The notes under the pieces are model-generated. The model saw only the letters and a list, made by a program, of their open reading frames with translations. It ran no database searches and was not told where the DNA came from. Shown here piece by piece: positions 1 to 64,000 of a stretch of DNA of 64,000 nucleotides (the stretch's first letter is position 1; each line of letters opens with the position of its first letter). The DNA comes from an uncultured bacterium (GTDB lineage: Bacteria; Edwardsbacteria; AC1; EtOH8): positions 62,001-126,000 of the forward strand of contig CALMGM010000009.1 of assembly GCA_937863685.1 (NCBI GenBank), in the 5' to 3' direction. The position numbers and the translations under genes are program-made.

Positions 1-281
1 GCCACACAGCCCCTCTGCAAAAAGATGTTGCCCCGGAAGCGGGACAGCCCCTGAATGCCGATGGAGAGGTCCAGTTCCCGTTCGGTCTCGAAGCGCTTCT
101 TCTGGCTGTCCTTGAGGATGCTGTAGGCCAGGGTCTCGGTTATCTGGGGAGTGAGGATCTCGTGGGAGGTTATCGTCAGCTCGCCGTCCACCCTGATCAC
201 CGGGGGCACCCCCACCGTCAGGTGCAGGTCGGTCCCCTTCTTCTGGATCATCTCCTCCAACAATTGAGTGAGGGTCAACAT
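1..281 (-). CDS. pilT: Type IV pilus retraction ATPase PilT, N-terminal part (runs off the window edge)
   Basis: The first 93 residues of a PilT/PilU-type secretion ATPase are visible; the rest lies beyond base 1. The protein opens MLTLTQLLEEMIQKKGTD and continues with DLHLTVGVPPVIRVDGEL, the usual PilT N-terminal PAS-like region (S/TDLHL..G.PP..R..G.L). The Walker box and catalytic part are not in the window. PilT powers pilus retraction from the cytoplasmic face of the inner membrane. The ATG is preceded by AAGGA about 10 bases upstream. It follows a PilB-type extension ATPase by 93 bases on the same strand, the common pilB-pilT arrangement, so co-transcription is likely. Identity is seen from sequence; function is from the family. 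Confidence 0.9.
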   Translation of the reverse strand, partial: MLTLTQLLEEMIQKKGTDLHLTVGVPPVIRVDGELTITSHEILTPQITETLAYSILKDSQKKRFETERELDLSIGIQGLSRFRGNIFLQRGCV

Positions 282-374
282 CTTTATCCGTCCTTATTTT
301 ATATTCGTTTTACAGCCAGGATAGAGGAATATTTAGGATTAACCTTGTTAGGTTTTTGTGTTTTTATATTTGAG

Positions 375-2144
375 CTATCCCTCGGCGGTCTCGCGGAACA
401 TCTCCTCCACCGTGGTCATGCCCTGCTTGACCTTGCCCCAGGCGTCCATCCGCAGGGTCAGCATCCCCTGCTCCACCGCTTTGGCCCGGATGGAGGTGAC
501 CGCCTCCCGGTTGAGTATCAGGTCGCGGATCTCGGGGGTGATGGGCATCACCTCGTAAAGACCCACCCGGCCCTTGTAGCCGGTGTTGTTGCAGATGGGG
601 CAGCCCTTGCCTTTGTAATAGGTGACCCCGGCCACCTCCTCGGCCTTGAAGCCCATATCGATCAATGACTGGGAATTTACCTGAAACGGCTCTTTGCAGG
701 CCTTGCATATCCGGCGGACCAAACGCTGGGCCTGGATCAGCACGGTGGACGAGGCCACCAGGAACGGCTCGATGCCCATGTCTATCAGACGGCTGACCGA
801 GGACGGGGCGTCGTTGGTATGCAGGGTGGACAGCACCAGGTGTCCGGTCAGAGCGGCCTTGACCGCGATGGCGGCGGTGGGGCCGTCCCTGATCTCGCCC
901 AGCATGATGATGTTGGGGGCCTGCCGCAGCATGGCCCGGAGGGCCACGTCGAAGGTGAACCCTATTCCCATCTCGGCCTGGATCTGATTGACCCCTTTCA
1001 GGTTGTACTCGATGGGGTCCTCCACCGTCAGGATGTGCTTGTCCGGGGTGTTCATCTGGGACAGGGCCGAATACAGGGTGGTGGTCTTGCCCGATCCGGT
1101 GGGGCCGGTGATCAGCACGATGCCGTAGGGGGCGTGAATGGCCTTTATAAAATTCTTCAGGGCCAGTTCGGTGAAACCGAAGTTGGCCAGATCCAGGGTC
1201 AGGGATCCGGCGTCCAGGATACGCATCACCACCTTCTCCCCGAACAGCACCGGCAGGGTGGAGACCCGCAGGTCGATCTTCTTGTTAAGCACTTTGATGG
1301 CGATGCGGCCGTCCTGGGGCTTGCGGCGCTCGGTGACGTCCAGCTTGGACATGATCTTGATGCGGGAGACCAGCGGGGCCTTCATCCGCATGGGCGGCTC
1401 CATCAGGGTCTGCAGAACGCCGTCCTGCCTTAACCTGATCCGGAAGATCTTCTCGTAGGGCTCCACATGGATATCCGAGGCCCCGCGGCGGACCGCCTCG
1501 GTCATGATGTAGTTCACCATCTTGACCACCGGGGTGGAGGAGCCGGCCTGCTGGACGTCGGCCAGGTCCTCATCCTGCGCCTCCTCATCCACCATCTCCA
1601 TCTCGATATCGCCCTCCAGCCCCTCCAGGGCGGCATCCTCGTCCTCCGGCAGGCTTTCGATGGCCTCGTCCTTGACCTGGCTCAGCTGGCCGCCGGAGGC
1701 GATCACCTGGATGTCCTTGCCCAGCGGATAATGCTGTTCCAGCAGTTTCTTGACGGCCGAATAGCCGGCCACCACCGGCTTGACGTCCAGGCCGGTGAGG
1801 AATTTGATGTCCTCCAGGGCGAAGATATCGGAGGGGTCTATCATGGCCAGGGTCAGGGCCCGGCCCAGGCGCTTTATCGGGATCACCATGAACTTGTTGG
1901 CGATGTCCGGCCTGATCAGCTTTATCACCGCCGGCTCCACCTGGAAATTGCTGAGGTCCATGGCCGGGACATTGAACTGCCGGGACATGAACTGCATGGC
2001 CACGTTCTCGGTGACCATCCCCATCCGGACCATGGTGGCAGCCAGCGGCTCGTTGTTGTTCTTCTGCTCCAGGGCGGCCTGGTCGTACTGGGCCTTGGTC
2101 AGAAGGCCCATCTTTAAAAGCATGTCGGCTATGTTCTGCGGCAT
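375..2144 (-). CDS. pilB: PilB/GspE-family pilus assembly ATPase, paralog 1 (divergent MshEN domain)
   Basis: 589 residues, normal PilB length. Domains in order: MshEN/T2SSE_N region (about 1-150), an acidic linker (about 155-200), then the GspE core with Walker A GPTGSGKTTT at 347-356 (Lys353), GEIRD Asp-box and HTNDAPS His-box. A zinc tetracysteine motif is complete (Cys480, Cys483, Cys515, Cys518). It should be the hexameric ATPase that drives pilin polymerisation at the inner membrane. The N-terminal 24-residue repeats that bind cyclic di-GMP in MshE-type proteins are degenerate here: NIA at 4-6 and PLA at 33-35 replace R/K-L-G. It lies 37 bases after paralog 2 and just before pilT, so the three probably form one operon. 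A T2SS-type GspE is the alternative, but the pilT neighbour favours PilB. Confidence 0.92.
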   Translation of the reverse strand: MPQNIADMLLKMGLLTKAQYDQAALEQKNNNEPLAATMVRMGMVTENVAMQFMSRQFNVPAMDLSNFQVEPAVIKLIRPDIANKFMVIPIKRLGRALTLAMIDPSDIFALEDIKFLTGLDVKPVVAGYSAVKKLLEQHYPLGKDIQVIASGGQLSQVKDEAIESLPEDEDAALEGLEGDIEMEMVDEEAQDEDLADVQQAGSSTPVVKMVNYIMTEAVRRGASDIHVEPYEKIFRIRLRQDGVLQTLMEPPMRMKAPLVSRIKIMSKLDVTERRKPQDGRIAIKVLNKKIDLRVSTLPVLFGEKVVMRILDAGSLTLDLANFGFTELALKNFIKAIHAPYGIVLITGPTGSGKTTTLYSALSQMNTPDKHILTVEDPIEYNLKGVNQIQAEMGIGFTFDVALRAMLRQAPNIIMLGEIRDGPTAAIAVKAALTGHLVLSTLHTNDAPSSVSRLIDMGIEPFLVASSTVLIQAQRLVRRICKACKEPFQVNSQSLIDMGFKAEEVAGVTYYKGKGCPICNNTGYKGRVGLYEVMPITPEIRDLILNREAVTSIRAKAVEQGMLTLRMDAWGKVKQGMTTVEEMFRETAEG

Positions 2145-2181
2145 ATATCGGAAATCAATCTTTGATGTGTTTGATTATCAT

Positions 2182-3909
2182 TTAATCGGCGGCGGCCACC
2201 GTCTCCTTGATCACCTCGTCGATGCTGGTCACCCCGCTGACGATCTTTCGGATGCCGTCCATCCGCAGGGTGGCCATCCCCTCCTCCACCGCCTTGGCCT
2301 CTATCTTGAAGGTGGGGGCCCGTTCCAGGATCAGGTCCCTGATGGCCGGGCTGATGGGCAGCACCTCGGCCAGGCCGATCCGGCCCTTGTATCCGGTATT
2401 GCGGCATTCCGAACAGCCGCGCCCCCGGAAGGCGGTGAACCCGGTGATGTCGGCCTTGCTGCCCAGGAACTCCCGGAGCATCTTTTCCTCCGGCTTGTAC
2501 TGTTCCTTGCAGTAGGAGCATATCTTGCGGACCAGCCTCTGGGATTCCACCAGCAGCAGCGAGGAAGCTATCATGAACGGCTCCACCCCCATGTCCACCA
2601 GACGGGTGATGGTCAGCGAAGCGCTGTTGGTGTGGACGGTGGACAGCACCAGATGGCCGGTCAGGGACGACCGGATGGCGATCTCGGCGGTCTGCCGGTC
2701 GCGGATCTCCCCCACCATGATGATGTTGGGATCCTGCCGCAAAAAGGCCTTGAGGGCGGCGGCGAAGGTGGTCCCTCCGTCCTCGTGCACCGCCACCTGG
2801 TTGACGCCCATCAGACTGTACTCCACCGGCTCCTCGGCGGTCATGATATTGGTGTCGGGGTGATTGATGGCCTCCAGGCAGGCATACATGGTGGTGGTCT
2901 TGCCGGAACCGGTGGGCCCGGTGACCAGCACTATCCCGAAGGGGGTCTGCACCGCCTTCATCAGGTGCTTCAGCGGCTCCGGCTCGAACCCCAGGGTGGG
3001 CAGGTCGAAGGACACCGCGCTGCGGTCCAGGATACGCATGGCCACCTTCTCCCCGAAGGCGGTGGGAATGATGGACACCCGGATGTCGATGGGCTTGCCC
3101 TGGATGTTCATCCGCAGGCGGCCGTCCTGGGGCAGGCGCTTTTCCTCGATCTTAAGCTTGGCGATGATCTTGACCCGGGCCACGATGGAGCTCTTCATCC
3201 GCAGGGGCGGGGACATCACTTCGTGCAGCACGCCGTAGACCGACATCCTGACCCGGATGTCCTTCTCGTAAGGCTCGATGTGGATGTCGGTGGCGCTGCG
3301 TTTGACCGCCTCGGCGATCAGTCCGTTGATCAGTTTGGCCGCCGGGCTGTTCTCGATGGCCGCGGCCATCTCCGAGGCGGCATCGCCTCCCTCGTCCTTC
3401 TGATCCTCCAGGATCTCCAGCGAGCCTGCATCCTCATCGCTATCGGACTGGTCCATGGCCTTCATCACATCTTCCAGCATCCCGGCCGACCCGTATTGCT
3501 TGTCGATGGCCGACCAGATGGCGGCCTCGGAGGCTATCACCGGGCGGACCTCGAAGCCGGTGGAGAATTTGATGTCCTCCATGGCCAGCACATCGTTGGG
3601 GTTGACCATGGCCACGGTCACCGACCGGCCCAGCCGGGACAGGGGGATCAGCCCGTATTTCTGGGCGATGTGGGGCGGTATCAGTTTGAGTATCGGCTCG
3701 TCGATCTTGTAATCGTTCAGGTTGATCGAGGGCACATTGAACTGCTTGCTTAAAAAGGCCACCACCTCGTCCTCGGTGACAAAGCCCATCTTGACCAGCA
3801 GGGATCCCAGCCTCTGGCCGGAGGTCTGCTGCTCCTTGAGCGCCTTGTCCAGCTGCTCCTGGCTGATCATGCCGGCCTTGAGGAGCATATCGCCTACTTT
3901 TAACGCCAT
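2182..3909 (-). CDS. pilB: PilB/GspE-family pilus assembly ATPase, paralog 2 (canonical MshEN c-di-GMP motif)
   Basis: 575 residues. The N-terminus carries two tandem 24-residue MshEN motifs separated by exactly five residues: KVG-start at 4-27 and RLG-start at 33-56, each ending in L..Q as in known c-di-GMP-binding MshEN domains. An acidic linker (about 155-185) leads to the ATPase core: Walker A GPTGSGKTTT with Lys337, GEIRDRQTAE Asp-box, HTNSASL His-box. The zinc tetracysteine motif is intact (Cys464, Cys467, Cys499, Cys502). Predicted role is ATP-driven pilus extension, with activity probably tuned by c-di-GMP (inference from the motif). It is the first gene of the paralog2-paralog1-pilT run. 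No convincing promoter was found in the 80 bases upstream. Confidence 0.92.
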   Translation of the reverse strand: MALKVGDMLLKAGMISQEQLDKALKEQQTSGQRLGSLLVKMGFVTEDEVVAFLSKQFNVPSINLNDYKIDEPILKLIPPHIAQKYGLIPLSRLGRSVTVAMVNPNDVLAMEDIKFSTGFEVRPVIASEAAIWSAIDKQYGSAGMLEDVMKAMDQSDSDEDAGSLEILEDQKDEGGDAASEMAAAIENSPAAKLINGLIAEAVKRSATDIHIEPYEKDIRVRMSVYGVLHEVMSPPLRMKSSIVARVKIIAKLKIEEKRLPQDGRLRMNIQGKPIDIRVSIIPTAFGEKVAMRILDRSAVSFDLPTLGFEPEPLKHLMKAVQTPFGIVLVTGPTGSGKTTTMYACLEAINHPDTNIMTAEEPVEYSLMGVNQVAVHEDGGTTFAAALKAFLRQDPNIIMVGEIRDRQTAEIAIRSSLTGHLVLSTVHTNSASLTITRLVDMGVEPFMIASSLLLVESQRLVRKICSYCKEQYKPEEKMLREFLGSKADITGFTAFRGRGCSECRNTGYKGRIGLAEVLPISPAIRDLILERAPTFKIEAKAVEEGMATLRMDGIRKIVSGVTSIDEVIKETVAAAD

Positions 3910-3989
3910 GTATTTTTTACCCTAAGATTATTTTATTACCTGAAGCACGGAATAATATCCATTAAATCTATTTTTATGTGATTAGTTGT

Positions 3990-6900
3990 TTATTTTAAAA
4001 TTACTAATTTTTTGGTGTTCACGTACTCCCCGGCTTGTATCCGGTAGATATAAATACCCGATGCCGCCTTTGCGCCCTTTTCATCCTTTCCGTCCCAATT
4101 GGCAGAGTAATGGCCTGAAGTATGATTACCATTGGCCAATGTTTTGACTAACTGTCCGGCGATGTTATAAACCTTAAGGCTGACATCCCCCGATTTTGCA
4201 ATTTGGTATTTGATATTTGTCATTTGGCCAAAGGGGTTGGGCGCATTCTGGTAAACAGCCGTGGTAAGAGGCAGGCCAATCGGCGTAGAAAGAGCTAATT
4301 GTGAAGTTTTAACATCGTTGCAGTCTTCGCAATCCTTGTCAAATTCATAGAGGAATATCTCTGCACAAACGGCATAATCGCCCGACACCTTGTCAATGTA
4401 TACCAAAACCTCGCCGTCCTTATTGTATGCTGCAGGTGGTATGGGTTTTTTAACAACAATTCTCTGGCCGGATATAAGCTTGGTCATTTCTTTGCAGGCG
4501 CCGTCAATATTCAATTTCTGCATCCAGTATTTACGGTTGCCGCCTTTGGCGTCCTTTTCGGCTGCTTCGTTTTGATCTTGATAATAATACACCATCTCAA
4601 TGCTGTATTTCTTGTTCTTATTGAAGCCACCAAATTTGTAAATTAGCCGCTGCGGATGATAATCCACGGTTTTATACGGCTCGGTACCAAAGATTTTGTA
4701 ACCAGCTCTTTGGATGCAATAGGGCGATAAATCTACACCACCTACATCCGCATAAATCTTGGCCACCGCAGGCACGGCTATTTTGGCGAATTTTATCTGG
4801 TAAGGCGCAGCATCGCCTTCGGTCCATGCCACAAAAAGGTTTGACCCGCCCACAGTCTGGCTGAAGCAAGCCTGGGGATAATTCGATGACGACGCCGTAT
4901 TAGAGATGTTCTTTTCGGTTGAATCCGGCCACAGGTTGCCCACTTTGCGCTTGACGTATATTTCGTTGTTTTTTGAATATGCCGCATATCCACCGGCGAC
5001 AACCACCGGCTGAACAGCAGATGAGTCAACACAACTGATCAAGCCCCAGTTTTGGGCGGTGTCTAATATTGAACGGGTAGAAACCAACGGACTGAATGGT
5101 CCCACCCAAATGCCGTCTATGCTGTTCTGCCAGCGGCTGAAGTTGAGGCAGGGCGACTCGTTCTCCCCGCCCTCGCTAATATTTTCTGCCGGGGTAATCG
5201 TGCCGGAGACATCTCTTTTTCTATAGCCGATGGCATAATATGAAGCCGGTTTTGCATCCCATGCAAAATGAGCCGCGCCAATATTATCAACCGCCACTGT
5301 CGGACACTTATAAGCAAGAATATTAACGCTGTCCAATGCGGTGTAATTCAAATAAGGTACAGCATCGTTGGTGGAAAACCAACCGCCGTAGGTAATGTCA
5401 AATAACGGAATATTCACAACATCCGGCGAAGCCAGCCAGGTAATAAAGCCGGTATCCGCTTTGCCGATAGCAAATCCCGGAACAACCTGGGGCACCAAAT
5501 CCGTAACCTGCGGCATATGGAAAGTGCCCAGAATATAAGGGTTTAACCAGCCGGTCGTGCTGTTGTATTTACTGAAATATATATTACAGTCTTTTATATT
5601 TACTTTTTTCGACCATACCACATTGGGCATTTCGTTCTTGTCCAAGGCAATGGCCGGATATTGACCCACGCCAATGGCCGTATCCGCCGACCATGTATTT
5701 CCACTATCGGTGGAATGTGTATACCAGATTTTGTCGTTTGATTGGTAGACCAGATGCAGGTTGACACCGGTGGTATCGCAGACTAATTTAGAGGCGTTGT
5801 TGTAGGCAGTGGCAAGGGGAGAATTTGAATGTTGCAGAGGATTGATATAGATAGAGGCAACATTGGAGGGAATGCTTTCATAGCCGAAGCTGTCAGTGGT
5901 TACAACATAATAATTATAAAATCCCTCCATTGCCACAGTATAGTCCGGGTAAAAAGTATCAGTTATAGCCTCTGTGTTTACTAATGTATATATCGTATCG
6001 GTTGAAGATTTGCGATAAATATTATAACCGACATAAGATTTGCTTGTTTTAGAAACAGGCGGCTGCCAGCCAAGTTGCGCATACAATGTGCCTGTTGGCT
6101 GCGTTGCATTAAGGCTGGTTGGTGGCAAATAATCCAAAACACCGTGATGCGCATAAATGCTGGTAACTTCGCTTTCATCACCGTAGTTGTACTGTGTCCA
6201 ACCGGTACGAAAATGCCTGATGCTCCAAATATGATTTGGTGGACCATATGGATCATAATTATCCATCAAATTCCAAATTTCATCATTGCCCCTACTAATA
6301 ATATCCCTTCTGGTCGGGTCTGCCGGATAAGGGTTCTCATTGTATTGGTCATAAATATCCCACAAAATGCCAGCCACCGAGCCTTCGCAGAATTCACTGG
6401 CATCAAAAGAACTGCCCAAATTACTTGAAAAATCCCAAGGATTTTCAAGATTATAATAGTAAGCAAAGGTAACAATAGGCAAAGAGCCAATTACCCCGCT
6501 ATTATTTACATACAAGCTATCCATCCCAGAACCAACCCTTGCTCTACCCGAAAAATAATTTGCCCACCCTTCAACCCATGCGGTTGTTGGCTTTGCTGAA
6601 TTGGCAATATTCCATTGATGTAAAGAATCATAATTACTAGAGTTTAATTGCACTAAATCAACACCATAACAATCCATCAAAAAATGGCCGTATTCATGGT
6701 ATATATGATCATCATCCCAATCGTCAGTATCAATAGTATCACCCCGTACATGCATCGTGTCAGAACCGAACTTATACCCTGTAGAGTTTGTGTAATTTGG
6801 TTCCCAAATAACCCTCAACTTTTTTGCTGGCGGCGCAGAGAATGAACTGGCATGCAATAAAGTTTCATAAATATTTACGACACCGCTTTGCGGCTGTTTA

Positions 6901-8279
6901 TAAACAGGGAATGTGTCAGCCCAAACCTTGCCAAAATTTATATTAGTATCACTCGGTAAAAAACTATGAGGAATGGGTAGGCCATTTTCTTGCATGGGAT
7001 ATAATGTAGAATCCGAGTCTGCATATCCCTTATCTTTCCAATAAGTGGGTATGGTGATATTAGGGTCACTTATAGATATAGCTGGCGTCGAAGGATTAGG
7101 ACCGCTGGGGTATATTACAGGATACGCTTTACAACTAGTGGCACTGCTTGGAACAGTAAATAAAGATATCGTAAAGTTTCCAGCATCATCGGTGGTTGAA
7201 TACGGAGCTAAATATCTGTATAATGTAGATTCATAGATATAGGTTATTAAAAGCTTTGCTTTAGCGGTTCCAATGTACTTTTCATCATAATCTGCCAATA
7301 GGCCTTGATCTTTGCTGTATTTATGGTCTTTGTAAACCCACTGCCCGGTAAAAGTAACAACCCCCTTACTATCGGTTTCAGATTTGCTTTTTCCCTCCCA
7401 GCTTTTCTGAACCTTGCTTTTATATTCTTTTATCCATTTCTCCCGGCCACCCGAACGAAATGCTTTCAGCCAACCGTTATCAAGATAATATTTGAACTGC
7501 TTGCTTTCGTCCCATTTATTTTCTTTTGCAATCCACACCGACTCGTAGCCGTATGGTATGCCAATTTTAAACCTGTCGGAATGCAGATTTAACGCTTCCG
7601 AATCGGTTATCGAAGGCTCTATTTTCCTGAGCATACTTATTATTCGTTTATTTTCGCCGGCATACTCGGATAACGATTCTTTGGTAAAAGAGCCGTCAAT
7701 ATAATCGTAATGGCATATGATGCTGTTTTTATCAACCCATATGTTCTTCGATTTTTCCCAATCATCACGATCACCTAATAAGCCAGTAACTGGATCAACG
7801 TAAACATAACTAACACCCCATCCGCCGGCACCCCAGCCGTTTTTGTTATCAGAAGATTGAATGCTGAAACTAACACCTATTGCTTTATATATTGTCGGGA
7901 CCTTTACAAATTTTATTGTAGCGGTAAATTCCCTGGTCTCTCCTTTACTAATTTTATAAATTAACACCCGATTTGTTCTATGGTCAGAATACTGTTTAGT
8001 GTATATTTCCTCAGTTTGAAAACCAACTGGTTGAATATCGGTAATAACCTCAACGCCCCAAAGAGAACGAAAACGCACACCAACTTTTTCTATATCTTTG
8101 TCAGAAGTTATTTTCCAAGTAATCGTTATAGGCTCATTTAACTTTGGCTTATCAGTAGAAACGTTTGCTTCTACTTTATAATGAAATGACGGTTTCATTT
8201 TGGAACCTTCGGCACCAGTGCCTATTAAAACAACAGACACTGCCACTATGGCTGCGAATATTATTTTTATTCGGTTCAT
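3990..8279 (-). CDS. Large secreted zinc-metalloprotease-like protein with C-terminal T9SS/FlgD-Ig sorting domain
   Basis: 1429 residues. A signal peptide is evident (NRIK n-region, hydrophobic IIFAAIVAVSVVLIGTG). A gluzincin-type site follows: HEYGH at 528-532 with a candidate third zinc ligand Glu570 in WVEGWANYF, so a peptidase is likely. Further on are a fibronectin-III-like stretch (LPPTSLNATQP...) near 700-800 and a BNR/sialidase-like stretch (STDSGNTWSADTAIG) after it. The end is a FlgD-Ig/T9SS type A domain: NAPNPFG, VYNIAGQLVKTL, NWDGKDEKG, SGIYIYRIQAGEY. It would be exported by Sec and then by the T9SS, whose SprA is encoded 2.4 kb away. Base composition is visibly more AT-rich than the pilus ATPases on both sides, suggesting insertion. 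Substrate is unknown. Confidence 0.8.
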   Translation of the reverse strand: MNRIKIIFAAIVAVSVVLIGTGAEGSKMKPSFHYKVEANVSTDKPKLNEPITITWKITSDKDIEKVGVRFRSLWGVEVITDIQPVGFQTEEIYTKQYSDHRTNRVLIYKISKGETREFTATIKFVKVPTIYKAIGVSFSIQSSDNKNGWGAGGWGVSYVYVDPVTGLLGDRDDWEKSKNIWVDKNSIICHYDYIDGSFTKESLSEYAGENKRIISMLRKIEPSITDSEALNLHSDRFKIGIPYGYESVWIAKENKWDESKQFKYYLDNGWLKAFRSGGREKWIKEYKSKVQKSWEGKSKSETDSKGVVTFTGQWVYKDHKYSKDQGLLADYDEKYIGTAKAKLLITYIYESTLYRYLAPYSTTDDAGNFTISLFTVPSSATSCKAYPVIYPSGPNPSTPAISISDPNITIPTYWKDKGYADSDSTLYPMQENGLPIPHSFLPSDTNINFGKVWADTFPVYKQPQSGVVNIYETLLHASSFSAPPAKKLRVIWEPNYTNSTGYKFGSDTMHVRGDTIDTDDWDDDHIYHEYGHFLMDCYGVDLVQLNSSNYDSLHQWNIANSAKPTTAWVEGWANYFSGRARVGSGMDSLYVNNSGVIGSLPIVTFAYYYNLENPWDFSSNLGSSFDASEFCEGSVAGILWDIYDQYNENPYPADPTRRDIISRGNDEIWNLMDNYDPYGPPNHIWSIRHFRTGWTQYNYGDESEVTSIYAHHGVLDYLPPTSLNATQPTGTLYAQLGWQPPVSKTSKSYVGYNIYRKSSTDTIYTLVNTEAITDTFYPDYTVAMEGFYNYYVVTTDSFGYESIPSNVASIYINPLQHSNSPLATAYNNASKLVCDTTGVNLHLVYQSNDKIWYTHSTDSGNTWSADTAIGVGQYPAIALDKNEMPNVVWSKKVNIKDCNIYFSKYNSTTGWLNPYILGTFHMPQVTDLVPQVVPGFAIGKADTGFITWLASPDVVNIPLFDITYGGWFSTNDAVPYLNYTALDSVNILAYKCPTVAVDNIGAAHFAWDAKPASYYAIGYRKRDVSGTITPAENISEGGENESPCLNFSRWQNSIDGIWVGPFSPLVSTRSILDTAQNWGLISCVDSSAVQPVVVAGGYAAYSKNNEIYVKRKVGNLWPDSTEKNISNTASSSNYPQACFSQTVGGSNLFVAWTEGDAAPYQIKFAKIAVPAVAKIYADVGGVDLSPYCIQRAGYKIFGTEPYKTVDYHPQRLIYKFGGFNKNKKYSIEMVYYYQDQNEAAEKDAKGGNRKYWMQKLNIDGACKEMTKLISGQRIVVKKPIPPAAYNKDGEVLVYIDKVSGDYAVCAEIFLYEFDKDCEDCNDVKTSQLALSTPIGLPLTTAVYQNAPNPFGQMTNIKYQIAKSGDVSLKVYNIAGQLVKTLANGNHTSGHYSANWDGKDEKGAKAASGIYIYRIQAGEYVNTKKLVILK

Positions 8280-8306
8280 TTTAGTTCAACTTTTTTATGT
8301 TTCTTT

Positions 8307-8369
8307 ATGCTGAATTTCAGCATTGCTAAGAAAGCCAATAAAATTAGACTTACGGGTATGGCCATACCC
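8307..8369. repeat. Two perfect palindromes in the leader of the metalloprotease gene
   Basis: The 160-base gap upstream of the metalloprotease holds two perfect dyads: ATGCTGAATTTCAGCAT (8307-8323) and GGGTATGGCCATACCC (8354-8369), 30 bases apart. On the minus strand both lie between the stop of PilB paralog 3 and the ATG at 8279. The first has no spacer beyond one central base and the second has none, so they resemble operator sites more than terminator hairpins. Neither is followed on the minus strand by a clean T-run, although short AT tracts are near. Function is not established. Confidence 0.5.
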
Positions 8370-8439
8370 TTAAGCGCGAAAAAATATTTCTTTCTCCTTT
8401 CCTTTTGCCCAGCTTATTAAAGTTTTACTGTTATGTTTA

Positions 8440-10134
8440 TCAATCCGCCGCGGTCTCCACAATGGCCGCCTCCAGCGTGGTCAGCCCCCGTCTGGCCTTA
8501 TCCAGCGCATCCTCGCGCAAAGATTTCATTCCCAGCTTGATGGCCATCTCCCTGATCTCGTCGGTGGAGGCCCGGGATACTATCAGCCGCCTGATCTCCG
8601 GCCCCACCGTCATTATTTCGAACACGCCCACCCGGCCCTTGTATCCGGTGTTGTTGCACTCCAGGCAACCCTTGCCCTTGAACAGTTCCACTCCCTGGAA
8701 GCTGGCGGGATCGACCCCCATCTTGAGCAACTCCTCGGAAGATACTTTATCCGGCTCCTTGCATTTGGGACATATCCGCCTGACCAGGCGCTGGGCCTCG
8801 ATCAGGTTCACCGTGGCGGCTATCAGGAAGGGCGGGATCTCCATGTCCAGAAGTCGGTTCAGGGAGCTGGGAGCGTCGTTGGTATGCAGGGTGGACAGCA
8901 CCAGGTGGCCGGTCATGGCCGCGGTCATGCCGATCTCGCCGGTCTCCCGGTCCCGGATCTCCCCCACCAGCACGATGTTGGGGTCCTGCCGCAAAAAGGC
9001 CTTGAGGGCCTTGGCGAAGGTATATCCGATCTCCGGCCAGACGTTGACCTGGTTGATCCCCATGATATCGTATTCCACCGGATCCTCGGCGGTGACGATG
9101 TTGACGCCGGGTTTGTTCAGCCGGGAGATGCCGGAATAGAGGGTCCGGGTCTTTCCCGAACCGGTGGGGCCGGTGACCAGTATCATCCCGGTGGGCCGGG
9201 CCAGGGCTTTGAGAAAATCGTCCAGGGCCTTGCCCTCGATGCCCAGCTGGGTCAGGTCGCCGCCCAGGCTGCTCTGCTCCAGCACCCGGATGACGATCTT
9301 CTCCCCGTACTTGATGGGCATGGTGGAGACCCGCAGGTCCACCGTCCGGTCGATGAGTTTGATGGAAAATCTTCCGTCCTGCGGCAGGCGCCGCTCGGTA
9401 AGGTTGAGCTTGGAGAGCACTTTGATGCGCGAGGCCAGGGCCGCCGCTATCCGGCGGGGCGGAGACATGGTCTCCTGCAGCACCCCGTCGATGCGGTAGC
9501 GCACCCGCAGCACTTTTTCGTAGGGTTCGATGTGGATGTCGGAGGCCCCGCGTTTGATGGCGTCGATGACGATGCTGTTGACCAGCTTCACCACCGGGGT
9601 GGATTCGATCTCGGCCTGGCTGGCCACCTCCTCCACGTCCTTGTCCACCAGCTCCATGTCCTCGGCGGCGATCTCCTGCTCCACCGATTTCAGGGCCTCG
9701 GCCCGGGTGGTGCTGCCGTAATACTTGTCCAGGGCCTTCTCCAGCGAGGTCTCGGCGCACACCACCGGCTTGACCTCCATCCCGGTAAGAAAGGCGATGT
9801 TCTCCATGGTGAAGACATCGGCGGCGTTGGACATGGCCAAAAACAGGATCCGGCCGGTCCGCTTGATCGGCATCACCTGGAATTTCTGGGCTATCTCCGG
9901 GGGGATCAGTTTCAAGACCTGGGGATCCAGTTCGGCGGTGGAAAGATTCACCGTGGGAAGGTTGAGCTGCTTGCCCAAAAATTGGGTGATGGAATCCTCG
10001 GTCATAAAACCGAGTTTTATCAGGCTGGAGCCCAGCTTGGCCCCGGAGCTCTTCTGCTCGGCCAGGGCCTTGTCCAGCTGATCTTTGGTTATCAGCCCGG
10101 ACTGCACCAGCATGTCGCCTAATTTCAAACCCAT
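8440..10134 (-). CDS. pilB: PilB/GspE-family pilus assembly ATPase, paralog 3
   Basis: 564 residues from the ATG at 10134, chosen over an in-frame start 45 bases upstream because GAGGGAG lies 6-8 bases before it and the protein then begins MGLKLGDML exactly like paralog 2. Tandem MshEN motifs start KLG at 4-6 and KLG at 33-35, with the same five-residue spacer. Walker A is GPTGSGKTRT (Lys328; an Arg replaces the usual Thr two residues later). GEIRDRETGE and HTNDAPSS boxes follow, and a full tetracysteine motif (Cys455, Cys458, Cys490, Cys493). It is separated from the other two paralogs by the 4.3 kb metalloprotease gene and has its own strong promoter. Which pilus or secretion machine each paralog serves cannot be told from sequence. 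Confidence 0.92.
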   Translation of the reverse strand: MGLKLGDMLVQSGLITKDQLDKALAEQKSSGAKLGSSLIKLGFMTEDSITQFLGKQLNLPTVNLSTAELDPQVLKLIPPEIAQKFQVMPIKRTGRILFLAMSNAADVFTMENIAFLTGMEVKPVVCAETSLEKALDKYYGSTTRAEALKSVEQEIAAEDMELVDKDVEEVASQAEIESTPVVKLVNSIVIDAIKRGASDIHIEPYEKVLRVRYRIDGVLQETMSPPRRIAAALASRIKVLSKLNLTERRLPQDGRFSIKLIDRTVDLRVSTMPIKYGEKIVIRVLEQSSLGGDLTQLGIEGKALDDFLKALARPTGMILVTGPTGSGKTRTLYSGISRLNKPGVNIVTAEDPVEYDIMGINQVNVWPEIGYTFAKALKAFLRQDPNIVLVGEIRDRETGEIGMTAAMTGHLVLSTLHTNDAPSSLNRLLDMEIPPFLIAATVNLIEAQRLVRRICPKCKEPDKVSSEELLKMGVDPASFQGVELFKGKGCLECNNTGYKGRVGVFEIMTVGPEIRRLIVSRASTDEIREMAIKLGMKSLREDALDKARRGLTTLEAAIVETAAD

Positions 10135-10156
10135 AGCATCTCCCTCAATTTGAAAT

Positions 10157-10186
10157 ACTATAGCATATGCAAGTTGCAAATGTCAA
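10157..10186 (-). promoter_or_regulatory. Sigma-70-type promoter for PilB paralog 3
   Basis: On the minus strand a perfect -35 TTGACA (10181-10186) is followed after 18 bases by TATAGT (10157-10162). The start codon is 23 bases further on, with a good ribosome binding site between. This indicates that paralog 3 can be transcribed separately from the comEA-like gene upstream. Confidence 0.7.
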
Positions 10187-10213
10187 GCAATTTGTCTTTT
10201 AACATGATGTCCC

Positions 10214-10639
10214 TTAATGGTCTACAAATACATGCTCCCGGAGGCGGTTGAATTTTTTATGACCGATGCCCTTGACCTTCATCAGGTCCTCAACCTGGCG
10301 GAATCCCCCGGAATTCTGCCGGTAGTCTATTATCCTTTTGGCCATGGCCGGCCCGATGCTGGGAAGCCTCTCCAGGTCCCGGCTCCCGGCCTGATTGATG
10401 TCGATCCTGCCGGCCAGGATCTTCTTGGCCGGATAACGACCGCTGTCCCGGACCTCTGCCTGATCCGGAACGGCCGGGACCCCGGCAGCCTGCGGCTCCG
10501 GAAGCCGGAGCCCGCCGTATTTGAGCTCCGGGGCAAAGGTCGGATGACTCTTCTTGTAGAGCAGCACCGCATTGCCCAGAGCCAGGGCCGCTATGAAGAA
10601 TATTATGACCTTTTTTTCGTCGGGGGTCAGACCAAACAT
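10214..10639 (-). CDS. ComEA-like membrane-anchored helix-hairpin-helix protein
   Basis: 141 residues. A single membrane segment (VIIFFIAALALGNAVLLY, about 11-28) is followed by a Pro/Ala-rich linker and a ComEA-type double HhH domain from RIDINQAGSRDLERLP (78-93) with IGPAMAKRI and a second hairpin VKGIGHKKF (122-130). ComEA proteins bind double-stranded DNA in the periplasm during natural transformation, together with type IV pili. Its location between sprA and a PilB gene fits a competence or pilus role. It ends 79 bases before the PilB paralog 3 start and begins 18 bases after the sprA stop, so it may be transcribed with sprA. No comEC is visible in the window. Confidence 0.85.
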   Translation of the reverse strand: MFGLTPDEKKVIIFFIAALALGNAVLLYKKSHPTFAPELKYGGLRLPEPQAAGVPAVPDQAEVRDSGRYPAKKILAGRIDINQAGSRDLERLPSIGPAMAKRIIDYRQNSGGFRQVEDLMKVKGIGHKKFNRLREHVFVDH

Positions 10640-10657
10640 TTTCCGTTCCCCCAGGGT

Positions 10658-13600
10658 TTAAAATTTTATCTCCACCGCCGCGTTGAAGGCGGTCCGGGTG
10701 CGGTTGTTGCTCTTGGCAAGCTTGTCATCGGTGAAGCTGTAGTCCAGGGTGGCCGACCCGGTTATGCTCCTGGTGAAATTGTATCTGGCGCTGGGAGAGA
10801 TGGAGAACTCGTGCACCAGTGAGGTGTAGCCCAGGTCCGTAATCTTGTCATAGGCGGTCTCGGTGATCAACTGCCGGAGGGCGGCCAGCTCGCCGTCCGG
10901 GATGGCGTTCCGGTTGCCGATGATGGAATAGCCGAGCTGAGACTGCAGGCTGAGCTCGCTGTTGAATTTTATCCGCTTCTTGCCCAGCTTCCACAGATTG
11001 AGCTTGAACCCCTTGGGGGCGCTGAAGGAGTAGGACAGCGAGCTGCTGGCCTTGAAGCTCTGGGTGTAGGTATCCCGGCCCTGGCCGGCCACGTCGTCGT
11101 TCTTCTGGCTGCTGTAATCGAAGCCCAGGCTGGTGGCGACATTTTTCTTCCAGCGGTTGGACAGCGACAACAGGGGGCTGAAATTGTTCTTGGTGGAGAT
11201 CCGGACCAGGGCCTTTTGATTCTCCCAGGTCTTGTCGATGGTCCGGCTGTAGGAGGATGTCAAATTGGCGCTGCTCACGGCCTTTTTCCACAGCGACCAT
11301 CTCTCCAGCCCGGCCAGGGTGGCACTCAGCTGGGGCCAGGTGACGCTGCGGCTGGAGTTCATGGCATCACCCACTATGGTGGTGTCGTCGCTGCGGCGGA
11401 ACGACAGGTTCAGCGACAGCTTCATCAGGTCCAGGCTGGTGCTCAGGGAATAGGAGTTGCGGATGGTGCTTCGGTCCTGGTTGGCCTGGAAATACCGGGG
11501 GATATCGGGGACCTCTTGCTTCAGCCCCAGCTGGTAGAGCAGGCCGGGACGCCTCATCAGCAGATTCGAGGCCTGGCTGGAAAGGTCCCGGCTGTATGAG
11601 GCCTGTATACCGCCCAGCCGGTTGAAGAGATAATCCAGCTTGGCCACCAGCCAGCGGGGGCTGCCCGTTTCGGCTGAATCATCCTTGGCCTTGTTGCGCA
11701 GGCCGGTGACCCTGGCCATCCATTTGCCGACATCCAGATTGCCGTTAAGGGAAAGGGCGTTGGAATTGCTGACATTCAGCAGGTGGAAGGTGTCCACCAG
11801 GTTGGGTTTGGCCGCCAGGCTGTGCCCTTCGCCGTACTGGGTGGAAAAGGCCAGGCTGGGCTTGACCACCTTAAGCCAGTTGATAGTGGTGCTGTAGTTG
11901 ATCCTCTGGGAGCGCGAGACCTCGGAGCCCAGATCCAGCCTCCTGGCCCATTCCCCCTGGAAGAACCGGTCCCTGAGGTTGCGCCTGGTATCGATAGAAT
12001 AGCTCAGGGAATTCATCAGCTGCCAGGAGAGCTGCCCCTGGCCGATCCGGGTGTCGCCGCTGCCGGTGTTGTTCTCCACCCCGGTCAGCTTGTCCCAATA
12101 CCAGTGCCGCGTCTGACTGCGGGACCAGCCCAGGCCAAAAGAGCTGGGCAGATAATAGAACTCCAGGCCGGGCCAGGTTTTTAAGGTCCTTTTCCCGGCG
12201 GAGACCCAGCTATAGCCCAGGCTCAAATTGGTGGTGGTGGTGCTGTCCGAAGAGGTCCGGCTGTCGGATATTCTTCTGTTCCAGCTGGCCTGGGGCGACA
12301 GCCGGTCGATGGTCAGGTTGGTCAGCCACCACTGGGAGATCTTTTTGCTCAGGGAGGCATTCAGCCCCAAGTTCTGGCTGGATGACATCTGGGCCCGGCT
12401 CTCCTCCTCGGAAAGCCTGATATCGTCGCCGCCGTACTCATTGTACTGCTGGGCTTCGCCGTATTGAAATCCGACGGGCAGGGCCAGCCCCAGCCGCTCC
12501 AGATAGAGTTTGTGGGTGTTGAATGTGCCGTTCAGGCTGTAGCTGATGTCCTTAACCCCGGAGCCGGTGCCGCTGGAGTTTATCCCGTACCAGTGGCTCC
12601 CGGTCTTGTTATAGGCCGCATTGAGAGAGAGCAGATCGGCAAAATTCACCGCCATGCTGGTGGCTATGGCGGTGCCCCGGTCCCGGCGGACGTCGTCCAG
12701 CCGCAGTTCGTCGAACCACACCTCGTCGCTGAGGACCCTGGCGGTGTCGTCGTTGAAGACGCACAGGGCGATCCGGGTCAGGTTCAGCAGGCTGGGGTTG
12801 CCTTTTAACGCGTAGCCGCCGCTGGTCCTGATCTTGTCGGTGGTGTCGGCCGGAAAAGGCAGTTTCTTCAGGTCGCTGAACTTCTGGATATCCAGGGAGA
12901 GCTCCTGCCATCCGGAAGACAGGGACTGCCGGAATTGATAATAGCTGTTGGTGTCGTTGCCGATCAGCCGCAGGGCGACCGATTTTTTAACAAAATCGGC
13001 GGGATTGCCGTGGACCCATATCTTAAGGGTTTTGTACCCGGCGTAGTTGTTCTCCCCCCCCCGCAGGATCTTCCTGGCGCTGACATAATGCCCGGAGCGC
13101 AGGCTGTCGATGTTGAAAACCAGGCTCTGCTCGAACTCCACCCGTCCCTGGTCGTCCTTCTGCTCGGTATTGGGGGGGATGATGTAATCGGGGTCATCCC
13201 GGTTATTTTTCACCTCGATGTTGAATTTTTCCGTGGTGTCGACGCTGTTCAAAGTATCGGACGTGAACACTCCCTGTTCCTGCCAGCGGTTGCCGCTGAC
13301 CTCGATCATGGCTATCTGAAAAGAGGCGATGGCCGGACAGCTGTCCACCCAGATCCGGGCATACTGAATGGAGGTCCAGCCCAGCGGCGGGCCCACCGGC
13401 TTGGCCGAGTCCAGCAGGGCCGACAACTGATACCAGCCGTAAATATTGGAATCGCATTCAGAGAGATCGAACCGGAAGGTGTAATAATTATTGCCCATCT
13501 GGGGGGCCGCGCTGCTGTCCAGGCCGTTCATCTTCAGGTCCTCGGTATCGTAATAGCCGTTGCCCTCGGTCCCGTTTATTTTCCGGTAATTCGGTGTGCT

Positions 13601-16330
13601 GATATCGACATAATAATCGTCGTTGCCGTCGTCCCCCGCCTTGTTCAGGCTGTCAACGCCGGCCGTCCCGTCCAGACCGATGTCGGTGGCATCGGCATAG
13701 ACCGGTTCCCGGTTCAGGTTCAGCGGCTCGCAATCTATCTTATAGTTCCTGGGATGGAAACCGCTTTTTGTCCACCATACCTGGTCCTCGTCGATGTTCC
13801 GGCCGATGTCGATATGGACTATGCCCTTCCCGTTTTTCCCCTTTATCCACAGGTTCAGCAGTTTGCTCTGGCTGAGGTCCAGACCGGTCTTGCTCACCAG
13901 CTGGGTGATGCCGGCCCATGAATTCATGGTGTCCTGGTGCCCGGCCTCATATTTTAAAAGCAATGTATTGATGGTCTCGTTCTGCTGGGTCTCGTCGGTG
14001 ATGGCCGGGTTGATCTCCTTCATGAGGACCTGCTTGGTCGGGTTGTACCAGTAAAATGTCTTGGCCAGCAAGGTATCGGCCCTGATCAGCGAGGTGTCGG
14101 CAAGTTTGGCCGGCGGCACGCTGGAGCGCACCCAGGCCGAACGGCTCAGGTTGAGTTCGTCGGACATCTTGCTGCCGTCCATATCGTCGATGTACACCTG
14201 CCCCTTGGTGTTGGGGTTGGGGAAATTCCCGGCGATCTCCCCGGCCAGCTTGAAATTTGACGGGGCCTCGGTCTCCACCAGCGGGATGGCGTTGGTCCAG
14301 TTGGTCAGGAAATCGGGTGCGGCCTGGTAGCTTCCGTCCAGTCCGGCCACGATGATCCGGCGGGGCTCCTCGCCCAGCCGGGGTTTCTCGTCCGGGGTCT
14401 GCTCGCTGCGGTACAGCCAGGTGCCTCCCAGCTGGGCGTTCTCCCCGAACTTATAGATGCCCCTCATCCCCACCAGGGTCTTGGAACCCAGGGCGAAGGA
14501 CGGCAGATACTGGTAATCTATATTGAGGGCGGCATTGCTGTTCTGCAGTTCGTTCTTGATCCGTTCGTTGAAGGTGACGGTCCCCATCTCGTAATCCACC
14601 GAATATTCGCTGCTGGAGACCGGAGCCCCGTTCAGGGTGACGCTGACCGAGCCCTCCAGCAGGCGGCCGGGGGCATTGAGGGAATACACCGCCACGGTGG
14701 ATTTGTAGGTGACGATGAAGCGGTATTTCGGGATATAACTGTCCAGATTCTTGACCTGGTAGATCTCCGGGCAGATTGCCGGCAGACTATCGTATAGAAA
14801 TGGCTGTCCATTCTCCTTAAGAAAGAAAAAATATCCCTCCTCCTGGTTGATGTAATTGTCATAGAGTACCCCGTTGTTCTCCAGGCCCAGGATCTCCAGG
14901 AATTTCTTCTGGCTGGCCGAATCGTAATCGACATATTCGCTGTTCTTATAATACTGCAGCTTGATGGCCAGGGTGGAGAAATCAATTCCCCTCCCTTGCA
15001 GGGAATAATAATTCCTCCTTTCATAATTCCAGCAATAACCGTTAATGGTATCGGCCGGCTGGCAATTGGGAGGCTTGACCAGCATCAGGGTGCGGGAACT
15101 GTCAAAATCCGTTTTGCTGGGATAATAGACCCCGTTCTTGGTGAGATATGTCACTCCCAACTCCGATTGATCATAAAGACCGTTGGTCAGTATGATCCGG
15201 CCGGTGGAAGCGTCGTCCAGGATGAAATCGGTGATCTCGGTCTTGATATCCATCATCACCGGGCCATACATGGTGTCCCGGGCGAAGCCCCTGAAATCCC
15301 TCCAGCTCCGGTCGATCAGATAATGGCTGGTGGCGTTGGTGCTGGTGAAATCGTTCCTGACAAAGACCTTGATGGCCGCAATGGCATCGCCCTCGGGCAA
15401 TCCGCCGGGGATGATCTCGAAAACCGTGTGCAGCAGGTAGTCTTTTTCGGAAAAAGCGACTGAATCCTTCCGGTTGGAACCGGAGAAGGTGCTGGTCTGG
15501 CTCTGACCCTCGTCCTTGCTGGCGATGGCCGTCAGCTCGAAGCCCCCCAGCCGGGCCACCCCCTTCAGCCCGAACAGCCCCTTATGGACGGTGGTCAGGC
15601 CCCCGGCCAAAGAGGAACCGTTCAGGGAAAATTCGGTGTCCCCGGCCTCCAGGCTCTGCAGGATCTCGTCCTCCTTGCCTTCGTACCGCAAACGCACCTT
15701 GCTGCGCTTGTCCAGCTCGGCCTCGCTGTCGTAATCGATCAGCACATGCACCCGGTCCCCGATCACCCCCTCCAGATTTATCCTCTGCTCCTGTTTGATG
15801 TTGATCTTGTTGTCGTCGGCGGTGCTGCCGGCATCCAGATCCCGGCCGATCTGGCTATAGGAGGTGCGGTCGAAACCGGCGGTTATCTTCTGGTTGCCGT
15901 TGACCTTGATCTGGGCTCCCGAGCCCAGGACCTTGCCCAGCCCCGGAATGGGTATCTGGATGTCCGGGATCAGCCCCTCACCGGTCCTCTCCTGGGCCGG
16001 CTTGGACAGAAAATCATAATTGTTCCTGGTCCAGACGCTGTCGGTTCCCTTAAGACGGAGTTTTTCCAGATAGGAGCTCAGGCTGTAATAACTGGTGCTG
16101 GACAACTGCTGCTGCACCGACTGCTGTTCGATCATCAATCCCAGACGGTAATCTATGCTGTAGCTGTTGCCCTGGATATTTTTCCGGAAGTTTTGGGCAT
16201 TGTACTGGGCCGCCATTTCCTCCAACGGCCCGAACTCCTGGGCCCGGGCCTCCCCGGCTATTGCCAGGACCAGCACCGCCAGGACGGCGGCCAGATACAG
16301 CGGATATATTTTGGGTTCTCTGCCAAGCAT
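10658..16330 (-). CDS. sprA: T9SS outer-membrane translocon protein SprA/Sov-like
   Basis: 1890 residues. A signal peptide (LYLAAVLAVLVLAIAGEARA, about 12-31) precedes a mature protein starting QEFGPLEEM. Family signatures include PIPGLGKVLGSGAQIKVNG, RDLDAGSTADDNKINIKQEQ, IGDRVHVLIDYDSEAELD and the region FPNPNTKGQVYIDDMDGSK. The second half is rich in alternating Ser/Tyr/Leu strands typical of a very large beta barrel, and the chain ends in an aromatic-type residue (EIKF). SprA is the large outer-membrane pore that releases T9SS substrates. The protein is shorter than the roughly 2,400-2,500 residues of Flavobacterium and Porphyromonas homologs. It is divergent from lptF across an 82-base gap. 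Confidence 0.88.
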   Translation of the reverse strand: MLGREPKIYPLYLAAVLAVLVLAIAGEARAQEFGPLEEMAAQYNAQNFRKNIQGNSYSIDYRLGLMIEQQSVQQQLSSTSYYSLSSYLEKLRLKGTDSVWTRNNYDFLSKPAQERTGEGLIPDIQIPIPGLGKVLGSGAQIKVNGNQKITAGFDRTSYSQIGRDLDAGSTADDNKINIKQEQRINLEGVIGDRVHVLIDYDSEAELDKRSKVRLRYEGKEDEILQSLEAGDTEFSLNGSSLAGGLTTVHKGLFGLKGVARLGGFELTAIASKDEGQSQTSTFSGSNRKDSVAFSEKDYLLHTVFEIIPGGLPEGDAIAAIKVFVRNDFTSTNATSHYLIDRSWRDFRGFARDTMYGPVMMDIKTEITDFILDDASTGRIILTNGLYDQSELGVTYLTKNGVYYPSKTDFDSSRTLMLVKPPNCQPADTINGYCWNYERRNYYSLQGRGIDFSTLAIKLQYYKNSEYVDYDSASQKKFLEILGLENNGVLYDNYINQEEGYFFFLKENGQPFLYDSLPAICPEIYQVKNLDSYIPKYRFIVTYKSTVAVYSLNAPGRLLEGSVSVTLNGAPVSSSEYSVDYEMGTVTFNERIKNELQNSNAALNIDYQYLPSFALGSKTLVGMRGIYKFGENAQLGGTWLYRSEQTPDEKPRLGEEPRRIIVAGLDGSYQAAPDFLTNWTNAIPLVETEAPSNFKLAGEIAGNFPNPNTKGQVYIDDMDGSKMSDELNLSRSAWVRSSVPPAKLADTSLIRADTLLAKTFYWYNPTKQVLMKEINPAITDETQQNETINTLLLKYEAGHQDTMNSWAGITQLVSKTGLDLSQSKLLNLWIKGKNGKGIVHIDIGRNIDEDQVWWTKSGFHPRNYKIDCEPLNLNREPVYADATDIGLDGTAGVDSLNKAGDDGNDDYYVDISTPNYRKINGTEGNGYYDTEDLKMNGLDSSAAPQMGNNYYTFRFDLSECDSNIYGWYQLSALLDSAKPVGPPLGWTSIQYARIWVDSCPAIASFQIAMIEVSGNRWQEQGVFTSDTLNSVDTTEKFNIEVKNNRDDPDYIIPPNTEQKDDQGRVEFEQSLVFNIDSLRSGHYVSARKILRGGENNYAGYKTLKIWVHGNPADFVKKSVALRLIGNDTNSYYQFRQSLSSGWQELSLDIQKFSDLKKLPFPADTTDKIRTSGGYALKGNPSLLNLTRIALCVFNDDTARVLSDEVWFDELRLDDVRRDRGTAIATSMAVNFADLLSLNAAYNKTGSHWYGINSSGTGSGVKDISYSLNGTFNTHKLYLERLGLALPVGFQYGEAQQYNEYGGDDIRLSEEESRAQMSSSQNLGLNASLSKKISQWWLTNLTIDRLSPQASWNRRISDSRTSSDSTTTTNLSLGYSWVSAGKRTLKTWPGLEFYYLPSSFGLGWSRSQTRHWYWDKLTGVENNTGSGDTRIGQGQLSWQLMNSLSYSIDTRRNLRDRFFQGEWARRLDLGSEVSRSQRINYSTTINWLKVVKPSLAFSTQYGEGHSLAAKPNLVDTFHLLNVSNSNALSLNGNLDVGKWMARVTGLRNKAKDDSAETGSPRWLVAKLDYLFNRLGGIQASYSRDLSSQASNLLMRRPGLLYQLGLKQEVPDIPRYFQANQDRSTIRNSYSLSTSLDLMKLSLNLSFRRSDDTTIVGDAMNSSRSVTWPQLSATLAGLERWSLWKKAVSSANLTSSYSRTIDKTWENQKALVRISTKNNFSPLLSLSNRWKKNVATSLGFDYSSQKNDDVAGQGRDTYTQSFKASSSLSYSFSAPKGFKLNLWKLGKKRIKFNSELSLQSQLGYSIIGNRNAIPDGELAALRQLITETAYDKITDLGYTSLVHEFSISPSARYNFTRSITGSATLDYSFTDDKLAKSNNRTRTAFNAAVEIKF

Positions 16331-16375
16331 ATCGTTAGTTTATCACAGCTTATATTTCAACTTCAATAAAAATTC

Positions 16376-16402
16376 TTGCATTTTATGCAAATACGGTATA
16401 AC
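16376..16402 (+). promoter_or_regulatory. Possible lptF promoter overlapped by a perfect palindrome
   Basis: In the 82-base divergent gap, TTGCAT (16376-16381) and TATAAC (16397-16402) are spaced 15 bases apart, close but short for a sigma-70 promoter. The -35 forms half of a perfect dyad, TTGCATTTTATGCAA (16376-16390), which could be an operator. The lptF ATG follows the -10 by only 10 bases, so the transcript would be nearly leaderless. The sprA gene, reading the other way, would share this control region. Confidence 0.4.
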
Positions 16403-16412
16403 ATTACATGCT

Positions 16413-17645
16413 ATGAAGATAATCGACCGGCATCTGATCAGGGGATTGGCCCTGCCTTTCGTCCTGTCGCTCAGCGTCCTGACCTTCGTTCTGCTGATGG
16501 ACCGGCTGTTCGAGCTGATCAATATGATCATCCAGAAGAAGGTGCCGGTGCTGACGGTCAGCAAGGTCTTTTTCCTGAGCCTGCCATACATGCTGACCAT
16601 GACCATCCCCATGGCGGTGCTGGTGGCGGTGATCATGAATTACGGACGGCTGTCCCAGGACAACGAACTGACGGCCCTCAAGTCCAGCGGGGTCCCCTTC
16701 ATCCGGCTGCTGGCGGCCCCCCTGCTGGCCGGGATCATCCTGACCGTCGGGCTGTTCTTTTTCAACGACCGCCTGATGCCCGAAACCAACCACCGGGTGA
16801 AGAACCTGCTGATGGACATCTCCGAGACCAAGCCCACCCTCCAGCTCAAGGAGAACATCTTTATCACCGATTTCACCGGCTACAACATCCTTATCCGGCG
16901 GATCGATCCCAAGACCTCGGAACTGGGCAACGTCACCATCTATGAACAAAAGGACAACTCCCAGCCCCGGACCATCCTGGCCTCCAAGGGCCATCTGCTG
17001 GTCTCCCCCCAGGCCGCCTCGCTCAAACTGGAGCTGAGCGACGGAGAGATACACCAGATGGACCCCGAGGACAAGACCCGTTACCACCGCATGAGCTTTA
17101 AAAAACACATCATCTACCTGCCGATGGATCCCCAGATCCAGCATCAGGTGCGGACCTACCGCAGCGACCGGGAGATGTCTTCGGGCATGATGCGACAGGC
17201 CATCGCCGCTATCCGGAACGAGCTGCGTCCTCTGCAGGCCCAGCTGGCCGACAGTTCCCGCCTCCCGCCTCCCCGTTTTAGCCAGCTGTCATCGGAGGTC
17301 CATAATCGGATATCTGAGATCCGTCGTTACCAGGTGGAGATCCAAAAGAAAATGGCCATTCCGGCGGCCTGCCTGGTGTTCATCCTGATCGGGGCCCCTC
17401 TGGGGGTCATCACCCGCAAAGGCAACCTGGGGGTCAGCTTCGGGCTGTCGCTGGGATTTTTCATCCTATATTATGTGGCCCTGATCGGCGGCGAGGAATT
17501 GGCCGACCGGCAGATCCTCTCCCCGGTGCTGGCCATGTGGGCCGCCAACATTGTGCTGGGGGGTTGCGGCCTGGTCCTGTTGTTCTGGAAGAATTATGAA
17601 TTAAGTTTTAAAAAGAACCGCTATGCCGATAAAAATATTGGATAA
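16413..17645 (+). CDS. lptF: LPS export ABC transporter permease LptF-like
   Basis: 410 residues from the ATG at 16413, chosen because the upstream extension lies in sprA antisense sequence and family homology begins MKIIDRHLIRGLALPF. Family layout is clear: three N-terminal membrane segments (FVLSLSVLTFVLLMDRLFEL, the IPMAVLVAVIMNYG region, LLAGIILTVGLFFFND), a periplasmic beta-jellyroll (about 120-290) and three C-terminal segments. Motifs such as NELTALKSSGVPFIRL and LVFILIGAPLGVITRKGNLG are typical of YjgP/YjgQ permeases. With LptG and LptB it would extract LPS from the inner membrane. It overlaps lptG by 23 bases. No lptB, lptC or lptA is visible here. Confidence 0.9.
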   Translation: MKIIDRHLIRGLALPFVLSLSVLTFVLLMDRLFELINMIIQKKVPVLTVSKVFFLSLPYMLTMTIPMAVLVAVIMNYGRLSQDNELTALKSSGVPFIRLLAAPLLAGIILTVGLFFFNDRLMPETNHRVKNLLMDISETKPTLQLKENIFITDFTGYNILIRRIDPKTSELGNVTIYEQKDNSQPRTILASKGHLLVSPQAASLKLELSDGEIHQMDPEDKTRYHRMSFKKHIIYLPMDPQIQHQVRTYRSDREMSSGMMRQAIAAIRNELRPLQAQLADSSRLPPPRFSQLSSEVHNRISEIRRYQVEIQKKMAIPAACLVFILIGAPLGVITRKGNLGVSFGLSLGFFILYYVALIGGEELADRQILSPVLAMWAANIVLGGCGLVLLFWKNYELSFKKNRYADKNIG

Positions 17646-18711
17646 ATATCTTTCCCGGGAGTTTCTGAAGTCGCTGATCTTTTCGCAGGCCGCCTTTGTG
17701 CTGATCTTCGTACTGGTGGATATCTTCGAAAAACTGGATATGTTCATTGACAACCGGGCGCCCTATCTTCTGGTATCCCTCTTTTATATCTATCAGATAC
17801 CGTATATAATGATACTGACCCTGCCGGTGGCCATGCTGCTGGCCAGTATGGCCACCATCAGCCAGATGGCCCGCCACCACGAGATTGTGGCCATGAAAGC
17901 CGCCGGACTGAGCCTCTACCGGATATTCGCCCCCCTGTTCCTGCTGGGCCTGATGATAAGCCTGGGGGTGATGGTGGTAGGCGAGACCATCGTGCCGTTC
18001 ACCAACCAGAAAAAGGGGAATCTGGAGAGGATCCAAATAAAGAAGCAGCTATCCCAGGAGCCCCAGATCAGATTCAACCTTTTATATGATGGCAGCGACG
18101 GCCGCCAGTTCTTCATCAAAAGATACAACGTGGCCGGCGCAGTGATGGATTCGGTGTCCATATTCCAGGTCGACCAGCAGAACCGGATATTACAGAGAGT
18201 GGACGCGGCCCGGGGTACCTGGACCGGAGACGCTTGGTTGCTGGAGAAGGTCATAACCCGCAAATTCAATAAAGACGGGACCGAAATATCCGACAGCCTG
18301 TCCCGAATGAAGCTGGCCGGCTACCAGGAGACCCCGGCATCGTTCTCCAAGCGCGAACTGTTGCCCGATGAGATGAGTTTCTTTGAACTGCGCCAGTTCA
18401 TCGACCGGTTGAAAAGGTCCGGCAATCAGGTGCAGCAGTCGGTGGTGGACCTGTACCTCAAGCTGTCTTTTCCCTTCGCCAATTTCATCATCCTGCTGTT
18501 CGGCCTTCCGCTGTTGTCCAACTCCCGCAAAGGCAGCGCCGCCTCGGGCTTCGCCATTTCATTGTTGATATGTTTCGTTTTCTGGGGACTGTTGCAGACC
18601 GGGCGTGCCCTGGGACACAACGCCTCGCTTTCTCCCATACTGGCGGCCTGGCTGCCCAATATCATTTTCGGGGCCATCGGTGCCTTCCTGCTCTACCGGG
18701 CTCCCAAATAA
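17623..18711 (+). CDS. lptG: LPS export ABC transporter permease LptG-like
   Basis: 362 residues, second YjgP/YjgQ-family permease, translationally coupled to lptF through a 23-base overlap. It begins PIKILDKYLSREFLKSL and shows the membrane segments FVLIFVLVDIFEKLDMF, YIMILTLPVAMLLASMATI, LFLLGLMISLGVMVVGETIV, then a periplasmic domain and C-terminal segments including FANFIILLFGLPLLSNSRKG. The motif EIVAMKAAGLSLYRI matches LptG-type coupling helices. It forms the membrane dimer with LptF for LPS transport. Which of the pair is F and which is G is assigned by order and is less certain than the family. The gene is followed by a strong terminator. Confidence 0.88.
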   Translation: MPIKILDKYLSREFLKSLIFSQAAFVLIFVLVDIFEKLDMFIDNRAPYLLVSLFYIYQIPYIMILTLPVAMLLASMATISQMARHHEIVAMKAAGLSLYRIFAPLFLLGLMISLGVMVVGETIVPFTNQKKGNLERIQIKKQLSQEPQIRFNLLYDGSDGRQFFIKRYNVAGAVMDSVSIFQVDQQNRILQRVDAARGTWTGDAWLLEKVITRKFNKDGTEISDSLSRMKLAGYQETPASFSKRELLPDEMSFFELRQFIDRLKRSGNQVQQSVVDLYLKLSFPFANFIILLFGLPLLSNSRKGSAASGFAISLLICFVFWGLLQTGRALGHNASLSPILAAWLPNIIFGAIGAFLLYRAPK

Positions 18712-18820
18712 AAAGACCGATCGCTTTCCAGCAATAACCACCGCCCCCAGACAATCAATTGTCATGGGGTCCAGATTAAAAAAGTTTCCTGGTGGTTACT
18801 GCTGACGTTGATCGGTCGTT
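18711..18820 (-). terminator. Nested long inverted repeat ending in a T-run, probable ahcY terminator or structured RNA
   Basis: GACCGATC (18715-18722) pairs with GATCGGTC (18810-18817). Inside it AGCAATAACCACC (18730-18742) pairs with GGTGGTTACTGCT (18791-18803) with one mismatch, and inside that CCCC...GACAA-TCAA-TTGTC...GGGG forms a third helix. Read on the minus strand the outer stem is followed by TTTTTATTT, so it can terminate transcripts arriving from ahcY. It is far longer than a usual terminator; a miniature inverted-repeat element or a structured RNA is the alternative. Confidence 0.5.
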
Positions 18821-18842
18821 AAATTTTCTCCGTTTGTTTGGA

Positions 18843-18877
18843 TGCCTGGCAGGCCGAGGCCCGCCAGGCATTTTTAT
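18843..18877 (+). terminator. Rho-independent terminator of lptF-lptG
   Basis: TGCCTGGC (18843-18850) and GCCAGGCA (18863-18870) form a GC-rich 8-bp stem, with a loop that can pair further (AGG/CCC), followed directly by TTTTTATTT. It lies 131 bases after the lptG stop. The minus-strand side has no T-run, so it works mainly for the plus strand. Confidence 0.8.
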
Positions 18878-18899
18878 TTATTCAGGCACGGGGAGGGAA

Positions 18900-20165
<1,266 letters not shown>

Positions 20166-20169
20166 CTAA

Positions 20170-21315
20170 TTATTTCTTGGCTGCAGATTTCAGTTTGTCG
20201 GCTACGTCGGTCTTCTCCCAGGGGAAGCCTTCCTCCTCCCGGCCGAAGTGGCCGTAAGCGGCGGTCTTGCGGTATATGGGCTGGCGCAGCTTGAGCATGT
20301 TGATGATCCCGTGGGGGGTCAGGTCGAAGTACTGCCGGATCAGCTTGGTCAGTTTGGCGTCCTCCACCTTGCCGGTGCCGTAGGTCTCCACCATGATGGA
20401 GACCGGCTCGGCCACCCCGATGGCATAGGCCAGCTGGATCTCGCAGCGGTCGGCCAGACCGGCGGCCACGATGTTCTTGGCGATGTACCTGGCGGCATAG
20501 GCCGCGCTGCGGTCCACCTTGGTGGGATCCTTGCCCGAGAAGCAGCCGCCGCCATGCCGCCCGATGCCGCCGTAGGTGTCGACGATGATCTTCCGTCCGG
20601 TCAGGCCGGTGTCGCCCTGGGGTCCGCCGATCACGAACCGGCCGGTGGGATTGACCAGCACCTTGGTGCGGTCGTCCATCATCTTGCCGTCAACCACCCG
20701 GTTGATGACATGCTTGACGATATCCCGCTTGACCTTGTCCTCGGAGACATCGGCATTGTGCTGGGTGGAGACCACTATGGTGTCCACCCTCTTGGGCACG
20801 CCGTTGACGTATTCAATGGTCACCTGGGATTTGCCGTCGGGGCGCAAATAATCCATGGTGCCTTTTTTGCGGACCTCGGACAGCCTCTGACAGAGCTTGT
20901 GGGCCAGGCTGATGGGCATCGGCATCAGCTCCGGGGTCTCGTTGCAGGCGTAGCCGAACATCATCCCCTGGTCGCCGGCCCCGCCGGTATCCACCCCCAT
21001 GGCGATGTCGCAGGACTGCTCCTGGATGGAGGTCACCACCGCGCAGGTCTCGTAATCAAACCCGCTCTTGGCGTCGGTGTAACCGATATCCTTGATGGTC
21101 TCCCTGACCAGCCGCGGAATGTCGATGTAGCAGTTGGTCGAGATCTCTCCGGCCACTAAAACCATCCCGGTGGTCACCAGGGTCTCGCAGGCCACCCGGC
21201 CGTTCACGTCTTGATCCAGAATGGCATCCAGTATCGCATCCGATACCTGGTCGCACATCTTGTCGGGATGTCCTTCGGTCACCGACTCGGAAGTCAGAAG
21301 GTGTCTCTCCGCCAT
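20170..21315 (-). CDS. metK: S-adenosylmethionine synthetase
   Basis: 381 residues from the ATG at 21315; the open frame continues upstream but that part overlaps the preceding gene, and AAGGAG precedes this ATG. It condenses methionine and ATP to S-adenosylmethionine in the cytosol. Motifs include the start [15 protein letters not shown] with the metal/ATP site GHPDK (15-19), [12 protein letters not shown] (112-123), and the glycine-rich [15 protein letters not shown] loop. It follows the sugar nucleotidyltransferase by 35 bases and precedes ahcY by 13. Methyltransferases in the polysaccharide region could use its product, but the enzyme is a general housekeeping function. Confidence 0.96.
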
Positions 21316-21350
21316 TTCATCTCTCCTTGAATTATTGGGTTTATATTTGT

Positions 21351-22328
21351 TTATGAAAGATCCACTTCGGAGCCGTCCCCCACGTTCAGCTTCCGCTGTT
21401 TGCCCCGGACCACGGCATTGTCCCCCACGATGGATTTCTGGAGCATGATCGATTCCAGACATACATTCTTGCCAATGATGGTGTCGCTGATCACGGCGTT
21501 CTTTATATGGCTCCCGGCAGCCACCGAGACATAGGGCCCGATCACCGATTTCTCGATCCGGGCGGAGGGATCGATGGACACCGGGCTGTTGATCACCACC
21601 CCTTTTATCTTGCTGGATTTCTGGGGATACAGGTCCAGCAGCTGCCGGTTGGTATCCAGCAGGGTCTCCGGTTTGCCGCAATCGTACCAACCTTCGACGG
21701 GGAAGGTCTCCATGGTCTGGCCGCGGTCTATCAGCAGCTGCAGGGCGTCGGTCAGCTGATATTCACCCTTGGTCCTGATGTTTTTATCGATCAGAGTGCC
21801 GATGGCGCTATACAGTTTCGGCATGTCCCTGATCAGGTAAATGCCGACTATGGCCAGATTGCTCTGGGGATGTTCCGGTTTCTCCACCAGTCTGGTAATC
21901 TTCCCGTGGAGGTGCTCCACCACCCCGAAACGCCGGGGATCGCTGACCTCCTTGACCCCGAGCTGGCTGGTTTTCTTGGACAGCAATTTTTTAAAATCGG
22001 TGCTGAAGATGGTGTCACCCAATATTATCAGGGCGTCGTCCTTTTGCACCGCATCCCTGGTGAGATAGACGGCATCGGCCAGGCCTTTGGTCTCCTGTTG
22101 GACAATATACCGGACCTTGAACTTATAGTTACGGTCCACGTACTCTTTTATCTTATCGCCCATCAGCCCCACCACCATCACGATCTGGTCTATCGGCAGG
22201 CCGACCAACTGGTCCAGGATATGGCCGATCATCGGCTTTCCCGCCACCGATATCAGGACCTTGGGTGTGGTATGGGTGTGGGGCCGCAAGCGGGTGCCGG
22301 CCCCGGCCACCGGGATTATTACTTTCAT
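21351..22328 (-). CDS. NDP-sugar pyrophosphorylase (RmlA/GlmU-like) with left-handed beta-helix tail
   Basis: 325 residues. An N-terminal nucleotidyltransferase domain (about 1-235) opens [18 protein letters not shown] with the signature GAGTRLRP and a later [13 protein letters not shown] Lys. GDTIF carries the metal Asp and EKPEHP the sugar site. The last 75 residues contain hexapeptide turns ([20 protein letters not shown]...). It should make an NDP-sugar from a sugar 1-phosphate, probably glucose- or mannose-1-phosphate. Long RmlA proteins and GDP-mannose or UDP-sugar enzymes share this plan, so the nucleotide is uncertain. Its start codon overlaps the stop of the isomerase gene upstream (ATGA), and that partner supplies hexose 6-phosphates, which fits a mannose or glucose activation route. 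Confidence 0.82.
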
Positions 22329-23398
22329 CTTCTTTCCTTGAGAACCGTTTTCAGCCGATCGATCCGCTTGACCGGCATGGGATCCGCCTGGTTGAGCAGC
22401 GCCAGATAATAGCTGACGAAATCCGCCAGGTACAGCAGGGAGAACATCCGGGCCAGGGCCGATCTGCCCCGGCTTTGGATATTGATGATCCCGGCAGTTT
22501 CTCCCTTAATTATATCCTGAAGCACTTCAAAACGCAAGCTGTTCCGGGGATGGTCTCCGTGGTCTCTCAGCATCAGGATCTTGGTCCGGGACCTTATCTC
22601 CGGCAGTTTTTCCCAGCCCACGATCTCGTTGTGGCATAACTCAGGCATGGCCGCCCAGTAGGAAAGAATTTTGGAATTCTCATTCAGCTGGTTGGCCCAC
22701 CGCCTGGCTACCGGGGCCAGAAGGTCGGTAGAGCCATAGACCACCGGCAGGTAATTGTAAATTTCCGATGCGATTTGCTTGGCCTCATTAACCGTTCCGG
22801 CTTTATCAGCAGCACAATCGTCGGACAATTTTTCTAAAGTGTCCAGCGTCTCTCCCAGTGCTTCATCCTGATTGGATATCAGGCCGCTTGATACGAACAA
22901 TCCCAATAAAGTGAAAAATGAAAATCCCAATGCACCCCTGGGAGGCAGTCCCCCCGGTATGGTTGTGAAAGGCAGGCCCAAGGCCAGACAGCGATCCTTC
23001 AATATCCCGCCCGAGGTTATGGCCGCCACGGTCGATTTCCTCTTTAGGGCCTCCTCGAAATCCGACAGGGTCTCCTCGGTCTGGCCGGAGTAGCTGCTGG
23101 CGATCACCAGATCGTCCCGCCCCACCCAGCCCGGCAGTCCGTAGTTCCGCTGTACGAAAACGGCCGACGGGATCAGATCCGCCAGATAAGAGGCCATGAT
23201 ATCCCCGGCTATGGCCGAACCGCCCATCCCGCAGATCACGATATTCCGGAAAGAGGTCCCTGGCAGTTTGATATCGGTCTTCCTGGCTATTTCAACGGCT
23301 TGGCGGCATTGCTCCGGAAAATCCGCTATTATCTTGCCCATGCCTGAGGGATCCAGCTTGGCCAGCAGCTGAGGATCGATATTGTCCAGATCGGTCAT
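22325..23398 (-). CDS. Bifunctional phosphoglucose/phosphomannose isomerase
   Basis: 357 residues from the ATG at 23398, which overlaps the stop of the acetyltransferase upstream; the longer frame is rejected because it runs into that gene. It has the two-SIS-domain layout of archaeal-type PGI/PMI: CGMGGSAIAGD (phosphate-binding loop), SSYSGQTEETLS, then PRGALGFSFF and a C-terminal SIS domain with RDHGDHPRN. The enzyme interconverts glucose 6-phosphate, mannose 6-phosphate and fructose 6-phosphate, and could feed GDP-mannose for the gmd/rmd pair in the same cluster. It is translationally coupled to the pyrophosphorylase by a four-base overlap. Confidence 0.85.
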   Translation of the reverse strand: MTDLDNIDPQLLAKLDPSGMGKIIADFPEQCRQAVEIARKTDIKLPGTSFRNIVICGMGGSAIAGDIMASYLADLIPSAVFVQRNYGLPGWVGRDDLVIASSYSGQTEETLSDFEEALKRKSTVAAITSGGILKDRCLALGLPFTTIPGGLPPRGALGFSFFTLLGLFVSSGLISNQDEALGETLDTLEKLSDDCAADKAGTVNEAKQIASEIYNYLPVVYGSTDLLAPVARRWANQLNENSKILSYWAAMPELCHNEIVGWEKLPEIRSRTKILMLRDHGDHPRNSLRFEVLQDIIKGETAGIINIQSRGRSALARMFSLLYLADFVSYYLALLNQADPMPVKRIDRLKTVLKERR

Positions 23399-23973
23399 TG
23401 TATTTTTTCCACCAATTTTTCGTTCTTCTTCCGGTAGTTTCGCTGACAGGACCCGCAGGTGCATTCGGCCGCTTTACCGAAATCCAGCCGCCCCCCGCAT
23501 TCGCACATCCAGCCGATTATTTTGGCCGGCACCCCGGCCACTATGGCATGATCGGGGACATCGAAGCGGACCACCGAGCCGGCCGCCACAAAGGCATGTT
23601 TCCCTACGGTGTAGCCGCAGACTATGGTGCAGTTGGCGCCCAGGCTGGCCCCGGTTTTGACCAGGGTGGGGATCCACTTCCCCCCCTTGGGAAAGGCCGC
23701 CCGGGGGTTCATATCGTTGGTGAAGACCATGGAAGGCCCGCAGAACACATCATCCTCCAGGGTGACCAGGTCGTAGACCGAGACATTGTTCTGGATCTTG
23801 CAATTGCTGCCGATCTCCACCCGGCTCCCAATGTAGACGTTCTGGCCCAAGGAGCAATTCTTCCCGATTTTGGCCCCTTTTGACACATGGCAGAAATGCC
23901 AGATCTTGGTCCCGCTGCCGATCTCGGCCGGCTGGTCGACGTAAGCGCTCTCATGCGCAAAATAGTCGCTCAT
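23395..23973 (-). CDS. Left-handed beta-helix amino-sugar N-acetyltransferase (WbpD/WlbB-like)
   Basis: 192 residues. Hexapeptide repeats begin at about residue 15 (AEIGSGTKIWHFCHVSKGAKIGKNCSLGQ) and the acetyl-CoA region reads FTNDMNPRAAF, GASLGANCTIVCG and VAAGSVVRFDVPDHAIVAGVPAKIIGW. The last 35 residues hold four closely spaced cysteines (CECGG and CTCGSC), probably a small zinc site. Relatives acetylate the amino group of UDP-amino sugars. It stands next to a DegT-type aminotransferase and a UDP-GlcNAc dehydratase, so it likely finishes a UDP-diacetamido sugar. Sequence resembles WbpD/WlbB/FdtC more than PglD, so the exact position acetylated is uncertain. Confidence 0.82.
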   Translation of the reverse strand: MSDYFAHESAYVDQPAEIGSGTKIWHFCHVSKGAKIGKNCSLGQNVYIGSRVEIGSNCKIQNNVSVYDLVTLEDDVFCGPSMVFTNDMNPRAAFPKGGKWIPTLVKTGASLGANCTIVCGYTVGKHAFVAAGSVVRFDVPDHAIVAGVPAKIIGWMCECGGRLDFGKAAECTCGSCQRNYRKKNEKLVEKIQ

Positions 23974-23984
23974 ATAAGCCCCTC

Positions 23985-25184
23985 TTATTTTAAATTATCG
24001 AAAATGATTCTTCTTACCGCGGCAATGACATCATCCACATCATCCGGCAAAAGCCGGGTATACAGCGGCAGGGTGATCTCTCTGTCCGAGAGATCTTCGG
24101 CTATGGGAAAATCTCCCGGCTTGTACCCCAGATGCTGCCGGTAGTAGGAGAACAGGTGCACCGGAAGGTAATGGACATTGGTGCTGATGTTCTCTTGCAG
24201 CAGCAGTTCGATGAACCGGTCCCTGTCGATCTTCAATTTGGCGAAATCTATCAGCACCGGGAATAGATGCCAGCAGTGGCGGCCGTCTTCGGGATCCCGG
24301 GGCAGGGTGATCTGGGGGATACCAGACAGCCCTTTGTGATATCGATCCGCGATGTTCCTCCGTTTGACCAGATTGGCTTCCAGCCGGCGCAGCTGGTGTA
24401 TGCCCAGAGCCGCCTGGATATCCATCATGTTGGATTTGTACCCGGGGGTGACGATGTCGTACTGCCATCTGCCTCCGGGGGAGAATCTTTTCCAGGCATC
24501 CTTGTCCATCCCGTGAAGGGCCATGGCCCGAAGCCGGTCGGCCGTTTCCCCGTCATTGGTGGTTATGGCTCCCCCTTCAGCGGTGGTGACATTTTTAACG
24601 GCATGAAAACTGAAAACGGTGAAACGGCTGATACCGCCTATCCTTCTGCCCTTGTATTCGGTGCCGATGGCATGGGCGGCGTCCTCGATGACCGCCAGAT
24701 CATGCTTTTTTGCGATGGCTCCTATGGCATCCATGTCGCAGCTTCGGCCGGCGAAATGCACCGGGATCACCGCTTTGGTCCTTTCGGTCACCGCCTGATC
24801 TATCCTGACCGGATCGATGTTGAAATCCTCCCGGCGGACATCCGCCAGCACCGGAGTGGCGCCGGCATGCAGGATGACATTGACAGTGGCGGCAAATGTG
24901 TAGGGGGTGGTGATCACTTCATCCCCCGGGCCGATTCCCGATGCCTTGAGGCACAGGAACAGCCCGGCGGTGGCTGAATTCAAAGCCAGGGCCTGTTCGC
25001 TCCCGGCATATTCCGCCAGCGCCCGTTCAAACCGGGCGGTCTTGGGTCCGGTGGTTATCCAGCCGGAACGCAGGGAATCCACCACCTCGTCAATCTCCTC
25101 CTGTCCTATATCGGGCGGAGAGAAGGCCAGCAGATTTTCCCGCCGGGGCCGGTTGGAATATCTGTCATCCGGCATTTTCACCAT
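23985..25184 (-). CDS. DegT/DnrJ/EryC1-family sugar aminotransferase, probably C4-specific
   Basis: 399 residues, typical length. PLP signatures: IEDAAHAIG with Asp168, and FSFHAVKNVTTAEGG with the Schiff-base Lys197. The N-terminal SPPDIGQEEIDEV and SGWITTGPKTARFE strings are characteristic of ArnB/PseC/PglE-like C4 aminotransferases rather than C3 enzymes such as WbpE. It would convert a UDP-4-keto-6-deoxy-HexNAc, made by the dehydratase encoded just upstream, into the 4-amino sugar. The frame overlaps the end of the dehydratase gene by 20 bases; a second Met nine bases in (25175) is an alternative start. Assignment to the aminotransferase family is sure, the product is inferred. Confidence 0.88.
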   Translation of the reverse strand: MVKMPDDRYSNRPRRENLLAFSPPDIGQEEIDEVVDSLRSGWITTGPKTARFERALAEYAGSEQALALNSATAGLFLCLKASGIGPGDEVITTPYTFAATVNVILHAGATPVLADVRREDFNIDPVRIDQAVTERTKAVIPVHFAGRSCDMDAIGAIAKKHDLAVIEDAAHAIGTEYKGRRIGGISRFTVFSFHAVKNVTTAEGGAITTNDGETADRLRAMALHGMDKDAWKRFSPGGRWQYDIVTPGYKSNMMDIQAALGIHQLRRLEANLVKRRNIADRYHKGLSGIPQITLPRDPEDGRHCWHLFPVLIDFAKLKIDRDRFIELLLQENISTNVHYLPVHLFSYYRQHLGYKPGDFPIAEDLSDREITLPLYTRLLPDDVDDVIAAVRRIIFDNLK

Positions 25185-27006
25185 CCCTGAAGCTGGGTAC
25201 GATCTTTCTGATGGACCTCACCACCGCATCCGGCTCGCCCGATATCGCGGCCCTCTGCAGGGACGGCAATAGCCGGGGAAGTTCCTTCAGCCTGACGTGT
25301 TTCCCCTTGACCATGAATATCTGGGCATGCCTGGTGGCGCCCACCCCTTCTTCGGCGGTCAGCAGCTCCTCGTAAAGCTTCTCTCCCGGCCGCAGCCCGG
25401 TGAATTCTATCTTGATCTCCGCATCGGGCTCGAAACCCGAGAGTTTGATCATGTCCCGGGCCAGGTCGACTATCTTTACCGGCTTGCCCATATCCAGCAC
25501 GAACACCTCTCCGCCCTTCCCCATGGCCCCGGCCTGGATAACCAGCTGGACGGCCTCGGGGATGGTCATGAAATACCTCTCCATGTCCGGGTGGGTGACC
25601 GTGACCGGCCCCCCGGCGGCGATCTGTTTCTTGAACAGCGGGACCACGCTGCCGCGGCTCCCCAGGACATTGCCGAAACGCACCGCCATGAACTTGGTCC
25701 GGCTCCGGCCCACCAGGGCCATTACCACCTTTTCCGAGATGCGCTTGGTGGCGCCCATCACGCTGCTGGGATTGACCGCCTTGTCGGTGGAGATCAGGAC
25801 GAATCTTTCGGCCCGGTATTTCAGGGCCGCTTCGGCCACCGACTTGGTGCCGAAGATGTTGTTCTTGACCGCCTCGCCGGGGTTATGTTCCATCATGGGG
25901 ACGTGCTTGTGGGCCGCGGCATGAAACACCACCTGCGGCTTGTATTTGGAGAACACCCGATCCACCCGTCTGATGTCGGCCACATCGCAGATCAGGGTCT
26001 CGGTCCTCTGTCCCGGGTGGCTGCGGGAAAGTTCGGCGGCTATCTCGTAAAGACTGTTCTCGCCCTTGCCCAGCAGGATCAGCAGTTTGGGCTTGAGGGA
26101 AACGATCTGCCGGCACAGCTCAGAACCGATGGAGCCGCCGGCCCCGGTGACCGCTACTGTTCTGTCGGTCAGATAGCCGGCGATCTCGTCCAGCGCGATA
26201 TTGACCGGCGGCCGCCTTAAAAGGTCATCCAGCTCTATATCCCGGATCTGGTTGATGCTGACCCCGCCTTCGATGATCTCCTTTATACCCGGGACGATCT
26301 TGAACTTCAGCCTGGCCGAGTGGCACTGCTCTACTAACTCCCGGATCACCCAACCCGGAGCCGAGGGGATGGCAATTATTATCTCCTCGACCCGTCTCTC
26401 CTCTGCCAGGCGGTCGATGTCCGCCCGCCTGCCCAGGATCGGTAACCGATGGATCTCCCGGCCTTTTTTCTTGGGGTCATCGTCGATGAAACCAATCGGA
26501 AGATATCCGTATTCCGGATGGGCCATCATCTGGCGAGCCACCATCTCCCCGGCGTCGCCGGCCCCAACTATCAGGATTCTCTTTTGTTCAGACGTACTTG
26601 TTTTTGCGTTCTTATAATGCAGATAATAGCTTCGCAGCGCAAATCTCAGACCACCTATCAAGATGATGTCGCCCAGCCATTCTATAATAATAACACTGCG
26701 AGGGTAGCTTAAATCCCTGGCAATGAACATAGAGGTGGCCGTGACCACCAAGGAGCCAAGACTTACGGATTTAAGAATAGCCGTCAGGTCGTTTATCCCT
26801 ATGTACCGCCAGACCCCCCGATAAGCTCCGAAAATGGTCAGCAGTAACAGTCGTATTACAGTAATATATAGAGCAATGGTCCAGTAGTTGCTTTTATAAG
26901 GGATGGCGAAATCAAACCGCAGGGCCAGAGCGCCCCATAATGCAACATTGACAAGCATCGCGTCAAGCAGGACCATCCACCAGCGGTTTCTACCCACCAA
27001 AATCAT
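25165..27006 (-). CDS. Membrane-bound UDP-GlcNAc 4,6-dehydratase (PglF/WbpM/CapD-like)
   Basis: 613 residues from the ATG at 27006, which overlaps the TAA of the gene upstream (TAATG) and has AAAGGGG before it. Four membrane helices lie in the first 140 residues, followed by a CoA-binding-like Rossmann domain (LIVGAGDAGEMVARQ) and the catalytic SDR domain with TGAGGSIG (287-294). The catalytic triad has Met417 in place of Tyr with Lys421 (MGATK), the S-M-K form of long-chain dehydratases. The enzyme makes UDP-4-keto-6-deoxy-GlcNAc, first step to bacillosamine, QuiNAc or FucNAc. It sits between a PglC-like starter and a PglE-like aminotransferase. Confidence 0.92.
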   Translation of the reverse strand: MILVGRNRWWMVLLDAMLVNVALWGALALRFDFAIPYKSNYWTIALYITVIRLLLLTIFGAYRGVWRYIGINDLTAILKSVSLGSLVVTATSMFIARDLSYPRSVIIIEWLGDIILIGGLRFALRSYYLHYKNAKTSTSEQKRILIVGAGDAGEMVARQMMAHPEYGYLPIGFIDDDPKKKGREIHRLPILGRRADIDRLAEERRVEEIIIAIPSAPGWVIRELVEQCHSARLKFKIVPGIKEIIEGGVSINQIRDIELDDLLRRPPVNIALDEIAGYLTDRTVAVTGAGGSIGSELCRQIVSLKPKLLILLGKGENSLYEIAAELSRSHPGQRTETLICDVADIRRVDRVFSKYKPQVVFHAAAHKHVPMMEHNPGEAVKNNIFGTKSVAEAALKYRAERFVLISTDKAVNPSSVMGATKRISEKVVMALVGRSRTKFMAVRFGNVLGSRGSVVPLFKKQIAAGGPVTVTHPDMERYFMTIPEAVQLVIQAGAMGKGGEVFVLDMGKPVKIVDLARDMIKLSGFEPDAEIKIEFTGLRPGEKLYEELLTAEEGVGATRHAQIFMVKGKHVRLKELPRLLPSLQRAAISGEPDAVVRSIRKIVPSFRDGENAG

Positions 27007-27560
27007 TAAAAAGCCCCTTTCCCAGTTAAGACAATGACCCCAGTTTTCCAGATTATCCACATATCAAAGCAGAAACGCTGATGCCGGATATAATAGATGT
27101 CCAGCCTTAGCTTGGTTTCCATCGACAGATCATCACGTCCCATCACCTGGGATATACCGGTCAAACCCGGTTTCACTTGCAGCGCTTTTCGCTGCCATCG
27201 GGAATAGCCTTTTACGATCGGAATAATCTCGGGGCGGGGGCCAACTAGGCTCATCTCTCCCCTTAAAATATTGAACAGTTGCGGCAGTTCATCCAAACTC
27301 CAGCGCCTTAATAATCTGCCCAATCTGGTAACCCGGGGATCCCCCCTGACCGCCAACAGCGGTCCCTTATCCTCGGCATCGGGAATCATGGTCCTGAATT
27401 TGAATATCTTAAAGACCTTGCCGTTGATGCCGGCCCGGTCCTGCAAGAAAAACACGCCGCCCTGTGACTCGAAAGCAATTGCAGCCGCAATCAATAAAGC
27501 TAATGGCATCAACAGGATAACCGCTAGCAAACATGTTATTATATCAAATAACCTTTTCAT
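27006..27560 (-). CDS. Small monotopic phosphoglycosyltransferase (PglC-like)
   Basis: 184 residues, the minimal catalytic size. One N-terminal re-entrant membrane helix (ITCLLAVILLMPLALLIAAAI), then FKIFKFRTM, the catalytic Asp90-Glu91 pair in SLDELPQL, and SLVGPRPE (105-111 region). It transfers a sugar 1-phosphate from a UDP-sugar to undecaprenyl phosphate and so starts glycan assembly at the cytoplasmic face of the inner membrane. The order after it (dehydratase, aminotransferase, N-acetyltransferase) is that of a bacillosamine-type module, so UDP-diNAcBac or a relative is the likely donor (inference). Confidence 0.9.
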   Translation of the reverse strand: MKRLFDIITCLLAVILLMPLALLIAAAIAFESQGGVFFLQDRAGINGKVFKIFKFRTMIPDAEDKGPLLAVRGDPRVTRLGRLLRRWSLDELPQLFNILRGEMSLVGPRPEIIPIVKGYSRWQRKALQVKPGLTGISQVMGRDDLSMETKLRLDIYYIRHQRFCFDMWIIWKTGVIVLTGKGAF

Positions 27561-27596
27561 TGTCTACTTATTATTGACTGCTCCAAACGAATGTTT

Positions 27597-28793
27597 TTAA
27601 CCAACCACTGCTCTATTGCCTGTTTCCCATCTCCAGCCCGCCAAAGCCAATCCCAAAACGAACCACAATATTGTCACCACCTCCGAATCACCGAAATTCC
27701 ATTCGGCCAGGCCGTTGACCAAAAAACCAACCATCACCGCCAGATAACTCAAATTTTGCAATTTTATCATACCGGTGCTTTTTTTTATCCGTTCTAGTAT
27801 AAATGAAATTATCACCACCCAAAGAAAAATGAAAGCGGTCAAGCCGGCAAACCCGGTGATGGCGGTGACATGGATGAAGTTATTATGCAGATGTCCAAAA
27901 CGCCGGTTATTACCGTGCAGCTGGATGTCCTCCACTTTACGTTCTTTCTGATAAAGCTCCCCCAGGTCTATCAGCCCGGTCCCCAATATCGGCCGTTGCT
28001 TTATCAGTTTCCAGCCGATATCCCACATGGCAACCCTGGCTTGCCAGGAATCCATTTTAGAATAATTAAAAAAACCTCTGGAGGGACGGAGCAGTGCAAC
28101 CGATAAAAAAACGGCCGCAAAAACCAAAAGAAACACAACGCCCCTCAGCAACTTTTGCCGGAAGATATAGAGCATCATCCCGGCCAGCAGGCCAGCCCAG
28201 GCGCTAAGCGTTTTATTGAGAACGATGCTGAGTGCCAAGACCGTTGCCAGCAGACCAAACATAAAGCCGTTCAATTTGTTGCTGGGACGCGATAAAAGGC
28301 TGGGCATCATAAGAAATGCCGCCATGATGAAAATGCCACCCGAGGTCATAGCCATGGTCTGGGCCCCTAAAAGCCTGGCCTGATGCCCGAAGACGCTGGC
28401 CAGAATGCCGTAACATCCTGTCGCTGCGACCATGACGATAAATAAACTCACCAACTCATCACGTCTTTCCCGATTCGGAATATTGAAACCCACAAAGTAA
28501 ACGGCAAGCACCAGATAAAATTTCTTCAGACCCACCAGGCTCTCCAAAGGCTTCAAAGAGAATATCGTAGCCAGAATACAGACGGAGAAAAATATTATAA
28601 AACCTTTTTCCAACGGGCTGCTCGGCCATGTGAATTTTCGTTCCATTGCCGCCTTGAACAGCCAGCTTGCCAGCCCAAGCCCCAAGGATATCTGACAAAA
28701 AGCAATGGATACCGGCAACGAACCGACAAAGCCAACCAGACAGGCCTGGATGACAGCATTTAAGATCCTTATAGACAACTGGTTTTCAGCCAT
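27597..28793 (-). CDS. O-antigen ligase/polymerase family membrane protein (Wzy/WaaL-like), first copy
   Basis: 398 residues from the ATG at 28793, which overlaps the end of the GNAT gene by eight bases; GTGGAG lies upstream. It is highly hydrophobic, with about ten membrane helices and a large loop before the last helices containing GTGLIDLGE and HLHNNFIH, the typical Wzy_C H-N-F/Y-I signature. Such proteins either polymerise repeat units or ligate glycan to lipid A core or protein on the periplasmic side. Sequence alone does not decide which. Two more members are encoded in this region. Confidence 0.85.
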   Translation of the reverse strand: MAENQLSIRILNAVIQACLVGFVGSLPVSIAFCQISLGLGLASWLFKAAMERKFTWPSSPLEKGFIIFFSVCILATIFSLKPLESLVGLKKFYLVLAVYFVGFNIPNRERRDELVSLFIVMVAATGCYGILASVFGHQARLLGAQTMAMTSGGIFIMAAFLMMPSLLSRPSNKLNGFMFGLLATVLALSIVLNKTLSAWAGLLAGMMLYIFRQKLLRGVVFLLVFAAVFLSVALLRPSRGFFNYSKMDSWQARVAMWDIGWKLIKQRPILGTGLIDLGELYQKERKVEDIQLHGNNRRFGHLHNNFIHVTAITGFAGLTAFIFLWVVIISFILERIKKSTGMIKLQNLSYLAVMVGFLVNGLAEWNFGDSEVVTILWFVLGLALAGWRWETGNRAVVG

Positions 28794-29391
28794 TACTCTC
28801 CACTTGGCAAACGTACTGGCACATGCGGCGGCCTTCAGCGGTGACAAATTCCTTGTCGATCCTGAACCCCCATTTACGATAGAACAGGTGAACCCTTTCG
28901 TTGTTATCACCGTCGGTGGTCAATGTCACACTGCTGCAGTTTCTGATGGCCGCTTCCTTTAAAAAAGCCCCGACCAATTCCCCGCCTATTCCGCCGCCTT
29001 GAGCAGACGGAGAGACTGCAATGGAGAACAGCCCAACAGAATCCCCTCCCGATCCATTCCCGGCAGCTTTCAGGGCGGTTCGTATCAGTCTGGATAGAAT
29101 GACCGGCCTGGCAAGCAGGGCTTTTAACGTTCCTAGGGCGAAGGTTGCAAAATCCCTTCTGAAGATTTTTTTATAGAATTGCCCGGGATCTACGGCTCCC
29201 ACCACAAATCCATTAATGACCTGGTCATTGTCCACCGATACAAAACAAATGCTCTGTTGATCACGGCACACCGCTCTGTAATAGACCTTCAGGAATCCCG
29301 GCCCCAGGAAACTCAGGAAAAACCCGGGGAAGCCCTGCAGATGTATCTCCACCATCCGAGCTATGTCCCCAGGTGTCGTTTTACGGATCAT
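28786..29391 (-). CDS. GNAT-family N-acetyltransferase
   Basis: 201 residues. The acetyl-CoA site is visible as IAVSPSAQGGGIGGELV (Q/R-x-x-G-x-G/A motif) followed by a YRKWGF string that marks the GNAT fold end. The N-terminal half carries IRKTTPGDIARMVEIHLQGFPG. The substrate is unknown; an amino sugar is plausible because all neighbours on both sides are polysaccharide genes. It overlaps the O-antigen ligase gene by eight bases and starts seven bases after a glycosyltransferase. Confidence 0.8.
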   Translation of the reverse strand: MIRKTTPGDIARMVEIHLQGFPGFFLSFLGPGFLKVYYRAVCRDQQSICFVSVDNDQVINGFVVGAVDPGQFYKKIFRRDFATFALGTLKALLARPVILSRLIRTALKAAGNGSGGDSVGLFSIAVSPSAQGGGIGGELVGAFLKEAAIRNCSSVTLTTDGDNNERVHLFYRKWGFRIDKEFVTAEGRRMCQYVCQVESNG

Positions 29392-29398
29392 TTTCGAT

Positions 29399-30598
29399 TC
29401 AATTTCCGTTGTGTTCTTTTTCGATAATCTCGCTTATCATCCGGTTATAAATCGCATCAACCCTGAAATGCCGGTCAAATAGTTCCGCCGAGGTCCTGCC
29501 CTTAAGGATAACCTCATCGAGCTGGCATGAAAACCCGGCCAAAAGCTTTGCCAGGCCTTCGGCATCGCCCGATTGATATGACAGGCCGGTTCCGGTTGTT
29601 TCAAGAAGCTCCGCCGTTTCTCCCTCGAGAGAATTCACCACCAAAAGCCCCATGGAAAGGTAATCGAACAGCTTAGTGGGGACCGATTGAGTGGCATCTC
29701 CGATGTAGCAGTTCAGGCCAACGTGGCAATCTATCGACAATTTCATCAATTCATCGTATTCCAGCCACCCCGTAAAGCGGACGCTCGGCAAACCCTCTGC
29801 CTCCTTCACCAGTGAAGATCTTTTATAACCATCGCCTGCAATTACAATTTCAACATCTATATTTCTTTCCCGCAAGATCCGGGAAGCCCGGATCACGGTC
29901 GCAACATCATAGTTGAACCCCAGCTGCCCGGCAAATAGGCAAGTCAGTCTTTCCCTGCTCTTCGCAAGATTGTATTGGCGCCCGGCGCTCATCCCCCCCA
30001 GATAATAGAAGGAGGAATTCTCATCATCATTTCTCCCTCCCCTTCGCATGGCCCATTTGGTATAGCTCTGAGAAACCGAAGTAATGTGATCGGCATAACG
30101 AAAAGCTCTTTGCGACATCCAAAAATAAGGCCCAAACAGTATTCTTCCCAGCCATTTCGTCAAATAGGGGAAAGGTTTGATGAAAAGGTCCGGCCACAGA
30201 TCAAGCACATCCAGCACTATTCTAACGGATCTTTTCCGGGCATAACTGGTGAATAAGTACATGGCCTCCACTGGGGCTACACAGATGATCAAATCCGGTT
30301 TAAATCCAATTTCCTTCAACTTGCCTATCGCCCGTAAACTGAACATCAAATGACTCAATAACCTGGTAATTCCTATGTTTCTTTTATATTTGATGACCGG
30401 TATCAGGATTAGATTGGGCTTGTCATTATAGGGAATATTTTCCGTTTTTCTTACAGTATGCGTCCAGTGATGGTAATCGGAGCTTATCCATAGCACCTGG
30501 TGATTTACCCTCAGCTTATTATATAGGACAGTATACCGTTGATCCCTGAATTGCTCGCCAGGTATCTTATCAAAAGGGTTTACCAAAAGTATCTTCAT
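29399..30598 (-). CDS. Glycosyltransferase family 4 (WbuB-like)
   Basis: 399 residues, GT-B fold. The N-terminal domain starts KILLVNPFDKIPGEQFRDQRY and the C-terminal donor domain carries LTCLFAGQLGFNYDVATVI, VEIVIAGDGYKRSSL, VRFTGWLEYDELM and SVPTKLFDYLSMGLLVV, where family 4 enzymes bind the sugar nucleotide (E/K-x7-E region modified to K-L-F-D-Y). It adds one sugar to the lipid-linked oligosaccharide in the cytoplasm. Donor and acceptor are not predictable. It is separated from the next glycosyltransferase by 24 bases. Confidence 0.85.
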   Translation of the reverse strand: MKILLVNPFDKIPGEQFRDQRYTVLYNKLRVNHQVLWISSDYHHWTHTVRKTENIPYNDKPNLILIPVIKYKRNIGITRLLSHLMFSLRAIGKLKEIGFKPDLIICVAPVEAMYLFTSYARKRSVRIVLDVLDLWPDLFIKPFPYLTKWLGRILFGPYFWMSQRAFRYADHITSVSQSYTKWAMRRGGRNDDENSSFYYLGGMSAGRQYNLAKSRERLTCLFAGQLGFNYDVATVIRASRILRERNIDVEIVIAGDGYKRSSLVKEAEGLPSVRFTGWLEYDELMKLSIDCHVGLNCYIGDATQSVPTKLFDYLSMGLLVVNSLEGETAELLETTGTGLSYQSGDAEGLAKLLAGFSCQLDEVILKGRTSAELFDRHFRVDAIYNRMISEIIEKEHNGN

Positions 30599-30622
30599 AT
30601 AAGCGGGGGTTGATTATTCATT

Positions 30623-31732
30623 TTATTGACCATCCATTTTCCGATAAAAGGATATCAGCTTGGCCTCCTCAATTCCCCAATGATACTTTTCCTGTATGGC
30701 TTTTTGTCCGGCTTTGCCCATGGCCAAAGATTCCCGGGGGTGGCATATAAACCAGGTAATACCTTCGGCGATTTTTTGAGGATCGGTTGGATCCACCAGT
30801 CTGCCGCATCCGCAGCCGATTACGATCCGACGCCACAGCGGGAAATCAGAAGCCAGCACCGGCAGACCGCAGGACATATATTCGAAAAGCTTATTAGGAT
30901 ATGCATTATAATGGTTGGGGGCCGGATGCAACAGGATCAATCCCAAGCGGCAGCGGTACATCAGGCGACTTAATTTTTTCCGCTCCTGCCAGGTGTGATA
31001 CTCGACCCGCCCCCACCCGGGCATGGCTTTCAGCTTTCTTTCGAATATCGTGTCGGAAAATCTGCCAACCAACACCAGCTTGGTGTGACACCCGTGCGGC
31101 AACAATTCCAAAGCTTCAATCAGTTCCACAATGCCCCGGATATCCGACAGGCTCCCCATGTAGATGATCCTATCCTCTCCGGGATAATCGAACCGTTCTA
31201 TAGTATCTGTCAATTCTCCGATTATGGGAAAATTTTGGACTATCTCGGTTTTTGATTTTGGAAAAGGTTCTGCAATGAAAGGAGTGGCGGCTATAATACC
31301 GTCGAAGACATATCCCCCGATCCGTTCAAACAGCCAGACCAGCAAGGCAGCCGGCCTTCGGATTAAAAAAGGTAAATAGCTTTTACTGGATATATCCGCC
31401 GCCGAAGACTCATGGACATCGTAGATCACTGGTTTGCTCAACATCTTCAAGAAAAGCCCTACCGGGATCAGTTCCGGGTCATGGAAATGGTAGACGTCGG
31501 CTTTTTGGATAACAGCCAGGCCCCAAACTTTCCAAGGATGTACCAGCATCCTTAAAAAACGATTGGCCACAGGAGAAAACCCAATCACATGAATATCATC
31601 AACAACCGTATCCCCAATTTGCGGTGCCACCAAGGTAACATGGTGGCCGTTTTTCTGCAGACTGCGGCACTCCTTGAGGAATATCCTGGTATCTGAAGGC
31701 GAATGGACCGATGTCAGGTGACAGATGTTCAT
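30623..31732 (-). CDS. Glycosyltransferase family 4
   Basis: 369 residues, GT-B fold. N-terminal signature NICHLTSVHSPSDTRIFLKE and YHFHDPELIPVGLF; the C-terminal domain has IIYMGSLSDIRGIVELI, LVLVGRFSDT, and AYPNKLFEYMSCGLPVLASD (the donor-binding K-L-F-E-Y string). Relatives include enzymes of capsule and O-antigen assembly. The stop codon overlaps the start of the next glycosyltransferase upstream gene by four bases, consistent with a shared transcript. Confidence 0.86.
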   Translation of the reverse strand: MNICHLTSVHSPSDTRIFLKECRSLQKNGHHVTLVAPQIGDTVVDDIHVIGFSPVANRFLRMLVHPWKVWGLAVIQKADVYHFHDPELIPVGLFLKMLSKPVIYDVHESSAADISSKSYLPFLIRRPAALLVWLFERIGGYVFDGIIAATPFIAEPFPKSKTEIVQNFPIIGELTDTIERFDYPGEDRIIYMGSLSDIRGIVELIEALELLPHGCHTKLVLVGRFSDTIFERKLKAMPGWGRVEYHTWQERKKLSRLMYRCRLGLILLHPAPNHYNAYPNKLFEYMSCGLPVLASDFPLWRRIVIGCGCGRLVDPTDPQKIAEGITWFICHPRESLAMGKAGQKAIQEKYHWGIEEAKLISFYRKMDGQ

Positions 31733-32778
31733 GGGCGGCTTAGATAATTTTCATAGATCGATAAAAAAGTTTCGCGGGACCTATCCCGGTCTGCCATCTT
31801 TTTCAGCAGAGTCCTGTTGTATCTCAGAATTTCCACTGGATCAAGGCCAGCCGCTTGATATAGCGATCCCTCATCGTTATCGGAGCAGAGAATACCGTTA
31901 ATCCGGTTTTGCACCCATTCCCGGTTCGCTGGAATATCGGACACCACGGGAATGCAATCGCAGGCCATCGCCTCCAAAAGACTGACCGAAGTGGCGTCTA
32001 CTTGGGGGATTGAAATATAGATTCGTGCCCGGTTGTAATGAATAATATTTTCATCGGGAGACAGCCATCCGACGAATTCTGTTTTCCCGGCAAGCCCCAA
32101 GCGTGCTGATTCCAATTTTAAGCTTTCGGTAAGCGATCCCTGTCCCGCAATAATCAATTTCCACTGAGGGTCCAGGGCCGTGAATTCGGCAAACATTTCC
32201 AGTACTTTGTCTATCCGGTACAGTTTTTCGTGAAGCCGGTTCGAATAGACAATTTTCTCCTTTTTGATGTCCGGGTCGTGCAAGGGCCCAACCCCGAAAT
32301 TAACCACAGTAACTGGCCTTTCCCTGGTCAACAGGGCCGAAACCGCCCTGGCCGATACTTGAGCGTCGCAGGTTATGTGATCAGAAGAATTCAGCACATG
32401 CTCAACCATTTTTCTCTGAAGCCATCCCTGGCGGGGAACCAACAGGACATCGCTCCCCAATGCTGTGATGATAATGGGGGCTTTGTGCGCCCGATTGGAT
32501 AGACAAGCAGCCAGAGCCATAGTGCCTGCTTGCTGAATGTGGATGATATCGGGGGTGAATCTCCTAATTGTTGATGAAATCGTTTCAACTGCACCCAGAA
32601 AAGAGCCGGGGGATTTTACCGAAGGATTTATAGCTTCATGATCAATGACTTCGGTCGGATATTTCCCCATCTCCCGTGAAGTACTTATTACTGCAATCTG
32701 TTCAAAATATCCGGCGATCAGATCAAGATAACTGTCCAGATGGCGGGAAGCTGGTCCGATCATCAGCAGCTTTTTCAT
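31729..32778 (-). CDS. Glycosyltransferase family 4
   Basis: 349 residues from the ATG at 32778, which overlaps the upstream TGA (ATGA); a frame extending 45 bases further is rejected for that reason. GT-B architecture with KLLMIGPASRHLDSYLDLIA at the start, an acceptor domain containing DIIHIQQAGTMALAA, and a donor domain with WKLIIAGQGSLTESL, TEFVGWLSPDEN and the DATSVSLLEAMACDCIPVVSD loop (E-x7-E type). Donor unknown. It is flanked by another glycosyltransferase and an O-antigen polymerase-like gene. Confidence 0.86.
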   Translation of the reverse strand: MKKLLMIGPASRHLDSYLDLIAGYFEQIAVISTSREMGKYPTEVIDHEAINPSVKSPGSFLGAVETISSTIRRFTPDIIHIQQAGTMALAACLSNRAHKAPIIITALGSDVLLVPRQGWLQRKMVEHVLNSSDHITCDAQVSARAVSALLTRERPVTVVNFGVGPLHDPDIKKEKIVYSNRLHEKLYRIDKVLEMFAEFTALDPQWKLIIAGQGSLTESLKLESARLGLAGKTEFVGWLSPDENIIHYNRARIYISIPQVDATSVSLLEAMACDCIPVVSDIPANREWVQNRINGILCSDNDEGSLYQAAGLDPVEILRYNRTLLKKMADRDRSRETFLSIYENYLSRP

Positions 32779-34016
32779 GATGCCGTTGTACCTTTCGCCA
32801 TTTGGAAAAAAAACAATCCGCAAAGCATGGCAAAAACAGCCATTATCCTCGGTTCGGAAAGCGGGTTGTTGGTAATGGCCGAAACCGCCAGTATCACAGA
32901 AAATATGAACAATAGTTTGACAAAGCCACCCTGTCGAACAAGCAGGGACATCATAGCCGGCAAGAACAACCAGAGGGAATATAAAAACAATCCGATATAG
33001 CCGTAGCGCCAGGTCATCAGCACATATTCACTCTCAGAATAAAGGCTGTTGGCGTAGAAATAATCTTTGTTGGGGCCATGACCCCAAAGCGGCGATCTGG
33101 TTATCATTTCACCCAAACGATCCCATACTTCAAGCCGGGCCACCCAGGAGGGGTTTTCCCTGATATCCAATTGCCAAAGGATCGATATGTATTTCAAATC
33201 AAGTAAATATACCAAAAAGATCACCGCGATTACCGAAGCGGCAAACAACAACCCTTTCTTTAGCGAAAATTTCTCCATCAACCCATATAAGGCAAAGGAA
33301 ACAAAAACGCCTATCAGCACGGTGCGGGAGCCTGTTAATAATATCAACATCACCGAAATAGCCAGCAAACCCAGAGACAGCCAGCGTTTTATCCTGATAC
33401 TGACCAAGAAATAGGAGGCGAATAAAGAAAATAAAATAGCATTGTCATTGGGATTCCCCATTGTGCCGAGCATGCGTTTCACGGAAGGATTGCCCAAACT
33501 GTCCAGCCCAAATCCGGAGATCCTTTCCCCACTGGCATAAAAAGGCATCAAACGATAATTGAAATTGAATAGATTGAAATATCCAAACAGGTTGAAAATC
33601 AATAGGCCCAGGAAGATGGCCGTCAGAATCAGCCACATACTGGTTGGATCAATCGTTTGATACCGGGCATAAATGTATACTGACCAGAAAAATATTAAAA
33701 ATTTTATGCTTTTATAAATCTCAAAATAATCACCGATCAAAAGATAACGGCCATTGGCCATGATGGTGGCCAGGATCCAAAGGACGAATATCAATACAAC
33801 CCCCGAATAACAGGCCAGGGGACGGGATATTATTAGATCTCCGCTTCGGCCGGATAATAGGGTCACCAATAATAAAAAGGCCAATAGGTCATCAACCCTA
33901 AGTTGCGGCCACCCGGAATGCAACGCGAATCCGGGCAGAAACCCCACGCTGAATAACAGCGTTAATATCAGACATGCCAATGGGTTGATGTTTTTTATTG
34001 ATAATGTCCGGTTCAT
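32775..34016 (-). CDS. O-antigen ligase/polymerase family membrane protein, second copy
   Basis: 413 residues from the ATG at 34016, which is fused to the upstream stop as TAATG. About eleven membrane helices are apparent (for example PLACLILTLLFSVGFLPGFAL and LSLGLLAISVMLILLTGS). The periplasmic loop near the C-terminus holds PLWGHGPNKDYFY, matching the GHGP/GxGP signature of Wzy_C proteins. It is most likely a repeat-unit polymerase for one of the polysaccharides encoded here; ligase function cannot be excluded. Confidence 0.82.
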   Translation of the reverse strand: MNRTLSIKNINPLACLILTLLFSVGFLPGFALHSGWPQLRVDDLLAFLLLVTLLSGRSGDLIISRPLACYSGVVLIFVLWILATIMANGRYLLIGDYFEIYKSIKFLIFFWSVYIYARYQTIDPTSMWLILTAIFLGLLIFNLFGYFNLFNFNYRLMPFYASGERISGFGLDSLGNPSVKRMLGTMGNPNDNAILFSLFASYFLVSIRIKRWLSLGLLAISVMLILLTGSRTVLIGVFVSFALYGLMEKFSLKKGLLFAASVIAVIFLVYLLDLKYISILWQLDIRENPSWVARLEVWDRLGEMITRSPLWGHGPNKDYFYANSLYSESEYVLMTWRYGYIGLFLYSLWLFLPAMMSLLVRQGGFVKLLFIFSVILAVSAITNNPLSEPRIMAVFAMLCGLFFFQMAKGTTAS

Positions 34017-35245
34017 TATTCGTACATGATCTCCCTGATCTTTTCCCGCTTTTGTCGAAGATATTCCACCGGCAGGTGCAGTGATACCGGAAAGTTCAAG
34101 ATGGTCCGGCTTATGCCCTCCCCGACCGGGCACTGGCCATCACTATAACAATATCGGCAGCTGCCCCGGGGATGAACGACGTCGTTGAACCACTCCCCCA
34201 CATCTATTCCGGTTTCTTTTACCATCCGGGCGATCAAATAATTCCGGTCTTTACCGCCTTTATATACCACCGGATATCTGACATAGACGGTCTCAGCCCC
34301 ATAGAATTGGCGGATGTTGGGTAATCCGGCAAATATTTCTCTGTAGGCTTCGGCCAACATTCTTTTGTGTTTGGTGATCTCATGAATACTACGCATCTGA
34401 CAATATCCGATATAGCCTAAAAGAGGATCTAGTCTGGAGGGGTAATTTGGGGGGAATGACCCCGTCAATTCGTGGGACGATGTCATAACTAAAAGCCCGG
34501 ATCTTCTGGCCACCCCAGTCAAAATTCTTTTAGCCAGGGAGGCAATCCTCCCTCCATTGATAGAATAGATAAGCAATCCAATGATTATCCGTATCTTTTG
34601 GCTATTCCCCGGATAAATCAGTGAGTTGAAATATTCAATGAAACCGGGGGTCATATACCTGGGATTATTTATCAGCAGTGCTCCCCCCATTCCTGTGGTA
34701 ATCGGTTTTGAGTACTCAAAACTAAAAAAGGCTGCATCCCCCAGAGTCCCTACGGAGCGGCCTTTAAAATTGCTCCCCATCACATGAGCAGCATCTTCTA
34801 TTATCACAATGTCCGGGTACTTGGTTTTTATTTCATCGATATGTTTAAAGGGGATGCCAAAATTATGGGATATTACGATTGCTTTGGTTTTAGGGCTAAC
34901 CGCTTTTAATATTTTATCCAGATTGATATTGAGGTCGCCTTCATCAATATCGGCATAAACGGCAGTAGCCTCTAAGTACTTAATCGCATTGGTGACCACC
35001 ACACAAGTATAGCCCGGCACTATAATCTCATCCCCGGCCTTCAGGCCAAGAGACTTTAAGAAACTATATAACGCCATCCTCCCCGAATTAAAAAGAAATA
35101 CCCGGGTTGATTCGACAGACAAAAAACGGGACAATGAATTGGATAAAAGGCGGTCTCCCATGGACGACGCGCGAGGATAGTGTAGCAGCGCCTGGATAAC
35201 GGTTTTGGCCTTAAGGCTATTTGATAAAAATGATACCTTCAGCAT
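34016..35245 (-). CDS. DegT/DnrJ-type PLP aminotransferase with C-terminal cysteine cluster
   Basis: 409 residues from the ATG at 35245 (a TTG one codon earlier is possible). PLP features: NSGRMALYSFL, EDAAHVMG (about 150-157) and FFSFEYSKPITTGMGG with the Schiff-base Lys180. It diverges from standard sugar aminotransferases in the long insert after residue 210, and near the C-terminus has a cluster SCRYCYSDGQC that looks metal-binding or redox-active. It likely makes an amino sugar, but the substrate is open. The start overlaps the stop of the acyltransferase gene (TGATG). Confidence 0.8.
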   Translation of the reverse strand: MLKVSFLSNSLKAKTVIQALLHYPRASSMGDRLLSNSLSRFLSVESTRVFLFNSGRMALYSFLKSLGLKAGDEIIVPGYTCVVVTNAIKYLEATAVYADIDEGDLNINLDKILKAVSPKTKAIVISHNFGIPFKHIDEIKTKYPDIVIIEDAAHVMGSNFKGRSVGTLGDAAFFSFEYSKPITTGMGGALLINNPRYMTPGFIEYFNSLIYPGNSQKIRIIIGLLIYSINGGRIASLAKRILTGVARRSGLLVMTSSHELTGSFPPNYPSRLDPLLGYIGYCQMRSIHEITKHKRMLAEAYREIFAGLPNIRQFYGAETVYVRYPVVYKGGKDRNYLIARMVKETGIDVGEWFNDVVHPRGSCRYCYSDGQCPVGEGISRTILNFPVSLHLPVEYLRQKREKIREIMYE

Positions 35246-35778
35246 CAAAATTGTTCCAGAACTTTAATTTTTTTAACCGGGCTGCCCCCATAAAGACAGC
35301 CAGCATCCAGCCGGCCACCAATCACCGAATTGGCTGCGATTACTGTATTGTCGCCGATTTCCGTGCCCGGCAACAGGACACAATGTGCCCCGATGAATAC
35401 ATTGTCACCGATTACGATATCCCCGGATGAATAACTTTTCCGGAAAAGACCGCCTGCGGAAGGCAGGCTGTTTGTCAGACAGAAGAACGAACAGAACGGT
35501 CCTATCGCCACATCGCTGCCGATCATCAAACGCTGTTCTCCAACCAAATAATAACCGTAGGGAGCTGAATGTGAATTGCTCCCCATCTTGAACATTCCGG
35601 AAAGGCCGATAGATACGGTAACATTTTTATACAAAGCACAGTGGGCTCCCATTATCAATCCCCGGGGTCTATTGATATCGACCCCTGGAGCCAGAAGGCA
35701 GCTTTCACCTATCAAGCTTCCCCTGGCCCGTAGCCAAGCGATGTTGACCTTATTGGATATCTTATTAAATAGATTCAT
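35245..35778 (-). CDS. Left-handed beta-helix O- or N-acyltransferase
   Basis: 177 residues with hexapeptide turns throughout: GSLIGESCLLAPGVDI, LIMGAHCALYKNV, LMIGSDVAIGPFC and IVIGDNVFIGAHCVLLPG, then GDNTVIAANSVIGG. The loop containing the Asn-rich TNSLPSAGG region is where LacA/NodL/CysE relatives place the catalytic His, but no clear His was identified there. Probable role is acetylation of a sugar residue of the glycan. A good ribosome binding site (GGGAGCGGGG) precedes the ATG, and it lies 15 bases after a Wzx-type flippase. Confidence 0.82.
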   Translation of the reverse strand: MNLFNKISNKVNIAWLRARGSLIGESCLLAPGVDINRPRGLIMGAHCALYKNVTVSIGLSGMFKMGSNSHSAPYGYYLVGEQRLMIGSDVAIGPFCSFFCLTNSLPSAGGLFRKSYSSGDIVIGDNVFIGAHCVLLPGTEIGDNTVIAANSVIGGRLDAGCLYGGSPVKKIKVLEQF

Positions 35779-35793
35779 TCCCCGCTCCCACGT

Positions 35794-37068
35794 TTATCGG
35801 TAATCCCTTCTGGTGCCAGCTACTCGGTAAATCCAATTTATCAGGAATAGCAAATAGACAGACTCGGTCAGAGAAAGAACGATGAAGCCGCTTTTAATAT
35901 CCTTGGCCACCAGGCCTCCATAGATGATCGATAATACTATCAGCAGATTTCCCAGCACCCCGAGATAAAACATCTCCTTTTGTCTGTTGACAATTATGGC
36001 TATTTGGGCCAGTGGGGAAACAATAAAATTAAAATAAAGCCAGGGAGATAAGATCCGGGCATAAATTCCGGCCTCCCTCCACTGAACACCGAAAATAGCA
36101 ACAAAGATATCAGGAGAATATAAATACAGCAGAATAAATATTGGTAGAGCCACAGCGCTTAATACCAGCACCATCCTCCTGACGAGAGGGGCAATTGGCT
36201 GCTGGTTATTGTATGCTTCGGAAGCCCGCTGGAAAAATACCTGGGATAGAGATGACCCGATTATGCCCAAAGGAGCCCGAAGTATCCTGAAAGTAAATGC
36301 GTAGAATCCCAGCAGTTGGCTGCCGAAATAAAAAGCTATCAAAAAATTCACTGCGCTGGCCTGAAGAGTGTCGGAAAAGGCATGCAGGGTATTTACCACC
36401 GGGAAACTTTGATATCGGCGGGCATTGAAGGCCATTCGTTCCTTGGTTATCGATCTCAAATATCCCTTAATATCGCCCAGCAGATTTTTCCCCAGATAAC
36501 AAGCGGCGATGATCAGGCCGGATGCATTGCCTCCGATCAGCCCCCCCACTCCCCAGCCGCCCAAACCCATAGCGACATTCACTGCAGACGAAGAGGAAAA
36601 TTGAACAACCTTGGAGACGGATATGCGCCGATAGTCCTTTGCCCGGTTTGTCCAATAATTAAAGGATTGGTAAAGTCCGCTAAAAAATATTGAAATTGGG
36701 ATAAAATACAGCCAACCGGAAATCCCCGGGGCACCTAGTAAGGTGGCGATTTGCTTGTTAAAAAGAAAGACCACGCCCAATGAAGCCAGGCTAAGTATAA
36801 ACGAAATACTCACCGCCAATGCCAGGATGTTGACGGCATCATCCTGAGAGGAGGGAAGCATAATAGCCATCTCATAGCGAGCCGTTGCAATTATGGACAG
36901 CAATGATGTCACCGAAAGATACAGTGCAAAAACCCCGAAGTCAGAAGGGCTGTAGAGCCTGGATAAAATAGGAGCGGCTGCCAGTTGAATAGCTTGGGCA
37001 ATGATGGTGCCCGTCATAAGCTTCACAACATTGCTAACAAAAGACCGATTGCTCAAAATCAACTTCAT
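35794..37068 (-). CDS. Wzx-type polysaccharide flippase, first copy
   Basis: 424 residues with 12 or more predicted membrane helices. The start, GTIIAQAIQLAAAPILSRLYSPSDFGVFALYLS, is the standard Wzx/RfbX opening (A..P...RLY.P.DFG). It would translocate undecaprenyl-linked repeat units across the inner membrane. It follows a Wzz-type gene by 18 bases. A second flippase is encoded 9 kb upstream in the AT-rich segment, so at least two glycans are handled by this region. Confidence 0.88.
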   Translation of the reverse strand: MKLILSNRSFVSNVVKLMTGTIIAQAIQLAAAPILSRLYSPSDFGVFALYLSVTSLLSIIATARYEMAIMLPSSQDDAVNILALAVSISFILSLASLGVVFLFNKQIATLLGAPGISGWLYFIPISIFFSGLYQSFNYWTNRAKDYRRISVSKVVQFSSSSAVNVAMGLGGWGVGGLIGGNASGLIIAACYLGKNLLGDIKGYLRSITKERMAFNARRYQSFPVVNTLHAFSDTLQASAVNFLIAFYFGSQLLGFYAFTFRILRAPLGIIGSSLSQVFFQRASEAYNNQQPIAPLVRRMVLVLSAVALPIFILLYLYSPDIFVAIFGVQWREAGIYARILSPWLYFNFIVSPLAQIAIIVNRQKEMFYLGVLGNLLIVLSIIYGGLVAKDIKSGFIVLSLTESVYLLFLINWIYRVAGTRRDYR

Positions 37069-37086
37069 TCAATCAAGCCGCCAAAG

Positions 37087-37944
37087 TTAATTAATCCTCC
37101 GGATGAATGCCCGGACAAAGACCGTTAATATTCCCAGCATCAACCCCAATACAGCGCCCAGCGAAAGAACTGGAATGAGCTTCGGACTGACAGGGGATGG
37201 CAGAGCCACTGGTTCGTTAACGATTTCATAATTCTTGGTTGACTTAAGATTGACCAAAATATTGTTGGATTTTATTTTAAGCTCATTTGAGTTCACCTCC
37301 AACTCGGCAGGGTTAAATGGCGGATATCGGTTGGATTTCAAAAGAGCTGCAATTTGTTTGGAAAGAGAATCGGTCCTTTGAATACTTGCCTCTGTTTCCT
37401 TCAAACTTTTATTCAGACCTTCAAGTTCATTATTCAATTTGCTCTTGATATGGTCATTCTCCCGAAGAAGCATTATAAAGCCCAATAGGGCTTCCCTGGC
37501 AATTTCAGCCGAGCCCTTGGTCTGGATCGTCAGTCGGAAATAGTTATCCGAGCCCTTGATCTCCTCCAGCCATATACTCTTCATATTTTCCCTGGATTTT
37601 TGGCTAAACTGCCCGATATTCTCCCCCTTTTTTAAGGACAATTGCAGGGAATTCAAAAGAGCCTTGGTTTCGGAGACATTGATCAGGGAGATTGCGGTCG
37701 GCTTGGACTTACCCCCCACATTGACCATGACAAAAGTAGCCCCATTGGTTTCAGAGGATACGGCCAGGAGGCGGTTGCTTTCCGGCACGCAGACCAGGCC
37801 CTGAGCCTGGAACACCCGGGGGGCAGTAATGAAATAGGCCAATGATAAGATGACTGATGTTAAGGCAATAGCTCCCGCAATATACTTCCCTCTGTTCAGA
37901 ATGGCAAACTGTTGTTTCAAAGAGATCTCCGGTGAATCGTTCAT
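37087..37944 (-). CDS. Wzz-type chain-length determinant protein (short form)
   Basis: 285 residues from the ATG at 37944 (GCGAGG precedes it; an in-frame ATG 27 bases upstream overlaps the previous gene). Two membrane helices flank a mostly helical periplasmic domain: YIAGAIALTSVILSLAYFITA near residue 23 and VLSLGAVLGLMLGILTVFVRAF near the end, with the Pro-rich VALPSPVSPKLIPVL segment before the second. No kinase domain follows. It should set the modal length of polymer made by a partner Wzy. Sequence is diverged, so membership rests on topology and position between a starter transferase and a flippase. Confidence 0.8.
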   Translation of the reverse strand: MNDSPEISLKQQFAILNRGKYIAGAIALTSVILSLAYFITAPRVFQAQGLVCVPESNRLLAVSSETNGATFVMVNVGGKSKPTAISLINVSETKALLNSLQLSLKKGENIGQFSQKSRENMKSIWLEEIKGSDNYFRLTIQTKGSAEIAREALLGFIMLLRENDHIKSKLNNELEGLNKSLKETEASIQRTDSLSKQIAALLKSNRYPPFNPAELEVNSNELKIKSNNILVNLKSTKNYEIVNEPVALPSPVSPKLIPVLSLGAVLGLMLGILTVFVRAFIRRIN

Positions 37945-37960
37945 GGCATCCTCGCTTATG

Positions 37961-39376
37961 TTAATAGGCATTACTGGGGAAAATAACCTGCAACACCGTT
38001 CTTATTAATATTTTGATGTCCAGGAACAGCGACCAGTTCTCGATATAATATATATCGCATTTGGTTCGTTCCACAATGGAAGTATCCCCCCTCCAGCCGT
38101 TGACCTGGGCCCAGCCGGTAACTCCGGATTTCATCTTGTGCCGGGAGGCATAGCGCGGGATCTGATCCTTGAATTTCTCCACAAAAAATGGCCGTTCCGG
38201 CCTGGGTCCCACCAGGCTCATATCCCCCTTGATCACATTGAAAAGCTGGGGCAGCTCGTCCAAACTGTATTTGCGCAGGAACGTACCCAACGGAGTCCGG
38301 CGGTTGTCATTCTGTTTGGCCCATACCGGGCCGGTCTTTTCCTCGGCCCCCACCCGCATTGAACGGAACTTTAGCATCTGGAACGGTTCCCCGTCATATC
38401 CCACTCTCTCCTGGGCATAGAATGCCGGGCCCGGGGAAGTGAGTTTTATTAGAGCAGTCAACAGCAGCAGCAGGGGCGAAAGGACCATGACCCCCAGGGT
38501 GGCGGCCGTCAGATCGAAGATCCTTTTGATGATCAGGTCCCATTCGGTCAGGGGGAGCTCCCGCAGCCCGATGACCGGGATATTGCCCAGCTGGGAGATG
38601 CTGGTATCACGGCCGATTATGTCCATCAGGTCGGGAACGAATTTCACCTCTACCGGACGGTGTTCCGTGGAATTGACTATCTCGATCACGGCTGACTGCA
38701 TGTCGTGCGGCAGGACGATGAACAGAGCATCCAGGCCGTATTCATCGATCAGCCGGGAGATCTCACTGTACTTTTTGACGGTCATTTTTTTCACCGGGGT
38801 CTCGCCAAAAGCCGATCCCTCGATACCGTTGACCGAGATCAGGCACTCTATCCCGTAGCCATATTCGGGGTTGAATTTCAGCTGTTCGATGATCTTCAGG
38901 GCGATATCCCCGCTGCCGATAATGGCGGTCCTTTTAAGTCCGACACCATGTTTGGCCACTATCCGCTTAAAAAGGTTCACCGCCACGATCCTCTGGATCG
39001 AAAGCAGAAAGAATGATATCAGCGTGGCCAAGGCCAGCACCAGCCGGGACCATACCACTTCGCGGTAAAAGAAGGAAAAGGCCATGATGGCCACTATCCC
39101 CACAAAGGTGCCTTTGGCCACTCGATAGATCTCTTCGTCGGGGGCAAACCGGCTGCGGTTTTCATACAGACCCAGCAGCCAAAAAACGCTGACCCATAAG
39201 AAAGCCACCACCAGCGAACCTATCAGATAAGGCCGGAAAGGCGGGCGCCCCAGGGGGATGGGAAGCAGATGGGAGTTAAAACGCACCCAGAAAGAGAGGA
39301 TGAACGACAAAGCGATCACCACAATATCGGCCGCCATGATTATCCCGGAATATGTCAATTGCCATCTGCGGTTCAT
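37961..39376 (-). CDS. Undecaprenyl-phosphate hexose phosphotransferase (WcaJ-like, long form)
   Basis: 471 residues. Four N-terminal membrane helices and a CoA-binding-like domain (IIGSGDIALKIIEQL) precede the catalytic phosphoglycosyltransferase part: FQMLKFRSMRVGAEE, YSLDELPQLFNVIKGDMSLVG with the Asp-Glu dyad, PRPERPFFVE, and MKSGVTGWAQVNGWRGDTS. It begins a polysaccharide by moving hexose 1-phosphate (glucose or galactose usual) to the lipid carrier. It is the second initiating enzyme of this region; the first is the short PglC-like protein at 27 kb. Confidence 0.92.
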   Translation of the reverse strand: MNRRWQLTYSGIIMAADIVVIALSFILSFWVRFNSHLLPIPLGRPPFRPYLIGSLVVAFLWVSVFWLLGLYENRSRFAPDEEIYRVAKGTFVGIVAIMAFSFFYREVVWSRLVLALATLISFFLLSIQRIVAVNLFKRIVAKHGVGLKRTAIIGSGDIALKIIEQLKFNPEYGYGIECLISVNGIEGSAFGETPVKKMTVKKYSEISRLIDEYGLDALFIVLPHDMQSAVIEIVNSTEHRPVEVKFVPDLMDIIGRDTSISQLGNIPVIGLRELPLTEWDLIIKRIFDLTAATLGVMVLSPLLLLLTALIKLTSPGPAFYAQERVGYDGEPFQMLKFRSMRVGAEEKTGPVWAKQNDNRRTPLGTFLRKYSLDELPQLFNVIKGDMSLVGPRPERPFFVEKFKDQIPRYASRHKMKSGVTGWAQVNGWRGDTSIVERTKCDIYYIENWSLFLDIKILIRTVLQVIFPSNAY

Positions 39377-39415
39377 TTTATAATCTTATACTCCATACGA
39401 TTACTCCCGAAACAA

Positions 39416-40543
39416 TTATGAATGACCATCATCTGTTGATTTACAATTTTGCATAACATACTGGCGGACTTTCTCGGTAAAAACATTCCTGGAAAACCGC
39501 CGGCTATTTTCAATTATTGCATCACTATCGTATCTAGTTACCTCGTGGGTTTCCAAGGCTTTGATCAGGCTGGCTACAGTCTGTTCGGGAAACAAAATAC
39601 CGGTGTTGCCGTGAACGACCGTATCCAGTGCCCCTCCTTGCCCGAAGGCAACTACCGGACGGCCACAGGCCTGCGCCTCCACCGGCACAATACCGAAATC
39701 CTCCTCCCCCGGAAAGATCAGTGCCTCACAATGACTATACCATTTCCGCAGATCCTCGTTGCTGGCCCAACCCAAAAATGAAATATTGCGTTTAGCTGCT
39801 TTCATCAATCGGGCTTTTTCAGGCCCCTCCCCTATTACAATCAGTTTTTTCCCAGTCTGATTAAAAGCCTCGATGGCCAGATCGATTCTTTTATACGGCA
39901 CCAAACCGGAAACCACCAAATAATATCGTTCGGCCAAAGGTTTATCGGAAACAGGCAGGTAAAAATCGTTATCTACCGGAGGATAGATAATGGCTGAAGT
40001 TCTATTATAATATCTCTTGATCCGCCGGGAGACATGGTTGCTGATGGCAATAAATTCATCTACCCGACTATTGGTAGTGACATCCCACATGCGCAGGTAA
40101 TGGGCAACTGATCTGTATATGAAACTGGTCAGTCGGTTCCGGGTTTTCCCAAAATACTGAAAGTACATATCCCATATATAACGCATCGGAGTATAACAAT
40201 AGCAGATATGCCGCGCTCCCGGCGGGGGGATGATCCCTTTTGCCACGCAATGGCTGGAAGAAACGATAAGATCGTATCCCCTAAGGTCAAAACCTTCGAT
40301 TGCCAATGGGAATAAGGGCAGATAGTGGCGGTAGTTTTTTTTAATAAAAGGAGCCTTTTGTAAAAATGATGTCGTTATCCTTTGTTTTTCTATCTTGCTG
40401 GAAACACTTCCCGGTACCCATAACAAAGTGAAAATATCTGCATCGGGATAAATATCCAATAATGACTCCAACACTGTCTCCCCGCCCCTCATCCCGGTCA
40501 ACCAGTCGTGAATAATAGCGGTTTTATACCCTTTTATTCCCAT
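39416..40543 (-). CDS. Glycosyltransferase family 4 (WbaZ-like)
   Basis: 375 residues from the ATG at 40543, where the family match GIKGYKTAIIHDWLTGMRGGE begins; another ATG 15 bases upstream is possible. Donor domain shows YYLVVSGLVPYKRIDLAIEA, LIVIGEGPEKARL, ISFLGWASNEDL, and FPGEEDFGIVPVEAQACGRPVVAFG with the E-x7-E motif. Relatives (WbaZ, mannosyltransferases of O-antigen) transfer mannose or similar from GDP-sugars, which would match the gmd/rmd pathway of the cluster, but this is a guess. Confidence 0.87.
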   Translation of the reverse strand: MGIKGYKTAIIHDWLTGMRGGETVLESLLDIYPDADIFTLLWVPGSVSSKIEKQRITTSFLQKAPFIKKNYRHYLPLFPLAIEGFDLRGYDLIVSSSHCVAKGIIPPPGARHICYCYTPMRYIWDMYFQYFGKTRNRLTSFIYRSVAHYLRMWDVTTNSRVDEFIAISNHVSRRIKRYYNRTSAIIYPPVDNDFYLPVSDKPLAERYYLVVSGLVPYKRIDLAIEAFNQTGKKLIVIGEGPEKARLMKAAKRNISFLGWASNEDLRKWYSHCEALIFPGEEDFGIVPVEAQACGRPVVAFGQGGALDTVVHGNTGILFPEQTVASLIKALETHEVTRYDSDAIIENSRRFSRNVFTEKVRQYVMQNCKSTDDGHS

Positions 40544-40588
40544 AACATGCATTCCTGTTTCCAAGTATTTTAGATATCAGAAAATTAA

Positions 40589-41677
40589 TTAGATCAATGA
40601 GTCATATAAGGCTAAGCACTCCCGGGCGGTATTCTCCCAGCGATATCCTTTTGCGACTATTTTCCCCTTTGGGGCAGCATCCTTACGCCAGAGGTCATCT
40701 CTGATAGATCTTTCCAAGCAGGCTGTCATATCTTTTATATCATAGGGATCAAAATACATAGGAGCGTCCTTGAGCACCTCGGGCAGACAGGTGGCATTGC
40801 TGGATATCGCCGGAACGCCATATGACATGGCCTCCAGCGGCGGCAAGCCGAATCCTTCGGCTATCGAGGGAAAAGCGAACAGCGCCGCCTGGCCATACAA
40901 AGCCGGAAGATCGGCTCCGGGGACGAACCCTATCAAACGGATCAGATGTTTGGCGGAACAGCCATCAACATACTGCTTCAATCCCGCATCATCACTTTTG
41001 GCATCGCCGGCAATAACCAGCAGGCATTCCCCTTTTAGCGTTCTTTGGGCAGCTTCAAATGCTTTCACCAAACGGATCAAATTCTTATGACGTTTCAACA
41101 ATCCCAAGTAAAGGATATATGGTTTATTGATGCCGTGCCTGTCCAGCACTACTTGGGGATTGGGATAATCTCTTGCTACGGGCACACCGCAGTAGACAGT
41201 TTTTATCTTGTGCTTCATCTGGGGCCATCTCTGTAAAATATCGTACCTGGTCCAGTCTGAATCGGTCATAATAGCATCGGCCCTGTTTATCACCAATCCC
41301 ATCATGGATTTAGCGTACAACTTGTGAAACAAAGACGGCAGTTGATCGTAAAAGTTAAGGTGAATCAGGTCGTGAATGGTGACCACCAGTTTACCGGGAA
41401 ACAACACCGGGGCGTTGTAATGCGGAGCATGGAACAGCTTGGTGGTTCTTACGGAATATGGCAGAAAGGTCTGCTCGTTCAAGCCGTAGATCTTGCAGTG
41501 GCAATGCATGATCTTCAAGCCGTGACTGGGAAAATCCCTGTCGCTCAGGAGAAGCATGTCCCGACCGATGGCTTGTTGGGTGAACTGTCTTATCAAATTG
41601 CGGATATAAGAGCCGATCCCGGAATGTTGATACATCCGGGCATCGAAAGCAATATCATAAAAAGCCGTTTGCAACAT
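40589..41677 (-). CDS. Glycosyltransferase family 4 (mannosyl/rhamnosyl-type)
   Basis: 362 residues from the ATG at 41677; an upstream in-frame TTG at 41710 is the alternative start. Features: AFYDIAFDARMYQHSGIGSY at the start (typical family-4 G-I-G-x-Y acceptor loop), HAPHYNAPVLFPGKLVVTIHD, then YILYLGLLKRHKNLIRLVKA, LLVIAGDAKSDD and AFPSIAEGFGLPPLEAMSYGVPAISSN (E-x7-E). Such enzymes commonly use GDP-mannose or GDP-rhamnose-like donors. It ends 45 bases before the WbaZ-like gene. Confidence 0.87.
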   Translation of the reverse strand: MLQTAFYDIAFDARMYQHSGIGSYIRNLIRQFTQQAIGRDMLLLSDRDFPSHGLKIMHCHCKIYGLNEQTFLPYSVRTTKLFHAPHYNAPVLFPGKLVVTIHDLIHLNFYDQLPSLFHKLYAKSMMGLVINRADAIMTDSDWTRYDILQRWPQMKHKIKTVYCGVPVARDYPNPQVVLDRHGINKPYILYLGLLKRHKNLIRLVKAFEAAQRTLKGECLLVIAGDAKSDDAGLKQYVDGCSAKHLIRLIGFVPGADLPALYGQAALFAFPSIAEGFGLPPLEAMSYGVPAISSNATCLPEVLKDAPMYFDPYDIKDMTACLERSIRDDLWRKDAAPKGKIVAKGYRWENTARECLALYDSLI

Positions 41678-41714
41678 TCCAGGATATATTACGTTTGTTA
41701 ATAATCTCAAAGTA

Positions 41715-43451
41715 TCATTTCATTAGCAACATTCTTCTGTGCTGACTTTTACCGTCGTATTCAAGTCGGTAGAATATTATATTATTTGCCACTTTCTTCC
41801 CGTTATTATCCGTTCCATCCCAGCTAACGGTATATACACCTGCATTTTCATAGCCGTTACACAATTCCCTCACCTCCTGGCCCAGCAGATTATATATTTT
41901 CAGCCGGACCTGGCCTCCCACCGGTATTTGGTATTTTATTCTAGTAACATCCTTGAAGGGATTTGGGGTGTTTTGATATAAAGTAAAGCCTTTCAGATGT
42001 AGCTGGGGATGCTCACAGAAAACACCACTTGGATATATCTCTATTGGATCCTGCGGTGTCAAATCCTGGCCTGCCAGCCCAGGGTAATCCGGAGCATACC
42101 GATAAACACGGAATACCATGTTTTGTTTCCCGTCTAAAAAGCCAATCCCCAGGATGGTATCTCCCTGGGTCATTGGACCAGAAGCTATAACGGGATTAAT
42201 ATATTTCCAAACAGTTTCTCCGGCTGGAGTCACTTCAAAAAATGTGCCATTCCAGCCGCTGCAGATCAAAGTGTTGCCATTGGGCTGACGGGTGGCGCCG
42301 GAGATATACGGGCTAAAAAAACTGTCGACAGGTACGCTGGTATATGTCCATGTCAGAAATGAAGGTTTGTATGTGGAGTCTCCATGAAGTTGATAGACTC
42401 CGCTGATCGTGTCAAATTCCGGAGTTATCTGATCGATAGAAGAGTAATCACCCTCATTTCTGCCTAAACCGTTATTAAAGACCATAATGTCTGCTGAACC
42501 TGACAAACTATCTGAAATCCAGTTTACATTGTGCTGGCCGAAATAAACATGATTATCTTCTGTTCCCCGGTTATAAGCGTAGGGATTCCCCCAGCGGAAT
42601 AAGAGGTCGCCACCCCTGCCCCGCAGGCCTCCGGTGTGTCCAGCCGCTTCAGAGATGGTTGTGTTGTGATCGATTATCCATATTTCATCAAACTCGCGTG
42701 AACTTATTACTATTTGATCCAATTTCTGGTTGTAATCAATTGAATTCAAATGTATCCAGTCGGCTGCAGTAGTTGATTCCAGTCCGATAAAATTTATATT
42801 GATCAGTTCGGGGTGATCCGCAACGATCCCGTAATTGGGTTTAGTGGAATCAATATCCTGGATTAAATGGTCCCAAACATGCCACTCCCAGACAATAATC
42901 CCGCTATCTGCGCCAGAAGGTTGCACTTCAATTATATGGTCGGGCCAAAGTTCATTGGAAGAAAACAATGTTGAACCCCTTCCCGCGGCAATTGCCTCAG
43001 CACGGGTCTTAAGTTCCCAGGCGATCATAAGAACATTCCCGTTAGGAAGCATCCGTATATCATGATGTGACTGGTGAATGGGGCTAGCATATTTATATTC
43101 CCAGTTTATAGTTCCGTCCCAATCAAATATTTGAACTATTCCCCCAGCCCCTCCAGTGTTAGAAAAATGGTTCCCAACTATCTTTCCCGCTCTTAGCATT
43201 TTCCCGTTTTCCAACAAGTAAGTGGAAAGCCCCGGCAGATAACTACTAGCCCAACTGTTGATAAGGTTTCCATTATTATCGATAAGATAACTGTTATTGT
43301 TAAAATTAGGGGCAAACAATGTGTAACCGTTGAAAGAGTTTGTGGTGTCGTTGATAATAAGACCAACGGTGATATCTTCGGCTTCTGCTTTTAAACACAT
43401 CATTGCCATAATAGCAAAACCCCAAGTTAAAATGTTAGTTTTATTTTTAAT
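41715..43451 (-). CDS. Secreted arylsulfotransferase-like protein with T9SS/FlgD-Ig sorting domain; probable ATT start
   Basis: 578 residues if the ATT at 43451 is used. The nearest in-frame ATG (43409) would cut a signal peptide in half. The ATT start restores a KNK n-region, the hydrophobic TNILTWGFAIMAMMCL and an AEA cleavage site, and GAGGGAG lies five bases before it. The body resembles ASST proteins: HQSHHDIRMLPNGNVLMIAW, WIHLNSIDYN, SSREFDEIWIIDH and FGQHNVNWI, a six-bladed propeller family that moves sulfate between phenolic compounds in the periplasm. The end carries NTPNPFKDVTRIKYQI, YNLLGQEVREL, SWDGTDNNGK and a final RMLLMK, the T9SS type A domain. It is surrounded by glycosyltransferases. 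Confidence 0.78.
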   Translation of the reverse strand: MKNKTNILTWGFAIMAMMCLKAEAEDITVGLIINDTTNSFNGYTLFAPNFNNNSYLIDNNGNLINSWASSYLPGLSTYLLENGKMLRAGKIVGNHFSNTGGAGGIVQIFDWDGTINWEYKYASPIHQSHHDIRMLPNGNVLMIAWELKTRAEAIAAGRGSTLFSSNELWPDHIIEVQPSGADSGIIVWEWHVWDHLIQDIDSTKPNYGIVADHPELININFIGLESTTAADWIHLNSIDYNQKLDQIVISSREFDEIWIIDHNTTISEAAGHTGGLRGRGGDLLFRWGNPYAYNRGTEDNHVYFGQHNVNWISDSLSGSADIMVFNNGLGRNEGDYSSIDQITPEFDTISGVYQLHGDSTYKPSFLTWTYTSVPVDSFFSPYISGATRQPNGNTLICSGWNGTFFEVTPAGETVWKYINPVIASGPMTQGDTILGIGFLDGKQNMVFRVYRYAPDYPGLAGQDLTPQDPIEIYPSGVFCEHPQLHLKGFTLYQNTPNPFKDVTRIKYQIPVGGQVRLKIYNLLGQEVRELCNGYENAGVYTVSWDGTDNNGKKVANNIIFYRLEYDGKSQHRRMLLMK

Positions 43452-43541
43452 AACTACTCCCTCATATTATATCAATAATTTTACAATTTTAATAAATCAC
43501 CAACATAAAACCGAAACTGTACGTTTTCCACGAATTTTCAT

Positions 43542-44453
43542 TCATACAATTGCTAGATTTGTAGGGTCAATAATTGATTTAAATACCAACACTGCAAATT
43601 TGAGCGCTCTTTTGATTTGCCCCCGTTTAATCCGTAAAATGACAGAAGCCAAAAGACCGGCATATAAACCAAACATGGATTTTGCATATTTGCGGCCAAA
43701 TATAATTCTACTTCTGAAGGAAAGTAAATCGGCAGACTCGCTCCGGTTACGATAGTCACTACTTCCACCGGTTGTGGATCCTTCTTTATGAAAAACAATG
43801 GAATCTAATGCTACTTTTATTTTAAATCCGTATTTTATCGCCTTTATACAGTAGTCAGATTCCTCCAAGAACAAAAAATATTCTTCTGGCAACATTCCAA
43901 CAGTTGAAATACATTTATTAGTTATAAAAAAGGAAGCCCCCATAACAGAATCAATTGTCTCAATTTTTGTCTGGTCTGTAATATTACTCACATAGCCAAA
44001 AGTATAGTTAACTTTGGAGCCAATTGATTGGATGATATCCCTTTTGTCATAGTAAAGTATCTTGGAACCACATATTCCAATTTGATTATCTTGATCAACC
44101 ATCATAATTATATTATTCAAAGACATGCTGTCAACGACAGTATCGTTATTCAAAATCCAAATATGCCCATACTTGTTTTCCTTCAACGCATATTTAATCC
44201 CCACATTATTGCCGCCGGCATAACCTACATTCATATTATTTTCGATTAAGACAATTTCGTTCAAAATTCTATTACTTTCCTTACTTTTCGCAATCCATTT
44301 TTTTATTTTGTAAATCGATTCATTTGTCGATGCATTATCAACCACAATGGTGCAATAATTTGTGTATTTTAATTGGTTTATACTTTCCAGACACTCAATC
44401 GTATCCTTCCAATTGTTGTAATTCAATACAATTATATATATGGCATATTTCAT
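43542..44453 (-). CDS. Glycosyltransferase family 2 (rhamnosyltransferase-like)
   Basis: 303 residues, GT-A fold. It starts YAIYIIVLNYNNWKDTIECL and has VVDNASTNESI, ENNMNVGYAGGNNVGI, WILNNDTVVDSM (N-N-D-T metal/nucleotide site) and FLFLEESDYCIKAIKYGFK (E-E-x-D catalytic region). This is the WbbL/rhamnosyltransferase branch. The sequence is clearly AT-rich relative to genes 38-41 kb. The stop of the upstream GT4 overlaps its start by four bases. Confidence 0.88.
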   Translation of the reverse strand: MKYAIYIIVLNYNNWKDTIECLESINQLKYTNYCTIVVDNASTNESIYKIKKWIAKSKESNRILNEIVLIENNMNVGYAGGNNVGIKYALKENKYGHIWILNNDTVVDSMSLNNIIMMVDQDNQIGICGSKILYYDKRDIIQSIGSKVNYTFGYVSNITDQTKIETIDSVMGASFFITNKCISTVGMLPEEYFLFLEESDYCIKAIKYGFKIKVALDSIVFHKEGSTTGGSSDYRNRSESADLLSFRSRIIFGRKYAKSMFGLYAGLLASVILRIKRGQIKRALKFAVLVFKSIIDPTNLAIV

Positions 44454-45685
44454 ATCTCAATTCCTATTTGCCTTGCCAGTTTCATTTCAAGTCGGTCTGT
44501 TGCTTTTTCAAGCGACCAATTTTCTTCAACAAAGTTCCGCCCGTTTTCACCCAGTACAGCAGCCTTTTCTGGATAATGTAATAATGAATTTATCGCGTCG
44601 GCCATGGATTGAGGGTCGTGATCAATCAGCAGTCCATTCAGCTCATTCACAACAGTTTCTCTGACCCCACCCTCTGCAACTGCAACTACAGGAGTCGAGC
44701 ATGCATTTGCTTCAAGGGGGACATACCCAAAAGGCTCGAGACGTGGGGCATATGCAACCAATAGCGCTCCGGAATATAATCTTATTAGATGATCGTCTGG
44801 AATATTATAGTATACTTCGATTGGGACTTTACTGTTCTTTGCCAATTCACGCACATAATCCTCATATTCAGGGTTACCTGCATTTGATACAATGATCAAT
44901 TTAGGTTTATTTTTCTTTATGAGGCTTATGGCTTGAATTAAAAAGGAATAATTTTTTTCGCGAACCATTGCACCGACGGCCAATATATATCTGCCCTTGG
45001 GTTGAATTTTGTTTTTCTTAAACAATTCCGTATCAACACCTAAATAGCATACTTGGGAATTTATATCATAGGCACGCAGCACACTCTCTCTGTTAAAATA
45101 TGAATTGACCAAGATAGTATCAAAAGACGACGCATTACTAGCTTCTTCTCTTGCTTTCAAACGGTAAAAGGAATGCTTAAACTTGTCTTCGAATTTAGCA
45201 ACATAATATTTTACGGGGAAAAAAGAATTGTTTGGGCGACTCGGTAGCGCCATTGGATGTCTGTCTTTTGCCTCGTATAATATCCTATTTGGTTCATGTA
45301 AATATAAAGTGGATGGAATTTTGATATATCGGCCTATAAAAGGTGACCCCATGAAATGGCAGGAATGCGACAACAACACATCAAATTTCCTTTCATTGAT
45401 TTCAGAGGCACATAATTTTGCATTTTTATTAAGTTCATATAGGTTAAGATATTGTCCAATAAGGCGCTTGAATTTACCAAACAAATTATTCTGGGAGGGA
45501 TTATAGTATCGGCAGGGATTTATATGCTCGTTTACATAACTCGACAGATCAAAAGGGCCATGGTCTGCGCATAAAGGGCGCCATATTTCTACGTGATGGC
45601 CTCGTTTCATTAGCATAGAAACTTGATCGCGCAATGCTCGCTTGCCCCCGCCGCTGGGTAGATTATGCCATACTGCGATTCTCAT
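44450..45685 (-). CDS. Glycosyltransferase family 4
   Basis: 411 residues. N-terminal RIAVWHNLPSGGGKRALRDQV (G-G-G-K-R-A motif), donor domain with RYILAVGAMVREKNYSFLIQA, KLIIVSNAGNPEYED, and YAPRLEPFGYVPLEANACSTPVVAVAEGG (E-x7-E). It lies in the AT-rich cassette, three bases after a flippase and coupled to a GT2 by a four-base overlap. The donor cannot be deduced. Confidence 0.87.
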   Translation of the reverse strand: MRIAVWHNLPSGGGKRALRDQVSMLMKRGHHVEIWRPLCADHGPFDLSSYVNEHINPCRYYNPSQNNLFGKFKRLIGQYLNLYELNKNAKLCASEINERKFDVLLSHSCHFMGSPFIGRYIKIPSTLYLHEPNRILYEAKDRHPMALPSRPNNSFFPVKYYVAKFEDKFKHSFYRLKAREEASNASSFDTILVNSYFNRESVLRAYDINSQVCYLGVDTELFKKNKIQPKGRYILAVGAMVREKNYSFLIQAISLIKKNKPKLIIVSNAGNPEYEDYVRELAKNSKVPIEVYYNIPDDHLIRLYSGALLVAYAPRLEPFGYVPLEANACSTPVVAVAEGGVRETVVNELNGLLIDHDPQSMADAINSLLHYPEKAAVLGENGRNFVEENWSLEKATDRLEMKLARQIGIEI

Positions 45686-45688
45686 TGA

Positions 45689-46948
45689 TCAGATAATACT
45701 TTCCTTTACCAGATATACGTTATTCTTATTAACATAACTGATCATCATTACTAATATAATCAGCTCCGATACGACGAATATTACAGAGGACGCATACTGT
45801 TTCCACACCGGCACTAGAAGAAAAGATAAGGCTACCGATAACATTCCGGGATAAAGCACAGCCTTCATAAATTGACTACTGCGATTAATATTGATAAGCA
45901 CTTGTGTGCCGTATAAATTATCGACGAATACCGTCAAGGGCACAATAGACATTATTCTGATCAATAAACCGATTGATTTAACATTCTCCCCGGTGATAAG
46001 CATAACCAGAACGTCAGCTGTAAAATATAGCAGGACACACATAGCCGCGAAAAAGATGCTTCCATATAACAATATCTTCTTTATAAATTTTACAGCTTTT
46101 ACCTTCGATTCTTCAAATAGACTGCTGACCCTTGGGAATATTGCATTGCTGACAGGAACGCACAAATTGATAAATACTCTTACTATTTTATCTGCAATCG
46201 CAAATATTCCAACTATTTTGTTATCAGCATATATTCCCAAAATGAAGATATTTGAATTATTGACTAGTGTTGATGACATAATAGTAGCAAAAATCGGCCA
46301 GCCCTGTTTTACTTCAGTTTTTATCTCGTCGTAATTTGGGAGAACAAACTTGATCGGGTATTTCAATAATGCATAGACAAATGCCGCTATGCCGGCAAAA
46401 AGCACCCCACTGGATTGCAGGAAAACCGCCAGAGTATAGTCGTTTTGGTCTTTTATAAACATGAATATTGCAGCCGTAAAAAACAGTTTTGATATTAAAT
46501 TAAAAAAAGCTATTATCTTGATATCCTCTATCCCTTGGAAAAACCATATCGGGAAAAATAGGTTTCCTAGTACAGCTATAAAAGCCATCAGATACAGGAA
46601 AGCATTGATTTTAAATTTTTCGATAGATATAATCATTATAGATAATATTATTGCGCTAATAATAAGCAACGCACTCTTGATTATAAATATGTTCCAAAAT
46701 TTGCGAGAAATAAGATTGAAATCATTTCTAACAATAGATATCCCTCTCGTAGCCGAGAGATTAAAGCCGTAATCAACAAATACGACAAAATATTGCACGA
46801 AAGAGAACGCAAAAGCAATAAGTCCAAATTTACCCAGGCCTAAGACACGAACCAAATATGGAAAAGTAACTAACGGCAAAATATAATTAGCCCCTTGAAC
46901 AATAAAAAGAGCCGCCATGTTTTCCATCAAAATCTTACGTTCTTTCAT
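45689..46948 (-). CDS. Wzx-type polysaccharide flippase, second copy
   Basis: 419 residues from the ATG at 46948, preceded by GAAGGTG; a longer frame of 13 residues is less likely. It has 12-14 membrane helices and the family opening ENMAALFIVQGANYILPLVTFPYLVRVLGLGKFGLIAFAF. It exports a lipid-linked repeat unit. Codon usage is heavily A/T-ending, like its neighbours, and unlike the first flippase at 36 kb. It appears to be the first gene behind an internal promoter. Confidence 0.88.
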   Translation of the reverse strand: MKERKILMENMAALFIVQGANYILPLVTFPYLVRVLGLGKFGLIAFAFSFVQYFVVFVDYGFNLSATRGISIVRNDFNLISRKFWNIFIIKSALLIISAIILSIMIISIEKFKINAFLYLMAFIAVLGNLFFPIWFFQGIEDIKIIAFFNLISKLFFTAAIFMFIKDQNDYTLAVFLQSSGVLFAGIAAFVYALLKYPIKFVLPNYDEIKTEVKQGWPIFATIMSSTLVNNSNIFILGIYADNKIVGIFAIADKIVRVFINLCVPVSNAIFPRVSSLFEESKVKAVKFIKKILLYGSIFFAAMCVLLYFTADVLVMLITGENVKSIGLLIRIMSIVPLTVFVDNLYGTQVLININRSSQFMKAVLYPGMLSVALSFLLVPVWKQYASSVIFVVSELIILVMMISYVNKNNVYLVKESII

Positions 46949-46978
46949 GCAAACACCTTCGCCGTACCTATCAAATAA

Positions 46979-47006
46979 ACTATACAATAATCTGATATTG
47001 TTACAA
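46979..47006 (-). promoter_or_regulatory. Probable internal promoter of the AT-rich glycan cassette
   Basis: On the minus strand TTGTAA (47001-47006), 16 bases and TATAGT (46979-46984) lie in a 136-base gap ahead of the second flippase. The ATG is 31 bases downstream of the -10. In AT-rich DNA such matches occur by chance, so confidence is moderate. Confidence 0.4.
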
Positions 47007-47084
47007 GAGCAACATTATATCCCCTGCGGCAAAATAAAATGCCATAGAGATAAACAATATTTGTACTAGACAACTGATTACACA

Positions 47085-48458
47085 TTAGGAACTTCCCATA
47101 GTCTCAAGTGTTTTGACTTTTAAACTGCTAACCTCCTCGATATGCCTATACATCAAAGCATAAATAATCCAAAACAGCATTCCATATTGATATCTTGTTA
47201 TGGCTGCTTCTACTTGGCTGTTGATGACTGCAACCAAATAGGGTAAAAAAAACAAGGTATATATATAATTTGCCCCCGTCACGTTTTTGTAACACAAAAC
47301 AATTAAACGATATAGCGGGTAAAAAATAATAAATGCAATCAAAAAGGCTGAAATGGTTCCAAAATCCACGCCAAAACGAAGAAATATATTATGCGGATCC
47401 TCCAAGTAACGGTAGAATTCGGAATACCTATACTGGTTTGGTCCCGCTCCAATTATCAAATTATCTTTCATAGTAATAATACAATCTCTTATCATATACA
47501 AACGAGAAAAAGAAGATGCATCAACTTTGACATTTTTAATTCGTTCCATCAATGCATATAAATATTTATAGGCAAATATATTAATTACCAGGATAGCGCC
47601 TAAAAGAATCCCAAATGATTTTTTAACATTATAATCTTTAGCAGCAACACCTTTAAAAATATAAAAAAACATTCCAGCTATCAAAAAAGATAAAATAGCC
47701 CCACGGGATAAGATAATCACAACGAGAACTAATGCCAGTATAATCATAATTATCTTTAATGTCCTTGTTAAAAAAACATCTTTAAGCACCATCAGTTGGC
47801 TTATTAATATTGTACCGAATAGCACCATAATGGCAGCCAAAGTGTTTGCAACACCCCATGAAAGGCCAAAACCGCTACTATGGAAAGTATTTATGTTTAT
47901 GGCCGATACATTTGCCTGGAAAATCAAAAAAAACAATACTTGTATCAATGAATATCCAATAACAAAAGGGACATAGACCTTATGTAGACGTTCTACCCCT
48001 GCGTCGCTGATAATTTTTTTTACGATACTAATATAGATAATCACTGGCATTGCTATGAAATGCAGCATACCAAGACCAGCCCTACCCCAGGCACTCCATC
48101 TATAAATCGTCAATAGTGATAGAATTGTTATAATGCTCCAAAGCACCAAAATTAAATCAAATTTTATATGTCTTTGCTTCGCAAAGATAATGGAACAGAG
48201 GGTTGTTATGCAATATACTGCAAAAACAATATTTGCCAGCTTATGCCCCAAATGTGTAAAAAACAAAATAAGACATAAAAATAAAATAACCTCCGGTCTT
48301 TTGACGCTATAATAAATATTGACCGGCAAACCAATCATTGCAATCAGAATAGCCATAAGTATAAATTGTTTCAGTGCAAATAAACTGATGACCAAAACGC
48401 CAAAAAGTATTGCAGTGAAAAGAACAACTGTTTTGTATGATGGTCTTTTATTTTTCAC
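47085..48458 (-). CDS. O-antigen polymerase/ligase-family membrane protein, third copy
   Basis: 457 residues beginning at a GTG codon. About twelve membrane helices, with the Wzy_C-type loop LIIGAGPNQYRYSEF and HNIFLRFGVDFG. Other strings such as LSRGAILSFLIAGMFFYIF also match the family. It may polymerise the repeat unit exported by the flippase encoded downstream. It is AT-rich. It follows the long Wzz protein by 14 bases. Confidence 0.82.
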   Translation of the reverse strand: MKNKRPSYKTVVLFTAILFGVLVISLFALKQFILMAILIAMIGLPVNIYYSVKRPEVILFLCLILFFTHLGHKLANIVFAVYCITTLCSIIFAKQRHIKFDLILVLWSIITILSLLTIYRWSAWGRAGLGMLHFIAMPVIIYISIVKKIISDAGVERLHKVYVPFVIGYSLIQVLFFLIFQANVSAININTFHSSGFGLSWGVANTLAAIMVLFGTILISQLMVLKDVFLTRTLKIIMIILALVLVVIILSRGAILSFLIAGMFFYIFKGVAAKDYNVKKSFGILLGAILVINIFAYKYLYALMERIKNVKVDASSFSRLYMIRDCIITMKDNLIIGAGPNQYRYSEFYRYLEDPHNIFLRFGVDFGTISAFLIAFIIFYPLYRLIVLCYKNVTGANYIYTLFFLPYLVAVINSQVEAAITRYQYGMLFWIIYALMYRHIEEVSSLKVKTLETMGSS

Positions 48459-48472
48459 GACAATTTCTAAAA

Positions 48473-49657
48473 TTAAAATATATTTCTAATATTCATTACC
48501 TTAACTTTATTATCCGGATCAGTAACATACCAATTCCACCACTCAATAATGATTATACTAATGATACTTATAATAAAGCCGATGAACAGCCCGACACATG
48601 TAATTAAAATCCTCTTCGGCCAGCTCTTCTTCCATGGAGGACTGGCCCTCTCCAGGAACTGGATCTTGGGGGTATCCTTGGCTTCCAGAATCTTGGCATG
48701 CTCCAGCTGTTCCACCAGCAGGGCATAAACCTCCTGATGAATCCTCACATCCCGCATCCGGCGGGTCAGCTCGGTACCAATATCCGGCGCCTTGGCAAAG
48801 GGTATGAACAGAGTTTTGTCATTGCCCCCTACCATCAGGTTGTTCAACTGCTGTTCAGCCTTGTCTATCTCGGTGGTTAATATTTTTATCTGGGAATTAT
48901 CTTTGGTATTGTAGGATTTAAGGGCCTCCAGCTCTATTCTTTTGGTCATGATGTCCGCCTCTATTTTGGCCGACATCTCTATCAGGGCCTTCATCTCCTC
49001 GGTGATGGAAACTGTTCGGAAGCGTTTTTGGAACACCCGCAGTGAATCCTCCATCTCCCTTAACAAGATCTCCTCCTGGGCCACCCGGTTCTCGATGAAC
49101 TCCCGGGCCCTCTGACCCTGCGACATATTGAGCCCGCTGTAGATATTGTTCAGCACGTCACCATAGCAATTGGCTATCTCGGCGGCTTTGTCCGGGTTTT
49201 TGTCCTCAACCGTGACCGTTATAAAACGTTCATCCGTCACTTTTATGGCGGTGGCCTTGTCCAGTTTCTTGTTTACGTTATACAGGGCTTTCCCGGGGTC
49301 CTTGGCCAGCTGCTTGTTCTTCTTGTAATGCATCACCAGGCCGCACTGGTCTATCACCCGACCGGTGACGGCCCCGTTCTTAAGCATAAAGGCAAAAACA
49401 TCGGACGGTGTCACCATGCCCGGCATGAATCCCACCCCGCCAACCTCTGGATCCGATGGCATTCCGGCCTTGAACGCCAGGCTCATCAAGCTCATGCTCT
49501 GGCTGGCCGGGGGCATCAAGGTGGCGGTGGCCTTGTATTTCTTGGGGATCACCAGGCTTAAGGCCATGGCGAATACGGTGAATCCGGCCGTGATCCAGAT
49601 GATGGTCCGGCGATTCTTGACCAGAATAAAAAGCAGATCATAAAAGCTGTTGATCAT
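48473..49657 (-). CDS. Wzz/GNVR-type chain-length determinant protein (long form)
   Basis: 394 residues. N-terminal membrane helix TIIWITAGFTVFAMALSLVIP with the family string PKKYKATATLMPP; a coiled-coil rich middle (about 190-300) with ENRVAQEEILLREMEDSLRV; and a C-terminal GNVR-like ERASPPWKKSWPKR just before the second helix (ILITCVGLFIGFIISIISII). No tyrosine kinase domain is fused and none is encoded nearby. Its role is to regulate polymer length and possibly link Wzy to outer-membrane export. It is considerably richer in GC than the genes immediately downstream, so the cassette boundary may lie close to its 3' end. Confidence 0.87.
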   Translation of the reverse strand: MINSFYDLLFILVKNRRTIIWITAGFTVFAMALSLVIPKKYKATATLMPPASQSMSLMSLAFKAGMPSDPEVGGVGFMPGMVTPSDVFAFMLKNGAVTGRVIDQCGLVMHYKKNKQLAKDPGKALYNVNKKLDKATAIKVTDERFITVTVEDKNPDKAAEIANCYGDVLNNIYSGLNMSQGQRAREFIENRVAQEEILLREMEDSLRVFQKRFRTVSITEEMKALIEMSAKIEADIMTKRIELEALKSYNTKDNSQIKILTTEIDKAEQQLNNLMVGGNDKTLFIPFAKAPDIGTELTRRMRDVRIHQEVYALLVEQLEHAKILEAKDTPKIQFLERASPPWKKSWPKRILITCVGLFIGFIISIISIIIIEWWNWYVTDPDNKVKVMNIRNIF

Positions 49658-49720
49658 TATTCAACTCCAGATCGGTTCAGGTTTGTATTTGTGCAACGCA
49701 AACATTAATCACTTCCAATT

Positions 49721-50626
49721 TTAAACATTATCTGATCGTTTGATCACTTTTACTGCTACGAACTCAATGTTCGTAGCGAAGTATCTCAATGGAGTGTATT
49801 CTGTAAAAAAAAGATCCATACGTTCAAATAGCTTGTACTTCGGATACCTTATGGTGTTCTTCGGAAATAGTTGCCTGTGCCAAATATCAATTAAATCAAA
49901 TCCAGCAACCCGGAGCATTTTATCCACTGTTTTTTTATCATATAGGCGATCATGGTAATGATCGCCCCGCAAACGGCATAAAAACTGGGTCCAGGAAAAG
50001 ATATACGGCAGATTGAAACAGAAGAATAGGCCCCTGTCACGCAGTACTCGGTGAATTTCCTTCAGCGACATTTTATCACTGGCCACATGTTCCAGGACCC
50101 CGAAACTAAGGACGATGTCCATCGACGCATCTCCGTAGGGGAGCAGGTATTCGTGCTCGATGGGTTCTACCCGTATCCCCTGCTTCCGGATTATCGGCAC
50201 TGCTTGCCCGAAACTGGAATCATCCTTGTCGCATTTCAGGTCACAGCTTATTGGTTTAGCCCCCAGCTTTCGCAGCAGGTATGTGACATGCCCTTTGCCG
50301 CAACCCCAGTCAAGGATATAAATTTGGCTGATATCCCGGGAAAAGTGATTTTCGGCAAAATCCTTTACATATTTTGTCAGATACAAGAAAACGTTCTGGC
50401 CGGCAGGATTCTGAAGAAACATATGGGTATTGTGGTCTTTGATTATGCTGATCAGATCCTGATCCAGCGATATTGACTCGCTGAAAGTACTTCGCCTCAA
50501 TGCCGTATAAGGATTTTGCACAATATTCCTTAATTGTATTCCGGGAACCTGAATACTGATGGATTTATTGGTTTTGGTTTGGATATAATGCACGTCATTG
50601 CAGACATTTATCCCCAAGACGACCAT
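49721..50626 (-). CDS. Class I SAM-dependent methyltransferase
   Basis: 301 residues from the ATG at 50626; the longer frame overlaps the preceding SLBB gene and is antisense-like there. The SAM site is IYILDWGCGKGHVTYLLRK (motif I D-W-G-C-G-K-G), followed by acidic CDLKCDKDD, motif SMDIVLSFGVLEHVASDK and LKEIHRVLRDRGLFFCF, as in UbiE/Methyltransf_11-type enzymes. An N-terminal 100-residue extension has no recognisable domain. It may methylate a sugar or terminate chain growth; metK encoded downstream would supply the donor. Substrate is not predictable. Confidence 0.85.
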   Translation of the reverse strand: MVVLGINVCNDVHYIQTKTNKSISIQVPGIQLRNIVQNPYTALRRSTFSESISLDQDLISIIKDHNTHMFLQNPAGQNVFLYLTKYVKDFAENHFSRDISQIYILDWGCGKGHVTYLLRKLGAKPISCDLKCDKDDSSFGQAVPIIRKQGIRVEPIEHEYLLPYGDASMDIVLSFGVLEHVASDKMSLKEIHRVLRDRGLFFCFNLPYIFSWTQFLCRLRGDHYHDRLYDKKTVDKMLRVAGFDLIDIWHRQLFPKNTIRYPKYKLFERMDLFFTEYTPLRYFATNIEFVAVKVIKRSDNV

Positions 50627-50637
50627 ATTTGAATCTA

Positions 50638-51555
50638 TTACTTTGACACCGTCCAAACGATATAGAACATGGTGATCAGCTGGCCGGTGACGGAGATGTA
50701 ATCCCGCCAGCCCTTGATCTGCATCTCCCCCACGATAACCACATCGCCGGCCTCGATGGGGGTATCCTCCCTGGCCTTCAGTGTTTTTCCTCCCCACCGG
50801 TTGATCTTAATGTTATTGGTGCTGGCCCGTTCCCCATACCCCCCGGCCATCCCCAGATAATAGCTTAAGACCGTGCCCGGCTCAAAGACGAAGGTCCCTC
50901 CCTTCTGGACCTGCCCGACCACCGTCACTGAGGTGGGAGCGGAGGGCACGGTCACGATATCTCCCTCCTTTAATGGAATGTTCAATGACTGGTCACCGTC
51001 GATGAAAAGTCCTCGGTAACTGATGCTTTGCACCACGTCCGGCATGGCCACGTTCTCAATCTTGATATCCTCCTTGGTGGCCACCGGGGTGATGCCCCCG
51101 GCCATTTCGATGATATCCATCAATCTTTCGCCCGGTTTGACCTCATAGATCCCGGGACGGTACACCTGCCCCACCACCTTGATGTTGTTATTGTTCACCG
51201 GAATGAAAATAATATCCCCGTCATCCAAGATCGGATTTTCAGACTGCTGGTTCATATACAGGTAATGATACATGTCCAGGGTATCCATTACCTTCCCTCC
51301 GCGGATAAGTTGGATGCTGCGGAGCGAGCCCTGTTCGCTGTTGCCACCGGCGGCGGCCAGGGCTACTGAGGCCCGTTCCATCACCGGTAGGGAGTAAACC
51401 CCAGGATTGCGAACCTGGCCCAGCACCTGGACCTTCATCATCGGCTGGCTTCGCATCTGGTAAGGATCCCGACCGTCAGATCGCTGCTGGGCATAGGACC
51501 AGCCAACCAAGACGACCAGAAGGACCGCCGAAATAAGATTACTCTTTATTGACAT
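50638..51555 (-). CDS. SLBB-domain polysaccharide export protein without the usual export domain
   Basis: 305 residues with a signal peptide (LISAVLLVVLVGWSYA) but no lipobox Cys. Three SLBB beta-grasp domains are visible: KVQVLGQVRNPGVYSLP, IKVVGQVYRPGIYEVKPGE with AGGITPVATKED, and SVTVVGQVQKGGTFVFEPG with AGGYGERAS. The polysaccharide export sheath domain of Wza is missing, so the protein is shorter than Wza (about 380). A C-terminal hydrophobic segment (LITMFYIVWTVS) may anchor it. It likely forms or caps an outer-membrane or periplasmic export ring. It is the first gene after a terminator, so a new transcription unit probably starts here. Confidence 0.83.
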   Translation of the reverse strand: MSIKSNLISAVLLVVLVGWSYAQQRSDGRDPYQMRSQPMMKVQVLGQVRNPGVYSLPVMERASVALAAAGGNSEQGSLRSIQLIRGGKVMDTLDMYHYLYMNQQSENPILDDGDIIFIPVNNNNIKVVGQVYRPGIYEVKPGERLMDIIEMAGGITPVATKEDIKIENVAMPDVVQSISYRGLFIDGDQSLNIPLKEGDIVTVPSAPTSVTVVGQVQKGGTFVFEPGTVLSYYLGMAGGYGERASTNNIKINRWGGKTLKAREDTPIEAGDVVIVGEMQIKGWRDYISVTGQLITMFYIVWTVSK

Positions 51556-51656
51556 GCTGCCTCCGATTATATTTTGGGCATAATAAAATGGCCGGAACGC
51601 TTCAATCGGCGCCCGGCCAAATTATATTATTAATTTGGGAACAATTTATGGGCGCC

Positions 51657-51686
51657 ATATTAAACTTTGCGGCAAAACGCAATCAA
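51657..51686 (-). promoter_or_regulatory. Candidate promoter for the SLBB-to-downstream operon
   Basis: TTGATT (51681-51686), 18 bases, TAATAT (51657-51662) on the minus strand. Both hexamers are imperfect and the region is AT-rich; support comes from the terminator lying just upstream. Confidence 0.3.
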
Positions 51687-51822
51687 ATAAAGCATTGGCA
51701 AATCATTAGGATTATTGATTGACCGAGCCACAAACTTTAATACAGCAACTTGTTTCCCCTCATAATGTTAAACTTTAGAAAATTGTATCCTAAAATCTAT
51801 CTTTTGTCAAGCAAATTATTAA

Positions 51823-51857
51823 ATAAAAAAGACACCCCGAATATCCAGGATGTCTTC
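51823..51857 (-). terminator. Rho-independent terminator after the UDP-sugar dehydrogenase gene
   Basis: On the minus strand AAGACATCC pairs with GGGTGTCTT (one G-U pair) across a short loop and is followed by TTTTTATTT. It begins about 12 bases after the stop codon of the dehydrogenase, dividing the polysaccharide region into at least two transcription units. Confidence 0.75.
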
Positions 51858-51868
51858 GTGCAGGGCAA

Positions 51869-53176
51869 TTATTTGCGGCCGATCTTGACCACCTTACTGC
51901 TTTTTATCTTCTTGGTGGCATTCCGGGTATCAACCACCAGTTTGGAATTCCTGACTATCATATTATAATCGTAACTTGTATGATCAGTGGTGATCAGAAC
52001 GCAATCAACCGTTTTGAGGAGATGCTGCGTCAGTTTAGTTGATCTCATTTTTTTCCATCCCGTCTCAAGCTCCGGCACAAAGGGGTCGTTATAGATCAGA
52101 GACTTGACCTTGGGGGCCAGCAGTTCGATCACCTTGATGGCCGGGGAACTGCGAACATCGTCAATATCCCGCTTGAAGGCCACCCCCAGCACCAGCACCT
52201 TGGACCGAGAGGCAGCCATCCCTTTGTCGCTCAGGGAGGCAATCACCTTGTTGACCACATGATACGGCATATTCTCGTTGGTCTCGGCCGCCAGCTCGAT
52301 GAAATCGGTGTGAAAATCGTACTCCTTGGCCTTCCAGGCCAGATAGTAGGGATCGATAGGGATGCAGTGGCCCCCCAACCCCGGACCAGGATAGAACGGC
52401 ATGAAGCCGTAGGGCTTGGTGGCGGCGGCCTCCACCACCTCCCACATGTCCACCCGGTCCATCCTTTCGCACAGGCAGGCCAGCTCATTGACCAGGGCGA
52501 TATTGACACTGCGGAAGATGTTCTCCAGCAGCTTGGTCATCTCGGCGGTGGACGGCGAGGAGACCATTACGATCTTCTCAATGATCTGGCAGTACATCAG
52601 CTTGGCCAGCTGACCGCAAGCCGGGGTATAGCCCCCCACCACGGTGGGAGTGGTGGCGGTGGTGAATTTCTGGTTGCCGGGATCGATCCGCTCCGGGGAG
52701 AAGGCCAGGTAAAAATCCTTGCCGGCCGCCAGGCCGGTCTTCTCCAGGATGGGCTTGACCACCTTGGTGGTGGTCTCTGGGTAGGTGGTGCTTTTCAGAA
52801 TCACCAGCATCCCTTTGTGAAGATATTTGGCAATCCCCTCGGCCGAACTGATTATGTAACTGATGTCGGGATCCTTGGTGGCGGTAAAAGGCGTGGGGAC
52901 GCAGATGTGGACGGCATCGCAATTTTTCAGCGCCCGGTAATCGGTGGTGGCCTTTAATTTACCCCGGAAGACAACCTCCTTCAGGTGCCGGTCATCGACA
53001 TCGATAATGTAATTCTTTCCCTTGTTGATGTTCGAGACCTTTTTGGGGTCCAGATCTATGCCCACCACTTCAAAACCGACCCGGGCAAACTCCACGGCCA
53101 GGGGCAACCCCACATACCCCAGGCCTATCACTGCTATCCTGGCTCGGCGGGTGGTTATTTTCTGTTTGAGATCCAT
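51869..53176 (-). CDS. Nucleotide-sugar 6-dehydrogenase (UDP-GlcNAc/ManNAc type, WbpA/WecC-like)
   Basis: 435 residues from the ATG at 53176 (AAGGT upstream; the longer frame overlaps rmlB). NAD site IAVIGLGYVGLPLAVEFAR; sugar region HICVPTPFTA; LKSTTYPETT; PERIDPGN; and FYPGPGLGGHCIPIDPYYL with the catalytic Cys. The C-terminal domain holds VLGVAFKRDIDDVRSSPA. The PGPGLGGHCIP and PER(I)DPG strings are typical of the WbpA/WecC branch rather than UDP-glucose dehydrogenase, so the product is probably a UDP-N-acetyl hexosaminuronic acid. The gene is the last of its transcription unit (terminator follows). Confidence 0.92.
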   Translation of the reverse strand: MDLKQKITTRRARIAVIGLGYVGLPLAVEFARVGFEVVGIDLDPKKVSNINKGKNYIIDVDDRHLKEVVFRGKLKATTDYRALKNCDAVHICVPTPFTATKDPDISYIISSAEGIAKYLHKGMLVILKSTTYPETTTKVVKPILEKTGLAAGKDFYLAFSPERIDPGNQKFTTATTPTVVGGYTPACGQLAKLMYCQIIEKIVMVSSPSTAEMTKLLENIFRSVNIALVNELACLCERMDRVDMWEVVEAAATKPYGFMPFYPGPGLGGHCIPIDPYYLAWKAKEYDFHTDFIELAAETNENMPYHVVNKVIASLSDKGMAASRSKVLVLGVAFKRDIDDVRSSPAIKVIELLAPKVKSLIYNDPFVPELETGWKKMRSTKLTQHLLKTVDCVLITTDHTSYDYNMIVRNSKLVVDTRNATKKIKSSKVVKIGRK

Positions 53177-53210
53177 GTGAAAATACCTTAAAGATATATT
53201 AATTTGATTG

Positions 53211-54221
53211 TTATCTTTCCTTGTACCAGCGGTCCTTGAAATCCCGGAACTCCCTCTTGCCCTCTCTGATGCTGCGCCACCATGGTTCATTGTCGATATA
53301 CCACTTGATGGTCTCTCTGATGGCTGAATTGAAAGTATGTCGCGGTTTCCAACCCAGTTTCTTTATCTTGGAGATGTTAAGCGAATAGCGTCTATCGTGT
53401 CCTGGCCGGTCCTTGACGTATTTTTTAAGGCTCTCCGGCTTGTTCAACTCCTTCAGGATGATATCGGTGATCTGAATGTTCTCCATCTCCTGCCCGCCCC
53501 CGATATTGTAAATGTCCCCGGCCCGGCCGTGGTGCATGATGAAATCTATGGCGTCGCAGTGGTCCTCCACATACAGCCAGTCCCGGATGTTCCGGCCGTC
53601 GCCGTATATGGGAAGCTCCTTGTTCTCCAAAGCATTGGTGACGAAGAACGGTATCAGCTTTTCCGGGAATTGAAAGGGCCCGTAATTGTTGGTACAACGG
53701 GTTACCCGGACATCCATCCCGAAGGTGGTGTGATACGACAGGGCCAGCAGATCTCCGGCCGCCTTGGAAGATGAATAGGGACTGCGGGGATCGAGGATGT
53801 CCGTTTCCACCGAAGACCCCGTCTCAACGCTGCCATAAACCTCGTCGGTCCCGATTTGGATGAACATCTTGACCTGATGACGGCGGGCGTATTCCAGCAG
53901 AGTATGGGTGCCGATGACGTTGGTTTGGGTGAAAACGAAAGGATCATCCACCGAACGATCCACATGGGTCTCGGCGGCAAAATTGACCACCCAGTCCACA
54001 CCCGGCAATAATCTGTTAATCAAGGAGCCATCGCAGATATCACCGTGAACGAATCGATGGTTACGGTGATTTTTGATGTCCCTAAGGTTCTCCAGGTTCC
54101 CGGCGTAGGTCAGCTTATCCAGGTTGATTATATGGCACTCAGGATATTTATTGAGCATAAGGTGGACAAAATTGCTGCCTATAAATCCTGCCCCGCCGGT
54201 GATTAAGACACTATGTATCAT
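53211..54221 (-). CDS. rmlB: dTDP-glucose 4,6-dehydratase
   Basis: 336 residues. NAD loop GGAGFIGSNF (9-18), VNFAAETHVDRSVDDPFVF, TDEVYGS (Thr-Asp-Glu catalytic set) and SPYSSSKAAGD with the Tyr-x3-Lys pair. YGDGRNIRDWLYVEDHCDAI and the end GHDRRYSLN complete the RmlB signature. It converts dTDP-glucose to dTDP-4-keto-6-deoxyglucose, precursor of dTDP-rhamnose and amino deoxysugars. An RmlC-like epimerase lies 3.3 kb upstream, but no RmlD is recognisable in the window. Confidence 0.95.
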   Translation of the reverse strand: MIHSVLITGGAGFIGSNFVHLMLNKYPECHIINLDKLTYAGNLENLRDIKNHRNHRFVHGDICDGSLINRLLPGVDWVVNFAAETHVDRSVDDPFVFTQTNVIGTHTLLEYARRHQVKMFIQIGTDEVYGSVETGSSVETDILDPRSPYSSSKAAGDLLALSYHTTFGMDVRVTRCTNNYGPFQFPEKLIPFFVTNALENKELPIYGDGRNIRDWLYVEDHCDAIDFIMHHGRAGDIYNIGGGQEMENIQITDIILKELNKPESLKKYVKDRPGHDRRYSLNISKIKKLGWKPRHTFNSAIRETIKWYIDNEPWWRSIREGKREFRDFKDRWYKER

Positions 54222-54266
54222 ATCAATATTTTATTTTGTATTTATTGGATTTTCGCGCCTAATCAT

Positions 54267-55784
54267 TTAGTTTATTTCAAAGACCATTTTCGTTACGTCA
54301 GTATAATCAAACATGCTGCTGGCATTTTTTATGTAGTATATTTTATCATCCAATAAGCTATAATTAGTTTTAAAGTATTCATTGATAATTACCCTGAATG
54401 TATTTACCGGGGTCATACTTGAGTATAAATATATATTTTTAACTCCAGGTAGATAATAAGCATTCAATATCCCGGTTCTCTTCTCTATAACACTATTACT
54501 CAACGGCTCTTTATCCTCTATCATGTCGAGGTAAGGTCCTTCATCACTTTGTATTATAATGACAGGAGGATATTGGGATTTTGACAACAGTACTTCTGTA
54601 AGGGTTTCGATTTTTTTTGTAGTGAAAATGAGTTGGTTGAGGTATTTTTCTTTTTCGCTTGTATTCAGTTTTTCATATGAAGATAATAGCATCCCATCTC
54701 GATCGAATATAAATGGTTCATGCGGAAGCAGTATATGAGCAAAGACAAATTTTGGAGATCCTTCGTCAGGCAGCAATGATATTTTATCGAATGCCGACAA
54801 TATCCCGGAGTCTAACTTATAAAATAATCTAAATATTGGATAGAGCAGGCTTTGCTCGAACATTATAAGCGCAAACCCCCGAAATGGTAAATAACTATAA
54901 TTTATATTAACATCGGCATTGGGATTGTAGCCAGTCGGCCAAAACCAACTTCCAAAATGAACAGTTGAATATCCCTGAGATTTCAAAAATCGCAAAACCT
55001 TGTTATCTGTAATACGCTGAGAATACCTTGTTTGATCGTTATTTCTGTTTTTTTTACTGCTTAGTGGTAAAACCAGATAATTCATATTCAGAGATGAAGC
55101 CAGCGATAAAACTGTTGTTGAGTAATTGGCATGACTCTGTTCAGCAACATAAAAACCTTTGGCCTTCAGGAAGTTAATGAACTCGATGTTGTCATAACCG
55201 TATGATTCCTTAAGTGTGGTTGAAGATGCATACCTGTCAAATATCAAATAATAAATATCAGGAAGTTTCCCCATGATCCTAGGTTGCCCCTCGGGAATAT
55301 ACATCTCACTAACAATACTATCCTGATATTTATCTCGGTTTTTACACTCATATATAACGATATTGAAAACAGAGAATAAAACCAAAACGATTGACACTAT
55401 ATTCACCATTCGGGTTAAATTGGCAAAATTCCGTTGGCTTTTAATGATAAAATATCCAGATATCAATAAAATAACCGCCCAAAATGACACAAGAATCCGG
55501 TTACTGCCCAGAACAAATCCCAAAACTTTCAATCCTTGCAACGGTCCGAATATTTGATTATAGGAAAGCACAGTCGTCCAAGATAGCGCAACCAAAAGGG
55601 CTGATTTATGGCTACTTTTCAGAATCAAATATGTTAATATCCAAGTCAAGGATATTGCGCCAACTACAATAATTAAAGAAACCCAGAGATCATTAAGGGG
55701 AAATAACGCTACATTAGTTGAAAAGAGAAACAGTATCGGATAAATTCCTAAAAGTAGTGGATATATTATTATTGTTTTTTTCAA
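54267..55784 (-). CDS. Membrane-anchored alkaline-phosphatase/sulfatase-superfamily protein
   Basis: 505 residues beginning at a TTG codon that overlaps the upstream TGA; AAGGGG precedes it. Five membrane helices in the first 160 residues, then a periplasmic catalytic domain starting LPDIYYLIFDRYASSTTL (metal Asp plus Ser/Thr nucleophile region) with FAHILLPHEPFIFD and PPVIIIQSDEGPYLD. Superfamily members commonly have D-H-G in this last string; here it reads D-E-G. Phosphoethanolamine-, glycerophosphate- or sulfate-transfer to a glycan are all possible. AT-rich. The family is evident, the reaction is not. Confidence 0.72.
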   Translation of the reverse strand: MKKTIIIYPLLLGIYPILFLFSTNVALFPLNDLWVSLIIVVGAISLTWILTYLILKSSHKSALLVALSWTTVLSYNQIFGPLQGLKVLGFVLGSNRILVSFWAVILLISGYFIIKSQRNFANLTRMVNIVSIVLVLFSVFNIVIYECKNRDKYQDSIVSEMYIPEGQPRIMGKLPDIYYLIFDRYASSTTLKESYGYDNIEFINFLKAKGFYVAEQSHANYSTTVLSLASSLNMNYLVLPLSSKKNRNNDQTRYSQRITDNKVLRFLKSQGYSTVHFGSWFWPTGYNPNADVNINYSYLPFRGFALIMFEQSLLYPIFRLFYKLDSGILSAFDKISLLPDEGSPKFVFAHILLPHEPFIFDRDGMLLSSYEKLNTSEKEKYLNQLIFTTKKIETLTEVLLSKSQYPPVIIIQSDEGPYLDMIEDKEPLSNSVIEKRTGILNAYYLPGVKNIYLYSSMTPVNTFRVIINEYFKTNYSLLDDKIYYIKNASSMFDYTDVTKMVFEIN

Positions 55785-57172
55785 ATTGTATTCCCCTTAC
55801 TCTTCATTAAATAAATAATTCTGTCAGAATCGGTAACCTTACATGATTTGATGATCCCGAAATAACGGACGAATTCTTTTTCGAATGCTTCCTGGCAATA
55901 ATCGGGGAAAACATCTTCCCGGGTAGCCAAAAGTTTGGCCACTTGTGAATCGTTTTTAGGAACGAATTCGATGATAAGATATTTGCCGATGGTGCTAAAA
56001 TATTTAGATATCTTCTCAAAAGGCAGGTTGTTGGAGATGGCCAAATGATGAACCAGAGCCAGGGCCATTACCATATCAACCGGCCCCCTTTCGAAAAGAT
56101 CCATTCTTTCCTTGTTCGCCCATCCGATCCCGGGACTTGGATTGGTCAGGTCATAAATTAACGGCAGGAAACTGTTTTCTTTGTAATGCAACATATACTG
56201 ATAACTTCTTTCCACCGCTACAGGATCTATATCGAAAGAAACCGTGGATATTCCTTTGGAATTGGCAATCCTACTGAAAATGCCGTCATTCGCACCCATA
56301 TCCCAAAGTGATGCCGGGTGAACATGTTCTATTAATTCGTCAACCAATCTCTTTTTAGCATCAAAAGCTTCTGATGAATAGTTGGTTTTATCATAATAAT
56401 TTCCCCATTCGCTTTTGTATCCGTGCCAGGCCATCTTCTCCACTGTTGCAATCAGATTGTCAATCAAAGCCATGAAACTGTATCGGCTCAACCGATGATT
56501 GCTTTTGACGTTAACCGTTTTATCAGCGTATATCCCCTGGCTTTTGGCATGAAGATGAATGTGGCTAAGCAAGGAAAATTTAAACCACGTGGCGGTCGGT
56601 AATATTTTGCTTGCCATATCAAGAGGTATCCCGTCAATAAATATCCTCATAAGCTTTCCCAGACGGATATCACAGTAAGACATAAGAGCCAATGGAGCAA
56701 TAAAATGCTGGCAAAACTGTCCGTATGCCACCCAGGGCTGGCCCTCTCGGTACCTTTCAAACGACAGGGTGTCTATCAGCACCGGTTTCCCATCGCTAAA
56801 TTGAATATTATAAGCGCTGCCATCCTTCAAAGACATGCCGTACTCCATAGCCAACGCCTGAATTTTCAGTGTCGCCAACGCAGCATCTTTAAATTGGGAA
56901 AAACACCATTCGTAAGGATATGAGATAAAAGGGATGACCTCTGGTCTGATGACTTTATATGCCTTTTGCGGGTTATGGATTGTAACTTCTTGTTCCTGAT
57001 GATGCACTAAAAGTTTGGCATTAACCAGTCTTTCATAAAGCCCGGAACGCATCAGGTGGTCATAATTTTCTCGATAAATATTATTGATCTGCCGAAATAA
57101 AATTCCATCTTTTACGAAAACGAAACCACTGTGATCCCTGAATGACGCATTATTTTTTTGAAGAATTTTCAT
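55781..57172 (-). CDS. NoeA-like methyltransferase with an N-terminal kinase-like motif region
   Basis: 463 residues from the ATG at 57172. The C-terminal half is a methyltransferase: ASLWDMGANDGIFSRIA (SAM motif I at about 291-300), SFDIDPVAVERSY, and MVMALALVHHLAISNNLP. The N-terminal half contains SLKDGSAYNIQF...PVLIDTLSFE, where Asp117, Asn122 and Asp134 sit like the catalytic loop and metal Asp of aminoglycoside-kinase folds. Proteins of this layout are annotated NoeA-related (nodulation). It overlaps the 80-residue membrane protein upstream by 23 bases and the sulfatase-like gene downstream by four. The substrate is unknown, likely a glycan. Confidence 0.75.
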   Translation of the reverse strand: MKILQKNNASFRDHSGFVFVKDGILFRQINNIYRENYDHLMRSGLYERLVNAKLLVHHQEQEVTIHNPQKAYKVIRPEVIPFISYPYEWCFSQFKDAALATLKIQALAMEYGMSLKDGSAYNIQFSDGKPVLIDTLSFERYREGQPWVAYGQFCQHFIAPLALMSYCDIRLGKLMRIFIDGIPLDMASKILPTATWFKFSLLSHIHLHAKSQGIYADKTVNVKSNHRLSRYSFMALIDNLIATVEKMAWHGYKSEWGNYYDKTNYSSEAFDAKKRLVDELIEHVHPASLWDMGANDGIFSRIANSKGISTVSFDIDPVAVERSYQYMLHYKENSFLPLIYDLTNPSPGIGWANKERMDLFERGPVDMVMALALVHHLAISNNLPFEKISKYFSTIGKYLIIEFVPKNDSQVAKLLATREDVFPDYCQEAFEKEFVRYFGIIKSCKVTDSDRIIYLMKSKGNTI

Positions 57173-57392
57173 TGTCTTTAAAATTCTTAAAGAATATATT
57201 TTTGATGTAAGTTGTGGCTTTCTTTCCGTAGATTTTAATCGTAAAAAAGGCCCCGATAAAAGTCGCAATAAGTATCTGGAACAAATAGCTCCCCGTACCA
57301 GGATCAATGTAGGCATGCGCGTTTTGGAATGCCAGAGCTATAATAAGGACAGTCATTCCGATGACGTGGAATTTATTTTTAAACGGTCTCAC
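57150..57392 (-). CDS. Small exported membrane protein with YIDPGTGSY motif
   Basis: 80 residues, GTG start with AAGGAG nine bases before it. It has a signal peptide (RPFKNKFHVIGMTVLIIALAFQNAHA) and then AYIDPGTGSYLFQ, a hydrophobic helix (ILIATFIGAFFTIKIYG) and a Lys-rich end. Small proteins with this YIDPGTGS signature are found beside polysaccharide and NoeA-type genes in many bacteria; no function is assigned that I know of. Its end is translationally coupled to the methyltransferase. Confidence 0.78.
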   Translation of the reverse strand: MRPFKNKFHVIGMTVLIIALAFQNAHAYIDPGTGSYLFQILIATFIGAFFTIKIYGKKATTYIKNIFFKNFKDNENSSKK

Positions 57393-57470
57393 TATGATGA
57401 CTCCTTGAAAAGTTATAAATTAAAGTAAAATTTTGGGCATTAGTTATCTACCAGTCTATAACATGATTAT

Positions 57471-57926
57471 TTACCCGTCTCTGCGCTCCCACTTGTAGGG
57501 GATATCGTTATTATGGGGATCGACCCGGTATTCGTCGGGCTGGGAATAATTATAGGCTTCGGAGGGGCAGTTTATAACCATGGCCTCCTCGCCTGAGATA
57601 CATTTCCAGCCGTGATAGACGCCCCGGGGGACCTGCACTAGCATGGGATTATGCTCCCCGATGAAGAACTCATTAACTTCGCCGCTGGAGGCGGAGCCAT
57701 CACGGTTGTCAAACAGCACCAGCTTCAGCATCCCTTTTACGCAGGCGATGTTGTCGGTCTGGACCTTGTGGAAATGCCATCCCTTGACCACTCCGGGATA
57801 GGTGGTGCTCAGGTAAACCTGGCCGAACTTTTCGAAGATCTCCTCGTCGCAGCGCAGAATCTCCATCAGACGGCCGCGTTCATCGGGAATGACCTTCAGT
57901 TTTTTGACCTTGACGCCTTCTATCAT
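57471..57926 (-). CDS. RmlC-like cupin (dTDP-sugar 3,5-epimerase family)
   Basis: 151 residues from the ATG at 57926 (GGAG seven bases before). Cupin features: VIPDERGRLMEILR, TTYPGVVKGWHFHK (the catalytic His in W-H-F-H), KGMLKLVLFDNRDGS, QVPRGVYHGWKCIS and PDEYRVDPHNNDIPY. It is shorter than typical RmlC (about 180). It probably epimerises a 4-keto-6-deoxy sugar from RmlB; the branch is the related dTDP-4-dehydrorhamnose 3,5-epimerase family, not proven RmlC. It starts 31 bases after the Rmd-like gene. Confidence 0.8.
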   Translation of the reverse strand: MIEGVKVKKLKVIPDERGRLMEILRCDEEIFEKFGQVYLSTTYPGVVKGWHFHKVQTDNIACVKGMLKLVLFDNRDGSASSGEVNEFFIGEHNPMLVQVPRGVYHGWKCISGEEAMVINCPSEAYNYSQPDEYRVDPHNNDIPYKWERRDG

Positions 57927-57957
57927 ATCAATGCTCCACAAAAATGACAGTTATCGG

Positions 57958-59978
<2,021 letters not shown>

Positions 59979-60066
59979 TGGCGGAGAGACTGGGATTTGA
60001 ACCCAGGATACCTTGCGGTATACACGCTTTCCAGACGTGCTCCTTCGGCCACTCGGACATCTCTCC
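59979..60066 (-). tRNA. tRNA-Ser (anticodon GGA), with encoded CCA
   Basis: Class II tRNA of 88 bases on the minus strand. Acceptor GGAGAGA pairs with TCTCTCC, discriminator G and CCA follow. D-arm TCC/GGA encloses the GAGTGGCCGAA loop; anticodon stem CACGT/GCGTG encloses CTGGAAA with anticodon GGA, reading UCC and UCU. The long variable arm is ATACC-GCAA-GGTAT, and the T-arm is CTGGG-TTCAAAT-CCCAG. All helices are intact. Confidence 0.96.
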
Positions 60067-60077
60067 GTTAATTTCCT

Positions 60078-60083
60078 ATTATA
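60078..60083 (-). promoter_or_regulatory. Possible -10 element of the tRNA-Ser gene
   Basis: A perfect TATAAT on the minus strand lies 12 bases before the tRNA 5' end, the right place for a start a few bases upstream. No -35 match is seen 16-18 bases further, so this is weak. Confidence 0.35.
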
Positions 60084-60107
60084 TTATTCTACCAAGGCCC
60101 TGCGGGA

Positions 60108-60128
60108 CGGCCACCAAGACATCTCTCC
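60108..60128 (-). repeat. Partial copy of the 5' end of tRNA-Ser
   Basis: 21 bases match the first 21 bases of the tRNA (60046-60066) at 18 positions: GGAGAGATGTC is identical, three bases differ, then GTGGCCG is identical. Both copies are followed (outside) by AACGG-like and AT-rich sequence. The copy lies 62 bases upstream in transcription direction. It cannot fold into a complete tRNA. Confidence 0.65.
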
Positions 60129-60197
60129 GTTTTATATTATCGGGTGTGGATATTAGGCTTTCCGGAGCCCCTCTGCTTTGCCGGGTTATCTTTAAGA

Positions 60198-61559
60198 TCA
60201 GAATTCTGTGGCCCCGCTGAAATTGAAACTTTCCAGCTTCAGGGCCGGGACCAGGATCCCGTTGGCAAAACGGCTGCCATAAGCATTGTCCTCGGTGACC
60301 AGGGTGGTCTTTCTGGAGACAGCGGACACTTTAGACAGGGTTTTCAGCACACTCTCGGTGAAGCGAAGGTTCTTGACCGGCTTGGTTATCCGGCCATCCT
60401 CTATCAGAAAGGTCCCGTCTCGGGTCATCCCGGTCAGTGAGACCTGCATGGGGTCGATCAAATTGCAGTAATGGAATCTGGTCACATAGATGCCGCGTTC
60501 GGTGGTCTTGATCATCTCCTCCAGGGATGACTGGCCGCCTTTCATCTCCAGGTTCATGGCCATCGGGAAATAGGCCGGGGCCGGCAGGGCATGTCCGGTG
60601 GATTTTTTATTCTCCATGTATGCGGTGTACGAGTCGTAGACCACCCCCCTGGCAACGCCCTGGTCTATCAGGGTCACCTTCTGCTTGGGCACCCCTTCAA
60701 AATCGAAGGGAAAAGCAAATCCCTTTTTGTTGTATGGATCGTCTACAATGGTGATCTTGGGGTCTACCACCGGTTTCCCCATGTTCAGCCCGATGAAGCT
60801 GCGTCCCTCCTGCACCGCCATGGCCGAGAATCCGGTGTAGTTCATGAACTCCACCAGGGTGTACACCGCCATGTCCTCCAGGATCACCGGATAGCGCCCG
60901 GGTTTGATGTCGACCGGGTTCCGGCTGTCCACCGCTTTTTTGACCGCGCTGGCGGCGATGTCGTTGATGTTTATCTTTCCCGCATCGCGGGAGGCCCCCT
61001 GGCCGTAGCCCGAGCCGGTATCGCTCATCACCACAGTGTTGAGGTTGGCGTCGCTGGAAAGATTGTACTGCATGACGCCCAGCGAATTGGCGATGCCGAT
61101 CTCCACCGCCCCGGTGCTGAACGCCCCGTAGGCCCGGCACTTGAATTTTTCCGCCCGGCGGCATATCTTCCCCACCGCTTCGGCTCTTTGGGCCGGAGAG
61201 ATCCTGGCGGTCTCCTCGATAAAAAGCCCTGTTGTTTCGTGGCCGGACTTCTCCGGGCCGGGCAAAGAGACGAAATCGGGGTTATCGTGCTGCAGCCGGG
61301 CGGTGCGGCAGGCCTGCGACACCGTATCCCTGATGCTCTGCTCCGTAAATATGTTGCTGGAGGCCATCCCTATCTTCTTGCCGAATACCGCCCGCACCGA
61401 GATGGTGCCGTTTCGTTGGGCCACATTCTGGTGGATATAGGAATTGGCAAACCGGGTCAGGGCCGAATCCTCGGCGGTTATGAAGACCTCGGTCTGGTCG
61501 GCCCGGGAAGCGGACAGCGCCAGTTGGAGCATCTTTTTTATTTTCGACTGACCGTACAT
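60198..61559 (-). CDS. TldE/PmbA-family metalloprotease-related protein
   Basis: 453 residues, typical length. The N-terminal half has TRFANSYIHQNVAQRNGTISVRAVFGKKIGMASSN, and the C-terminal half MAVQEGRSFIGLNMGKP, TRFHYCNLIDPM and TGMTRDGTFLIEDGRITKPVKNLRFTESVL, the PmbA signature. The HExxxH motif of TldD is absent, as expected for the TldE subunit, which normally works as a heterodimer with TldD to trim peptides such as microcin precursors. No TldD is encoded on either side here. It has a strong promoter directly upstream. Confidence 0.88.
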   Translation of the reverse strand: MYGQSKIKKMLQLALSASRADQTEVFITAEDSALTRFANSYIHQNVAQRNGTISVRAVFGKKIGMASSNIFTEQSIRDTVSQACRTARLQHDNPDFVSLPGPEKSGHETTGLFIEETARISPAQRAEAVGKICRRAEKFKCRAYGAFSTGAVEIGIANSLGVMQYNLSSDANLNTVVMSDTGSGYGQGASRDAGKININDIAASAVKKAVDSRNPVDIKPGRYPVILEDMAVYTLVEFMNYTGFSAMAVQEGRSFIGLNMGKPVVDPKITIVDDPYNKKGFAFPFDFEGVPKQKVTLIDQGVARGVVYDSYTAYMENKKSTGHALPAPAYFPMAMNLEMKGGQSSLEEMIKTTERGIYVTRFHYCNLIDPMQVSLTGMTRDGTFLIEDGRITKPVKNLRFTESVLKTLSKVSAVSRKTTLVTEDNAYGSRFANGILVPALKLESFNFSGATEF

Positions 61560-61594
61560 AGAATGACATCGATCGATTGGATTAAAGAAATGTA

Positions 61595-61623
61595 ATTATA
61601 TCAATAATTGAATTTAAGGTCAA
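61595..61623 (-). promoter_or_regulatory. Sigma-70-type promoter for the TldE-like gene
   Basis: Minus strand TTGACC (61618-61623), exactly 17 bases, then consensus TATAAT (61595-61600); the start codon is 36 bases after the -10. Confidence 0.72.
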
Positions 61624-61674
61624 GCAGAATAAACGCTTCGCCGGGAGCTTCCGTTCCTATCATGATAAAAACCC

Positions 61675-63030
61675 TTACCATTTGCTGCGATAGGTATAGC
61701 TGAGCACTGTTTCCCCGTCCTTGTCCACCGGTATCGCAAATTCCACGGTGGCGGCGTCATTCTTGTTGTATTTATGGGAATTCTGGGTGATCTTCCAGTC
61801 TCCGTAGAGATGCTCCACCACGGTTATCTCAACCGGCTGGTCCTTGTGGTTGCGCAATTTGATCTCGATGGTCTGCTCCTGGGTGCGGTCGTTTATCCGC
61901 TTATAATCTTTCTGGCTCCTCTCGCCCACCAGATCGAAGGCATTGCCCAGAAAGATCCGCAGCTTTTCGTCCTTGGGGGTGTGACCGATCAGGTCCTCGC
62001 CGATGAACTGCTGGGTCCCGTCACTGTCCCGCTTGTAGTTGCGCACCTTTCCGGCCGGCAGGGCCAGCCCCAGGCCCGAGGCCTTGTCATTGCGGAACTC
62101 CAGATTGACCCTGACCTCCTTGGCGTTGTAAGCCCCGTCGTAGACATAGACCTTTTTGACCTTGACATCGGTGTTGGGGAACAGAGAAAGCTGCTTGATC
62201 TCGTTGTCGGCCACCGTGGCCCGCCGCTGTAAAGTATACAGATGGTACTCGAAGAAGGCCTTCTCCTCGAACTGCGGGGCGGCTTCGGCCAGTGAACTCT
62301 TGGCCATGCGGTCGTAACTCCGCTGGGGCCTGGAGTCCACCCGGTTGACATCCCCGGCTATCAGCTTAAGTTTGGCGTTTTCGAAAGAGGCCCCGGAGCG
62401 GTTGTCCAGCGACACCCAAGCTCCCAGGTTGAGGTTCTTCTCGTCCTGGTCCAGCACCGCCACATACTCGGCATGCCATTTGATCCCGCCGGTCATGTAG
62501 GATATCTGGCATTCCTGGTCCTTCGGCCCCCGGTTGTCGGCCAACCACACCAGGGTGGGCCTGGTTATCAGTCCCTGGGGCAGGCTGGGGAATTCGATGT
62601 TCTGCATATTGTCGGTCATCCGCAGGGTGACTATGTTTCCTCCGGTGTTCAGCACGATGCCTGAGCCGTCGAAGGACATCAGGGTCCCCTCGTAGGCCTT
62701 GCCCGATGAAGAGACCACCTTGATCATCTGGTCGATGTACCGCTCCATAAGTTTGGCCGGGCTGACCAGGTCGAACTTGTAATTCTGTTCCAGGATAGTA
62801 ACCTTGTCCGGCGAGGTCAGGGAGTTGAAGTGCACCGAGGTGGGATCTATCTGCGACGGAACGTCCCTGAGCCGGACCTCCGATTTCCCGCTGCTGATCC
62901 TCAGGTCCCTGACCTCGGTGACCAGTCCCAGGTCGCTGTTGTACACCGTCAGGCTGATGTCCTTTTTCTGCTGCCCGGCTGCCGACAGACCGAGCAGAAG
63001 CATCAGACCGGCGGTCAACATCTTGTTCAT
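61675..63030 (-). CDS. Secreted DUF4139-domain protein
   Basis: 451 residues from the ATG at 63030, which has an excellent GGGAGG eight bases upstream; a frame 21 residues longer was rejected. Signal peptide NKMLTAGLMLLLGLSAAG, then QQKKDISLTVYNSDLGLVTEVRDL. The body follows the DUF4139 pattern: VYNSDLGLV, EILRVDGVL-like region replaced by LEQNYKFDLVSPAKLM, GIKWHAEYVAVLD, and the C-terminal NHKDQPVEITVVEHLYGDWKI. Predicted to be periplasmic or surface-exposed, mostly beta. Function of the family is not known. Confidence 0.82.
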   Translation of the reverse strand: MNKMLTAGLMLLLGLSAAGQQKKDISLTVYNSDLGLVTEVRDLRISSGKSEVRLRDVPSQIDPTSVHFNSLTSPDKVTILEQNYKFDLVSPAKLMERYIDQMIKVVSSSGKAYEGTLMSFDGSGIVLNTGGNIVTLRMTDNMQNIEFPSLPQGLITRPTLVWLADNRGPKDQECQISYMTGGIKWHAEYVAVLDQDEKNLNLGAWVSLDNRSGASFENAKLKLIAGDVNRVDSRPQRSYDRMAKSSLAEAAPQFEEKAFFEYHLYTLQRRATVADNEIKQLSLFPNTDVKVKKVYVYDGAYNAKEVRVNLEFRNDKASGLGLALPAGKVRNYKRDSDGTQQFIGEDLIGHTPKDEKLRIFLGNAFDLVGERSQKDYKRINDRTQEQTIEIKLRNHKDQPVEITVVEHLYGDWKITQNSHKYNKNDAATVEFAIPVDKDGETVLSYTYRSKW

Positions 63031-63064
63031 ATCATCCTCCCTAATAATTGCACTTTGGGTTCTA

Positions 63065-63093
63065 AGTATAGGGTATATGATTCGATTAGTCAA
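63065..63093 (-). promoter_or_regulatory. Sigma-70-type promoter for the DUF4139 gene
   Basis: Minus strand TTGACT (63088-63093), 17 bases, TATACT (63065-63070). The start codon is 35 bases further, with GGGAGG between. Same hexamers as the divergent promoter on the plus strand. Confidence 0.75.
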
Positions 63094-63120
63094 GAAGTAA
63101 CACGAGACTTCCGTTTTGCC

Positions 63121-63149
63121 TTGACTTTAAAATATAAAAGCCATATACT
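63121..63149 (+). promoter_or_regulatory. Sigma-70-type promoter for the Rnf-like operon
   Basis: Plus strand TTGACT (63121-63126), 17 bases, TATACT (63144-63149). The likely ATG is 41 bases downstream of the -10. It is divergent from, and identical in hexamers to, the DUF4139 promoter 27 bases away. Confidence 0.75.
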
Positions 63150-63190
63150 TAAATGTAAATTTGTATTTGATAATACTTTCCGGATGGACC

Positions 63191-63796
63191 ATGCGCCTAC
63201 CATCAGAGTCCAAACAACAGCTTTTTATCAAGAACCTGTTCTCCGAGAACGGACTGCTGTTCTCGGGCACCGGCATTTTCCTGGCGGTGGCCGGGACCCG
63301 TACCACCGAGCAGGCTTTTTTCCTGGGCAGCATCTGCCTGGCCCTGATACTTGTTAACAGCATTGCCGCCTCGGTAGCCGGCGATATTTTCCGGTACCGG
63401 ATACCCTTGTGGGTCATGGCCCTGATCTCGGCCCTGATGCTGGCGGCGGTCAATGCCGCTTTCTCCGTCAGGTTGTCGCACCTTCCCGAGCACACCCGGA
63501 TCATCATGTACCTTCTGGCCGCCGGCCCGGTGGCGTTCTCCCGGGCCCGGGCCTTCTCCCACACCACCTCCCTGGGCCGGGCGGTGTTCGATGCCGCAGG
63601 TCAGGGCGCCGGGATACTTCTGGTGATGCTGGCCGTGGCCTTGGTGCGGGAGTTTTTTGGAAAAGGCTTCCTGGCCGGCGGCCAGCTTTTCAGCCGGCCG
63701 CCCTGGCCGGTGCTGGGCACGGCCCTGGGGGGTATGCTGTTGACCGCCCTGGCCATGGTCATCTACCGGACTGCAGCCTGGAGGGGCCGCAAATGA
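63191..63796 (+). CDS. RnfE/NqrD-like membrane protein lacking the conserved cysteines
   Basis: 201 residues from the ATG at 63191 (a TTG at 63161 is the alternative). Six membrane helices. Similarities to RnfE/NqrD: RIPLWVMALISALMLA (RnfE R-I-P-x-x-V-M), RARAFSHTTSLGRAVFDAAGQG (x-R-A-x-A-F...D) and VREFFGKG near the end. The L-G-L-C-P motif and the second Cys before the R-A-x-A-F string, which hold the intramembrane iron centre in Rnf and Nqr, are replaced (TGIFLAV and AAGPVAF). So it is a diverged Rnf/Nqr-type subunit or a relative with another role. Coupled to the next gene by ATGA. Confidence 0.62.
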   Translation: MRLPSESKQQLFIKNLFSENGLLFSGTGIFLAVAGTRTTEQAFFLGSICLALILVNSIAASVAGDIFRYRIPLWVMALISALMLAAVNAAFSVRLSHLPEHTRIIMYLLAAGPVAFSRARAFSHTTSLGRAVFDAAGQGAGILLVMLAVALVREFFGKGFLAGGQLFSRPPWPVLGTALGGMLLTALAMVIYRTAAWRGRK

Positions 63797-64000
63797 CCGC
63801 CGCTATCGCCATTGCCTTCCTGTCCGGCTTCTTCATATACCAGCCGCTGGTGAATTTCGGGATCGTTCCCTCCTCGGCCGAAGGCATGTCCCGCCAGCCC
63901 TACCAGGCCTTGGGGCACAGCCTGGCCGGCGGGATTTTGATCGCTGTCTTCGGTTTCTCCTCCTGGGTCATGCATTACCTGGTGCTGGGCCCGTTGAATG
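63793..64000 (+). CDS. Second Rnf-like membrane protein (RnfA/NqrE-like), partial
   Basis: The first 69 residues are visible; the window ends inside the gene. It starts TAAIAIAFLSGFFIYQPLVNFGIVPSS with two membrane helices (the second IAVFGFSSWVMHYLVLG). Position after the RnfE-like gene with a four-base overlap and the length of the helices fit an RnfA/NqrE partner, but the L-G-L-C-P motif expected near residue 22 is missing here too. Identification is tentative. Confidence 0.5.
   Translation, partial: MTAAIAIAFLSGFFIYQPLVNFGIVPSSAEGMSRQPYQALGHSLAGGILIAVFGFSSWVMHYLVLGPLN

Follow-up and report, generated by a model that had tools for sequence, protein, structure and literature searches.

A SprA-type translocon gene adjoins a type IVa pilus cluster in an Edwardsbacteria genome and in distant bacterial lineages

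The type IX secretion system (T9SS) is usually described as a proton-driven machine of the Bacteroidota and close relatives, in which SprA is the exporter of CTD proteins, PorV their shuttle, and PorU the enzyme that cleaves and anchors them. Type IVa pili are extended by PilB and retracted by PilT, with PilQ as their pore, and the MshEN domains found in this system bind c-di-GMP. A 2016 paper reports the T9SS to be confined to Bacteroidetes, with 60 of 97 genomes positive (PMC4793230). A 2024 paper assigns it to the Fibrobacteres-Bacteroidetes-Chlorobi (FCB) superphylum and gives an account of the GldL-GldM motor (PMC11205867). The TIGR04183 domain is reported to be restricted to the same superphylum (PMC4737851), and Melioribacter to have Por tails together with some pil genes (PMC3534657). 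Our search of the open-access literature, bioRxiv preprints aside, turned up no paper on a locus joining SprA to pilus genes or on a SprA that lacks GldLM.

Here we analyze a 64,000-nucleotide stretch of DNA (the window) whose genome resembles these systems in some respects and departs from them in others. Like the T9SS of Flavobacterium johnsoniae and Porphyromonas gingivalis, it combines SprA, PorU, a PorV-family protein (the putative shuttle), and many C-terminal sorting domains; unlike them, it has no detected GldL or GldM, and the PorV of its PorU operon carries an insertion of ∼490 residues. SprA is flanked here by LptFG, ComEA, and pil genes, whereas in two GldLM-bearing genomes (G212 and G342) its neighbor is RuvA, with GcvH in one of them. 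The pilus genes have the content and order of known type IVa clusters (pilB-pilT-pilC-pilS-pilR, with pilM-N-O-P-Q elsewhere), but SprA and ComEA stand at the head, some lineages have two or three tandem PilB genes, and a single Edwardsbacteria protein unites the PilS sensor part with the sigma-54 activator and has no kinase domain match. The ComEA-like protein shares with the ComEA DNA-uptake receptor a membrane-anchor-like N terminus and a helix-hairpin-helix C terminus, but it scores under the ComEA model cut-off and adjoins SprA. Outside Edwardsbacteria, SprA can be accompanied by an M28 protein that matches solved M28-type glutaminyl cyclases (6qro and 6qql); in Edwardsbacteria no such gene adjoins SprA.

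The gene at 10658..16330 (-) encodes an 1,890-residue protein that we identify as SprA/Sov, the T9SS outer-membrane translocon, upholding the assignment made in the earlier note on this DNA. It scored 371.7 bits against the equivalog model TIGR04189 (cut-off, 200) and 50.9 bits against Pfam SprA_N (cut-off, 27), and a profile built from 13 SprA relatives matched the solved F. johnsoniae SprA (6h3i) at 677 bits. The closest named SprA loci belong to Candidatus Edwardsbacteria (78% identity to DeMMO3_1 and 44 to 46% to UBP2 bins), and these nearest records place the host in Candidatus Edwardsbacteria/UBP2, outside the Bacteroidota. In a 41-genome sample, SprA was present in 10/10 genomes of family f1 and in 8/31 others; in a wider search, TIGR04189 matched in 156 of 386 genomes, in 97 of them above the cut-off.

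Downstream of SprA the minus-strand order is the ComEA-like gene, PilB_a, a metalloprotease-like gene with a T9SS sorting tail, PilB_b, PilB_c, and the start of PilT. All the genes that the earlier note had listed beside SprA (a ComEA-like protein, three PilB-type ATPases, and the tailed metalloprotease-like protein) are thus present on this strand; its interval of 3990-16330 was too narrow, as two of the PilB genes lie outside it at 375-3909. The ComEA-like gene (10214..10639 [-]) begins 18 bp after SprA, and its product has an N-terminal hydrophobic segment (by eye) and a C-terminal helix-hairpin-helix that scored 74.2 bits against HHH_3 (cut-off, 27) and 66.3 bits against the ComEA model TIGR01259, whose cut-off is 152; the solved ComE operon protein 1 (8dss/8dfk) is among its structure matches. 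PilB_a (8440..10134 [-]; the open reading frame, 8440-10179, opens with TTG at 10179, and an ATG lies at 10134) is an extension ATPase that scored 690.8 bits against TIGR02538, above the cut-off of 675.65. PilB_b (2182..3909 [-]; 672.7 bits) and PilB_c (375..2144 [-]; 671.8 bits), separated by 37 bp, fall just below that value. All three carry the c-di-GMP-binding MshEN domain, and the c-di-GMP motif NF053729 is above its cut-off of 38 bits in PilB_a (72.5 bits) and PilB_b. PilT starts at 1..281 (-), a start coordinate estimated from 356-residue relatives, and continues past the window edge (L033:19211-20000; 590 bits by HMM on that part). Beyond the edge follow PilC, a PilS-PilR-like protein, and two pilin-bearing genes, so that the Edwardsbacteria locus holds three PilB genes and one each of PilT and PilC. 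Divergent from SprA are genes for an LptF-type permease (16413..17645 [+]; ATG chosen by eye in a frame that opens at 16167) and an LptG-type permease (17623..18711 [+]), both named by sequence likeness, and the conserved neighborhood is flanked by a gene at 18900..20156 (-) that is S-adenosylhomocysteine hydrolase-like by its sequence.

Two genes just beyond the window have unusual architectures. A single 724-residue protein (L033:15749-17923 [-]) combines a PilS-like domain with six transmembrane segments, PAS, a sigma-54 activator, and HTH_8, with no histidine-kinase match; it would represent a PilS-PilR fusion that bypasses phosphotransfer. Just left of the window (L033:14607-15686 [-]), one open frame encodes a type IV prepilin, which scored 37.1 bits against N_methyl and has GFTLIELM near residue 189, and ahead of it a HAMP-like transmembrane region (21.5 bits against PF00672, whose cut-off is 25). 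This fused frame is also uninterrupted in G002, G003, and G006; the gene at that place in G001 encodes a plain pilin.

The type IVa pilus set is nearly complete in the genome, with PilB, PilT (by HMM), PilC (T2SSF, 208.6 bits), PilA (N_methyl, 38.4 bits), and PilD (A24 domains) all present. One operon on contig C1 encodes PilM (218.1 bits), PilN (66.2 bits), PilO (109.3 bits), a weakly matching PilP (20.5 bits versus 25.6), and a PilQ-type secretin (142.8 bits); a second secretin lies on contig C5. ComEC is also encoded, as it is in 71 of 76 genomes searched. We considered SprA as the pilus outer-membrane pore and rejected this, since this genome (G000) and the five outside genomes with the block all have secretins, and this genome also encodes PilM, PilN, PilO, and PilQ. 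Within Edwardsbacteria, G002 gave no secretin match, though its assembly is rated 100% complete and its congeners carry one or two.

Further T9SS components are encoded away from the block. PorU (L125:6633-10574) scored 615 bits against NF033707 (cut-off, 420) and is followed by a PorV-family gene and then by a T9SS-tailed M6-like protein. The PorV-family gene (L125:10608-13082 [+]) scored 186 bits against NF033709 (cut-off, 90) and 120.5 bits against the PorV equivalog NF033710 (cut-off, 250). Its ∼490-residue insertion, near the N terminus, is predicted with low to moderate confidence to be all-helical, from a weak model (mean pLDDT, 63.7; pTM, 0.44), and in G012 and G018, too, the gene behind PorU is a long PorV. 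Immediately upstream of PorU lies the prepilin peptidase PilD (L125:5530-6375 [+]), an arrangement shared by six Edwardsbacteria genomes (G000, G001, G002, G003, G006, and G009), with no such pair seen in G004; PilD-PorU is a second T9SS-pilus neighborhood in this phylum. Downstream of PorU-PorV lies a large, weakly SprA-like protein (L125:18123-19868 and L126:17069-19999; 47 and 40 bits with the SprA HMM), and its L126 version had no Pfam or NCBIfam match.

The genome further contains six Peptidase_C25 matches and 93 type A sorting tails (TIGR04183) in 2.72 Mb. Sorting tails were counted in 38 of the 41 sampled genomes (all but G005, G007, and G008): 15/15 SprA-positive genomes carry 10 to 113 tails, and 19/23 genomes without a SprA match have no tails, the other 4 having 2 to 5; one of these four, G026, had a weak TIGR04189 match (E = 8e-11) in the 386-genome search. 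Among 23 of the 41 genomes, C25 peptidases occur in 13/15 SprA-positive and 1/8 SprA-negative genomes, and PorV-family proteins occur in 15/15 and 4/8, respectively, indicating that the PorV family is less specific.

The motor components were not found. This genome gave no GldM match, and its best GldL match reached 16.6 bits against a cut-off of 68.3. We searched 68 SprA-positive genomes drawn from the 156 with TIGR04189 matches at about one per family (G038 among them matched only at E = 6e-20), and GldL and GldM were both above cut-off in only two, G212 and G342, which serve as positive controls; the other 66 had no GldM and no GldL above cut-off. These two genomes have the highest SprA scores and the RuvA-SprA order typical of Bacteroidota, and in G342 GcvH also adjoins SprA (RuvA and GcvH were identified by eye). 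The known motor is thus absent as far as the GldL and GldM models reach, and these may miss very remote homologs. The earlier note had proposed a search of the genome for further T9SS and pilin genes, and PorU, a PorV-family protein, 93 tails, and pilins were found; GldL and GldM were not, and the canonical T9SS that it implied is not supported. The adverse outcomes that it had named in advance, no SprA match or no other T9SS components, did not occur. PilB as a general T9SS motor was rejected, since four SprA-positive, GldLM-negative genomes (G062, G121, G206, and G290) have no PilB among the matches listed and no secretin match.

The metalloprotease-like protein (3990..8279 [-]; 1,429 residues) is a T9SS cargo by its C terminus, which matches TIGR04183 at 44 bits (cut-off, 23) and FlgD_ig at 44.9 bits (cut-off, 27), and it contains an HEYGH motif of the HExxH type. 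It is a variable passenger in the block: it is missing from the block in 5 of 8 Edwardsbacteria genomes examined (G001, G002, G003, G005, and G006), and relatives elsewhere occupy other positions, just before PilB_a in G009 (30% identity over 662 residues) and just before PilB_c in G004 (42% over 160 residues), for which reasons we rejected it as a fixed member. The presence of one such gene is also ordinary, as 93 tails in 2.72 Mb give a chance of ∼0.34 of at least one in a stretch of 12.3 kb.

The association of SprA with pil genes is another matter. We rejected the possibility that it occurs only in Edwardsbacteria, because the same block is present in at least five family-level lineages outside the phylum (G341, G070, G111, G249, and G377). 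The recurring order has LptG-LptF divergent from SprA, which is followed by an optional glutaminyl-cyclase-like M28 gene, an optional ComEA-like gene, one to three PilB genes, PilT, PilC, and PilS/PilR. M28 is present in G070 and G111, the ComEA-like gene in G341, G070, and G111, and these lineages have one or two PilB genes; no ComEA was found by HMM next to SprA in G249 or G377, and the contig of G377 ends upstream of SprA, so the LptFG side cannot be read there. Between SprA and the PilB pair, G377 encodes a response regulator (L169:10371-11420 [-]) with an HD_5 domain, presumably of the HD-GYP type, in keeping with c-di-GMP control.

In at least 5 of 64 non-Edwardsbacteria genomes, SprA is followed within a few kilobases by PilB-family genes of the same strand, where random placement of PilB-like genes predicts 0.29 (Poisson P = 1.4e-5); counting the five linked genomes as three lineages gives P = 0.0033. 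The base for this estimate is the 64 genomes, because the alternative locus count of 5/41 is biased by those five loci having been fetched for the linkage. The outside proteins have diverged to 20 to 31% identity to those of the window for SprA and 48 to 53% for PilB, and the SprA proteins of the five lineages have at most 37% identity to named loci. The recurrence of the order outside the phylum indicates that the SprA-pil adjacency is kept by selection or by very old linkage and not by chance, and the same order in such distant bacteria suggests that two surface machines have long been kept together. The co-location claimed in the earlier note is deeper than first stated for SprA and the pilus genes, recurring as it does outside the phylum, and weaker for the cargo, which most Edwardsbacteria blocks lack.

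Phylogenetic analysis adds detail to this history. Of the outside lineages, G111 comes closest in SprA, PilT, PilC, and LptG and shares first place with G070 in PilB. A SprA tree was built from 63 of 85 rows (fragments and near-copies were dropped); Edwardsbacteria and G111 group together in it with support of 97, and the two remaining linked pairs fall in other parts of the 40-row clade to which these belong. The shared proximity and the grouping in the SprA tree fit co-inheritance. In the PilB tree, the first, SprA-proximal PilB of G111 groups with PilB_b (support, 90) and the second, PilT-proximal one groups with PilB_c (support, 96). As the paralogs keep the same order in both, the tandem pair and the block predate the split between Edwardsbacteria and G111.

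Parts of the order are found more widely than the whole. In counts that leave out six named loci repeating a genome or a close relative, LptFG is divergent from SprA in 7/7 Edwardsbacteria loci and in 21/59 others with enough upstream sequence; an M28 enzyme lies beside SprA in 22/57 non-Edwardsbacteria loci (e.g., L044, L045, L046, L047, L098, and L099), and a ComEA-like gene directly follows SprA or SprA-cyclase in 11/55 with enough downstream sequence, mostly without a nearby PilB. For one of the SprA-neighbor M28 proteins, the matches include bacterial glutamine cyclotransferases of known structure (6qro, E = 1.3e-58; 6qql, E of ∼1e-50). Glutaminyl-cyclase-like M28 genes thus lie beside SprA outside Edwardsbacteria, although the N-terminal glutamine rule has been reported to be specific to Bacteroidetes (PMC5837995). 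Other pilus genes also occur near SprA: in G067, SprA-ComEA is followed by a pilin-like gene and PilM, and at a Cloacimonadota locus (L102), PilM-N-O-P-Q lie ∼5 kb beyond SprA on the opposite strand.

A single transcription unit for the whole block is not supported in Edwardsbacteria. A sigma-70-type promoter-like site, TTGACA-18-TATAGT (11/12 consensus matches), lies before PilB_a at 10157..10186 (-); the same site is present in G001, G002, and G003, and similar sites were seen by eye before PilB_a in G004, G005, and G006 and before the first PilB of G111. The conservation of this site between ComEA and PilB indicates that expression of the pil genes in Edwardsbacteria can be independent of SprA. 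In G070, where no such site was seen by eye in the 46-bp gap, the tight spacing suggests read-through.

The explanation that we favor, with somewhat better than even confidence, is that the locus joins a type IVa pilus/competence-type cluster to the SprA arm of a T9SS variant in which the known motor, GldL-GldM, is missing, in an old, inherited, and probably coregulated surface program. Cargo would cross the inner membrane by Sec and the outer membrane through SprA, and a PorV-family shuttle would take it to PorU to be anchored at the surface. In parallel, pili would be extended by c-di-GMP-responsive PilB and retracted by PilT, with the secretin PilQ as their separate pore; the ComEA-like protein may bind incoming DNA in the periplasm or work with SprA. 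A cell with such a program, whether surface-attached, twitching, or taking up DNA, would display secreted enzymes and adhesins, and the locus would gather surface functions that benefit an attached cell in combination. This explanation makes no claim of a direct mechanical link between the secretion and pilus machines, and the joint function (export plus motility or DNA uptake) is something we infer from the gene order. Several observations weigh against it: a PilB near SprA is the exception outside the phylum (at least 5/64), the linkage needs three changes on the SprA tree and so requires repeated formation or much loss, and the promoter-like site separates ComEA from PilB in both Edwardsbacteria and G111.

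The scarcity of the PilB linkage among SprA-positive genomes and the housekeeping genes (MetK, AHCY, and LptFG) in the neighborhood of several lineages could instead mean that the order is an old relic without functional meaning, retained by hitch-hiking in slowly rearranging genomes. We consider this unlikely, given that the order is retained despite the divergence of SprA and that the spacing is tight in several lineages. A little less likely still is that the functional link is confined to SprA and the ComEA-like protein, with the latter acting as a T9SS accessory factor through its helix-hairpin-helix type of fold or otherwise, and that the pil genes adjoin because ComEA belongs to both systems. 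The 11/55 outside loci in which a ComEA-like gene follows SprA or SprA-cyclase mostly without PilB argue for it, as do the pair in G121, which has no PilB among the matches listed and no secretin match, and the pair in the L121 record, whose genome shows no ComEC. However, an ordinary competence role is available almost everywhere, since 71 of 76 genomes have ComEC; the few genomes missing it are mostly draft assemblies, and in G067 it is pilus genes that come after SprA-ComEA.

A more ambitious proposal is that the pilus machine powers or gates secretion, with a PilB-driven pseudopilus or a PilB paralog giving the force for cargo release from SprA; outside Bacteroidota-like genomes, export would then proceed without GldLM, and at SprA-PilB loci the pilus ATPases would drive or gate it via c-di-GMP. 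The rarity of GldL and GldM (2/68, both with the RuvA-SprA order), the position of SprA close upstream of PilB in six families, and the three PilB genes per one PilT and one PilC in Edwardsbacteria are compatible with this idea. It is nonetheless very improbable: the four GldLM-negative genomes G062, G121, G206, and G290 are SprA-positive without a PilB-family match (among the matches listed) or a secretin match, the genome has its own secretins, so that SprA need not serve the pilus, and the pil genes have their own promoter-like site. If true, it would mean that a secretion system and a pilus machine are coupled in one locus.

The conserved order names the ComEA-like protein, the PilB paralogs, and the glutaminyl-cyclase-like M28 enzyme as candidate partners for joint regulation or function with SprA. 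SprA and sorting tails in many families without the known motor, together with a C25-type sortase in most genomes where it was sought, raise the question of what energizes the translocon, which is open to experiment wherever a bacterium carrying the locus is in culture.
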